A stretch of DNA of 64,000 nt from Simmondsia chinensis (Eukaryota; Streptophyta; Magnoliopsida; Caryophyllales; Simmondsiaceae): positions 24,041,212-24,105,211 of the forward strand of contig JAGTTD010000016.1 in NCBI GenBank assembly GCA_018398585.1, in the 5' to 3' direction. The notes under the pieces are model-generated. The model was not told where the DNA came from, did no database searches, and saw only the letters and a program-made list of their open reading frames with translations. A program made the translations under genes and the position numbers. Position 1 is the first letter of the stretch. Every line of letters starts with the position of its first letter. This document shows, in pieces, positions 1 through 64,000 of this stretch.

Positions 1-79
1 AACAACGGTGGAACTACAACAAAAGAAAATTGCCGTTCGTGGATACATGCAGAATAAAGCAGAGGAATATGGTAATTCT

Positions 80-83
<4 letters not shown>

Positions 84-135
<52 letters not shown>
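84..135. repeat. Poly-C homopolymer, 52 nt
   Basis: An uninterrupted run of 52 C residues. The corresponding place in duplication copy 2 (about 2065-2080) has ordinary mixed sequence, so the run arose in copy 1 or is an assembly artefact. Its length should be treated as approximate. Confidence 0.9.
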
Positions 136-495
136 ACTTCCTTTTTTTTGTTCAATCCTCTAGTTCATATGTAGCGTCAGTCATAGTTCTTACAAGGTTA
201 AACAAGGAGTACTGAATGGACAAGGGATTATGCATTGGTTGTGGGCTCACAAATGTCAAACAGGACACAAACGCAAATGGTGGGCTACTCAAAAGAGGAT
301 AATGGGTTTAGTACCATAGGGTTCATAATTGCCAAGTATGCCTCCAATGTGCCTAGTATCAATGCATTTAGTGGCATCAATATTTTGAGACTTGCGCTAT
401 TGTAAGGACATCTTTTATTAATGTCAAATAAGAAAGACTTTTGGAATCTTGTTATATTGAAATTGCCATGCCATTAACAAAAATGTCATGGCAAT

Positions 496-608
496 AACAC
501 TACTAGTGGTGGCCATGGGCCGGGCTGGGCCGGGCCTAGGCCTCGCCTTGGCCCAGCGAGCCAGGCCCGTGCCCGGTGCAGGCCCGGCCCTCTTTTTTTT
601 TTCTTTAA

Positions 609-649
<41 letters not shown>

Positions 650-916
650 CATAATAGTACCTTATAAAATTACAAATATATTTTATAAAATAAAATGTAT
701 TATAACTTATTAAAAAAATACAATTATAACATCATAAATACAAAATACCATAATAAAAAAATATCATACTAAAATAAGTTATAATACCCAAACGGGCACT
801 AAACATTGGGGCCAAAAGCCCCACCGTGCTCGGGTTTTGGGCCGGGTCGGCCCAAAAGCGGTGGGCCGGGCCAGTTCGCGGGCCGACCCGGCCCGTTGGC
901 CACCTCTAAACACTAC
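496..916. mobile_element. hAT-type MITE, 405 bp, with 8-bp TSD
   Basis: The element occupies 504-908. Its ends are TAGTGGTGGCC and, read inward from the other side, TAGAGGTGGCC (10 of 11 identical), followed on both sides by GGGCCGGG-rich subterminal sequence. It is flanked by a perfect 8-bp direct repeat, aacactac, at 496-503 and 909-916. An 8-bp target duplication with short TA-G ends is the signature of the hAT superfamily. No transposase is encoded, so it is non-autonomous. The interior has a long AT microsatellite (611-647). The subterminal GGCCGGGC/GGCCCGGCC blocks can pair into a strong hairpin. The equivalent site in the tandem copy (near 2335) lacks it. Confidence 0.9.
611..647. repeat. 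(AT)n microsatellite
   Basis: About 18 AT units inside the hAT MITE at 504-908. Confidence 0.9.
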
Positions 917-2029
917 CCTATCTTGATTTCTTGAAGGTGAGAAAATACTATGGCAGCTAAGGTTGATGTGGGTGCTAAAGAACAATCTCAATTGAAACAA
1001 CAAAATGTTTTGTCAATAGTCAGCGCACCAAAGTAATTCCTACATCATGTATGGGGGTTAAGATTAGTGATGTTGACAAACTCGAAGCAAAGCGTATGAA
1101 GAAAAATGAGGCTATTTTAATCTATGAGGTGAATGTTCAAGAAGCTTACAAATCCAGCTCCAATGAGCCACACGTAATTGTAATAAACCCTTTTCCTCAT
1201 GCGATATGTATTGTTGAAGCTCTTGTAGTCAGTACCATCCTTTGATGGTCAATTTACTCGATTTCCAATTTATGCAAGGCTTGATATTGGTATTTGATGC
1301 TATGAGTGTTTAAAATCAATATCCTCCCTTCGTAATTTTAGTTTTAGATTCTAGGTGACCATCTCATAGAGTTGGAGTATAAAGCAGCAATAGAACTGAA
1401 TTTAATGGCTCAACTTTGATTGTTAGCGAACTTTGCTCTCATTGATACTTTCATAGCTGCTCATTGCTTTCTTCATCTATTTGTATTATAATTCCTATTA
1501 GTATTTGTATCCCAGCCGTAGGACAAGGGTGTTTTGGGAGGAAACATTTGATACAGCAGTTCAAGAAACAAGGGAGCAAGGGGAAAAACATTAAGGAAAA
1601 ATGACATTAGCATACAAGATGGTTATGTCACATTGAATTATATTTAGTTACAAGTCATTTAGGTAACTTGAGATATTTTGTGCAACTGAAATCATTATAG
1701 CTTTCTACAAATACTCAATTTTGTAGAAAATATCATCACGAATCAAATGAATAAATGATCTCTTTACTCTCTTCGGCTAACTTATCTTAGAATTCTCACC
1801 ACCTCAATTTAGACTCTTGAATCAAAGGTATCAAAAGAACTCGTTTCTTTCAACCTGTGATTATCAGTGGGTGACATCTACATCTTAATCTATTAGAAGA
1901 TTCAGAACATGGATGAAATTCTTGAAGGATTATGAACGCATGTACAAATTCTTACAGTGATGCTTTACAAATGCCTAAGAGCTGGCAAACTAGAGCAGAA
2001 ACACATTGAAAAAGAACTATTTCCGTCCA

Positions 2030-2945
2030 CAAATCCTCTACTTCATAGGGTTAAGAATATGGTGACTCCTTTTTGAACACCTTTGTTGAATCCTCTAGTT
2101 CATATATAGCATCCTCATAGTTCTTACAAGGTTAAAAATGGAGGACCAGACGGATAAGGGGTCACTCGTTGGCTCTGGGACTCACTGGTGTCAGCAAAGA
2201 CACTCGACCATAGTTAACATGCAAACAGTGGACAACCCAAATAGCACTATGATACAGTGTTACCATAGGGCTCAAAATAGTCAAGAAGGATGCCTCCAAT
2301 ATGCCTAGCATCAACGCATTTAGCGATGTCGATGTTTGGTGGTGAGTGAATTCTAGCTAAAGAACAATCTCCATTGAAATCCAAACATGTTTTTATCTAT
2401 AGTCAAACATACCTAAGAAGTTCCTACTTCATGTACGGAGAGGAAGCAGGGGGGCTAAGATTACTGTTGTTGACAAAATAACTGCACTGGGAAAAAAATA
2501 AGGATGTTCTAGTCCATGAGGTGAACAGCGTTCAAGAAGCTGTCAAATCTAGCTCCAATGAGCCACATATAGTTATGACAAACCCTCCTCCCAGTGCTCT
2601 ATTTATGGCTAAAGGTCTGGTGGTGAGAACATGCTTTAACGGTAAATTTACTCAATTTCTTGTTTGTGAATGGCATTGCTAATGGTGTTGAATGTCAAAG
2701 AGCATTTGAACTCAATTATCTCCCTTCGGTAACTTCTCTTTTGGATCTTGGGAAAGCATCATTTGAGCCAGTGTTCAAGTAACAGGCAGCAATTAGAACT
2801 CAATTTGGTAGCTGGACTTTGCTCATAGCTAAGGTTATTGATACTTCCATTGCTCTTTGCTGCTCATTGCTTTATCTTCTACTTGCAATTTTTTCTTCCT
2901 ATCAGTAGTTTTATTATGCCCTGAGGGAAAATGGAATAACAGTAG
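2030..2945. repeat. Tandem duplication, copy 2 (unidentified sequence)
   Basis: Diverged second copy of 1-1545, without the 52-C run and without the hAT MITE. Translation of the block matching the open frame of copy 1 meets several stops. It lies between 1 and 3161, where the next intron or exon of the minus-strand GH2 gene would be expected, but it shows no GH2 homology. Confidence 0.6.
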
Positions 2946-3056
2946 CGTTCCTTCATTGACCTTTCATTATATCATGGTGACTATTATTAGCATAAGTATA
3001 GATATTTCCCAAGTTTTCCGTTTCAAAAAATTAGAGTTGGTCCTACCTTAGTATCA

Positions 3057-9140
<6,084 letters not shown>

Positions 9141-9734
9141 GGCGACTTGTCAACTGCCAACCTATCAGCAGAGCATACGATGTAAGTATCATTAAAAGAA
9201 TATTAGAACCACATGCTGCGTACTAATGTGTGAACAGGAACATATATGAACACTTATTACACTTGATTTTTAAATCAAATAGTCAAATCCTCTACATCAT
9301 CTTTAGATTAGAATTGGGAGCCCAGAAGAAATAGAACTAAGTCCTGTAGTAGGTAAACCATAGTTGTAGGAACACCGGAATGCTAGCATATCATGCTAAG
9401 AAACTCAATTCAATGTTTCAAAGGTAGGTTCCTAGTTGAAACACGTAGCAAGCAAGAAGGAAACCCAATTCACCCAATGGTTGAATTGTTCGGACAAAAA
9501 AGAATACCTTTTTATACATTGATTCATTTTCCTAACCTTATTCAACAGCTTATTGGCTAATAATATCATTTGAAGAAAGGATTTCCATTAATTGAGCTCT
9601 ATTTTCATAGTCGTATACACTAGTCTTTAGAGAATAGAAGAACAGATATGCTGGTTAGTGCTTAGCATTAAATTTGTTTCGAAATGTTGATGCTTTAATG
9701 ATTCAATTAACTAAATTCCGGTATATATGTGTAT

Positions 9735-9876
9735 CTACAACAACAACGAATCCAGTGCCTCAAGGGCTCCCGCATATGCAAGGTCTGGGAGGGGTAGGAT
9801 GTACACAGCCTTACCCCTTCAGGGTGCTACCCTAAAGGGAGGTTGTGTACGAGGACCCCCGACCTGAGAAGCATGA
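9735..9876 (-). mobile_element. SINE tail, headless relative of the 5S-headed family
   Basis: Read on the minus strand it matches the 3' halves of the four 5S-headed elements: a CTCAGGT(C/T)GGGGG start, ACCCTGAAGGGG, a GGCTGTGTACATCC block, CCCAGACC, CGGGAGCCCTTGAGGCAC, then TTGTTGTTG at the end (plus-strand CAACAACAA near 9738). The 5S-like head is absent. The sequence beyond is AT-rich with 'aagcata' repeats (9876-9945). No convincing TSD was found, so it could be 5'-truncated or carry another head. Confidence 0.6.
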
Positions 9877-9899
9877 AGGCATAAAAATATAGAAGTATA

Positions 9900-10410
9900 C
9901 AAGCATACAAGCATCTAAGCGTAAGAGCATAAGAACACAACACAGAGTCGTATATAGATCAAATATATGGTAATATAAATGCTCTTTTCACATTCCTATA
10001 TATTTAACACACATGTTCCCCATATGTTTCTAACCTTAGAAACTTTTATGACTACTCACTCCCCACTCCCAGATCGTGCAACTATGGGTAAAACAAGCTA
10101 GAAGAACCGTGTGCAATCCAGTTGCACATGTACACTAATTGTTAGAGTTAACCATGCCAAATTGGTCTTATCACCACTCTCACCTTCAACTCCAATTCCA
10201 CATATAACCATGAAACAAGTGTAATCACAGAGTTGCTAGTGCCATATTCACTTCGCTTCCCCGTTTCCGAAGGAAATTTTTCAGATCCCCATGTTTCCCA
10301 AGAAAACACATTTAGAAGCCCCAACTTTCCAACTTTATAAAAAACTTTCTAAGTTGTTTGGGGGGGGGGGGGGGCGGTGTGGTTCTTATTCTAAATTTTC
10401 CAACCATTTT
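9900..10410. other. No gene seen
   Basis: AT-rich spacer. The only landmark is a 15-G run at 10360-10374. It lies in the proposed long 5' UTR intron of the GH2 gene. Confidence 0.5.
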
Positions 10411-10419
10411 CTAATTTTT

Positions 10420-11205
10420 CAGCTGCTCTTTGTTAGTTATTGGTTGTTGGCTAATAACTAGTTATTAGCTGTTAGTTGATAGTTGATAACTTTTGAGTGT
10501 TAGATGTTAGTAAATCATATCACATAAAATTTAAAATGTACACATTTGTTGTACCAACTAAATTATTTTAGTTATAAATTAAATATACATGGAAATATTA
10601 AATATTTTTTATAAAATAGAAAACAAAAAGATAAAATAAATATTTTTTATCAACTAATTATTTCCTCACTAACTAAATATTTTAAGAAATAGTTTAAAAA
10701 ATAAATTTAAAGTAAGGTGAAGACTTAGCACATGTGTATATATAGACAATTATTGGATAAAAGTATAATTGTGGTTCCTATCACCTAGCTTCTGGAGCAA
10801 AACGCTACTTGTCATAGTTTTTCAAACGCTAGTTTTTTGGCTCCAAAAAGTTGTAGTTATCACTAAAAGTTGGTGAACGCCCTGACTATGAAAATCATTG
10901 CCAAATATAAAATTTAATGTTTTAACTAAACAAATAATTAAATACAAACCAAAAAGAATTTTTACCACACACTTAGATTAGCTATTTCACTAGTCAAAAT
11001 ACTAAACACTAAATGAAAAGCTAGCAAAAAGCTTTTCACAAACATAACCTCCTTACTTGGGAAAAGCTTAAAGTTTACCTGCAAACATGTTAACAACTAA
11101 CAGCCAAAAGCTATCAACTATAAACTAGCAGCTATTAGCAAAATAACTATCTGCCAAACTACTAACAACCGACAACTATTAGCAAACAGCTCATTCCAAA
11201 TATAG
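10420..11205. mobile_element. MITE with long degenerate inverted ends
   Basis: The left arm (10423-10495) reads AGCTGCTCTTTGTTAGTTA then GGTTGTTGGCTAATAACTAG, with repeated TAGCTGTTAGTTGATAG motifs. The right arm, on the opposite strand (11200 downward), reads AGCTGTTTGCTAATAGTTG, GGTTGTTAG and TAATAGCTGCTAG...TAGTTGATAGC. Arms are about 80-100 bp with many mismatches. The centre is AT-rich and non-coding. Exact ends and TSD are not resolved. Confidence 0.55.
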
Positions 11206-11237
11206 CCATCAATTTCTAGCATCTCTTAAATTAAAAT

Positions 11238-11508
11238 TTTTTTAATCCTTTTAATAAAAAAAGAAAAGCAACATTCCCAGTGCTCCAAGAGCTCCCGCCT
11301 AAGCAGGGTCAGGGGGGGGATGTAAGCAACCTTCCCCCTTCAGGGTTTGTTTCTGAGAACCCCCAACCTGAGGGGTGCAACATAAGGAATTCCCAGGAGG
11401 TCACCTATCTTGGTACTACTCTCACTCAAGCACTCTTAACTTCGGAGTTCTAATGAGATCCGGTGCTTGCGTATTGGTACCCTCGTAGGTTTTTTAATCG
11501 TTTTAATA
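11238..11508 (-). mobile_element. 5S-headed SINE, copy 1 (element 11257-11489)
   Basis: Minus-strand element of 233 bp flanked by a 19-bp direct repeat with one mismatch (11238-11256 and 11490-11508, ttttttaatc(c/g)ttttaata). The head (about 11489-11365) resembles plant 5S rRNA: GCACCGGATC, CATTAGAACTCCGAAGTTAAG, GAGAGTAGTACCAAGAT, GGTGACCTCCTGGGAA, then TGTTGCACCCC, so the 5S part is near full length. The tail has CTCAGGTTGGGGGTTCTCAG, CCCTGAAGGGGGAAGG, a C-run, GGCGGGAGCTCTTGGAGCAC and ends ATGTTGCTTTTC. No LTR, PBS or coding frame is present. Confidence 0.85.
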
Positions 11509-11882
11509 TTTCCTTTAATTAAATACAAAGTTGTTCTCAACCAGGGTTAATATGCAGAGAGATTGAAGGGCTTTCCTATACTAGTTTATATTTTTCTAAT
11601 ATTAGTTTGTATCGGTTTTTTCTTCAAGCACATATTGTCCAGAACATATTCTACATTCTTTCTCAATATCTTTTCTTACCAAAAAGAAAGTATAAATTCA
11701 AACCTCCTTTGGGTGGGAGGCGAGCAATTTTTCAGTCAGCAATGATCTTGAGCCAAATGAAACCAAATACGATCAGAAGAACAGAAAAATCTGAATCTGT
11801 TTGCAGCATCTAAATAATACACTAACACAGGCACCAAGGTCCCATTTGGCGTATGGAAATGAAGCCTAGAATTGAAACTGAC

Positions 11883-12171
11883 GCTCCGTTTGTTTTAACA
11901 GAAAATAGGACTCTAGGAAGTGGTTTCATCTTTTCCGTCATTTGGCGCGCATGTTTTGACGGAAGAGATTTTCCGAGTGGAAAAGGTTTTCCCCTAGTGG
12001 AGGAAAAATGACTTCTTTTATAAAATTATGGAAGTCATGATTCCAAGTGGCACAATAAACTTTGCAGTGATCAACGTGCGGATAGGGATCAAATAGTTAT
12101 GAACTGGATGCAATATAAACCTTTAACGTCACAACGCCAGGCAGGAATTGGACCGAATAATCAAACGGAGC
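11883..12171. mobile_element. Possible MITE with 10-bp perfect inverted ends
   Basis: The ends are gctccgtttg (11883-11892) and caaacggagc (12162-12171), an exact 10-bp inverted pair around about 290 bp of non-coding DNA rich in 'ttttcc' and 'ggaaaa'. Flanking duplications are not visible, so this is tentative. Confidence 0.4.
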
Positions 12172-12237
12172 CAAATGTTACTTCGTCATTATTTTAGCAG
12201 AACAATTTTCATTATTCTAATTGTGATATAATATTGT

Positions 12238-12863
12238 ATAGGGAGATTATCAATTACATATCTCAAGATTTGAACATTTATTACATAGATACTCATATGT
12301 TTCAATAATATGCAATGATGTAAATAAAATTTTAAAAGTTTCATCATCCAAGTACTCTGAAGTTTAACAATTTTATGAATTAGGTATTTTTTGCAAAATT
12401 TGACAGATTCTCAACTAAAATTATTAACGGGAAGCATGAGTTCGACAACACATAGATATCCCTATCATAATGTGGTGATTTCTTTTACCAAAAAGGGCAC
12501 CAACACGCCGTCACCGGATCCCATGAGAACTCCGAAGTTAAGCGTGCTTGGGCGAGAGTAGTACCAGGATGGGTGACCTCTTGGGAAGTCCTCACCCTCA
12601 GGTTGGGGGCACTGGGAAACAGCCTCTCTTTAGGTTAACACCCTGAAGGGGGAAGGCTGCGTACATCCGCCCCCCCCAGACCCTGCGTAGGCGGGAGCCC
12701 TTGAGGCACTGGGTATGTTCCTTTTAATGTGGTGATTTCTTTTGTTGGAAAATGCTAGCATGACACATTATTTTGCTTATATTATATATATATATATATA
12801 TGATGTGATACTTAGGTAATAAATGCTCAAGTTTTAGGATACCTAAGAGATAATTTTCCTATT
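12238..12863. mobile_element. MITE with ~55-bp degenerate TIRs, split by a SINE
   Basis: The left end reads TATAGGGAGATTATCAATTA, then CAAGATTTGAACATTTATTAC. The right end, on the other strand, reads AATAGGAAAATTATCTCTTA, then AAAACTTGAGCATTTATTACC. They agree over roughly 40 of 55 positions. Removing the SINE at 12487-12724 and one TSD leaves about 370 bp. The MITE must therefore predate the SINE. Confidence 0.6.
12468..12743 (+). mobile_element. 5S-headed SINE, copy 2 (element 12487-12724)
   Basis: A 238-bp element bounded by a perfect 19-bp direct repeat, taatgtggtgatttctttt (12468-12486 and 12725-12743). The head, from about 12497, matches 5S rRNA: ACGCCGTCACCGGATCCCA, GAACTCCGAAGTTAAGCGTG, CTTGGGCGAGAGTAGTACC, AGGATGGGTGACCTC, TGGGAAGTCCTC. 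These include the type 1 pol III internal promoter boxes. The tail has ACCCTCAGGTTGGGGGCACT, GGGAAACAGCCTCTC, ACACCCTGAAGGGGGAAGG, CTGCGTACATCCGCC, CAGACCCTGCGTAGGCGGG and ends GGGTATGTTCCTTT. The flanking duplication and absence of LTRs point to LINE-mobilised retroposition. Confidence 0.9.
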
Positions 12864-13295
12864 TTATATACTTTCTATAGTTAAATTTTTATATTACTTT
12901 TTATATATGCCGTACTATTGCTGCTTAATTGTCCCATAACAAGATATAAGATGATTGGTGAAAAATGTTTCTTTCAAACCACATAAGAAAGCAACAATGC
13001 GGAACCAAGTTTTCCTTTAAAACAAACAATGGAAAACCTCAATCAAATTTTAAATTTCCTAGAAAAACCTTTTCCAAAGAAAATGCAATTCTTATAATCT
13101 ACTTTTCTGCCAAAATAAATGAAAGATGAAACTATAATTGGGGAATAGAAATTCATTTTGTTATTTGGTTAACCAGTTGGATTTGGAATTGTAGTTCCAA
13201 TGTCCAATTGCTTGGAATTAGATTTTAACTAAAAATCATACTTTCAAATTATTTGGATTGAGGGAAAAAATTGCAATTCCATAATCTATTGACCG

Positions 13296-13910
13296 AAAAC
13301 TTGAAATGGCCGCGCTCAATTAACCTCAAACTAAAGATGACTGGAAACCAAAAGAACCAACCCAACCTAAAATTTGACCGGAACTCGAGATGAACCAACT
13401 TGAATAACTCAAATGTAATATTATCCAACCTAACTTAAACCCGACCCAATCTAACTCAACCCAATCCAATTGATCTATTCCAAATGACTCTACCTCACTT
13501 AGATCGAACTTGAAGGTGACAAAGTTGACCTAAAGCCTTAAATGATCCAACCTAATTGACTCAAAACCTGAGATGACTTAGACCAAAACGAACCCACTAG
13601 AATCAATCTCAACCTAAATTTGACCCAACTCAAGATAACCCGAAATTCGAAATGACGCCACCTGAATAACACGAAACTAAGAATACTTGAGCCTGATATG
13701 ACTTGACCCAACTCAAAAACAACTTATGTTAGCTTGAATCCCAAAAATGACCCAACCCGATTAACCCAAAAACCAAGATGACTCCAACACGAAGTGATCC
13801 AACCTAAGTTGACTAGAAACTCAAAATGATCCGACCCGACCAAAACCCAACCCCAGTCATGCTGAAACCTGGATGCTACCACCCAATTGACACGAAACTG
13901 GAGATGACTC
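13296..13910. repeat. Degenerate minisatellite-like array
   Basis: About 600 bp of purine-poor sequence in which variants of 'gacccaacc(t/c)ga', 'aactcgaaa', 'gagatgac' and 'ccaacctaa' recur every 35-50 bp, for example near 13376, 13565, 13610, 13750, 13800 and 13890. No unit is perfect and the period drifts, consistent with an old tandem array. The open frame at 13826-14041 inside it is not credible as a gene. Confidence 0.5.
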
Positions 13911-14307
13911 GAATTGTCGTGGAATTACAATTCCAACCTATGAATTCATTTAACTATCCAAACAATGCAAGTCGCAATCTAATTCCAATTTCAAGTATCA
14001 AACAAACCCTAAAAGTCAACTCAAACATGTCCAATAAATGAACAAGCACCAACATAACGTCAAAATCCCAACAAATCTCGTTCAAACAGTTGACCCAAAA
14101 TCAAACCATCATCAATGTCGATCATAAACTAACCACAAACAACAATTAATGCCGATTGATGATCCATCAACCACGGATATTAAACTCAGCCAAAAAAAAA
14201 AAAAAAATTTCTAGTTCATTGACTGAGATTGCAAAAAGGAATGAAATTTGCAGCAGATGAATAAAATCTAAGGGTAGAAGATGAACGCAATTGGTGAAAT
14301 ACCTAAC

Positions 14308-14440
14308 CTTGGATAACAGAAATTGGGAGATTTCAACGAATAAGAAATCTAATCAAAGATAATATTGCTGGCCCCTCGTTGGGGAAAACCGTGCAGTGAG
14401 TGAGCTCTAAACTCATCATTATCCAGAGTCAAAGACGCAC
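14308..14440 (-). promoter_or_regulatory. Possible GH2 leader exon and promoter
   Basis: On the minus strand this gives GCACGGTTTTCCCCAACGAG and CTCCCAATTTCTGTTATCC, followed by a good donor, AAG|gttaggt, at 14308/14307. It would pair with the acceptor at 9163-9162, giving a leader intron of about 5.1 kb (9162-14307). Position and composition fit a plant 5' UTR exon, but there is no transcript evidence. The LTR nest starts only about 80 bp further upstream. Confidence 0.3.
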
Positions 14441-14517
14441 GGGTCTTGGGGCCATTTTACACGCGTGGGTATAAATAATATTAATAATAATAAATTTTGA
14501 ACTAATAAAAATGCCTA

Positions 14518-14578
14518 TGTTATAATGTAAACCTTCATAGTATTGAGTTATATCATTATTATTTATAGAGATACAAGA
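14518..14578 (-). mobile_element. Copia relic F: 3' LTR, distal part
   Basis: The minus strand reads TTGTATCTCTATAAATAATA, TATAACTCAATACTATG and ends CATTATAACA, a typical short copia LTR 3' half with a TATA-like and CTCAATAC motif. Its other half lies at 40889-40953, on the far side of element E. The two halves sum to about 125 bp. Confidence 0.55.
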
Positions 14579-14927
14579 TATTGATGCAGGAAGCTGAGCG
14601 AGAGAGGAGCTAAGACTAGGAGAGGCATGTCATGTGTGGAGCTCGTGCAATGAAATGGCCAACTCATTACCCAAATTAGTTATTTATATATTTTTATTTC
14701 TACGTTTGTATTTGCTTTATATTTTCTTTACTTTTGGAAAGTGGAAGTTAGTTAGAGGTAGCAAAGGTAGTGGATGTGAGAAATATATATCTAACATACT
14801 TGATTATATTGAATTTTTATCTTGAAAAGTTATATACAAAGTCTCTCTTCCTCCCCAAATTTCTTCTCTTTTTCCCTCAAATTCTCTCATTATCTTATTG
14901 TGTATCTTCAAAAAGGTATTGGTATCA
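14579..14927 (+). repeat. Element E 5' LTR
   Basis: 349 bp, ends in CA. The start dinucleotide is TA instead of TG. It is followed directly by the degenerate PBS at 14928-14940. Confidence 0.85.
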
Positions 14928-14978
14928 TTGATATTAGAGCCTTGATCCTCTGACTTGTGCTATCAATCTATTTTATGG

Positions 14979-15196
14979 CTAACAACACCAGATCCACTTC
15001 TAAATCCGTAGGGTTGAGGAGTCCTTGACATCGGAGATTCGATCAACCAATTCAGCAGTGGAGGAATTGAAAACTTCGATCCAGGAACTAAGCAGGATGA
15101 TCATTGGAGTATCATTGCAGCAGAGCAGAGCTAATAAAAGGGATTCTGCATCTAAAGGGAGTCAAAGCCAGGTCACCCCTAATCTTCCAGTTTTGG
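14979..15196 (+). pseudogene. Element E gag, N-terminal part
   Basis: Begins ATGGCTAACAACACC (MANNTRSTSKS). A shift or stop follows near 15026, then a frame with RSTNSAVEELKTSIQELS and NLPVL. The reading continues across the B insertion into DPDQGNAAGNHQYPA at 36239, which proves that the two parts were one gene. Confidence 0.75.
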
Positions 15197-15659
15197 TGTA
15201 ATACCCGGTTTATTTAAATTGGACTAGGTACTATAATATATGAAATCCAGGATAATTAAACTGGACTAGGTACTATAATAATACTAAAACCCACTGCTAT
15301 TCTGATTGGAATAAATAAATTAATAGATTAAAATTATTAAGTATCCATGCTAGGTATTGAAATATGATTAAGTTAATGGACTAATTATCATTAAGGTAGT
15401 CTCTAATAATACTAAAATAATTGAAGTATGTATATATGTTATAGTAGTAATAATAAGAATAAGAATAATAATAAATGAAAAAAAAGGGAAAGGAAAAGAA
15501 AAAAGAAAAGAAAAAATAAAAATAAAAATAAAGTAACCCCCCCCCCCCAACACGTTTCTCTCTCTTTCCCTCACGCAACTCTCCCTCCCTCACCGTCTCT
15601 CTCACCCTCACCATCTCTCACCCTCACCGCCCCTCTACCGTCGTCATCGGTGCCGCCAC

Positions 15660-15845
15660 CACCTCACGGTACTGCCTGTACCTCTACCGTCGCCCTCCCA
15701 CCACAATACCGTCCCCACCACCACGGTACTACTTCGACCACCACGATACCGCCTGACCCACGCCGGTATGGCTCGACCACGGTACCGCCTACCAACGTCA
15801 ACCACCTCGGTACCGTCTCTCACCACCACAGTACCGCCTGACCTC
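15660..15845. repeat. CGGTAC-motif array in LTR B
   Basis: About eight variants of (c/a)(c/g)GGTACCG(cc) or its near-palindromic partner spaced 18-30 bp, alternating with 'ccaccac'. The 3' LTR copy is at 29530-29707. Open frames here on both strands are compositional. Confidence 0.6.
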
Positions 15846-15849
15846 CGGG

Positions 15850-15859
15850 GCTATAAATA
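15850..15859 (+). promoter_or_regulatory. TATA box of element B 5' LTR
   Basis: gctataaatacccc lies downstream of a 190-bp CGGTAC-rich block and upstream of a CT-rich leader (ctctctctcc). The same arrangement occurs at 29721 in the 3' LTR and near 17245 in element A, so this is the shared LTR promoter. Confidence 0.6.
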
Positions 15860-17014
15860 CCCCTAGCCCTCAACCCCTCAAACCTCACAACCACCCCACA
15901 ACTCTCTCTCCCCTCTCGGTTTTCTTTCTCTACCACTCACGACTCTCTCTCCGGCCGCCTTGCCGGTGCCGCCACCACGGCGATACAGCTCCGATCACCT
16001 CGCCGGTGGCTTAAGAGCTAAATTTTTGGATTAAAAGCTAGTGAAGGTAAGTATACCACTGCCCCTACTTGTTTATAAAATACGAAAGTGTGCTTTACTG
16101 GGTTTGATATATAAGACTTGTATTTGAATAGTTTATTAGTTTGTTAAAATAAGTTCAGGAATCTGTACTTGGTTAATTATATGATTTCTACTCTTATGAT
16201 TTGAGTTATACTGATTTATATATTGAATTAATGTTTAAATATGTGAAATTTTGAAAGAATTTATATTTGTGATTACATAAAGTGTTTTATACATGGAATT
16301 GATGTTTAAATGTGTGAATTTTGAAAGAATCAGTAGTTATGATTATGTGAAAGAAATTATTGTGAACTTGTTTGATTTATACTGACTATGTAAGCGTACG
16401 CGGGGGCGACGGCCAAATCCCGGTACGTATGACGACACGGGGGAGATGTCCGAATCCCGGTCGTTACATAGAAAAGAAATTATTGTGAACTTGTGATTTG
16501 AATTGAAAGGTTTTATGAGAAGAACTTACATATAACTACGTTGACCCTCCAGAGTCTGTCAACGATAGAATGTGAAACATGAAATGTGAAAAGTCGATCT
16601 GTGACCCTATCGCGGGAATAATACCGGCACATAGATCTACGTTTACCCAAAAAGCTCTTGTAAATAAGTTAATGATTTGTGCTACTTTAACGTGATTTTC
16701 TTTAAGATGAATTGATTTTACTGATTTTATTCTATCAATTTTTAATAACATGCCTGATCTGAATAGGGAGTGTGTTATACTTACTGAGCGTGTTGTTTGC
16801 TCACCCAAATTCGTTTATTTTCCAGATTAGTAACCCACGGCAAGTTCCTGAAGGAAGGAAATGATGAAGCGATTTACTATGTCGTGAATTAGTTTATTTT
16901 GTGTAGTTAAGTAAACAATTTTGTAGTAGCACATCATAGACTATCTGAGATATTGTAAGTTTAAGCTTCCGCTCTACTAGTATTAAAATGTTAATTTGAT
17001 GTATTTGTATTTTG

Positions 17015-18615
17015 TGTAATACCCAGTCTAATTAAATCAGACTCGGTATTATAATATATGAAACTTAGAATAATTAAATTAAATTACGTATCTTAATACA
17101 ATTAAACTCGCTATTATTTCAATCGGGATAAAAATAAGTACAATTGGGGAGTGGGGAGCAAGGAAAGAAAAGAAAAAAAAACAAAAAAAAAAAGGAGCAC
17201 TTGGAGTGGGGAGCAAGGAGGAGGAGAAAAAAAAAAGGGGGTCTATAAATACCCATAACCCCCCAACCTCATTTCCTCACCCCTCACCTCTCGACTCTCT
17301 CTCTCCTCTCGGTTTTCTCTCTCTACCATTCACCACTCTCTCTCCTCGCCGGTACAGATCCGGTCACCCCGCCGGCGTCACCACCTCTTAGAAGCTAAAT
17401 TTGTTGGATTTAAGCTAGTGAAAGTAAGTATATTACTTCCCCTACTTGTTTGTAAAGTATGAAAATTGCTTTAGATGACTTAATTTGTATGACTTATATT
17501 TTGAATAATTTATTGGTTTGATAAAATAGGATTGAGCATATGTGTTTATATGATTATGTGATTTATACTCTTAGGAGTTGAATTACATTGGTTTATACAT
17601 TGATTTAACATGTAAACTTTGAAGGAGTTTTTACGAATGTGTGAATTTCGAAGGAAATTATTGTGAACTTGTGATTTGAATCCGGCTATGTAAGCGTACG
17701 CGGGGGAGACGTCCGAATCCCGGCACGTATGACGACTCGGGGGAGACGTCTGAATCCCGGTCGTTACATAGAAGAAAATTATTGTGAAATTGTGATTTGA
17801 ATTTGAAAGGTTTTATGGGAAGAGCTTACAGTTAACTACGTTGACCCTCCGGGGTCTGTCGACGATGTGAAATGTGAAATACGAAATGTGAAAAGTCGAT
17901 CTGTGACCCTGTCACGGGAATAATACTGGCACATAGATCTATGTTCGATCCTATTGGATCTGTCGACTTAGAACCGGTTCAAATATGTGAAATGTGAACG
18001 TCGATCTGTGACCCTGTCGCAGGAATAATACCGCCGTAGTATTCGATGCGTCTGTAAGTTTTACTGAAAAAGCTTTTGTGAATGAAGTTTTACCAAAAGA
18101 GCTCTTGCAAATAAAAGATATGTGTTACCATAATGTGAATTTTTCTGATAAATTGATTTTACTGGATTCGATTGAAATTTTATCTATTTTAAATAATATG
18201 CCTGACCCGGGTAGGGAGTGTAATGTACTTACTGAGCGCGTTGTTTGCTCACCCAATTCGTTTATTTCTCTTTTTCCCATATTAGTAACCCATGGCAAGT
18301 TCCTGAAGGAAGAAAAGATGGAACGGCTTACTCTAGAATTAATTATTCGTATAGTTGAATAATATATGAATTTTGTTGTAGTATATTAGAACTATCTAGG
18401 ATATTGTAATTTTAAGCTTCCGCTCTACTAGTATTAAAATGTTAAGTTTGATGTATTTGGGATTATATTTTATATAAGAACAGTTTATATGATTTTGAGG
18501 AGTTTTGTTTGGAAAGATTCGGGCTTCGTACTATAATAAGGGGATTCGTTATAGTACGGCCGTGTAGTGCCCTTTAACTTAAGCCTATTCGGTATTAACG
18601 TTTGGGGGCGTTACA
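17015..18615 (+). repeat. Element A 5' LTR
   Basis: 1601 bp. It has a TATAAATA box near 17245, two CGGGGGAGACGTC(C/T)GAATCCC modules (about 17700-17765), and two 'gtcgatctgtgaccctgtcgc' modules near 17895 and 18000. Shorter than LTR B because the CGGTAC block is missing. Confidence 0.88.
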
Positions 18616-18856
18616 TAAAGTGGTATCAGAGCCCGGTTATTAATTTTGGAGAAAATTGAAGTGCGAAGATCCGAATGCTAGGTTATGAATTTTGGAAAAA
18701 TTCTAGTGTTAGGATGAGGGCCTTAGTTTATTGAGAAACAAAGTTTTCGGTGCTAGGAAAATATAGTTGACTATTTGAATTGGTAACTTCAACTATATTG
18801 GAGTTTAGAAGTTGTTTAACAACGTGGTTTCTTATATAATTTGAATAAAGGTGAAG

Positions 18857-19292
18857 ATGAATGACATGAGCTAAACATTGGCATCCCTGAAAAGAAAGAG
18901 AACCCTGACAAAAAAAAAGCAGGGTTCCACCCCCGATCGAAGAAGTCCTTAGTGAATCGGAGGAGGATACAGAAGAAGAGCACCCTAATGAGGAACGTGT
19001 TCCCCTACAGAACAGACCCACTGGACAAAACAGCCAGAACTCAGGTGACTCCTCTAATCAGTTTGATGTTGCAACAATGCACCAGCTCATGGTTAATCTT
19101 TTGCAACATCAACAACAAGCACAAGCTATGCCTCCCCTCACTCGACGTAGTGAAGAGACCCCGTTTGAAAGGTTGTCAAAATTGAGGGCCCTAAAGTTTG
19201 AAGGAGCTGATGACCCTTTAGAAGCTGAAAAATGGATACGAGAGATGGAGACCTTGTTTGAGGCCATGTCAATAGCCAATGATGATAAGGTT
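18857..19292 (+). pseudogene. Element A gag fragment
   Basis: Starts ATGAATGACATGAGC but meets a stop at once (MNDMS*). A shifted frame then gives LKRKR, followed by TMHQLMVNLLQHQQQAQ, PFERLSKLRALKFEGADDP and AEKWIREMETLFEAMS, the Ty3 retrotransposon gag domain, matching element B gag at 27868-28320. It is cut at about 19292 by the antisense hAT sequence, before the rest of the capsid domain and the zinc knuckle. Confidence 0.85.
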
Positions 19293-20235
19293 CGAAGCAA
19301 CTTGCCACCAAGATTGAAAGCACACTCCGATGCTACTGAAGACACCGGACAACTTAGTATATCACATGCCATGGTGGAAAGCACGGGATATTGGGTTTGG
19401 TTTGTGTTCCACCATTGTAATAGGTCAAAATTCGGGTTGGCCGGCGGCCCGAATATATGGACCATTGGTGTCCGCAAATAATAATCTAACTTGTCACATG
19501 ATGTGGGGGCTGCTGTGGGCGTAAATTGCTCCAACAGCTTCCACGAATATGACGTGTGTGAATTACTTCCACTAGATATGGAAGATCCTACTGCAGCAGT
19601 ACTAGGATTATTGGACGCTAATTGACGGGAATATTGAGAAAATAAACTATGCAAGTCGTTATCGACATCGGCAATGAAAGCGTCGATATTAAGAGAAGGA
19701 TTCAAGTACGTGAAAAAATGTTGGCAAAACAAGTTGAAACCCGAGCGTTTACAACGAGGGCCTAAAATAGTTGCAAAGCAATATGTAAGAGGTAGTTCAA
19801 AATAATATTTGGCAAACTTTTCTTTCATTGCCTGAATCGATGCGAACAAAACAGGGTTGAATTCATTACCCACCATCCAATTGACAATATCAAGCAATCT
19901 TGATATTGCTTGAGGCATGATCGGATAGTAGCAACCCGAAAAAAATATTGTTGCCTCTTTAAACATGCTAAGAAAGTCATAAATTTGATCTATTGTCTCC
20001 CAATTTATACCGGCCAGGTTGTAATCGCTCAATTCTGCACGATTTTCCTGGGCATATTCCATTAGAACGTCTTTGTATGGTAGAAGGCGCTCTAACATTT
20101 CTACCGTAGACGACCACCTATTTTGGGAGTCTAATTTAAATTGTTTATATTCTATGTTATGCAACCTACATAAATTTTTAAATTTTCTTTTTCTAGTGCT
20201 GGATGATTTTACAGATATTATTACCGATCTAACAT
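19292..20235 (-). pseudogene. hAT transposase C-terminal fragment captured in element A
   Basis: The minus frame gives about 310 transposase-like residues: KFKNLCRLHNIEYKQFKLD, NRWSSTVEMLERLLPYKDVL, INWETIDQIYDFLSMFKEAT, FASIQAMKEKFAKYYFEL (an RNase-H-like-fold and DUF4413-type linker seen in plant RICESLEEPER-like hAT proteins). It ends with the dimerisation signature DLLQWWNTNQTQYPVLSTMA and SVASECAFNLGGK. The frame remains open through the fragment and runs on into antisense gag to 19109, an artefact. The N-terminal BED finger and the first catalytic Asp region are absent, as is the last part of the dimerisation helix. There are no TIRs at its borders, so it is a captured piece and not an inserted transposon. 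Confidence 0.85.
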
Positions 20236-20603
20236 TTGAGATTTTGGCAAAAGTTCGAGACATGGCTTATAAAGTAGCCTTACCACTAGAACTGTCCAGA
20301 ATACATAACGTATTCCATGTTTCTCCATTGAGGAAGTATATTGCTGACCCTTATCACGTGACACGACACGAACCGTTGCAAGTACAAGAAGACCTGACTT
20401 ATGAAGAACATCCGGTTCGCATAATCGATCGGAAAGAGCACAAGTTAAGGCATAGAACGATCTCATATGTCAAGATTCAATGGAGTAACCATACTCATAG
20501 AGAAGCAACATGGGAGACAGAAGAAGAGAAGAGAAGCAAATACCCAAAATTATTCGAAAACGAAGGTAAGTTTCGAGGACGAAACTTTTGTTTAAGGGGG
20601 TGA
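20236..20603 (+). pseudogene. Element A pol C-terminus (chromodomain region)
   Basis: The frame gives FEILAKVRDMAYKVALP, RIHNVFHVSPLRKYI, DLTYEEHPVRIIDRKEHKL, IQWSNHTHREATWETEEE and KYPKLFENEGKFRGRN: the end of a Ty3 integrase and its chromodomain-like tail. The stop at 20601-20603 precedes the 3' LTR by three bases. Confidence 0.85.
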
Positions 20604-20606
20604 GGA

Positions 20607-22210
20607 TGTAATACCCAGTCTAATTAAATCAGACTCGGTATTATAATATATGAAAACTAGAATAATTAAATTAAATTACGTATCTTAATACAATTAAAAC
20701 TCGCTATTATTTCAATCGGGATAAAAATAAGTACAATTGGGGAGTGGGGAGCAAGGAAAGGAAAGAAAAAAAAAAAAAAAAAAAAGGAGCACTTGGAGTG
20801 GGGAGCAAGGAGGAGGAGGAGAAAAAACAAGGGGGTCTATTAATACCCATAACCCCCAACCTCATTTCCTCACCCCTCACCTCTCGACTCTCTCTCTCCT
20901 CTCGGTTTTCTCTCTCTACCACTCACGACTCTCACTCCTCGCCGGTACAGATTCGGTCACCCCACTGGTGTCGCCACCTTTTAGAAGCTAAATTTGTTGG
21001 ATTTAAGCTAGTGAAGGTAAGTATATTACTTCCCCTACTTGTTTGTAAAGTATGAAAATTGCTTTAGATGACTTAATTTGTATGACTTATATTTTGAATG
21101 ATTTATTGGTTTGATGAAATAGGATTGGGTATATGTGTTTATATGATTATGTGATTTATACTCTTAGGAGTTGAATTATATTGGTTTATACATTGATTTA
21201 ACATGTGAACTTCGAAGGAGCTTTTACGAATGTGTGAATTTCGAAGGAAATTATTGTGAACTTGTGATTTGAATCCGGCTGTGTAAGCGTACGTGGGGGA
21301 GACGTCCGAATCCCGGCAAGTATGACGACGCGGGGGAGACATCCGAATTCCGGTCGTTACATAGAAGGAAATTATTGTGAAATTGTGATTTGAATTTGAA
21401 AGGTTTTATGGGAAGAGCTTATAGTTAACTACGTTGACCCTCCGGGGTCTGTCGACGATGTGAAATGTGAAATACGAAATGTGAAAAGTTGATCTATGAC
21501 CCTGTCGCGGGAATAATACCGGCACATAGATCTATGTTCGATCCTATTAGATCTGTTGACTTAGAACTGGTTCGAATATGTGAAATGTGAATGTCGATCT
21601 GTGACCCTGTCGCGGGAATAATACCGGCCGTAGTATTCGATGCGTCTGTAAGTTTTACTGAAAAAGCTTTTGTGAATGAAGTTTTACCAAAAAGAGCTCA
21701 TGTAAATAAAAGATATGTGCTACCATAATGTGAATTTTTCTGATAAATTGATTTTATTGGATTTGATTGGAATTTTATCTATTTTAAATAATATGCCTGA
21801 CCCGGGTAGGGAGTGTAATGTACTTACTGAGGGCGTTGTTTGCTCACCCAATTCGTTTATTTCTCTTTTTTCCAGATTAGTAACCCATGGCAAGTTCCTG
21901 AAGGAAGAAAAGATGGAACGGCTTACTCCAGAATTAGTTATTCGTATAGTTGAATAATATATGAATTTTGTTGTAGTATATTAGAACTATCTAGGATATT
22001 GCAATTTTAAGCTTCCGCTCTACTAATATTTAAATGTTAAGTTTGATGTATTTGGGATTATGTTTTATATAAGAACAAGTTATATGATTTTGAGGAGTTT
22101 TGTTTGGAAAGACTCGGGCTTCGTACTATAATAAGGGGATTCGTTATAGTACGGCCGTGTAGTGCCCTTTAACTTAAGCCTATTCGGTATTAACGTTTGG
22201 GGGCGTTACA
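20607..22210 (+). repeat. Element A 3' LTR
   Basis: 1604 bp. The TATA position reads tctattaatacc (near 20838) where the 5' LTR has tctataaatacc. An A-run at 20768-20785 is longer than in the 5' copy. Confidence 0.88.
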
Positions 22211-22215
22211 TTATG

Positions 22216-22363
22216 TTCTATATAAGAACGGTTTATATGACTTTGAGGAGTTTTTGATTAGAAATATTCAGGCTTTGTACTATAATAAGGGGATTTGTTA
22301 TAGTACGGTCGCGTAGCGCCCTTTAACTTAAGCCTATTCGGTTTAACGTTTGGCGGCGTTATA
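22216..22363 (+). repeat. Element B 5' LTR, last part
   Basis: Resumes after element A (TTCTATATAAGAAC...) and ends GCGTTATA, one change from the canonical TACA end. The PBS follows at 22369-22380. Confidence 0.8.
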
Positions 22364-22405
22364 TAAAGTGGTATCAGAGCCCAGTTTATGAATTTTGGAG
22401 AAATT

Positions 22406-22758
22406 TGTTGAAAATAGTATAGTTTTTCCTTTTGTTATACTTGTATTTATGTATTTACTTGTATTCTACACATTTACTAGGGTAGGTATTAAATTAATTT
22501 TCCCATTTATTGGCCTATGGTAACCGGCAAGATCTAGAAGAGGGAGAGGGAGAGGGAGAGTTTTTTTGTTCTTTGTGTTTATTTCTTTCATTATTTACTT
22601 TTACTCATATAGTTAACTAGCCTAGGATTCTTTTGCAAGTGTTAGATTAGACTTTTCCTTTTCCCATAGGATTTGTATAAATTGGAGTTCTTGTTAATGA
22701 GAAAAGTATCTAATTCTCATCATATTATTCGTAGTAGTTTTATCTTCTCGTTTTTTCA
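22406..22758 (+). repeat. Element C 5' LTR
   Basis: 353 bp, with an (agaggg)n stretch at about 22541-22561 that is one unit longer than in the 3' LTR. Confidence 0.92.
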
Positions 22759-22893
22759 TGGTATCAGAGCAGGCTTGAATCGGGATCATCAAGCTTGTGT
22801 TTTTTTCTTCCTTCTTCCAGCCGTGCACTCCATTTGTGAGTCTTCTACTTATTCTCTTGTTTTTACTTGTGTTTTTTTCGTGTTTAATTCATA

Positions 22894-25800
22894 ATGACGG
22901 AAGAAAATACTAATCAAATTGTTGCACCTGGTGTTGAATCAAGGGGTGTTCCTGATGTGAACTCACCCTTTGACTTACACCCCTCAGATAATCCAGGTCT
23001 TGTTTTTGTGCAAGACATTTTAACGGGACCTAATTTTCCCGCCTGGAGGCGTTCTGTCTTCAAAGTTTTTAAAGCTAAAAGAAAGCTGGGGTTTCTTGAT
23101 GGAACCATTGTCAAACCCGATGAGTCTTCACCGGATTTTGAAAATTGGAGCACTTGTGATTCCATGGTCTCTTCATGGCTCACTAATTCCGTCTCCAAAG
23201 AAATCAATGCTAGTATAGCATATTTTGAAACTGCGCGCGACATTTGGTTAGATCTAAATGAGCGTTTCTCTCAAGGGAACACTCCTCGTATCTATGAAAT
23301 CAAACGCAAAATTTCACTCTTAAAACAAGAAAATAAGTCAATTTTTGACTATTTCACGAAATTAAGGGCTCTATGGGATGGGCTTTATACTCTAGTAGCC
23401 ATACCTCCATGTACGTGTGGATCAGGTCAAGCTTTTGCGGCCATACGGGACATGGAGAGACTACTTGATTTTTTAATGGGCTTAGACCCGTCTTTTTCTA
23501 TTGTGAGATCACAATTGATGAATTCCAAGCCCTTACCCTTGGTAGCTAGTGCCTATTCAACACTTTGTCAGGAGGAAAAACAACAAAGTGTTGCATCCGG
23601 TAGCATTGTTGTACCAGAGGCTGCAGCCCTTGTTGCTAAAGGGACTAATATGTTTTTGGGAGGTGGTTTGTCGTCAGTGAACGGACCACAACCCAAGCGC
23701 AATAATTGCCCAGTTTGTTCATATTGTAAGAAATAGGGACATACAAAAGACAGGTGCTTCGAGCTAATTGGATACCCACTGGGATGGAAGCAACCACGCA
23801 GCAGTAACGGGAGGCCTGCTGCAGCTACTGCGCAGCAGGCGTGGAAGGCTGCTGGTCGACAGCAGCTGCTGCTGCCAGCCCCCACGGACCAGCAGCCCGG
23901 AGCCCCGGACGCTAGCCCGATCGTAGGTCTTTGGGCTTCACAATATCAACAACTTTTGGGTCTTCTCAACTCAGGAAATTGTGCCCCTTGCGTTAACTTG
24001 ACAGGTCAGGGTTCGTTTGGTAGTAGTTGTTGGATTATTGATACAGGTGCAACGGACCATATGGTGCCATCTGATTTTACTTTACTTGATAGAAGGGTTA
24101 ATACCGAGATTCGTCCCGTTCGACTACCTAACGGCACTTGTTTGCCAGTATCACACGTTGGACGTGCCAAGATCACGGATGACATCATACTTGAAAATGT
24201 GTTACAAATTCCGGGCTTTCATTGCAATTTGTTGTCAGTAAGCAAATTAACTAGAGATATAAATTGTGCATTGACATTTTTCAAAATTTTTTGTGTAATA
24301 CAGGACCTGCCATCGAGGAAGCTGATTGGAGCGGGTAAAGAACGAGATGGGCTATACATGATGGAGTGCGCTGTCATTCCGAAGTCCGCTCAAGTCGTTG
24401 GTAGTACTAATAAGGGAGTTTTGTGGCATCGTCGATTGGGTCATGTTCCATTTAACAAATTGTCTAATTTTTCGGGTTTGGACATTGGTGTTGTTTTGGA
24501 TAATGTTTGTGACTCGTGTCATCAAGCTAAACAAACTCGGTTGCCTTTTCCTATTTCCGTTCGTAAATCTGTTGCTTGTTTTGATTTGCTTCATGTTGAT
24601 ATTCGGGGTCCATACCGTACGTTGTCAATGACAGGAGCTCGTTTTTTCCTCACTATCGTTGATGATCTTAGTACGTGTACTTAGGTGTATTTGATGCGTG
24701 ACAAGTCTCGGTCACATAAAATCCTCATGGATTTTTGTGAAATGGTACAGGTTCAGTACAATTCGCAGATTAAACAAATTCGTAGTGATAATGGAGCAGA
24801 ATTCCTTTTTGGGCCGTTACTTAACTTTTATGCAGGAAAGGGCATACAAGTGCAGAATTCCTGCAATGATACACCCCAACAAAATGGGGTAGTGGAGAGA
24901 AAGCATTGCCATCTCCTTGAAGTGGCCCGAGCCCTTAGGTTTGAAGCGGGTCTTCCTATTCAATTTTGGAGAGAATGCGTGTTGACGGCAGCCTATCTTA
25001 TCAATCTCATGCCTACAACACGTCTACAAAACAAGAGCCCATATGAAGTACTACTTGGTAAAATTCCTTCATATACACATTTACGCGTTTTTGGCTCGTT
25101 ATGCTACGTTCATAATAGGGATCGTAGTAAAGATAAGTTCGAAAGTAGAGCAATTCGTGGTGTTTTTCTTGGTTACCCTCATGGCAAAAAGGGGTACAAG
25201 GTCTATGACTTAGACAATAAAAGGATTGTAATCTCACGTGATGTAGTTTTTCGCGAAGATAGATTTCCATATGTTGAAGAAGGGAAGAACAATAGCTCAA
25301 ATAATGATGTTTTTGATTTAATTCATTATGTCGACGAAAGGAGTTTGATACAACCACGAGAAACAAGGGCCATAGGGGATCTCGCAGCACCGTCAAATGA
25401 CGGTGCTGCAGTGACTGACTGAACAGTGTTCGGTCAGCACAGTGAGGGGGAGGAAGCTGCGGGTCAAGCGGGGAGACCGATTCGTGTCCGTTCCATGCCT
25501 ATAAAATATCGAGATTATGTGGTTGATGTTCCTCCTTCGATAGCCCATCCTCGTGATACCCCTTCATCGGCTAACTCAGGTATGGTTTATCCTATATAAA
25601 ATTATGTTTCTAATGCACGATTTACTAACTCGCATTCTAATTTGCTACAAGCCATCACATCTTGTGATGAGCCTAAGAATTTTGCATAGGCAGTCGAGTC
25701 TCCTTATTGGAGGGAAGCAATGGAGAAAGAGATTTCGGCATTAGAACAAAACAAGACTTGGACACTAGAAGAGTTGCCCCCGGGAAAGCGAGCGATAGAC

Positions 25801-27204
25801 TCGAAATGGGTCTATAAAATCAAATACAAGGCTGATGGAAGCATTGAGAGGTATAAGGCAAGGCTCGTTGCCAAAGGTTAGACCCAGGTAGAAGGCATTG
25901 ATTATCATGATACTTTTGCTTCCGTTGCTAAATTGGTTACCGTTCGTTGTGTACTTGCAGTTGCGGTAGCCAGAAATTGGATAATGCATCAATTGGATGT
26001 GAATAATGCCTTTCTTCATGGTGACCTCGATGAGGAGTTCTACATGAAATTACAACAGGGTTTTGAAAAACAACATGCCGGTAAAGTTTGTCGTTTGCGA
26101 AAATTGCTTTATGGTTTAAAACAGGCCTCACGTAATTGGAATCAGAAATTCACAAATTCGCTTGTTGAAATGGGTTTTGTCCAGTCTAAGTCTGATTATT
26201 CACTCTTCACTTATAACAAGGGGGCTGTGTATACTGCTATCCTAGTGTATGTTGACGATGTTGTTATTACCGGGAACAATCTGAGTCATATTGAAGAAGT
26301 AAATTCAACGCTTAATGTTCAATTTGGCATTAAAAATTTAGGAGCGGTCAAGTATTTCCTCGGGGTAGAGGTGGCTCGCTCTCAAAAAGGGTTAATTTTG
26401 AGTCAACGAAAGTATGCACTTGATATCTTGAGTGAAACCGGGCTTATAGGTGGGAAACCGGTTGCCACACCGATTGTTCAAAATCACCGTTTGAGTGATG
26501 AAGAAGGGGAATTAGTTAAGGATTCGGGCCAATATAGGAGACTTGTAGGAAGACTTCTATATCTCACCATTACTCGTCCTGACATTTGTTATGCAGTTAG
26601 CATACTTAGTCAGTTTGTCCACAATCCTAGAGTTCCACATCTTGAAGCCGCTTTCCGAGTACTTCGATATATCAAGGGGACATTGGGTCAAGGGATTTTC
26701 CTTCCACATGATTCTGATTTTAACATTCATGCATATTGTGATGCTGATTGGGCAGGTTGTCTTACTAGCAGATGATCTACTACAGGATTCGTTGTTTTCT
26801 TGGGAGGAGCTCCCATATCGTGGCGTTCTAAGAAGCAGTCAATTGTTTCTCGTTCCTCTGCTGAAGCAGAATACCGTGCAATGGCCATTGTGACAACCGA
26901 GTTAGTTTGGTTGAGACGTTTATTAGTGGATCTTGCAGTTGACGTTCAAAAGCCCGCAATTTTATTCTGTGACAACCAAGCGGCACTTCACATAGCCTCA
27001 AACCCGGTTTTTCACGAAAGAACAAAGCATATAGAGATCGACTGTCATTTTGTTCGAGAGAAGCTGTTGGCCAAAGAAATCTCGACCTCTTTCGTGCGTA
27101 CATCAGGACAAGTGACTGATATATTTACTAAAGGGCTTTCTTCACCGTCATTTTCTTCTTTCCTTTTCAAGTTGGGCATTGTAAATTTACATGCTCCAAC
27201 TTGA
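22894..27204 (+). pseudogene. Copia gag-pol of element C, seven in-frame stops, no frameshift
   Basis: A single frame of 1436 codons from ATG at 22894 to TGA at 27202-27204. Order: gag (NPGLVFVQDILTGPNFPAW; zinc knuckle CSYCKK*GHTKDRC near residue 280), protease DTGATDHM (about residue 383), GAG-pre-integrase HRRLGHVPFNKL, integrase zinc and core (CDSCHQAK, HVDIRGPY, SDNGAEF, QQNGVVERKH), RT ([28 protein letters not shown], active site YVDD at about residue 1119), RNase H ([32 protein letters not shown]). Stops lie at 23734, 24682, 25420, 25597, 25687, 25879 and 26773. No indel breaks the frame over 4.3 kb. Gag-protease-integrase-RT order defines Ty1/copia. The sublineage is not assigned. Confidence 0.93.
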
Positions 27205-27211
27205 GGGGGAG

Positions 27212-27564
27212 TGTTGAAAATAGTATAGTTTTTCCTTTTGTTATACTTGTATTTATGTATTTACTTGTATTCTACACATTTACTAGGGTAGGCATTAATT
27301 TAATTTTCCCATTTATTGGCCTAAGGTAACTGGCCAGATCTAGAAGAGGGAGAGGGAGAGTTTTTTTGTTCTTTGTGTTTATTTCTTTCATTATTTGCTT
27401 TTACTCATGTAATTAACTAGCCTAGGATTCTTTTGCAAGTGTTAGGTTAGACTTTTTCTTTTCCTTTTCCCATAGGATTTGTATAAATTGGAGTTCTTGT
27501 TAATGAGAAAAGTATCCAATTCTCATCATATTATTCCTAATAGTTTTATCTTCTCGTTTTTTCA
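27212..27564 (+). repeat. Element C 3' LTR
   Basis: 353 bp, preceded by the polypurine tract at 27203-27211 and followed by the TSD aaatt. Confidence 0.92.
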
Positions 27565-27637
27565 AAATTTAAAGATATGAACACTAGGTTATGAATTTTG
27601 AGAAATTTTAGTGTTAAGATGAGAGCCCTAGGTTATA

Positions 27638-27693
<56 letters not shown>
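27638..27693. repeat. Poly-G homopolymer, 56 nt
   Basis: 56 consecutive G in the untranslated leader of element B, between two copies of 'gagagcc(c/t)ta'. The matching leader of element A (about 18700-18730) has no such run. Confidence 0.9.
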
Positions 27694-27694
<1 letters not shown>

Positions 27695-27867
27695 GATTTA
27701 GGATTAAAGTGAGAGCCTTAAGTTATGAACCTTGGAAAAATTTAACTAATAAGATGAGAACTTGGTTTATTAATGTTGAGGAAATATAGTTGACTATTTG
27801 AATTGGTAACTTCAACTATATTGGAGTTTAAAAATTATTTAACAACGAGATTTCTTATATAATTTGA

Positions 27868-28960
27868 GTGAAGGTGAAAATGAGTGACATGAGCAAAACA
27901 TTGGCGTCCCTGAAAAGAAAAAGGAACCTGAAGGGAAAAAGCAGGGTTCCACTCCCGATCGAGGAACACCTTAGTGAATCGGAGAATGATACAGAAGAGG
28001 AGCACCCTGATGAGGAACGTGTCCCACGACAGAACAGATCCACTGGTCAAAACGGCCAGAACCCAGGTGATTCCTCTAATCAGTTTGATGTTGCAACAAT
28101 GCACCAGCTCATGGTTAATCTCTTGCAACATCAACAACAAGTTCAAGCTGTGCCTCCTCTCACTCGAAACAATGAATAGACTCCCTTCGAAAGGTTGTCA
28201 AAGTTGAGAGCCCTGAAGTTTGAAGGAACAGATGACCCTCTAGAAGCTGAAAAATGGATACGAGAGATGGAGACCCTGTTTGAGGCAATGTCAATAGTCG
28301 ACGATGATAAGGTTCAAGCAGCCACCCCATTTCTTAAGGGGAATGCGGAGTTATGGTGGACTATAGTCAAAGTAGCATATCAGAACGCTACTAACCCTTT
28401 GGGTTAGGAGAAGTTTAAAGAGACCTTCTACAACCAGTTCTTCCTTGAAGCGCTGAGAATGACGAGAGAAAATGAATTCTACGAGCTAAGACAAGGAGAG
28501 CAGATGACGGTGTTGCAATATGCTAACAATTTTCATGAATTGGGACATTTTAGCCCAAGCATCATAGCATCAGAGACAAGTAAAAGAAACAGGTTTGACA
28601 GAGGATTGCTTCCTCGCATTAGGAGGTGTCTGTCAAGTGTCATCTTCGAGAGATACAAGGAGGTCCTTTAACGTGCTCTGAAGGTTGGTGCAAATCTGAA
28701 GTTAGAAGGGCAGGAATATGCTGCCAAGAAAAAGTCGTTAGACGGCAAATTTCAGGGAGGAAAGCTTAACCAATCTGATGACAATGGCGAAAAATTTCGT
28801 ACAAAGAATCCAGAGAGCTCTAACATTGGACTAAGAAAATTTGAGCATTGTGGTAAGGAACATTCCGGTGCATGCTACAGAAAGTTAGGGGGTGTGCTTC
28901 GAGTGTAAAGAGAATGGACACATAGCTCGCGATTGTCCTCTCAAGAAGAAATGAGAAGCA
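27868..28960 (+). pseudogene. Element B gag, with stops; pol deleted
   Basis: From ATGAAGGTGAAA (27868) or ATGAGTGACATG (27880): SLKRKRNLKGKS, MHQLMVNLLQHQQQVQA, a stop at 28177, KLRALKFEGTDDPLEAEKW, FLKGNAELWWTIV (capsid motif), a stop at 28405, FYELRQGEQMTVLQYANNF, RFDRGLLPRIRRCLSSV, a stop at 28669, then a zinc knuckle CFECKENGHIARDCP near 28910 in another frame. Directly after 'CCTCTCAAGAAGAA' the sequence jumps to GAGAAGCAAATACC, homologous to the last 35 codons of element A pol (20530). The whole protease-RT-RNase H-integrase part is missing. Confidence 0.85.
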
Positions 28961-29289
28961 AATACCTAGAGTTATTCGAAAATGAAGGTAAGTTTCGAGG
29001 ACGAAACTTTTATTTAAGGGGGTGAGGATTTAATACCCAGTTTATTTAAATTGGACTAGGTAATATAATATGTGAAATCCGGAATAATTAAACTGGGTTA
29101 GGTACTACAATAATACTAAAACCCACTACTATTCTGATTGGAATAAATAAATTAATGAATTAAAAGAATTAAATATCCAGGCTAAGTATTGAAATATAAT
29201 TAAGTTAATGGACTAATCATCATGAAGGTAGTCTCCAATAATACTAAAATAATTAAAGTATGTATATATGTAATAGTAGTAGTAGTAGT

Positions 29290-29333
<44 letters not shown>
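29290..29333. repeat. (ATA)n microsatellite in LTR B
   Basis: About 14 trinucleotide units. The 5' LTR has only short 'aataagaataagaataata' at this place (15450-15472), so the array expanded after insertion. Confidence 0.85.
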
Positions 29334-29336
<3 letters not shown>

Positions 29337-29411
29337 TAAATCAGAAAGAAAAAGAAAAGGAAAAGGAAAAGGAAAAAGAAAAGAAAAGAAATAAAATAAA
29401 AATAAAGTAAA

Positions 29412-29429
29412 CCCCCCCCCCCCCCCCCC
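29412..29429. repeat. Poly-C run, 18 nt
   Basis: 18 C then T and six C. The 5' LTR has 12 C at 15537-15548, so the run length varies between LTRs of one element. Confidence 0.85.
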
Positions 29430-30152
29430 TCCCCCCACGTTTCTCTCTCTTTCCCTCACGCAACTCTCTCTCCCTCACCGTCTCTCTCACCCTCACCGCG
29501 CCTCTACCCTCGTCATCGGTGCCACCACCACCTCATGGTACCGCCGGTACCTCTACCGTCGCCCTCCCACCACGATATCTTCCCTACCACAGCGGTACTA
29601 CATCGACCACCGCGGTACCGCCTGACCCACGCCGGTATGGCTCGACCACGGTACTGCCTACCGACGTCGACCACCTCGGTACCGCCTCTCACCACCACAG
29701 TACCGCCTGACCTCCGGGTCTATAAATACCCCTAACCCTCAACCCCTCAAACCTCACAACCACCCCACAACTCTCTCTCTCCTCTTGGTTTTCTCTCTCT
29801 ACCACTCACGACTTTCTCTCCGGCCGCCTTGCCGGTGCCGCCACCACGGCGGTACAGCTCCGACCACCTCGCCGGTGGCTTAAGAGCTAAATTTTTGGAT
29901 TAAAAGCAAGTGAAGGTAAGTATACCACTGCCCCTACTTGTTTATAAAATATGAAAATTTGCTTTACTGGGTTGAATAGTTTATTAGTTTGTTAAAATAG
30001 GTTCAGGCATCTGTATTTTGTTGATTATATGATTTCTACTCTTATGATTTGAGTTATATTGATTGAATTAATGTTTAAATATGTGAAATTTTGAAAGAAT
30101 TTGTATTTGTGATTACATAAAGTGTTTTATATATGGAATTGATGTTTAAATG

Positions 30153-30653
30153 TGTGCGGAAATAAACAATATATTCAGATCTGAATCGAATCAAATACCA
30201 CGACAATAACGGGAAACAATCGGACTCAAAGAGAAACGAAACAATAGACACAAGGATTTACGTGGAAATCCCTTTACAATCGAAAGGGGAGAAAACCACG
30301 GGCGAAGATCGGAGCTTTTATTATTGAACAAAAGAAGAAGATGAATTACAAAGATTCTTTCTCAACACACTCAATTTTATTGGTGCGGCGCCGCGCAAGG
30401 GAAATAACCTCTCTTTGACTTTGGATACAAAGTACGACGAACCCTCGTCCGTATTTATAGACTCGCAAAAAACCTGTTTCCCGATCTAGCAGAGTCCCGA
30501 TCGATCGGTTCCTGCCGATCGATCGGCCGCTTCTCTGCAGACGTCCTTTGTTTACGTAACATTCCCGATCGATCGAGCTCCACCCGATCGATCGGGGTCT
30601 TCACGGCTTTTCTTCTTTATGCGCCAAGTATATTTTGAGACATAAACCTAACA
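30153..30653 (-). repeat. Element D 3' LTR
   Basis: 501 bp with four GATCGATCG motifs and the palindrome-rich GGTGCGGCGCCGCGC. It lacks an 18-bp segment present in the 5' LTR (35075-35100 region). Confidence 0.92.
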
Positions 30654-30741
30654 AATCTTCACCTTGGCTCAAAATCAACATCAACAATAAAACAAACTTC
30701 ACCTTCTCCACAAACGCCCCCTCAACCGGGGCTAACATACA

Positions 30742-33700
30742 TCAAACCGAAAGACCCACTAAATTCGAGCAATGCTCGAACTTGCTACTTGGTAGAACTT
30801 TTATGAACATGTCAGCTGGGTTATCTTCAGTCCCAATCTTCCTCAACTCCACCTTCCGCTCGTCAATCAGATCTCTGATAAAGTGATGCTTCACATCAAT
30901 GTGTTTCGTTCGGTCATAATGAGTCATCTGATCTTTCGCTAGGTGAATAGCGGATTGACTATCACAGTATACTCTGACTGTCCCCTGCTCGACACTGATT
31001 TCACTGATCAATTCTCTCAACCAGACGACTTCTTTGAACGCTTCTGTTACTGCCATGTACTCGGCCTCGGTAGTAGATTGTGCTGTAACAGGTTGCAAAC
31101 ACGCTCTCCAGCTGATAGCTGTGTCACCTAAACAAAACACATACCCTGAAATGGATCTCCTCTTATCAAGGTCTCCACCGTAGTCAGAATCTACATACCC
31201 AACCAAACAGCACTTACTTTTCCCATATTCCAAACATAAATCAGAGGTTCCATGAAGATACCTGAGAATCCACTTTACTGCATGCCAATGTTCTCTGCCC
31301 GGATTCGCCATGTACCTACTAACTCTGCTTACAGCAAAAGCAATATTTGGATGCGTACAGACCATTGCATACATTATACTGTCCACTGCACTAGAATAAG
31401 GAATCTGAGACATGTACTTGATGTCCTCTTCAGTATAAGGCGAATCTAACGCTGAGAGTCTGAAATGAGCTGCTAAGGGCGTGCTAACCGGGTTAGCATC
31501 CTTCATATGAAACCTGTCTAACACCTTCTCAATATACTTCTCCTGAGACAAGTATAATTTTTCAGCTTCTCGGTCTCTATGAATTTCCATGCCTAATATC
31601 TTCTTAGCTGCTCCAAGATCCTTCATCTCAAATTCACTCTTCAGCATTGATTTCAAATCATCGACATCTTTCATATCTCAAGCTGCAATCAACATGTCAT
31701 CAACGTACAGAAGCAAATAAATAAAGCCTGAATCTGTCTTTTTGAAGTACACACAACTGTCGTACTTACTCCTGATGTAATCATGACTTGTCATGAACTG
31801 ATCAAATCTCCTATACTACTGTCGAGGAGATTGCTTTAAACCATGTAAAGACCGTCTAAGCAAACACACATGATCTTCTTTTCCTTCAACTACAAAACCC
31901 TCGGGCTGATGCATAAAGATACTTTCTTCTGGTTCACCATGCAAGAATGCAGTTTTGGCATCCAATTGTTCAAGTTCAAAACCATGAATGGCAACCAAAG
32001 ATAATAATGCACGAATAGAAGTGTGTCTAACTACAGGTGAGAAAATATCATGAAAATCAACACCTTGTACCTGACTGTAGCCTTTAGCTACCAAACTTGC
32101 CTTGTACCTCGCATCTTCCACTCCAGGAATGCCCTCTTTTCTCTTGAAGACCCATTTGCATCCAACCAGTCTTTTCCCTATAGGAGGCTTCACCAGTTCC
32201 CAAGTTTGATTCTTATGAAGAGACATCATCTTTTCATTCATAGCGACGAGCCACTTCTCAGCATCTGATCTCGATTCAGCCTCTGTATACGAAGTCGGCT
32301 CACTGTCATCTAACGTTTTAGCAGTAGAGAGGGCATAGGCAATCATCTCCTCATACCCATATCTCTCAGGAGGCCCGATCTGTCGCCTCGGTCTACCACC
32401 AACTATAGTAATATTCTCCACCTGCTGACCCGTTTCTGCATTATCAGTAATAGCATCAGAAACCCGTACCTGAGGTGCTGGAATACTCTCAAGCTGAAGA
32501 ATCTGCTGATTTGACTGTATCTCTGTATCATCAGGTGTCTCAACCTGAAAATTATCTCTGTTAATGAAGGGTGTGTGTGGCGGATTAAGTAGAGCAGACT
32601 CATCGAAAGCAACATCTCTACTCGTCAGAAACTTCTGAACACATGGATCCCACAATCTATATCCCTTCACACCTGACGTATAACCAAGAAAGATGCACTT
32701 CTTGGCCCTAGGCTCCAGCTTTCCATCATTAACATATGCATATGCAGGACAACCAAAAACTTTGATCTGAGAATAATCAGAAGTTGAACCAGACCATACC
32801 TCTTCAGGAGTCTTCATCTGTAATGAAGAATGCGGTGTCTTGTTCACAAGGTAGCAAGCCATGCTAACTGTTGCTGCCCACCATTCTCTCTTTAAACCTG
32901 CATTTGAAAGCATACAACGAGCCTTCTTAAGTAACGTCCTATTTAACCTTTCAGCTACTCCATTCTGCTGAGGTCGACCTGTACATGTCCTGTGTTGAAC
33001 TATGCCCTGATCTTCACAAAATTTAGTGAAGTCCCCTTCGACAAACTCAAGACCATTATCAGTCCTCAACCTCTTAATCGGCTTCCCTGTCTATTTTTCA
33101 AGCAGAACTTTCCACTTTTTGAAGATATCATACACTTCATTTTTTTGCTTAAGAAAATAGACCCAAACTCTACGTGAGTAGTCATCAGTGAACGTTAGAA
33201 TATACCTGGACCCACCTTTAGAACCCACTCTGGAAGGTCCCCACAGATCAGAATGTATGTAGTCTAACGTCCTCTTGGTCTGATGCACTGCTGCCTGGAA
33301 GCTGACTCTCTTCTGCTTCCCATAAATACAGTGCTCACAGAATCCCGTCAGTCCTGTTGACTGACCACAAAGAAGTCCCCTCTTACTCAGCTCAGATAAT
33401 GCCTTGTCACCAATATGACCCATTCTCATGTGCCATAGTCTTGTGATCTCTGCATCTGTCATAGCAGATGTGGAAACAGCAACTGCACCTGTCACGGTTG
33501 TACTTGCAAGCTCATACAAAGTACCAACCCTATTTCCTTTCATCACAATTAATGCACCCTTACTGACCCGCATGACTCCACCTTCAGCAGTGTACTTGTA
33601 CCCATTAGATTCTAGGGTACCTAGAGAAATCAAGTTCTTTTTCAAGTCCGGGACGTGACGAACATCACTTAAGGTTCTAATAGTTCCATCAAACATTCTC

Positions 33701-34710
33701 ACACGGACTGTTCCAACACCCACTACCTTACAAGCAGCATCATTACCCATCAAGACAACCCCACCTTGTATAGACTTATACGTGGAATACCAGTCTCTGT
33801 TTGGAGTAACGTGAAACAAACAACCAAAATCCATGACCCACTTATCTATGGACCTGGACTGAGAATCAGCAACTAATAGAAATTCCCCTTCACTATCCTC
33901 CTCTACAACACTAGCCTCAGCGGACTTGTCTTTACCCTGGTCACCTCTGGTACCCTCTTTTGATGTATTCTTATATCTGTAACAGTCTTTCTTTATGTGC
34001 CCCTTTTTGTGACAATAGTGACACGACAGGTTCTTATGTCTAGATTTGGACCTAGACTTATTCCCACCATTGGATCCCCTATGTTCTGATCGACCTCTCA
34101 CATGTAAGCCACTACCCGAGTCATTCACAGAGTCAGATAATTCCTTATCTACCCGTTCTTTACTCACTAGGTTTCTTTTTACTTCATCAACAGTAATAGT
34201 TGGCCTACCCCCGTATATCATGCTTTCTACGAAGCCCTTATACGCATTTGAGAGCGAACACAATAAAATCATATCCTGATCCTCGTCCTTAGGGACATCA
34301 TCCAAAGCCTTTAATTCATGAATAATTGAGGTAAATTCGCTAAGATGGTTTTTAAGAGATGTACCTTCTGCCATACGAAAAGTGTACAACCGCCTTTTCA
34401 CTGCGAGTTTGTTGGAGACTGACTTATGGCAAAATATGTCTAACAATTTCTCCCATAACTCCTGTGCGGTTTTAATCTCCAATACCTTTGACAAAATATC
34501 GTCAGCCAAACACATCTGTATAGCTGTGAGAGCCTTCTCATCCAACTCTTCCCACTGTGCCCTGGTCAACATTTCTGGTTTCTTCTCTTTCTCCTCCAGT
34601 GCTTTCTTCAAGCCATTCGGAGTCAGGAGTCCTTTCACACGGACTTGCCATAAGCTAAAGCTTCCCTGACCATTGAATTTCTCAACCTCGGTTTTAATAC
34701 TTGACGTCAT
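30742..34710 (-). pseudogene. Tnt1-like gag-pol of element D, three in-frame stops
   Basis: ATG at 34710 (MTSSIKTEVEKFNGQGSF), continuous frame to 30742. Gag with zinc knuckle CHYCHKKGHIKKDC; protease region WVMDFGCLFHVTPNRDW, where the catalytic motif expected as D-S/T-G reads DFG; GAG-pre-integrase LWHMRMGHIG; integrase CEHCIYGKQKRVSF, HSDLWGPS, RTDNGLEF, QQNGVAERLNRTLL; RT WVFKRKEG, KTAFLHGEPEE, YVDD (about residue 1002); RNase H YVDSDYGGDLDKRRS, STTEAEYMA, KHIDVKHHFIRD. Stops at 33091-33093, 31816-31818 and 31678-31680. There is no frameshift. The C-terminal DMFIK is one change from the usual DMFTK. Confidence 0.93.
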
Positions 34711-34746
34711 TGTATCAATTCGAAGAACCAAGCTCTGATACCAATT

Positions 34747-35265
34747 TGTGCGGAAATAAACAATATATTCGGATTTGAATTGAATCAAATACCACGACAA
34801 TAACGAGAAACAATCGGACTAAAAGAGAAACGAAACAATAGACACAAGGATTTACGTGGAAACCCCTTTACAATCGAAAGGGGAGAAAACCACGGGCGAA
34901 GATCGGAGCTTTTATTATTGAACAAAAGAAGAAGACGAATTACAAAGATTCTCTCTTAACACGCTCAATTTTATTGGTGCGGCGCCGCGCAAGGGAAATA
35001 ACCTCTCTTTGACTTTGGATACAAAATACGACGAACCCTCCTCCGTATTTATAGACTCGCAAAAAACCTGTTTCCTGATCGATCGGGGGTTCCCGATCAA
35101 TCGGAGTCCCGATCGATCGGTTCCTGCCGATCGATCGGCCGCTTCTCTGCAGACGTCCTTTGTTTATGTAACATTCCCGATCGATCGAGCCCCACCCGAT
35201 CGATCGAGGTCTTCATGGCCTTTCTTCTTTATGCGCCAAGTATATTTTGAGACATAAACCTAACA
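34747..35265 (-). repeat. Element D 5' LTR
   Basis: 519 bp. It has five GATCGATCG motifs plus a GATCAATCG variant within 35075-35210, just downstream of the TATTTATAG-like TATA (minus strand: gtctataaatacgg, near 35045-35060). Confidence 0.92.
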
Positions 35266-36234
35266 AAATGTGTGAATTTTGAAGGAACAAGTAGTTGTGA
35301 TTATGTGAAAGAAATTATTGTGAGCTTGTTTGGTTTATAATGACTATGTAAGCGTAAGCGGAGGCGACGGCCAAATCCCGGTACGTATGACGACGTGGGG
35401 GAGACGTCCGAATCCCGGTCGTTACATAGAAAAGAAATTATTGTGAACTTGTGATTTGAATTGAAAGGTTTAATTAGAAGAACTTACAGATAACTAAATT
35501 AACCCTCCAGGGTCTGTCGATGATAGAATGTGAACTATGAAATGTGAAAAGTCGATCTGTGACCTTGTCGTGGGAATAATACTGGCACATAGATCTATGT
35601 TCGATTCTATTGGATCTGTCGACTTAGATTCGGATTGAATATGTGAAATGTGAACGTCAATCTGTGACCCTTCGTGGGAATAATACCGGCCGTAGTATTC
35701 GATGCGTCTGTAAGTTTTACTGAAAAAGCACTTGTAAATAAGTTAATGATTTAACGTGATTTTCTTTAAGATGAATTGATTTTACTGATTTTAATTGGGA
35801 TTCTATCCATTTTTAATAACATGCCTGATCCGGGTAGGGAATGTGTTATACTTACTGAGCATATTGTTTGCCACCCAAATTCGTTTATTTTCCATATTAG
35901 TAACACATGACAAGTTCTTGAAGGAAGGAAATGATGAAGCGATTTACTATCTCGTGAATTAGTTTATTTTGCGTAGTTAAGTAAACAAATTTTGTAGTAG
36001 CACATCAGAGACTATCTGGGATATTGTAAGTTTAAGCTTTCGCTCTACTGGTATTAAAATGTTAGTTGATGCATTTGGGATTATGTTCTATATAAGAACA
36101 GTTTATATAACTTTGAGGGGTTTTTGATTAGAAATATTCGGGCTTCGTACTATAATAAGGGGATTCGTTATAATACGGCCGTGTAGTGCCCTTTAGCTTA
36201 AGCCTATTCGGTTTTAACGTTTGGGGGCGTTACA

Positions 36235-37160
36235 TTTGGATCCGGATCAAGGCAATGCAGCAGGTAATCACCAATATCCTGCAAGTTTGAGTAAGGTAGA
36301 TTTTCCGCTATTTTTTGGTGATGGCCTTAGTGATTGGTTGTATATGTGTGAGCAATTTTTCACCATTGATAACACACCAGCTCATACTAAGATTAAACTA
36401 GCATCAATATACCTAAGAGGAATTGCTTTATAGTTTGCTTTATAGTGGCATCAAAGAATGATGAAGACTAGAGTTCTTGACTTAAATTTTAGTTGGGAAG
36501 AATATGTACGTGCATTATAAAAGAGATTTGGCAACCCATATGAGGATCATGAATCTGAGCTGATGAATCTGAAGCAAACAGGATCAGTTAGTGAATATCT
36601 TACTAAGTTTGATGTTGTTGCAGTGAGAACAGATCTCACTGAAAATCAACTTGTTAGTTGTTTGCTGACGGGATTGAAGGATGAGTAAGAGAAGGATGTT
36701 AGAGCTAATCGATCATTTGGTTGACAGCAGGCAACGTGTTTAGCTAAGTTGGCTAAGGCTAAGATCGAGGCCTTGTCTAAGCAGCTTAGATACTCAAGGT
36801 CCCTTTGCTTTCTACTTCGTCGATGCCCAAAGCAATGAACTCACAGCCTCAAGGAAACAATAGATATGGCAATGCTAGAAATGCAATGAATCCCACAGTA
36901 CCTATTCCCAACAATAGAGCTCACAAGACTCTAACTAAAGCTGAATTGCAGGATAAGTGAGATAAAGGACTGTGTTATTTTTGTGATGAACATTTTGATT
37001 TGGGTTATAGATGCAAGAGTAAGAGTCCCCAGCTTTTTGTATTGGAAGTTGATGAGGAACCTGAAGAAGAGACACAACTGGAATTGGGAGATCCTTCTGA
37101 AGATATTGAAGATAAGGAAGCTAAAGCCTTAATCCCATTACATGCTGTAGCAGGTGACAC
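36235..37160 (+). pseudogene. Element E gag, C-terminal part
   Basis: VDFPLFFGDGLSDWLYMCEQ, stop at 36431, then WEEYVRA, KRFGNPYEDHESELMNLKQ, SVSEYLTKFDVV, LVSCLLTGLKDE and, after further stops, a zinc-knuckle-like LCYFCDEHFDLGYRCKSK at about 36970-37025. This is the typical retrotransposon gag of Reina/CRM-like Ty3 elements. Confidence 0.8.
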
Positions 37161-37173
37161 TAGTTATTAGACT

Positions 37174-37752
37174 TTGAGGGTGTGTGGACATGTGGGAAGG
37201 AAACTAGTGCACATCCTGATCGACTCAGGATTTACACACAAATTTATTGATACTACCTTGGCAACCAAACTGCACAGACACCTCAGTTCCATGGATCCCA
37301 TTTCAGTGGCTGTTGTTGATGGTAGTAGTTTGAAATGTGATACTAGATGTGAAGGCTTCACTTGGAGAATGCAGGGGCACACATACACTGTGAATTTCAT
37401 GCTTATCCCCTTGGGAGGTTGTGACATTGTACTTGGAGTAGAATGGCTATCTACTATAAGGGTCATTCAATGCAACTTCAAAGATCTTACTATGGCGTGT
37501 GTGGTGAATGGAGAACAGCACACATTAAAGGGCCTCAATGCCAAGTCCTACAAGATGATCAGTGTCAAAGCTACTTCCAAGGTTCTTGCCCACTCTCCCA
37601 TCATTTCCCTTCTGCAAGTTCAGCAAGAGAAGTGTACTTCTGCAACAGTGATGCTCAAGGGGGAAAAGGATGCAGATAATCAGGGCTCCTCTATACCTGC
37701 TAAAATCCAAGACTTATTAGAACAGTACTCATACCTTTTTAGTGAACCTTAG
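37174..37752 (+). pseudogene. Element E protease region
   Basis: VCGHVGRKLVHILIDSGFTH (catalytic D-S-G), CDIVLGVEWLSTI, then a linker ending in IQDLLEQYSYLFSEP just before the RT. A stop at 37168 separates it from gag. Confidence 0.82.
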
Positions 37753-37860
37753 CAATTGCCTCCACATAGACATGCTTTTGATCATAAAATCCACCTTAGA
37801 GAAGGTACTCAACCAATCAACAAGAGACCCATCGATACCCTGCACCACAGAAAGATATTA

Positions 37861-37930
37861 TTGAAGAAATGGTGCAAGAATTACACACTAAATTATTGAA
37901 GAAATGGTGCAAGAATTACACACTAAGGGG
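37861..37930. repeat. 35-bp perfect tandem duplication in element E RT
   Basis: The unit starting ttgaagaaatggtgcaagaa at 37861 recurs at 37896. The 35-bp step is not a multiple of three, so it shifts the reading frame at the start of the RT. Confidence 0.88.
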
Positions 37931-38611
37931 TACATACAGCATAGCTCTAGCCCCTTTGCTGCTGCTGTGGTGCTAGTGAAGAAGAAGGATGGCGGGTGGA
38001 GGATGTCTTTGGATTATAGGGAGCTGAATAAAGCCACAATCAAGGATGAATTTTTGATACCCTTATTGGAAGAGCTGATGGATGAGCTTGGAGGAGCTAG
38101 AGTTTTCTCCAAAATAGATTTGAGATTTGGTTATCTTCAAATAAGAATGCATGAGGATGTCACTCACAAAACAGCCTTCAAAACTCATTTCGGGCATTAT
38201 GAGTTTTGTGTATTGCCCAATGGCCTCACCAATGCTCCCTTTACATTCCTATCACTCATGAATTCTATCTTTGCTCCCTACCTACGAAAATTTGTATTGG
38301 TGTTCTTTGATGACATATTGGTGTATAGCAACAACATGGAATCTCACATCAAACACTTACAACTCACCTTCAATGTTCTTAAGAATCACCAGCTCTTTGC
38401 CAATAGAGGCAAATGTTCTTTTGCTGCAAAACATATTGAACATTTGGGGCACATTATCTCACACTTGGGAGTAGCTACCGTTCCTAAAAAGATTGATGCA
38501 GTCATGAAGTGGCCCCAACAAGTCAACCTCAAGCAGCTACATGGGTTCCTTGGGCTCACTGGCTACTACAGACGGTCCATCAGAGCTATGGGAGCAAGGC
38601 TAAACCCTTAA
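37904..38611 (+). pseudogene. Element E reverse transcriptase
   Basis: VQELHTKGYIQHSSSPFAA, VLVKKKDGGWRMSLDYREL, FSKIDLRFGYLQIRM, TAFKTHFGHYEFCVLPNGL, active site FFDDILVYS. The frame enters through the 35-bp duplication and breaks near 38580 (TGYYRR then a shift). Confidence 0.88.
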
Positions 38612-39153
38612 CAGAACTCTTGAAAAAGGATGGCTGGCACCGGAATGAAGAAACACATAGGGCTTTTAATGACTTGAAACAGGCAATATGTATAGCTCCC
38701 GTCCTAGCTCTGGTAGACTTCTCCAAACTGTTTATCATCAAGACTGATGCTTGTAATGTTGGTATTGGAGTCGTGCTGCCTCAAGAATCCTATCCTCTAG
38801 CCTTTATCAGCAAGCCACTCAGCTCAAAACAGTAACTCTTATCAGTATATGAGAAGGAGCTACCATCTGTGGTGTATGCAGTGCAGCAATGGCAACAATA
38901 TTTGCTCAACAATACTTTTATCATTAGAACAGATCAAAGGAGCCTAAAGTACTTGCTTGAGCAAAAGATCAGCACCCACTTCCAACAACTATGGTCATCC
39001 AAGTTATTGGGATTCAGTTATGTCAAAGATTACAAGAAGGGAAAGGAGAACATTGTGATTGATGCATTATCAAGAGTTTCAAGTCAAGAGGTGGTGTGTA
39101 TGGTGCTATCTTCAGTGGAAAGCAATTTGTACCCTCTGCTGCAGCTGTTCTAG
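38612..39153 (+). pseudogene. Element E RNase H
   Basis: PLTELLKKDGWHRNEE, FIIKTDACNVGIGVVL, stop at 38833, YEKELPSVVYAVQQWQQYLL, FIIRTDQRSLKYLLEQK, ENIVIDALSR: the Ty3 RNase H domain across two frames. Confidence 0.85.
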
Positions 39154-39279
39154 CAATCTAATCCTCTACTACAGCAAATCATAACAAAGCTGCAATAGAA
39201 CGATCAGAGCCATCCTCATTACAGCTGGGTACAAGGACAATTGAAGAGAAAAGGAAGACTGGTAGTGGGACAAGATGTT

Positions 39280-40527
39280 GAAATTAGAAATAAAATCTTA
39301 CACAGGTTACACACTTCTTCCTGTGAGTAACGCAACACTAAAAAAAGTCAAGTCCATCTTCTATTGGAAGGGATGACTAAGTTTATCTTGGAATTTGTCA
39401 AGAAATGTATTGTTTGTCAAGCATGTAAACACAAGACTATGGCATATTCGAGGCTAATATAGCCACTACCTATACCTGAAACCGTGTGGACTGACATCTC
39501 AATAGACTTTATAGAAGGCCTTCCTAGATCATTTGGGAAGGATCTGATCTTCCTGGTGGTTGAGAGGCTCAATAAGGCAGCCTATTTCATAGCCTTAACC
39601 CATCCTTTTATAGCCATGACAGTAGCTCAAGTATTCATGGACCATGTGTACAAACTGCATGGACTTCCAAGCACTATTGTTAGTGACAGAGACACCATCT
39701 TCCTTAGTGACTTTTGGCAAGCTCTATTTTCCACAAAAGGGGTAGATATGCTTTAACAACTTCATACCACCCTTAAACAGATAGCCAAACTGAGGTCGTC
39801 AATAGAGGCTTGGAGACCTATCTGAGATGTATGTGCAGTTCTTACCCTTCACATTGGGCTAAATGGTTACCGTTGGCTGAGCGGTGGTACCACTTGGCAT
39901 TCATCAACATACAAGACACTTTATGAGATTGTGTATGGTCAGCCACCTCCACTACACATCCCTTATCTTCATGGAGAAAGCAATGTGGATATTGTTGATA
40001 GAAGTGTAGCTCAAAGGGAAGAAACAATTCAGGTACTAAACTTCCACTTGCAGCGAGCTCAAAACATTATGGTTCATTTAGCCAACAAGAAGCATACTGA
40101 GAGGAGTTTCAAGATTGGTGATTGGATGTACCTTAAGCTCCATCCTTACAAGCAGATCACAGTAGCTCATCGTACCAATGACAAGCTAGCAGCTAAATTC
40201 TTTGGCCCATTCCAAATCATTGTTGCAGTAGGCAAGGTTGCCTATAAGCTGTCTTTAACCCCTGCAGCTAAGATACATGATGTTTTCCATGTATCTCAAC
40301 TCAAGCTGCACCATGGAACTCTACCCGATACACCCATTACAATCCCTAATCTTTGGAATCAGGTGCCTGTGTGTGAGCCAGAACTCATCTTTGACAAGAA
40401 GATGGTGAAGAGGGGTCACAGGGCATCCACAAAAGTCCTCATTCAGTGGAAAAACTTGCCAAGAGAAGATGCTACATGGGAATTCCTCTTTGATTTGCAG
40501 CAAAAATTCCCAAATTTTTACCGTTGA
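39280..40527 (+). pseudogene. Element E integrase and chromodomain-like tail
   Basis: The zinc region FVKKCIVCQACKHK, core WTDISIDFIEGLP and IVSDRDTIFLSDFW, then a shift. The TEVVNRGLETYLRC motif is visible in another frame near 39790. The C-terminus (from 39931) gives MYGQPPPLHIPYLHG, FKIGDWMYLKLHPYKQ, KFFGPFQIIVAVGKVAYKLSL, IHDVFHVSQLK and a chromodomain-like STKVLIQWKNLPREDATWE. The last part is open for 198 codons and stops about 28 bp before the 3' LTR. Confidence 0.85.
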
Positions 40528-40554
40528 GGTTAAGAGTACTCTCTATGGGAGGGC

Positions 40555-40888
40555 TGTTGATGCAGGGAGTTCAGGGTAGGAGAGGCATGTCATGTGCGGA
40601 ACATGTGCCATGGGATGGCCAACCATCGCTCAAACTAATTATTTACCTATCTTTGTTTCTACTTTTGTATTTACTTTATATTTCCTTTACTTTTGGAAAG
40701 TAGAAGTTAGTTAGAGACAGCAAAGGTAGTGGATGTGAGGAATATATATCTAACATACTTAATTGTATTGGGTTTTCATTTTGAAAAGTTATATACAAAG
40801 TCTCTCTTTCTCCCCCATATTTCTTTTTCTTTCTCCCTGAAATTCTTTCATTATCTTATTGTGTATCTTCAAAAAGGCATTGGTATCA
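40555..40888 (+). repeat. Element E 3' LTR
   Basis: 334 bp, TGTTGATGCAGG...GGTATCA, preceded by the polypurine tract TATGGGAGGGC. Confidence 0.88.
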
Positions 40889-41129
40889 AATATACATGTG
40901 AATAGAGATATTATAGAGATACAAATCTAAGTAATATAATGCTCTAATACTCCCCCGCAATCTAAGCAGGCGGTGAACGAATGCCGAGATTGACTCTAAA
41001 GTCCAAGAAGAGTGATGTAGCCAGTCCCTTTGTGAAAATATCAGCATACTGGTGTAAGTAGGGAGCATGCAGCACACGAACACAACCCAAAGCTACCTTT
41101 TCACGAACAAAGTGAATGTCTATTTCCAC
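40889..41129 (-). mobile_element. Copia relic F: RNase H end, PPT and start of 3' LTR
   Basis: The minus strand gives VEIDIHFVREKVALGCVRVL, YADIFTKGLATSLF and LGIRSPPA*, the C-terminus of a copia polyprotein, then GATTGCGGGGGAG (polypurine tract) and an LTR start TATTAGAGCATTATATTAC. The LTR is interrupted at 40889 by element E; the remainder is at 14518-14578. Upstream, the coding part is cut at 41130 by a MITE. Confidence 0.75.
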
Positions 41130-41757
41130 CATGGTTATTAAAATTCCGATTCGAATCTTAGAATCTTACAATTCCACGATTCTACAATTGCCGACCGATC
41201 TAAATCATAAGTAGAATCTTAATTTGTAGAATATTACGATTCATTGATATTACATGAAACTAATAAATAGAATCTTAATACGATTTTACGATTCTACCGA
41301 TTCGACCTCGATTCTACCAACATATACAAATAAAAAATTTAAATTAAAAAAATAAGCATATGTTATAAATGAACTTGCTTTATTACTTTGAAGTAAATAA
41401 AGTTAATTAAACATTATATACATTCAAGAAACTCAAATTAAATTTAGTTTTGTGTTCTAACATTAACATAAAGTTCAATTGGTAGCATCTATCTTAAAAA
41501 CTTACATGATTATTGTAGCATAAAATGACATATCTATGTTACATGATAATATTTTTATCATATTTGATTATATTTCTTATATATGTCCATATAAGTAAAG
41601 GTCTTATTAATAATTTTTTGAATTATATAGCTGATATTAATACAAAAAATAAATATAATATACATTTAATAGAATCTATGATTCTCGATTCAATTTTATG
41701 ATTCCGATTCTAAAAGCCCTACCAATTCTAAGTACAATCTCAATTTTAACAATCATG
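41130..41757. mobile_element. MITE with imperfect TIRs, 'gattctacgattc' type
   Basis: The left end CATGGTTATTAAAATTCCGA and the right end on the other strand CATGATTGTTAAAATTGAGA agree over most of about 35 bp. The interior has many 'agaatctta' and 'cgattcta' repeats and no coding frame. Flanks atttccac and atttcaat are similar but not identical, so a TSD is uncertain. It interrupts copia relic F inside its RNase H codons. Confidence 0.6.
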
Positions 41758-41783
41758 ATTTCAATGGGATTAGAAGATAAATA

Positions 41784-42038
41784 AACAACACTAAAAAAAG
41801 GAACATAACTAGTGCCTCAAAAGCTCCCGGCTACGCAGGGGGGGGGGGGGGGGGATGTACGCAGCCTTCCCCCTTCTAGGGTGTTAACACGAAGAGAGGC
41901 TGTTTCCCAGTGCCCCCAACCTGAGGGTGAGGACTTCCCAGGAGGTCACCCATCTTGGTACTACTCTCGCCCAAGCACGCTTAACTTCGGAGTTCTAATG
42001 GAATCCGGTGACGGCGTGGTGGTACCCAACAACACTAA
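41784..42038 (-). mobile_element. 5S-headed SINE, copy 3 (element 41795-42027)
   Basis: Minus-strand element of 233 bp with a perfect 11-bp direct repeat, aacaacactaa (41784-41794 and 42028-42038). Head: GGTACCACCACGCCGTCACC, GGATTCCATTAGAACTCCG, AAGTTAAGCGTGCTTGGGCG, AGAGTAGTACCAAGATGGG, TGACCTCCTGGGAAGTCCTC. Tail: ACCCTCAGGTTGGGGGCACT, GGGAAACAGCCTCTC, GAAGGGGGAAGGCTGCGTAC, a 17-C run, GCGTAGCCGGGAGC, ending GTTATGTTCC. The structure is the same as copy 2, including the same 5S-tail junction (GTCCTCACCCTCAGG). Confidence 0.9.
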
Positions 42039-42039
42039 C

Positions 42040-43390
42040 ATTATCCCAAAAGACCAAGATAGCTGGAGGAAGGGTTATGCCCAAATCTAGAAGAATGTAA
42101 GTAACCAACATGTTTTAGCCACAACATTTGCAACGGCTCTATTTTCAGCATCTGCACTAGATCGTGAGATAGTCTCTTGGCGCTTAGAGGACCAAGAGAT
42201 TGTTAGAGGTTCTATCTTGAAAACCCAATTAATTAGTTTTACACATTAAATAAATAAAATTGTGTTATTTATTTATAATATGATTATGTTTTACAAGTCA
42301 AACATGTATGTGATTGTTTTCTAAAACATTCCATGAGATGGACGTAGTCCAAGGTGACATGTCAGGTTTGGTTTACGTGGTTGATGAGATTAAACCACAG
42401 ATAGACTTAGATCAAAATAGTGATATGTTGTCAAATTATGTTCATAGTCGGTGATAATTTTAGACTTATTAGAATAAAATCGAGATCTAATTATAGTTTA
42501 ATTAGATCAGGGCTTAGATTTAAAATTAAGAATTTTAAATTGGTTTTATGCTGTGCCCATTTAAGAAAATATTTTTAAAATATGTTTCTAACAATTTGTA
42601 TCAAAGCCAACTCTGAATATGTTCATGATTAATATTAAAAATATCAAGGGATTTTCTAACATGTGCCTAATTATACTTTTATTCATTCATTTTTTTACCA
42701 AATACAAAATTTATTATTATTATCTTTGCATTTGGCTAATAAAATGCTAGAATATAGTGCAATTAATGCACCGTAACATGTGTCCAAGAGTTTTTTTTTC
42801 TTTTTTCCCCTCAAATTTAATGGCTGCAAACATCAATCGATCCTACACGGATGCGGTATCCCATCCCCCTTCCCCCTAACCCATCTTGTGCCTGCCCCCA
42901 GGAGACCGGTTCTCCCATAACCGATTCCCCTCTGGATAGTCGACCGGCATCTAGTTCCCACGTGGTGACCGATCCGCTCATGATCGGCCTTATAACATTG
43001 GGATCATCTGTTCATCGGATAGTGTAAACCGGTATCGCCATCTCCAGTACATCACTGCTTCTCAGAAGGCCAATAGTGATACGGGTGCTTGATTCAGGCT
43101 TCTCTCCCTCATTAGCCAGTCTCTCTGACCCAACTCTAGTGCCATCGGCCACCTACGCCAGCACCGGCGACACCGCTGCACCAACAGGCATCGGGTGTTA
43201 TCCGAGTGCTGCGGCTCCCTTTCCCTCCCTTCGCCCATATACTCTCAACCCGTCCAAAAAAGGGGCGAGGCACTAATCAATGGAGCAATGTGACTGAGTG
43301 ATTGAAGACAATACCATTAATAAAATTGCGTTATATCGATAGAAGAGTCCTCTACTTGAAGAACGTATTGATTATGTGAGCAATTAATGG
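42040..43390. other. No gene recognised
   Basis: AT-rich to 42790, then a GC-richer stretch (42830-43270) with many 'gaccgg', 'ccgat' and 'cggtctc' motifs and an open frame at 43076-43276 that resembles nothing I know. It could be a decayed gag or exon. I cannot assign it. Confidence 0.4.
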
Positions 43391-43392
43391 TG

Positions 43393-43468
43393 TTGCGTGT
43401 TAGCATGATCGAACACGCAAATTGAACTTAACCAACGATGTTGCGTGTTAGAATGACCGAACACGCAA
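43393..43468. repeat. Two tandem perfect 9-bp hairpins, 48-bp period
   Basis: TTGCGTGTT (43393-43401) and AACACGCAA (43412-43420) form a stem with a 10-base loop. The same arms recur at 43441-43449 and 43460-43468 with loop agaatgaccg. The flanking 'attgaa(c/t)tt' also repeats. It lies about 650 bp past the SCL3 stop codon. Confidence 0.8.
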
Positions 43469-43479
43469 ATTGAATTTGA

Positions 43480-44119
43480 ATGGTAACTTAATATAGAATT
43501 TTGAAGGTTTGAATGCAGCAATCAAACTCTGAGCCTTCAATCCTCATCCACCCTTGACAGTAAAGCAAACACCAAGATCTTCCTTCATACACACAGCACA
43601 ATCAAAGCATCTTCTTACTACCCTATAAAGTGGAAACTACAATAACAATCTCGCTAAAAATTCTACTTGGTATCGATTTCTATTTACATTTTTTAGTTTT
43701 TAACAAACTAAAAATTAGTTTCTATTGATTTTTCTTACTTCTTGTTTTCTATTTTCAATTTTCACTCAAACTAGAACAAACTTGAAAAGAAAAAAGAAAA
43801 AAATTGCTTCCAAAATATGGTTTTTAATTTCTCAAAAACCAAAAACTATCAACAAAATCGATATCAAACAAGCCATTTCTCAGATCATGAAACGACGCCT
43901 GGAGTCCTGTCTTGCGTCATATATTATAAAGACAAATCAAAGAATCATAAACCTATGTACAGACATTAGGAAAGAAGAGAATACTATCAAACCACATAAT
44001 CAAACCAAAAACCATTACGTAACTGATTTTTAGCTAACCATTCCATAACAAGTTCCCCGCAACATGTTATATAAAACCCTACGAACTGCAATTTGATTCC
44101 ATGTTGTTAACGCGAAACA
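43480..44119. other. SCL3 3' flank, no other gene seen
   Basis: AT-rich DNA downstream of SCL3 on its strand. The 102-codon frame at 43725-44033 is Lys/Thr-rich low-complexity sequence without recognisable domains. The SCL3 3' UTR and polyadenylation site should be here, but I cannot place the signal confidently. Confidence 0.4.
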
Positions 44120-45463
44120 TCAATTGTACCTTCTGAACTTCCAAGCTGAAACGGAATAGAGAGGCCGATCTTGCCAACACAAGAACATAAACCCATTATC
44201 TTCTTTGATCTTATACCCATCAAAATTATTAGTATGCAAAAACCTCGTTGCTAGTAAGAGACCTTGATAGCTCAAAGGCGCATGTGCGAACCCAGCACCC
44301 TCGATCCGTTGAACCCATTTTTCGAGCTTCTCGTGCCTCACCCTTCGCTCGGTTCCTTCACACGCTACGATGTTCTTGATTTCATCCCCGAATAGCATCT
44401 TTTCTAGCTTTTTTCGCTCGGTTGATCCCCGTGGCATCGTCAGTTCTAAAGAGTCGAATAATGCAGCATAGAAGTTTAATGATTCGATAACGCGCTCCAT
44501 TAAAGAGCACCCGTTAAGGTCTGACTCTTGCTCGGTCACGACCATTATTTTAGGTGAAAGCCCAGAAATCGTTCTCAGAAAGGGTCCCACTTTGGGTGAG
44601 GTCTGTGGTGAGAGTGATGTCTGTTCTGGGCTCCGCTCTTTATCAAGTGAATCTCCTGATTTGGCCCGTTTTGGATTCCTTCGCGGCGTCTCATCGTCAA
44701 ATGCCAAGAGAGAATGCAACCGGGAAACCAAGCTAACTGCAAGTGCTTCTCCAGTCTTAACGCGTAAGCTTTCAACGTCAAGATCCTCTAATCCACTGAC
44801 AATGGGATTGAACTGAAACGGGATGTCCAGTTTTTCAGCTTCTTTCATTAACCGAGCAGCCATCTGATCCAACACTTCTTTTCGTTCGTGGACACCCGTT
44901 ATTCTCAAATGGGGCGGGCCCTCGGGTCGTATACTTAGTGCCTGCAGAAGACTAATCCATTGAGCTGGCTCGAATGAACCAAGATCTATTATGTGAACCA
45001 TCTTCTCCCCTTCCATGGCCTCAATAATTGCTTGGTTTGTAACGAGATAAGAGAGCTTTAAGAAGGGACAAACATCATAAAACAACCTCTGAGCTAGAAT
45101 TTCTTCTGAAATATTTGATATCTTGGTTGAGTTTAGGGCTTTGTGCAAACCGGGCCAACTTTTAAGCACGCGGTCAGCTAACGCCTCGGAGAAGTAAGCT
45201 GCAATACGCTGCATCGTATCTCCATCAGGACCAGCAAGGCATGAAATCTGCTCAAGGGTGATATTTGCATTCTCGATGCTGCCAGAAGCAACATGATTGG
45301 CGCACGTCAGAAGGAGATGGATTAGGCAGAGTCCTCTCTCCTCGGGTTTGAGCTCCCGAAGCCACGGGTAAGGAGACCTGAGACCCGAGGAAAGAGCCAT
45401 AAGTGAGAAGTATTGAAGAGGTGATGATGAAGTGGAAGATGATGACCCTTCCTCTTGAAACAT
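44120..45463 (-). CDS. SCL3: SCARECROW-LIKE 3 (GRAS family regulator)
   Basis: An intact, single-exon coding frame of 447 residues (Arabidopsis SCL3 is slightly longer). It starts MFQEEGSSSSTSSSPLQ, followed by SPYPWLRELKPEERGL typical of SCL3. Domains: LHRI from about residue 46 (LIHLLLTCANHVASGSIENA), then GDTMQRIAAYFSEALADRVL, VHIID at 156-160 (HIIDLGSFEPAQW), LHRII-like LVSRLHSLLAF near 245-255, a Ser/Pro-rich insert (260-290), ERVIESLNFYAALFDSLE (PFYRE region), and a C-terminal SAW motif CWQDRPLYSVSAW (429-441). In the known family SCL3 is a nuclear GRAS protein that promotes gibberellin responses by opposing DELLA and acts with SHR/SCR in root endodermis. No DELLA motif is present. The start is the first ATG after the inferred acceptor at 45511. 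Confidence 0.95.
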   Translation of the reverse strand: MFQEEGSSSSTSSSPLQYFSLMALSSGLRSPYPWLRELKPEERGLCLIHLLLTCANHVASGSIENANITLEQISCLAGPDGDTMQRIAAYFSEALADRVLKSWPGLHKALNSTKISNISEEILAQRLFYDVCPFLKLSYLVTNQAIIEAMEGEKMVHIIDLGSFEPAQWISLLQALSIRPEGPPHLRITGVHERKEVLDQMAARLMKEAEKLDIPFQFNPIVSGLEDLDVESLRVKTGEALAVSLVSRLHSLLAFDDETPRRNPKRAKSGDSLDKERSPEQTSLSPQTSPKVGPFLRTISGLSPKIMVVTEQESDLNGCSLMERVIESLNFYAALFDSLELTMPRGSTERKKLEKMLFGDEIKNIVACEGTERRVRHEKLEKWVQRIEGAGFAHAPLSYQGLLLATRFLHTNNFDGYKIKEDNGFMFLCWQDRPLYSVSAWKFRRYN

Positions 45464-45939
45464 TCCTCAGAATCGCTACTATATTGAGCTTCACTTCTAG
45501 AACCCGTTTTCTACAATCAAACGGGAAATAAAATCAGACTAATATTTCAATCAATCTTCTTGAACCCAGTAAAGAAAGGGTTTCAAGGAACCAAATATAC
45601 TAAAATCCCATACTATCCGAAAAAGGTCCAACAATGATTTTACATTCGAACATGTCTCCACACCGAACACCCATAGGGTTTAAAGCACTGACAATGCACT
45701 TGCCTACCTCGTATCACGTGCTTAGGTTTCACTAATATGAAAGTGGGGGTGAATGAAGTCAAGAGTCCAGAGCTCTCAATCAATGTGGCCCAAATACCAT
45801 GTTAAGGAAGAAACTATCCTAAAAGTTGAAGCAGTTAGGTGAGGACTTGAGAATGATTTTAGAGACACAAATTTGATAGATAGAACTACTTTTGGTATGC
45901 TTTATTGCAGAACATTAAAATGGTGTAAACTCATTCATA

Positions 45940-46130
45940 TGACTTCACCTACTAGTATAAGCTTGAGATAGTTGGTTACTTTCACATGGTATTAGAACCT
46001 CTTTGATTAAAGAGGTCTTGGCTTCGAAACCCAATACTCCCAAATTCTTTATGTGGGCTGCCCTTATAATATTCCAGCTCCAGGCCCAGTAGGCATTTGT
46101 GTGAGCCCATGTGAGAGAGTAAATTCATTC
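45940..46130 (+). repeat. Retroelement-like fragment (LTR/PBS-like)
   Basis: 'tggtattagaacctcttt...gaggtcttggcttcgaaaccc' is a PBS- or B-box-like stretch followed by 'aggcccagtaggcatttgtgtgagcccatgtgag'. A related stretch occurs at 53495-53545. The pattern is common in plant intergenic repeats. Family uncertain. Confidence 0.35.
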
Positions 46131-46379
46131 ATGCATTTAGATGAAGCTCATAAGACGATCAGTTCAAAAAGGGAAAGTTAGCTTCTAAAAGACTCAAAAT
46201 TCCAATTAGTCATTTTCTATTTTTTGCTGTTCATTCCAGATAATATAGTCCAATAACCACTAGAATGCACCATCTTTATAATAGTTCCACAGGTATCGCC
46301 AACAGAGCTTTACAAGACACGATAACACTACTTGAACACAATGTTAAAGAGAAACCCAATTTCTCAAAGAGATTTATCT

Positions 46380-46790
46380 GGGGGACTACATGACTTGAGC
46401 CAAGTTCGAGCTTTTAAGACTCAAAAGCCTATCTCACCAACATGTGATTAGCTTGAGCTTGACCCAAAGCTTGCTGAGCATGGAGACTTGGAGCCCAACC
46501 TTGGCTTGGCTGGGTTGAAGTCGAACCCAAATCAGTGAGCTCCAAGCTTGGCTCGTTTGTGCTAATTTAGGGTAAATGTTACCTGGTTTTGCTCATTTAG
46601 AGTTGAGCATGGCTTATTTATGCTTAAACTTGGCTCATTAGGCATATTTAGGCCCGCAAGCTTGAGCTGTAAGGCTTAGATTCAACTCACTTAGCTAAAT
46701 GAGCTTGGCCCTATCCCTTACACAGCAAGCCTTTTGAGCTACACTGAGCTAGTTCGAAAGGGCTCCAAAGCCGAGGTGGCTCATTTACTC
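46380..46790. repeat. AGCTTG/GCTCA-rich palindromic repeat
   Basis: Dense variants of agcttgagc, gagctcc, ttggctcgttt and gagcttggc in both orientations over about 400 bp, resembling the 'GAGCTCGAGCTC' type of dispersed plant repeat. Non-coding and lies in the SCL3 leader intron. Confidence 0.45.
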
Positions 46791-47017
46791 CCCTAGATTT
46801 ATCATTTGAGGAAATTGAGATAAATGACACATTTGGCGGGTGCTATCATGCTTTGAAACGAACATGAATTTGATTAAGGTAAAATTATTAACTTGGCAGA
46901 ACAACATTCCCACCATATACAAAAGCACACGCATGAAATGATACTTAGCGCATTTAGTTACGTTTTTCTATTTGCAATATTTGGCTTTTTAAAAACTAAA
47001 GACTATATTTGGCTTTA

Positions 47018-47275
47018 GGGTTCATTTACCAAGCACTAAGGCACCAGATCCCATTAGAACTCTGAAGTTGGGCGTGCTTAGGCGAGAGTAGTACCAAGAT
47101 GGGTGAACTCCTGGGAAGTCCTCGTGTTGCCAACCCTATAAGGTTAGGGGTCCTCGGAAACAACCTCTCGGCAGGGTTACAGCCTGAAGGGGGTAAATCT
47201 GCGTACATCCACCCCTCCCAGACCCCGCTTATGCGGGAGGCCCTGAGGCACTAGGTCTGTTGTTGTTGTTGTTTA
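47018..47275 (+). mobile_element. 5S-headed SINE, copy 4 with (TTG)n tail
   Basis: The head, about 117 bp (47018-47135), retains the whole 5S layout: GGGTTCATTTACCAAGCACT, AAGGCACCAGATCCCATTAG, AACTCTGAAGTT, GGCGTGCTTAGGCGAGAG, TAGTACCAAGATGGGTGA, ACTCCTGGGAAGTCCTCGTG, TTGCCAACCC. The tail has AGGGGTCCTCGGAAACAACC, CAGCCTGAAGGGGG, CTGCGTACATCCACC, CCCAGACCCCGCTTATGCGG, GAGGCACTAGG and ends TGTTGTTGTTGTTG. No clear TSD was found. This copy shows most clearly that the 5S part was full length and that the 3' end is (TTG)n. Confidence 0.82.
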
Positions 47276-47984
47276 ATCTCTTATTTTCAGTTTTCGGTCA
47301 AGCATTATGCCCTAAGAGGGAAAAAAACATTTCAAAATATTAGGGAGAACACTAAAAACCAAAACAAGCGTAATCTGGTATTTTGGTTTCTTGTTTCCAA
47401 TAGAAACCATTTTCAAAACAGAGTTTCAGTTTGTCTAGAACTAAAAACTACAAATAAAAAATAACACCAAATAGACCCTAAGAGAGTAAAAAGATAATGA
47501 AACAGATCACAGAACAGGGGATAACCGGCTAAGTTATGTACACAAAATCAACTACACAATGCATCATTCAATCCAACCTCCATGTCAACTCCCCATATTG
47601 AAATAGGACAAGAAATTTACAATTATAAGTGTTAAGAAATCAATTATTTCAAAAATTTAATAATTGTATACTCTAAGATATTTTCTTGTACAAATGCTTA
47701 TTGGGCTTAAATTATCGATATCATATAGACATACCTCATACCTTATGCCGAAATTACATTAATGTTAAGAATAATAGTTTTTCACATTTGAACTCGAAAT
47801 CTTTTAGTTAAAAAGGCTCTCCTGTCAAACAACCAACCAACACCCCCATAAACTTAAGCTGTTAGATAAAAACCCAAAACAATTTAACACACTTACAAGT
47901 AAAAATCCTCAAATCATCCTACAACTACACACTTTCTATAGAAACTCAACAACAAAATCAGACAGAGAGAGATCAGAGCATTAC

Positions 47985-48175
47985 CAAGAACAGCTCAAAC
48001 CCGATCAAACACAAGAGCAAATTCAAAACCAAAAAAAGGGTTTTCTAATCAAAGAAAACCCAGAAAAACCCATATAACAATTTCCAAAATTTCAACTTAT
48101 CCGGAATGAAAGCGGTGTAAGGATCTAGGGTTTTGGAAGCAGAGAGAGAGAGAGAGTGAGAGAGAGAGAGGGTCA
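47985..48175 (-). promoter_or_regulatory. SCL3 leader exon (inferred)
   Basis: The minus strand from a CT-rich start (48141-48170, ctctctctct) through CTAGGGTTTT-type sequence to the donor at 47985. Composition and the CT initiator fit a plant 5' UTR. Coordinates are approximate. Confidence 0.45.
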
Positions 48176-48204
48176 GTCAATCAGGAATAAAGCTAGTTTG
48201 TCTT

Positions 48205-48212
48205 GTATATAC
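48205..48212 (-). promoter_or_regulatory. Probable SCL3 TATA box
   Basis: GTATATAC on the minus strand, about 30-35 bp upstream of the CT-rich putative start. No other core element was verified. Confidence 0.45.
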
Positions 48213-48479
48213 TGGTACTGGAGTTGTCTGGTAGTGAAGAAAATTAAAGCAAAGGAGACTTAAAGAGAGGGGTTTAGTTTTGTCGTAATGGAATTTGTAG
48301 TGATGTGAGGAGCATTTTAGAGGGGGAATGGAATTTATGACGAACAGTGCAGAGTTACCCTCCTCCTCTGTTTGCTTTCCTTTTGTCTTTATTCCAAATA
48401 AGAAGCCGCCAAACCGGTGTGCCCTTAAACTTCTTTCTTTTATTTTTGTTTTCACTTTTAGATTCCCGATAAAAACTAA

Positions 48480-49185
48480 ACGATATTAACAGTGTCACAA
48501 TAAGGTATGACTTTAAAAAATTTTAAAATATTTAGACATAACATTAAAAAATTTAGATAGTTTTTAGTAAAAAGAAAAAACCCCTAATGTTTTAGTTCGT
48601 AAATATTGTGAAATAATTTTTGACTTAAAAGTTACATATATTTAACAAAATAGTATAAATGACGTTCTGATCCAACTTTTCTTTGTTAGCAGTGTTACAA
48701 CATTAATTATTGTTCGTGTCTAGAATGAGGTCTGACAAACGAATAATGAGAAGTTTTATATCATTTTCCACTATCATTTGGATTATGTAACTTTTGAACT
48801 AAAAGTTATTTCATAAAACTAGTGGACTAAAAAAATTAATATATCAAATATCGGGTAAATATGTGATTTACCCTAATTTTGGAAGGACTATGTGAAAAGT
48901 GAGTATTGAAATTAAAAACGAGAAATTTTATTTCAAAAAACTAAATATTTAGTTTTTTGGAGTCAGTAGAAGACTGAAAATAATATCAAACAGACTTGTA
49001 CTTTGTTGAAGAAAAGGGTCAGCTTCAACGCTATCGGCTATATTTATTTTAACTTAGCAAAAGATCGATAAAGATCTAAACATGGGATTGAGGATTGAAT
49101 TGAATAACATCAATGTAATACTATCTTAAATTAAATTGACTAATTTGCAACACAAGCACCGCCATATAATAGAAGTGGCTTGCAT
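48480..49185. other. AT-rich spacer, nothing recognised
   Basis: No coding frame, repeat boundary or known motif was identified between the SCL3 promoter and the copia relics. Confidence 0.5.
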
Positions 49186-49189
49186 GTTA

Positions 49190-50960
49190 CTATTTCAGGA
49201 TGACATGCGAGGGGCTTTTGGGTGGATGTTGTGCTTATTATGGATTACATAGTCAATTGGCTTTCATCTTGTGCCTTAAACTATGAAAGTTCCTTTACGC
49301 CACGCTTTCACAAGTCAAAAAGTTGTCACCATATGCATGTGTTCGGTATTGAGTGCTACCCTAACCTCTTCCAATCGTGTCCCACAATTTAGCATTGCAA
49401 CTTGTCATATGTGTCTTTCTTGTCTATGATCAACATCATAAAGGGGATTGATGCCTTGACCTGTTAATGTTTAGGTGCAAACAAGCCGTCATGTGGTTTA
49501 TTGACAATTCGTTACCCTAAAGGTAGCTCAAGTGCTGGGTGTCCTTCCCCCTCTCATCCATTATGTCATCTACTCTTGTCCTTCTCTATTTCATCCACCA
49601 TGTAGCCCTTGACCTCGACTTCATGGTATCATAATCCTTGCGACTTGGCACCTCTCCAACACCTTTCGCCCTTTACTTCTTAATTGGGCGTAATGCCCTC
49701 TCCTTGTGTCTCATGCATCTTGTGATGCCCCTGTTTGACTATATGGTTTTAGTTCTTCTTCACTAGACTCTCATCTTAGGGCTTGTTCTTCTCAACCCTC
49801 CCCCGAAACTCTAGTGAATGCTTGTGTCCTAAGTCACCCCTCCTTCCCTCCCCTATTCTCTAAGAGCGCTGTCCCTTTGTCCCATATCATCCCTACCTCC
49901 ATCTCATACAACATATAGTAGTTAGGCGCCTCTCTTCCCTCCTCATTTTTCCTTCCTTCAATCAATGTTTATGGTCACCAACTCCAATGTGGTCATTCAC
50001 AAACCACACCATACCATTGTAGGTTCTTACCCTTGTGTCGAAGTCACCTGCTTCCCTCGGCCCACCAAGGACCCTCAGTGCATTTACCAATAGTAGATGA
50101 GTTCAATGCGTTGCTTCATAGCCACACTTGATACTTGATACCCTGTGACCCCTTTAAGAGCCTTGTGGGAAGCACATGAAATATCATGCCTAATAAAATG
50201 TGGATGGCTTTGTGGAATGCTACAAGGTGTGCCTCTTGTTGTACAAGACTTACCTAACAATTTGACATTGACTACCATGAGACCTTTAGTTTAGTTGTCA
50301 GATCAACCACATTGCGTCTAGTCCTCTACCTTGCACCTAGCTTTAACTGCTTAGTCCAATAGCATGATATTAAGAACGCGTCCTTCTAGCTTTCTCACTG
50401 AGGACGTTTACATGAAGCAAACCCCTAGGTTCATTTACCTTGTCTTTCCTAGTCATATTTATTGCTTGTTCTAGGTCATCTACAGCATAAAATAGGCCCC
50501 ACAGGTCTAGTTTTAGTGCTTTAGCATTGCACTCCGCCTGTTTAGGTTTTCTAGCTTGTACTAATCTGTCTCTCTTTGTGTATCGTATGCATTAATCTAT
50601 CATGTTACCCTTACTAAATGCTGATGATATCATCCTTAGTAGTGACCTCCTCAAGCTTGTCATCCACCTTATCACTTCTTTCTTTACACAGTTTTCCATT
50701 AAGGTCCTTTGTGAGCTTCATTACTTTCCGGATATTGAGGCTTATTGCACTACTACGTCCCTCTTTTTGAACTCACACAAATACACCACTGATTTGATTA
50801 ATCGATTTGGCATGGCCATAGCCAAACCCATTAAGACCCTTTTTTCTCTCACTGATTGTTTGTCTCTTTATAACCAGAAGGTACTGAATGATTCAGACAT
50901 ATATAGAAGTTTAGTGGGTGCGCTGCAAAACCCCATTCCCTAGGCTCCTTGGCGCCGTTT
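49190..50960 (+). pseudogene. Decayed copia pol (integrase end to RT)
   Basis: Broken frames in order: integrase C-terminal region near 49200-49500 (VFLVYDQHHKGD-like), RT start near 50080 (VDEFNALLHSHTWYL-like), near 50270 IDYHETFSLVVRSTTLRLVL, near 50460 YMKQTPRFIYL and HIYCLF*VIYSIK*APQV, then an open stretch 50602-50943 with NADDIILSSDLLKLVIHL, KVLCELHYFPDIEAYCTTTS and IYRSLVGALQ. The RT active site reads ADD in place of VDD. Many stops and shifts; no LTRs located. Old relic. Confidence 0.7.
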
Positions 50961-50999
50961 TCATCCACCTTAGGTCGGTCATGAAACCCCATTCCTTTG

Positions 51000-51220
51000 C
51001 CTATACTTCTTGACCTCCCCTTGGCGACATCGCTCTCCCGTAGCTAGTGTAGGAACTTTCCCCTTTGTCCTTTGTTCCCCTCTTGGGAGAAATCGAGGAC
51101 ATCTCTCCCATGCCCTCGTTACCCAACCCTTGCCACCTAAGACCATCCTAGTCCCCACCAACTCCAGCCGTCGTGAACCCACCCTTCTCCCTTGCACGCA
51201 GCCTCCGTTTCCCCTCCTTT
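51000..51220. other. C-rich unassigned stretch
   Basis: Open frames on both strands (50979-51197 minus, 51010-51222 plus) overlap in C/G-rich sequence and resemble no known family. Confidence 0.3.
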
Positions 51221-51229
51221 AATGGTCCA

Positions 51230-51830
51230 GGTACGTTTCCTGCCCAATTGGACTATAGACCCCTTCTCTCTCCCAGGTGGGCTATCATCCGATTTTAGGG
51301 GACTGTCTCTTGGCGGCTTTGCCTTCTTTTAGCCTCCCTCTATTGCTACACTCAATCTAGCCAACAATCTTACTGTTAAACTTGATGGTTGTCTCTCATA
51401 CCCCCTGTGGCGTGATTAGATGATTTCTCTCTTTATTGAGTATGACCTAACCGGATTTATTAATGGCTCCCTCCCTTGTTCCCCACATCACATCACTCGT
51501 ACTAATAGTTGAATCTATGTCAATCATAGCTAATCCACTTAGGTTCTCATAACCGATGCATTAGAAGCTGAATCTCTACCACTTTGGAGTGACATATTCT
51601 AAATGACATCAACACCAAGCCTAATGCCAGAGCGATTTGGTAAATGCTTGAAAACGTTACATGGATCAATCCTTTTCCAAGTAAATGGAGTTAATTAGGA
51701 ACTCACTACCATCGCATGGATGGATCCAAGGTTGATGATTACATGCGCAACCTATAGTTTCTAAATGGCTATATTGGCTACACCTATGCTAATCCTCCAC
51801 TCAAGTCGATCTAAGGCTATCTCCTCATTT
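51230..51830 (+). pseudogene. Decayed copia gag
   Basis: LANNLTVKLDGCLSYPLWRD, FIEYDLTGFINGSLP, ALEAESLPLWSD and NELTTIAWMDPRLM across frames resemble copia gag (UBN2-type: LTVKLD..NYLLW, G.DL.GFIDGS). It lies after, not before, the pol relic, so it comes from another element or a rearrangement. Confidence 0.6.
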
Positions 51831-51844
51831 AAGTTTAGGTGGGA

Positions 51845-52325
51845 GAGGTGATGTCTAATCGTCTTCATCCATCTCTCTTTAGGCCTGCCTCTCCCTCTCC
51901 TCCCGTGCGTGGTATGAAGTTGTTATAGGGGCAATAGTCAGTCTCCTCCTAACATGCCCAAACCACCGTAAAAGTTGCTTCCTCAATTTATCTTGGATTG
52001 GGGCCACGCCAAATTTGCATCTTATAATGTTAGTTTTGATCCTCTCCTTCCTCGTGTGTCCACACACCCATCGCAATATCCTCATCTCCGTCGCCTTCAA
52101 CTCATGCTTGTGCTACAGTTTAACTGGCCAACACTCCACACTGTATGATATAGCAGGTCTCACTACTGTCTTATAGTATTTTCCTTTGAACTTAGCATAA
52201 ACTTTCTATTGCATAATACCGTAGAGTTCATCCTCCATTTACGCCAGCCTCCTTCAATCCCGTTGTTAATATCCTCGTCAACTTTGTCGTCTTGCTGCAC
52301 TGCAATATGTAACCCAAATGCCATA
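51845..52325 (-). pseudogene. LINE (L1-type) RT C-terminal fragment
   Basis: The minus frame 51879-52100 gives KATEMRILRWVCGHTRKERI, KFGVAPIQDKLRKQLLRWF and GHVRRRLTIAPI. Upstream (to about 52300) another frame gives remnants of LYGVECWPVKL-like sequence. Plant L1-like reverse transcriptases end with E-M-R-x-L-R-W-x-x-G-x-T-R-x-D and L-R-W-F-G-H-V. Fragment only. Confidence 0.8.
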
Positions 52326-52329
52326 TTGA

Positions 52330-53435
52330 GGTGTGTCATTAAAAAAAATTAAAAAATTTAGATCTGGCACTAAAAATTAAAAATATATGTACTTTTTTTA
52401 TGACTGTACCTATAAAATTTAGATAATTTTTAATTAAAAAAAAAACCAATAAAATAGAATTGGGGTTATGCTTGAAGAAGGAAAGGGTTGAAAAGTAAAG
52501 ACAAAAGGAAAGAGTACATAAAATTCCCAACCAAACACGTCATTTCCATACAAAACCTCCCAACTTTGGATTTTGTCGCTTTCTCGGAAGCTGCCTTGGG
52601 AAACGCCTTAAAGTCCAAGATTTCACATTGTCCTCTTCACACCAACACTGTTCCCTCTCGTACCTTTATTTACTTTATTTGTTTTAATAAAATTTATTTA
52701 TTTAAAGTTTATACTTTTTTATAGTGTATTTTTTGATTATGTAGTGCTGAAAGATTTTTTAAAGAGTAAAGTATTTTAAATACAAGTTTAACAGAAACTC
52801 ATCTGTTATAATCACAAAATTGAATTAATATTATAAATTACCTAACAACAGTAGATAAGAGAAAATTATAGTTATAGTTGGTCATGATAGTAAAGGGTGG
52901 TGAGCATAAAAATCTATGGAAGTAAAAGAAGAGTGGTAGGTTTGATTGATAAAAAAGTTAAAGTAGGTCATTCCAATAAAGATTTAATGTTAATATACTA
53001 TTTTTAAAATATTTTCTAAAATAAACTGGAAAAAAGATCTTACTTTTCATCTTTTTTTGTATAGGTATAAAATAATTTTTTCATCTTCCTGTTTAAGTCG
53101 TGGAAAAGAGTTACAAAGATCTTTTCTGTCATCCAAATACAAGCCTTATAGTCAACTAGAACTTTTCACGAGTTTAAACCGTTAAAAGGTTGAATCAAAT
53201 GCAACGTCAATATAGATGTTAAAATTTCTCACTTTTAATATAAAATTTTAGATTTGAACTTCTATTTTGGTTAATACTATTGTCAGGGCAAAAATACTAG
53301 TATCGTAGCAATTTTTGAAATTTTGTGATTATTATTTATTATAAGTTATATTGTTATTTTTGTAATAATAAATTATTGCATTAATAATAATAAGTATTTT
53401 GTTATATAGTGATGGTGCTACCAAGTTATGACAGG
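52330..53435. other. AT-rich spacer, nothing recognised
   Basis: No supported gene. Short frames here are Lys/Phe-rich by composition. Confidence 0.5.
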
Positions 53436-53439
53436 GCCT

Positions 53440-53640
53440 GTGCATTATTCATATATTTAAAGCAAAAGTTATGAGGCGGTCTATGCATTATTTACGCTTC
53501 AAGCCCAATTGACATTTGCGTAAGGGGGCATGTTAAAAAGTATAAAACTAATCTTGTACTTTCACCTATCAACTTAAGCTTTTTGAAAAGATAATTCATT
53601 GACATAATATGTAATTTACGTTAATCTCTATATATTATGG
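53440..53640. repeat. Retroelement-like fragment
   Basis: 'cttcaagcccaattgacatttgcg', then a purine run 'taagggggca' and 'tgttaaaaagtataaaacta' look like a polypurine tract followed by an LTR-like start. Similar to 46090-46125. Boundaries not determined. Confidence 0.35.
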
Positions 53641-53956
53641 AGGAGTTGTCCTTCCCTCAAATCTCTTCGAACCCCATTTTTTAGAATTTTAAAGCATGTC
53701 CTTAAACTTTTTAAGAAAAGAAAAAAAAAAACAACAAAACAAGTCATAAAAGCCATAAATCTCTCATAAAAAAAAGAAAAAGAACAAAACAGCCATAAAT
53801 CTCCCATAGAAGAAAAAATAAGGAAAAAATAACATAAATTTAAAATGTTATAATGAAGTGGCTTAGATAGGTCGAATCGGGTCAAACATGGGTCGTAACA
53901 GATCCTGGGTCAAAAGGCTTGTTGATAGAGTCGATCGAGTTCAAATAATCACCTAG

Positions 53957-53984
53957 TTATTATTATTATTATTATTATTATTAT
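53957..53984. repeat. (TTA)n microsatellite
   Basis: About nine perfect units in unannotated AT-rich sequence. Confidence 0.85.
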
Positions 53985-53989
53985 ACACA

Positions 53990-54935
53990 TAAGGTGGTGG
54001 AGTGCGCCAAATAATAATGTCCTTGTTTGTATTGTGGAAAAGGAGGAGCCATCCAAGTTGGAAGCATGCACCAAAATAAGGACAAAGGGACAAGTTTGTT
54101 GCGTGTAAAGACAAGAGAAGTGGATAGCCAAAAATTTAACGTTTTAATTTAGGTGGTGGAGTGTTTTGGTGGGATTTCTTTGGACTTATTTTCCTAAGCC
54201 CCTTTTTGAAGTTTCATCATTTTCTAGTCTTTGTCTTTCTTAGTTGCTTCTGTAATTTTATATTTTTTTCTATTTTCATTTTTGATAAATTAAAAAAGTA
54301 AGTGGTGAAATTAATAAGGTTGAAAAAAAGTTAGAAAAAAGAAACTTACTTAATGAAACAAACTTATTTAAAGACTTTTCATAATCTGGGAGTAAATCAT
54401 GTTTGAACTGCATGTGATTGACTTTTTCGAGTGTTGATACTCTTGGTGAATCTGACGTTAACTTGTAAACTTTATGCGGATTCAGCTAATACTCTAGTTA
54501 AGAAGAATATTTATGTATTATGAAAATAAAATAAAATTACAGCCCAACTCCATCGCTAGTGGGATGATAGAGCAAAGCCCATTAACACCTTACCCTGAAC
54601 GCTTAATAACTGAGAGCTAAGAGCTGGAGTGGAGTTAAGCTCAAGAGTTCGACGACCTATCTTAAACTGAAGCTAATCAGATCTATGGTCAACACCCTTA
54701 ACTCCAGATTACTCGTGTGAGATCAAACTTAACCAGATTTGGGTGGAGTGAATCTTTTTTCCTATAGATATTTTCTGTAACATTATTTTGTTTTCCTTTT
54801 TTTTTTTTTTTCCTGATTTGCTAAAGTCATCCCAGTTGTTAGCGAACTGGCAACAATTGACTTTGCTTTTGTCATTTGCACATATAGAGGTCTCATATAA
54901 AAATTTGAGAATCCTTAAGTAAATACATTAAAGTT
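53990..54935. other. Spacer, nothing recognised
   Basis: No credible coding frame. A possible LTR start for element H (tgttagcgaactggc, near 54836) precedes the element G insertion, but I cannot confirm it. Confidence 0.4.
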
Positions 54936-54940
54936 CATAA

Positions 54941-55588
54941 TGCCATGGGATGACTAAATTCTTAAGTCCAAGTCCAGTGCAATGTCACTCCAAAAGTCCC
55001 TAATTGAGTCAAGCGTCCCAATATCCTTGTAATGGTAAGAAATTCACACAAAGTCTCCAAGTCTCGTCTGTTTAGTATTTGAATTGGAAAGTAAATAATG
55101 AAGGAAAGACGATCAAGTAAACACTCTCACACGCACACGGTTTTAAATGGAAGATCAAAGCTACAAAGAAAGTAACCATACAAAAATAAAGATGAACACA
55201 AGTATTTGTGGGTAAAGGGAAAATTATCCATTTTGATGGTGCTTGGCACCTAATTACAATGCACAAAGGAAAGGTTACAAGTACAAAGAAACTGGTACAA
55301 AGAACAAACACATCCTATCCTAAAAATGCTCCTAAAACCACGCCTAAAAACCTGGGACGGTTAGTAACCGCCACCAACTAACATAACCGCCTAAACTACC
55401 CTAACCGTCTAAGCCTCTAAACGTTACAAAGTTCCACGTCACTTATCCTAGTCAATTACACACGTGGATTTACTTATTCACATGTAGGAAAATACATAAT
55501 TACAAGTAAATTAAATACAAGTATTAATCGTACAAAATACATTGTATAAAAGTACTAAAAATCCTACGAACTAAGGTGGTGGGTGACA
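54941..55588 (-). repeat. Element G 3' LTR
   Basis: 648 bp, highly similar to 60374-61029. The LTR 3' terminus differs (plus strand tgccatgggatg versus tgtcacaggatg). Confidence 0.92.
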
Positions 55589-55619
55589 CTCTCCTCCACC
55601 AAAGCCATTGACGTCCCCG

Positions 55620-56880
55620 TCAAAGTGGTGCAGACTTGAAGGCTTCAATCTCCTTCTGATACTGCCACAAATCGTCCTCTTTTTCCCAACTTGCTTCCGC
55701 TGCTAGTTGTCCCTTCCAATGCACAAGGTACTCTGTGCACCTAGGCACACCTCTGTGCTGCACGGTCCTGTCAGCTAGGATCTGATCAAGGTCCTTGGCA
55801 TAGGAGGTTGTCATGGATGTAGGGTCACGCTGTGTCACGCCCCTATCCGGTTCATCCATGTCTTGATTATATGGCTTCAAGTAGCTCACATGAAAGACCG
55901 GATGAATCTTCAACTTGGGTGGCAGCTCCACCCTATAGGACACCTTTCCCACCTTAGCAATGATAGGAAAAGGGCCCTCATACCGGCGCACAAGCCCCTT
56001 GTGCTCCTTGCGAAGCGTGTTGAATTGTTGAGGAAACAACTTCACCATGACCATGTCCCCAATCCTAAACTCTAGGTGCCTTCGCTTAGTGTCTGCCCAC
56101 TTTTTCATCTTGCGTTGGGCACGGCTTAGGTAGGCCTTGGCAATGCCAAGCCTCTCTTGCCAATCCTTTGCAGTCTGGAACGCAGCAGGGCTGGCCCCTG
56201 TGTACCCGGATGTCACAGCCTGGGGTGTCAAGGGCTGTTGACCTGTGGCCAGCTTAAACGGACTATGTCCTATGCTCTCGCTGTGCTGCAGGTTAAAGGA
56301 GAACTGGGCTATGTCAAGCAACCGTGCCTAGTCCCTTTGGTTGGCACTCACATAGTGCCTCAAGTACAACTCCACTAAGGCATTCACTCTCTCGGTAAAG
56401 CTTGTGGAATAATGGAGGTTTGAGGCCATCAATTTGAAAAGCTCACTCTAAAACTTACCTATAAACCTAGGGTCTCTATCGCTAATGATACTCCTAGGCA
56501 AACCCCAATACTTGACCACATACTTGAAAAACAAGTGTGCGGCCTCAACGGCATTGCAATCCCTAGGGGTTGCAATGAAAGTCCCATACTTTGTCAAACG
56601 ATCTACTATATAGAAACCATACCTTCGGAGTTTGGCAAAGCGGAGATGAAGTCCATGGATATGCTTTCCCACGGATGGGTAGGTACAGGTAGAGGTTCAA
56701 GCAACCCAGCCGGTGTCTTCAACTCAACCTTGTCCTGTTGACAAACAAGACATGTCTTGACATACACCTCTACATCGTTCCTCATCCTAGGCCAATAATA
56801 GTTTTCCTCCAAAAGTGTCGTTGTCCTCTCGATCCCCGGGGTGCCCAGCCCAAGGCGTGTCATGACATTCCTTGAGTATG
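55620..56880 (-). pseudogene. Element G integrase and chromodomain
   Basis: Zinc and core: GIERTTTLLEENYYWPRMRN, VKTCLVCQQDKVELK, WESISMDFISALPNS (frame 2), back to the main frame with IVDRLTKYGTFIATPRD, SIISDRDPRFIGKF, a stop at 56448, then from 56321 a 233-codon frame LDIAQFSFNLQHSESIGHSP, DMVMVKLFPQQFNTLRK, KVSYRVELPPKLKIHPVFHV and a chromodomain (DQILADRTVQHRGVP, EYLVHWKGQLAAEASWE). A +/- pair of frameshifts near 56830 and 56640 leaves the downstream frame in register. Confidence 0.9.
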
Positions 56881-58910
56881 TCACGCCTTAAGTTGGCCCG
56901 CCTAGGTACGTACACCCTGTTGCCCACTGTGAACAACAGCCTGTTGTCAATCCAAAACATGCGCGTCTGGTCCTGCGTCGCAAGTCTTGACATTGTGTGA
57001 CCCCAAGTGTCCCGTGTCATCCCTTCCCTGATCTTGTCCAGGACCATGCCCTGGACGGCACTGGCAGCAGCCAACCCGTGCCTGTGGCTAAGTGCGTCTG
57101 CCACTGCATTCACTTTACCCGGTTTGTACTCGATGACATAATCAAACTCCGCCAAGAAGTCCTGCCACCGGGCCTGTTTCGGATTGAGTTTCTTCTGATT
57201 TTGAAAGTAACTCGTAGCCACATTATCTGTCTTGATCACAAACTTGCTCCCCAACAAATAGTGTTGCCATATTCTCAAACAATGAATAATAGCCGTCATC
57301 TCCTTGTCATGAACGGCATAGCAGCGCTTCGTGTCATTGAGCTTTCTGGACTCAAATGCCACGGGGTGCCCTTGTTGCATCAAGACCCCACCTATTGCAT
57401 AATCTGAAGCGTCTATATAAATTTCAAAAGGCAAAGTAAAATCAGGTAGACAAAGGACCGGCTCTTCCATGACAGCCCTCTTGAGATCCATGAAGGCATT
57501 GTGGCATACATCATCCCAATGCCACTGTACCTTCTTCCTAAGTTAATTGGTCAGGGGCGTAGCCCTGGCCGAATAACCCTGGATGAACCTACGGTAATAG
57601 TTCACTAGGCCCAAGAACGACCTTAGTGCACTAACATCCGTAGGAGCACCTCATTCCTCAATAGCACGAACCTTGGCATTGTCCATGCTAATCTTTCCAT
57701 GGCCTATACGGTGACCAAGAAAATGAACCTCTGCTTGGGCAAAGGAGCACTTCTCCCTTTTCACAGACAATTGGTTCTCCCTCAACACCTAAAAAACCTG
57801 GGCTGAGTGTCCCACATGCTTCCTCTATGACTTACTATACACCACTATGTCATCAAAGTAAACCACAACAAATTTGTCTAAAAATGGCTTAATAATTTCA
57901 TTCATTAAAGTACAGAATGTGGTGGGTGCATTTGTCAAGCCAAAAGGCATGACATGAAACTCATATGACCCATACCGTGTCACACAAGTTGTCTTGGGCT
58001 CGTCCCCCTCCGCTATCCTAACTTGCCAATAACCCGACCTCAAATCTAACTTAGAAAAGAACCGGGCCTTATCCAACTGATCAAACAAATCAGCCACAAG
58101 CGGAATGGGATACTTATTCTTCACGGTGACCTTGTTCAAGACCCTATAGTCAATGCACATACAAAGAGAACCGTCTTGTTTCTTTTGGAACAAAACGGGT
58201 GCACCATAAGGGGCCTTGGAAGGCCTAACGAACCCTGAGTCAAGAAGATCCCCCAATTGACTCCTCAACTCTTCCAATGCCAGAGGAGCCATACGATAAA
58301 GCCCCATAGCGGGAGGCCTTGCCCCATGCTCTAACTCGATCCTATGATCTACCCCCCCTAGGTGGTAGGTGTTTGGGTAATTCGGGTGGCATGACATCTT
58401 TGAAGGTATCTAGGACCCCTTGTATCTCCATGGGTATAAAGGAAGAAACACCCCCTCACCCCCAACCAATGTGGCAATGAAGGTCTCCCTCTTCTTCCTA
58501 ATCCCCTTCCTAACCTGCATGGCTGAAAGAAGCCTAGCCCCCACTCTCTCCCGTAGTAAAGGCACCCCAAAGGTTCTCCCCCCATGTGTTATTATCATTT
58601 GGTTATCTTTTGTGAAGGAAATGGTTTTAACCCCATCAAGAAAGTCCATCCCCAAGACAAACCTAAAGCCATCTAACGGTACCACCGTCAAGTCCACCGT
58701 GCCACACCAATCCCCCAACTAGATGCATACGTTCCTAGCTACCCCATGGATAGGCTGGGTTGAAGCATTAATGGTCTTCAACCAACCCACCCCCTTGTCA
58801 AGGCTCAATTTGAGCCGTGCTGCCTCCTCCGTGGAGACAAAGTTATGAGAAGCCCCTGTGTCAACCAAGGCCTTCGTTTCCATGCCATTGACATGGGCAT
58901 TGACAAACAT
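56880..58910 (-). pseudogene. Element G protease, RT and RNase H
   Basis: Protease ALVDTGASHNFVSTEEA and GFRFVLGMDFLDGV, stop at 58719; [73 protein letters not shown], active site [11 protein letters not shown], stop at 57825; RNase H from 57491 LPFEIYIDASDYAIGGVLMQ, YAVHDKEMTAIIHCLRIW, FVIKTDNVATSYF, GKVNAVADALSHR. All stay in one register with gag apart from stops. Confidence 0.92.
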
Positions 58911-58994
58911 CAGTCCCCTGTGTGGATGCGCACCGTCATGTGCCTAGGTCCTGCTGGTCCTGCCTGCTACATGAACCTCCGCACGTCCCTGAGC

Positions 58995-60344
58995 CTAGGT
59001 TCCCACTGCCCTAACAACCCCTGGGGCCTCCGCGCGTCTTGGCGCCTCGGTCCCTGGGGGATGCCCAGCCATTTGTGTCTGTCCACAGTCCCGCGCCAGC
59101 ATCTGTGCCAATGACACTCTTGTCTCGGTCCTGACGTGCCCAGTCTCAGCCCTAGCATGTCCAGCCCCGCCCCCGCTAGGCCCAGCGTGCTCGCGTCCTC
59201 CAGGCCCCGTGCGCGCCTCGTGGGACATGGCCCCCAGGGTGGGCGTGGCGCCTATGTTGGTGTCCTCCGGTTCTGGTTCAGGTGTTGTCACAAGTGCATT
59301 AAGAGCCTTGCGCAGCGGGCATTCACGAACATAATGAGGCCCACCACACAAGAAGCAGTCCCTACTTTTCCCCTGGTCCTGTTTCCCTTCGTGTTGTTTG
59401 CCCTTGTCCTTGTGAGTTGGGGCCTTGTGAGATCTATTTCCCCCACCTTTCCCCTTCCCACCTTTGCTGTCCTTTTTCTTGGTAGAGTCCCTCTTGTACT
59501 CCACCAACTCCTTAGCCTCGGCAATGGCATTGGTAAGGTCCTGAACTCCCCGTCTCTTCAATATCACTTCGGCCCAAGATTGAAGGCCATCCATGCAATA
59601 GAAGAGTCGGTTAGCCTCTGTCATCTCCGGAATCTCCAACATGAGAGATTGATACTCAGCAATGTAGTCCCTCACTAACCCTGAATGCTTCAAGTTGCGA
59701 AGCCTTTTCATGGCCAACTCTCCTGCGTTCTCCGGGAATAATTGTCTCTTGAACTCTTTGACAAACTCATCCCAAGTGTCCATAGTACAAAGCCCCCTAG
59801 CGATGTCCCCATGGCGAACTCTCCACCATAATGCGGCATCCCCTTCAAAGTCAAGGGTAGCTGTGTTGATTTTGGTAGCATCATCCTCCAAATGTAGTGC
59901 TTCGAAGTACCTTTCTAAACCCTAAAGAAAGCTATCAACCTCCTTTGCATTATGCCTGCCCCCAAACTTTGGTGGTTCTAGGACCCTGACACGAGACGCA
60001 GCCCCTGTGCCTAGCCCACTCACGAATGCCTAACACGGGAGAAGACAATTTATGTAATTCTACGTCAATTGTAGACTTAACCCATTCAAAGCCGTGAGAG
60101 TTTGGCCCTCTAGCGTGGCCACTCCCTCCCTCACTTCTTTAGCGTTGTCAAGGTGCTCGTGAATTTCCCCAACAACAACCTCTAACCGAGACACCCGCGT
60201 GTCTAAGGCCAAAGGCTTCCTAGTAACCGAGGGATCTTTGGTCTTAGACTTTTTGGTGCGAGTCTCGGGCCTACCCCTTGGTGGTTCCTCCACAACGTGC
60301 GAAGTACTTGCATTCACATCTTCATTCACAACACTCCCAGCCAT
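58995..60344 (-). pseudogene. Element G gag
   Basis: ATG at 60344, 14 bp after the PBS (MAGSVVNEDVNAS). The N-terminal part runs to a stop at 60060; the main capsid part from about 59940 includes DFEGDAALWWRVRHGDI, WDEFVKEFKRQLFPENAGEL, LRDL-like RNLKHSGLVRDYIAEYQSLM, a Lys/Gly-rich linker and zinc knuckle CFLCGGPHYVREC. The tail is Ala/Gly/Arg-rich and ends at 58995. Both parts share one register. Confidence 0.9.
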
Positions 60345-60373
60345 GATACTAAACTCTGCTCTGATACCATGTT

Positions 60374-61029
60374 TGTCACAGGATGACTAAATTCCTAAGT
60401 CCAAGTCCGGTGAGGCTACTCAATGTCACTCCAAAAGTCCCTAATTGAGTCAAGTGTCCCAATATCCTTGTAACGGTAAGGAATTCACACAAAGTCCCCA
60501 AGTCTCGTTTGTTTAGTATTTGAATTGGAAAGTAAATAATGAAGGAAAGACGATCAAGTAAACACTCTCACACGCACACAGTTTTAAATGGAAGATCAAA
60601 GCTACAAAGAAAGTAACCATACGAAAATAAAGATGAACACAAGTAGTTGTGGGTAAAGGGAAAATTATCCATTTTGATGGTGCTTGGCACCTAATTACAA
60701 TGCACAAAGGAAAGGTTACAAGTACAAAGAAACTGGTACAAAGAACAAACACATCCTATCCTAAAATGCTCCTAAAACCACGCCTAAAAACCTGGGACGG
60801 TTAGTAACCGCCACCAACTAACATAACCGCCTAAACTACCCTAACCGTCTAAGCCTCTAAACGTTACAAAGTGCTACGTCACTTATCCTAGTCAATTACA
60901 CACGAGGATGTACTTATTTACACATAGGAAAATGCATAATTACAAGTAAATTAAATACAAGTATTAATCGTACAAAATACATCGTATAAAAAGTACTAAA
61001 AATCCTACCAACTAAGGCGGTGGGTGACA
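60374..61029 (-). repeat. Element G 5' LTR
   Basis: 656 bp; carries eight bases (gaggctac-like) near 60410 absent from the 3' LTR. Confidence 0.92.
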
Positions 61030-64000
61030 ATAAGCTTCTTCTAGAACCACTCCAGACTTTCTCACTATTTCAGTTCTTGTTCCGATTGTAGTTTCTATTG
61101 GAATATAATCTACTATATTTAGATCTAGATTTGTTGTACTCCTTTTATCTAGTGGTAGTCCTACATGACATCGTATCATGTGTATACTTTTCTATATATA
61201 CAATTACTTACCAGGTCAGGTCTGCCACAATATTCTTTATGTTCACATAGTATCAGAGCAATTCTGAAACCCTAACCCTAAATGTTAAAATCCTCTCTCT
61301 CCTCCCTTTCCCCAGCCGCTCTGCCTGACCCCCCTCCCCTCGTAGCATCTAAGGTTATCAATGGCAGCAGGAGATCAATCCTTCTCGTGTCCCACCACTC
61401 CAGCATCGACTTCCCATCTGTCATCCTCTCTCTCAACTCGCCATCAGATTACTCCTCTCCCCTCTTACAACAGTGTCCTCGTAACCGCTCCTAACTTCTG
61501 CCTCCCCACTCTCGATGCCTGAACTACCCTGCTTTCCCCTCCCATGATATATCGTGCTTCCTCCTCCGATCTCACAACCCTCCCATGCTTATTCCTCACC
61601 AGCTACCCAAATCCTAGAGGCCCCTATCTCATTCATCCATCCATCATCACTCTCTGCTACACTATGCTTCTTCGATAAGACGTGCAGGTGATTTCTCTTG
61701 ACAGTTTGGTGACTATATTCTATGGCTGAGACCTGGAATCTGTCACATTTGTCAACAATTTGGCCATATTGCTCTCTAATGCCCTCAATGCTACTCTCAA
61801 ACCGATCTATCCCATTCTATCTCTACCATGTCTATCACTAAACTTAATTACATGTGTTACCCTAATTTTGAGGCATCTAACATCTAACTCAGGTATTCTT
61901 CGTAATTATCACATAGTTATAATTCTAAGTCCATCCTAGTAGGTAATGGGTCACTGCTTCCTGACACTTATGTTGGTTCCTTGACCATAAAAACTAAGAC
62001 TAGACCCTTAAATTTGTCTCGTGTCTTCCTTGTTCCTGACCTCACTCACAACTTACTTCCTATTAAGCAATTTTGTTGTAAAAATAACTGCATTGTGGAA
62101 TTTGACTATAATTATTTCTGTGTTAAGAATAAGGATACAGGGATGCCTCTACTTCGGATGCGCAGTAGTGGGACGCTATATGGATTTTCTTCTCATCATA
62201 CAGGACTTGTCGCACATATCCTACCTGCTAACACTTGGCATAGATGTTTAGGTCATTTAGGAAGTAGTGTTTAGAATATTTTGAACAAAAAATGCTTAGT
62301 TTCAGTTCGTACTTGTTCCGCTGGACATTGTGAACCTTGTTCTTTAGGGAAATCACATTGTTTACGATTTGATCCTGTTGTTCATAATAGTAGTCGTCCT
62401 TTACAATTATTCATTATGATCTTTAGCAAGCCCCGTCCCTTTATATTCTGCTTTTAAATATTATGCATTTTTTTTTACTGACAATACCCGATGCGAGAGA
62501 AAGACGAAGTTTATAACTTTTTTTCTGAATTTAAAACATTTTTTGAAATAAATTTGATTGCAAAATCAAATGTTTCCAAAGTGATGGTGGCTATAAGTTC
62601 GACGGTAGGAGAATGACCGCCCTTTGTCACACTTATGGCATTCACTTTCGTCTTTTCTGTCTTGATGCCCCACAACAAAATGGGCTGTTGGAACAAGTAT
62701 CGGTACATTAATGGAATGGCACGGTCGCTTCTCTTTCAAGCTCAACTTCCTGCTTATTTTTTGGCCAATGCGGCTTGCACGACCTGTTTTATTAACAATC
62801 GTTTACCTACACTGGTCTTGAACAACTCTTCTCCCTTTAAAAGTTATTTCATACAAGCCTTGACTATAATTTTTTTTTCGAGTCTTCGGGTGTGCATGTT
62901 ATCCTAACATCACACCCCATACTGCTCATAAATTGGTACCCTGAGCCATTCCATGCATTTTTCTCGGATATACTACACGGTATAAAGGGCATCATTGTTA
63001 TGACCATACAACAGGTTGTGTCCACGTTGGTCATAATGTTAACTTTGTTGATACAACTTTTTCCAATCCACCTTTTGTGTCAAACCCCGCAGGTCCGTTA
63101 GTTGCACCTATGTCGTTAAAAGTTCCTCTTACTAACATTCACTTCACTTCCTCTCACACACCACACGTGTTGTCCCCCTCTCCGGCCATAGCATCAAGTT
63201 GTGCCCTCATTAGTGAACCCAATGCCTTGTCACCTATAATCGTATCCCAACCCTCGCCCATGTTCCCTGTCACAACCCAGACACTATCGATTGAGGTGGT
63301 TGGCACTTTGGCTGCAGTGGCTAGTGGTTCGAGCACCACCGTCGAAGCCTAGACCTTCCCACTACCCATTGTGATTGGCTCCACCATCTCCTATGATCCA
63401 TCTCCTTCACATGAACCACCATCACAATAGCCTATACCCACCACCAATATTAATCCCATGTGTACTCAACTTGAGGAAGGTATTGGAAAATCCAAACGTG
63501 TTTTATCTTTATCCATCATCATAGTTATTCAAGAACCCACTTAATTTTTTTTTTTAGTTAAGAATCCTCAATCGCAAGAAGCCATGGCCGAGGAGTTTAA
63601 TTCTGTTCTATAGAATCACATGCGGGATCTTGTTGGTCCTGCCCCTAATCAAAATATGGTCAGTAGTGTCAGGAAATATAAAGTCATATACAAGGCACAT
63701 GGGTGTATTGAAAGTTTTAAGGCTAGACTCGCAGCTCAAGGCTTTTAGCAGCGGGAAGGTATAGATTATTTTGAAACCTTTAGCCCTTTAGTTAAGCCCG
63801 CAATGGTTAGGTTTATTCTCACCTTAGCTATAACTTAAAAATGGCCCATTCGCGAACTTCTTGTCAAAAATGCATTTCTCCATGGGTACCTCAATGTGGA
63901 AGAGTATATGAGACAACCACAAGGTGTTGTTCACCAAAAATTTCCCAATCATGTATGTCGTCTTTGTAAGGCTTTATATGGTCTAAAATAAGCAACTTGG
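61030..64000 (+). mobile_element. Decayed Ty1/copia element H (runs off window)
   Basis: An LTR end (…ctttatgttcaca) at about 61246 is followed by a PBS-like TAGTATCAGAGC (61248-61259), one change from the iMet PBS. Then come gag remnants, a protease-integrase region and RT remnants up to the window edge. The 5' part of its LTR would lie left of element G, which inserted into or next to it. No 3' LTR in the window. Confidence 0.75.
61282..64000 (+). pseudogene. Copia gag-pol relic of element H
   Basis: Gag start MLKSSLSSLSPAALPDPPPL at 61282. A zinc knuckle ICHICQQFGHIAL*C near 61740, 61981-62274 with NLSRVFLVPDLTHNLLPIKQ, SGTLYGFSSHH and WHRCLGHLGSS (GAG-pre-integrase), CEPCSLGKSH (integrase zinc), DAPQQNG (62665, integrase core end), and RT near 63570-64000 with [58 protein letters not shown]. 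Numerous stops and shifts. Confidence 0.78.

Follow-up and report, generated by a model that had tools for sequence, protein, structure and literature searches.

The window analysed here, a stretch of 64,000 nucleotides of DNA from Simmondsia chinensis, contains copies of a short repeat with a 5S rRNA-derived head, a reading frame with a complete GRAS domain and pieces of other transposable elements (Table 1). The 448-aa GRAS frame has best listed matches that are 70% identical, and in a tree it pairs with Rumex (Caryophyllales) at 99/97, both being long branches. Pure homopolymer runs of 52 C (84-135) and of 56 G (27638-27693) are also present, besides a long C run in the tail of one of the repeat copies (copy B); the two pure runs are possibly an assembly artefact or the result of C-run expansion in the S. 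chinensis genome.

Table 1. Features of the window (position 1 is its first nucleotide)
Feature	Position	Strand	Remarks
Copy A, left TSD	12468..12486	+	19 nt, TAATGTGGTGATTTCTTTT
Copy A, 5S rRNA-derived head	12487..12597	+	111 nt; Rfam RF00001
Copy A, 5S-type internal control region	12536..12583	+	
Copy A, box A	12536..12550	+	limits presumed
Copy A, IE	12553..12558	+	limits presumed
Copy A, box C	12566..12583	+	limits presumed
Copy A, tail	12598..12724	+	127 nt, T run at end; LINE 3' end homology
Tail stem, 5 bp	12682..12695	+	CCUGC/GCGGG; paired in 24/25 cells, five copies
Copy A, right TSD	12725..12743	+	19 nt, TAATGTGGTGATTTCTTTT
Copy B	41795..42027	-	5S-headed; TSD 11/11 TTAGTGTTGTT at 42028-42038 and 41784-41794
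Copy C	11257..11489	-	5S-headed; TSD 18/19 at 11490-11508 and 11238-11256
Copy D	47029..47273	+	5S-headed; full 5S 3' end; LINE-like (TTG)n end; 5' limit uncertain
Copy E	9735..9870	-	tail only; TTG end; start at the 5S/tail junction
RT fragment	51978..52300	-	degraded; related to the partner LINE (tblastn)
Inverted arms around copy A	12231..12287 / 12813..12869		57 nt, 74% complementary
GRAS frame	44120..45466	-	open stop to stop; SCARECROW-LIKE 3 type
Ty1-copia retrotransposon pieces	22888..26775	+	gag-pol frame interrupted
Ty1-copia retrotransposon pieces	30742..34818	-	second element; gag-pol frame interrupted
Ty3-type chromodomain retrotransposon pieces	37171..40527	+	
Ty3-type chromodomain retrotransposon pieces	55620..59921	-	
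hAT transposase fragment	19109..20266	-	includes dimerisation domain

Copy A had been picked out by a sequence-only reading, which described a 238-bp unit between perfect 19-bp repeats, with a 5S-like head of about 110 bp including a 5S-type internal promoter region, a unique tail of about 115 bp and no LTR, and which took it for a member of a SINE family. The unit is real (12487-12724) and its flanking repeats are perfect, a score that was equalled by 1 in 1000 random pairs of window stretches. The head has the length proposed, and box A, IE and box C could be placed in it, their limits being presumed from the 5S promoter layout. The tail is longer than had been thought and cannot be called unique, as a LINE of this genome has a matching 3' end (see below). 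There is no LTR pair around copy A, since the sole other direct repeat within 11800-13400 is 16 nt long. The C-box of copy A, AGGATGGGTG, is the canonical motif given in PMC10853983. Copy A is enclosed by inverted arms and may lie inside an older MITE-like element.

Where the earlier reading saw this one copy, five are present in the window, namely four with a 5S head (A-D) and one that consists of the tail only (E). Rfam RF00001 matches the four heads (12487-12604 (+), 41920-42029 (-), 11372-11490 (-) and 47014-47135 (+)) with 58-68 bits, the match to copy A having 67.8 bits and an E value of 3.8e-12, and a BLAST search of the window with copy A recovered B at 92%, D at 80%, C at 76% and E (9868-9752) at 85% identity. 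No sixth copy was found in the window with a profile made from the five; its next matches were the opposite strand of copy E (E 0.0016) and another at E 0.57. An ungapped comparison of the flanks of the five copies gave TSDs of 19/19 for A, 11/11 for B and 18/19 for C, none of these scores being attained by more than 3 in 1000 random pairs. The same comparison gave none for D and E, which counts against the SINE model. The flanks of the copies are unrelated, save where adjacent copies have one and the same stretch of DNA as flank; none of copies A-D has an LTR pair around it, as had been stated for copy A, and the longest stop-free frame inside any window copy is 74 aa. The 5S/tail junction is the same in all 5S-headed copies of the window, and heads (78-94%) and tails (71-91%) have diverged in parallel between the copies, so the fusion of 5S and tail is older than the spread of the copies.

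The head of the element is 5S rRNA-derived, as in the SINE3 class. Compared with a provisional Arabidopsis 5S reference, the heads are identical in 84/95 (A), 84/96 (B), 90/108 (C) and 91/103 (D) aligned columns, which places these matches more than 30 SD above dinucleotide shuffles. In the alignment to this reference the first base of copy A falls on the 5S +1 position. Copy C spans 5S positions 2-119 and thus practically the whole gene, and copies A and B are short of 7-8 nt near the 5S 3' end, a gap that occupies 11 columns in the four-copy alignment because copy D has an insertion there. Independently of this reference, an antisense frame of copy D matches annotated antisense 5S frames of Phaseolus, Stylosanthes and Brassica. 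The protein search with this frame returned 28 matches, from which 16 sequences were inspected and 3 compared pairwise; as the matches in these are convincing only over the 5S part, the search shows no fused element in other plants. As regards RNA structure, the numbers of pairs given by RNAalifold were 47 for the full alignment and 33 for the tail, three of them in each case with a two-sided change. The 5-bp tail stem has no covariation in the five copies, and the predicted folding of copy A RNA is at the level of its shuffles (z -0.58, with 52 of 200 shuffles folding as well), so that we make no claim on RNA structure.

Dispersal of the family in the host genome

The host assembly (831,394,711 bases in 35 contigs) yielded 3548 first-look candidates, the best 40 of which were scored, with 41 matches listed at an E value of 7e-74 or better. 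Besides the query there are 39 matches, taken from the best of the 3548 candidates, that are 94-98% identical to copy A and lie on many contigs, and those listed are confined to the element or overrun it slightly. Two matches fall within one locus, and the 39 other loci extracted bring the set to 40 copies, which, being the best matches to copy A, are biased towards the young subfamily of A. All 40 copies are distinct, with a median of 2.1% (0.4-12.8%) off the majority row, and their most variable listed columns are mainly C/T and G/A. Upstream of the final 12 nt, no T4 run occurs in any of the 40, in contrast to copy B of the window, which has an internal T4.

A TSD score of at least 11 (p<0.01) was obtained for 31 of the 40 host copies, and 19 of the 31 TSDs are perfect; in the control, for which mismatched pairs were used, the median was 6, with 9 at 95%, 10 at 99% and a maximum of 13. 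Most TSDs are 11-25 nt long. Where a TSD is present, it is usually followed immediately by the element, which starts at ACCAAAGAGGG or 1-2 nt away from it, and the loci L142 and L167 are among the few whose accepted TSDs sit slightly off the element end. The nine host copies that fall below the threshold count against the SINE model.

In twenty hand-placed 10-kb stretches (200,000 bases), we found nine 5S-headed copies, one head fragment, four clear tail-only copies and weaker tail pieces. Seven of the nine 5S-headed copies have a TSD score of at least 11, by the threshold of the 40-copy control. Scaled from nine in this 200-kb sample, the genome would hold about 37,000 5S-headed copies, and the Poisson 95% interval for nine (4.1-17.1) corresponds to 17,000-71,000. 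The head/tail junction sequence of the family is given as 5S/CAGGTTGGGG. All 13 5S-headed copies of window and sample have one junction in common and are of three forms: a shortened 5S 3' end (6/13), a full 5S 3' end followed by T-AGG (4/13) and a full 5S with CCAACCCTATAAGG or a sequence near it (3/13).

Among the 40 host copies, box A is intact in 34, IE in 37 and box C in 25. Within the four window copies, 30 of 39 columns are invariant in the promoter region compared with 39 of 49 in the rest of the head, and in the 40 host copies the mean minor fraction is 0.0214 compared with 0.0238. Neither set shows the promoter region to be more conserved than the remaining head, and therefore the suggestion that the head functions as a 5S-type promoter is drawn from sequence identity and not from selection.

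Taken as a family, the element is short (238 bp, and thus <500 bp), non-coding and dispersed, and has variable-length TSDs of the LINE type (the 31 host copies and copies A, B and C of the window). Its 5S match provides a head that is derived from a pol III transcript and has an internal promoter, and its 3' end is shared with two LINEs of the same genome. These are the features of a SINE. The observation of a 5S-headed SINE at copy A is confirmed, and the dispersed copies, the long TSDs and the 5S head support the reading of copy A as one member of such a family, which is abundant and has been active recently.

The tail and its probable partner LINE

Over 124 columns the tail of copy A shares 83% identity with the LINE 3' end at locus L187 (E 7e-33), and in the comparison of this LINE end with the window copies identities were 83% for E and A, 80% for D, 78% for B and, over part only, 83% for C. 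At L187 an RT reading frame of 266 aa (Pfam RVT_1, E 6.8e-17) lies upstream of a tail-only copy, and L186, where tblastn detects related RT sequence at E 2e-46, terminates in that tail too; the DNA of the two LINEs agrees to 68% over 531 nt (E 5e-47). The copy at position 5633 of locus L168 also has the tail at its end and, besides, 84 nt in common with the 3' region of the LINE (80%, E 1e-16). As LINEs with RT sequence end in this tail, the SINE tail is, judged from the alignments, a LINE 3' end. The LINE-driven priming that had previously been deduced from TSD length can hence be based on shared sequence as well. At L187 a 5S-headed copy (4182-4410 (+)) is located about 950 nt upstream of the LINE RT frame, in the opposite orientation.

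The 5S/tail junction (profile positions 110-116) is where copy E and all four clear tail-only copies from the sample start, an outcome that random truncation would not give; three weaker tail pieces start elsewhere (profile positions 124, 142 and 187). Copy E is most likely a 5'-truncated LINE 3' end. A stretch rich in T/GCTT immediately precedes the tail in two tail-only copies, at L168 (487-362 (-)) and in the window (upstream of 9870 (-)), and at L168 there is a direct repeat matching in 18 of 19 nt, 69 nt further upstream; these copies could represent another short element that has this tail, or a truncated LINE subfamily.

No tail was found downstream of the RT fragment of the window, which counts against the SINE model, and no endonuclease domain was found in nine reading frames near three tail copies. 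The 3' ends also differ, as young SINE copies end in T runs whereas the tail of the L187 LINE runs on into (TTG)n. It has been stated that the terminal repeat of plant RTE LINEs is (TTG)n or (TTGATG)n, and that of plant L1 elements mostly (A)n (Ohshima 2013, PMC3747384). An end of the TTG type, as opposed to the poly(A) of L1, makes it most likely that the partner is RTE-like. This assignment to a clade combines the terminal repeat with a C-terminal motif, the C-terminal frame at L186 presumably resembling RTE ends.

A different source for the tail has to be considered, namely that an Au-type (Angio-SINE) tRNA SINE has swapped its tRNA promoter for a 5S head, in which case the tail would be SINE-derived and not directly LINE-derived. 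The tails do resemble a presumed piece of the wheat Au SINE, with z scores over dinucleotide shuffles of 10.3 (A), 9.6 (D), 8.5 (E), 7.3 (B) and 4.2 (C); furthermore, many SINEs of angiosperms are reported to have a 37-bp Angio-domain in their 3' end (PMC9033089). However, no tRNA gene was found, the best box-B match of the element has three mismatches and is at shuffle level, and LINEs of the same genome carry the same tail, so that we regard such a promoter swap as unlikely. Both readings may be true at once should the Angio-domain itself derive from LINEs of this kind. Scans of viral contigs and genome contigs gave no independent Angio-domain sequence, the element had no blastn match in plasmids and phages, and the 5S pattern had none in viral contigs; the bare Angio-domain 14-mer occurs in at least 120 viral stretches and was not used as evidence.

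It is very improbable that the copies represent Cassandra TRIMs or solo LTRs, which have the 5S sequence inside the LTR and would have been formed by LTR-type reverse transcription. Cassandra is the known plant retroelement with 5S sequence, but according to PMC10853983 this sequence is never located at the LTR termini and has a core of about 70 bp, with more than 100 nt in some species, whereas here the 5S is at the 5' end of the element and, in copy C, covers positions 2-119. The element ends are other than TG..CA, the element has no internal region that could accommodate a PBS and a PPT, and no second identical unit lies nearby in the copies examined, which bears out the earlier statement that the element is not a TRIM. 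The TSDs are long, unlike the 5 bp of LTR elements including Cassandra, and a general pattern of TSDs of 5 bp only, which had been named as a sign against a SINE, is not present in the copies examined. With no LTR pair, long TSDs and a LINE 3' end as tail, a Cassandra or solo LTR origin is rejected for these copies. That 5S retropseudogenes, which are common in plants, or rDNA fragments have by chance come to lie beside an unrelated repeat is next to inconceivable, and it is ruled out by the single junction in all 13 copies at unrelated sites, by TSDs that enclose head and tail together and by the thousands of candidates in the host assembly.

Proposed origin and known systems

We consider it very probable that the family is a non-autonomous SINE in which practically the whole 5S rRNA is followed by the terminal ~125 nt of an RTE-like LINE with a TTG end, and it is most likely that such a LINE has moved it. 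According to this model, pol III would be recruited by the 5S internal control region, and transcription from near the 5S +1 position to the terminal T run would result in a full-length RNA; T-ended young copies that are free of an earlier T4 would fit pol III termination at the end of the element. The LINE enzyme would then recognise the common 3' tail of the SINE RNA and integrate a copy elsewhere through target-primed reverse transcription, with TSDs as a result. The element itself may have originated when a LINE RT, having copied the 3' end of its own RNA, switched template to a 5S rRNA, which it entered at the 3' end and copied to the start; a full 5S whose 3' end is joined to a LINE 3' end would be the expected product of such a template jump. 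It has been inferred that a single plant LINE RT can prime on RNA whether this ends in poly(A) or in poly(U) (Baucom et al., PMC2774510), and dual priming of this kind would ease the difference between the T and TTG ends.

The family is likely the first 5S SINE in plants. Plant SINEs (PMC9033089), or nearly all of them (PMC10741241), are stated to be tRNA-derived, a dedicated search for 5S SINEs in maize is reported to have found none (PMC2774510), and where the 2024 Cassandra paper (PMC10853983) mentions new promoters of SINEs it does so for animals. The literature searched, with Repbase, SINEBase and key subscription papers outside its scope, contained no described plant 5S SINE in the texts available. 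Apparent prior reports were set aside: the Arabidopsis 'SINE3' of ~160 bp shares the family name only, in a paper that does not mention 5S rRNA, for the phrase 'SINE3 ... including plants' PMC3095306 gives the Cassandra paper as its source, and the SINE3 term in PMC7852121 is actually p-SINE3. The fuller proposal, that this is the first 5S-headed SINE family of land plants, with tens of thousands of copies and born when the RT of an RTE-like LINE jumped from the LINE 3' end to an intact 5S rRNA, is a tentative one to which we give somewhat less than even weight.

If this is true, the conserved Angio-domain of many plant SINEs would be an RTE LINE 3' end, and Au-type SINEs would gain a partner LINE, for which no data are listed (PMC3747384). 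For the present family, the same-tailed LINE of this genome is a concrete candidate partner. A large young 5S-headed family would show that a 5S promoter is able to drive a plant SINE. It has been speculated that Cassandra descends from a SINE3 insertion (quoted in PMC10886601), and a plant 5S SINE makes this origin testable in plants. Tools that are limited to the tRNA boxes A and B would overlook 5S-headed families.

Several known systems share one part or another of this architecture. The tobacco TS SINE and the Au SINE/Angio-SINE differ from the present family by their tRNA-derived heads, which in Angio-SINEs contain the boxes A and B, and BovB LINEs belong to the RTE clade. The ~100-base 3' end of the TS SINE is nearly identical to that of RTE-1_STu, both being TTG-ended, and for the Au SINE, whose presumed sequence has a similar tail, a short T end is listed (PMC3747384). 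A 5S-type pol III head is also found in zebrafish SINE3, AmnSINE1, HaSE3 and the 5S-related SINEs of Aspergillus fumigatus, all of which have hosts other than plants, and the tails of the fish and amniote 5S SINEs are listed as CR1-type LINE (PMC3747384), unlike that of the present family. Cassandra is likewise a plant retroelement bearing a 5S promoter, with the 5S inside the LTR and with the PBS and PPT described for TRIMs in general. The architecture itself, a 5S head with the 3' end of a LINE, there given as BovB, is already listed for the springhare SINE Ped-1 (Ohshima 2013, PMC3747384), a mammalian element compared here by its description and presumably of independent origin.
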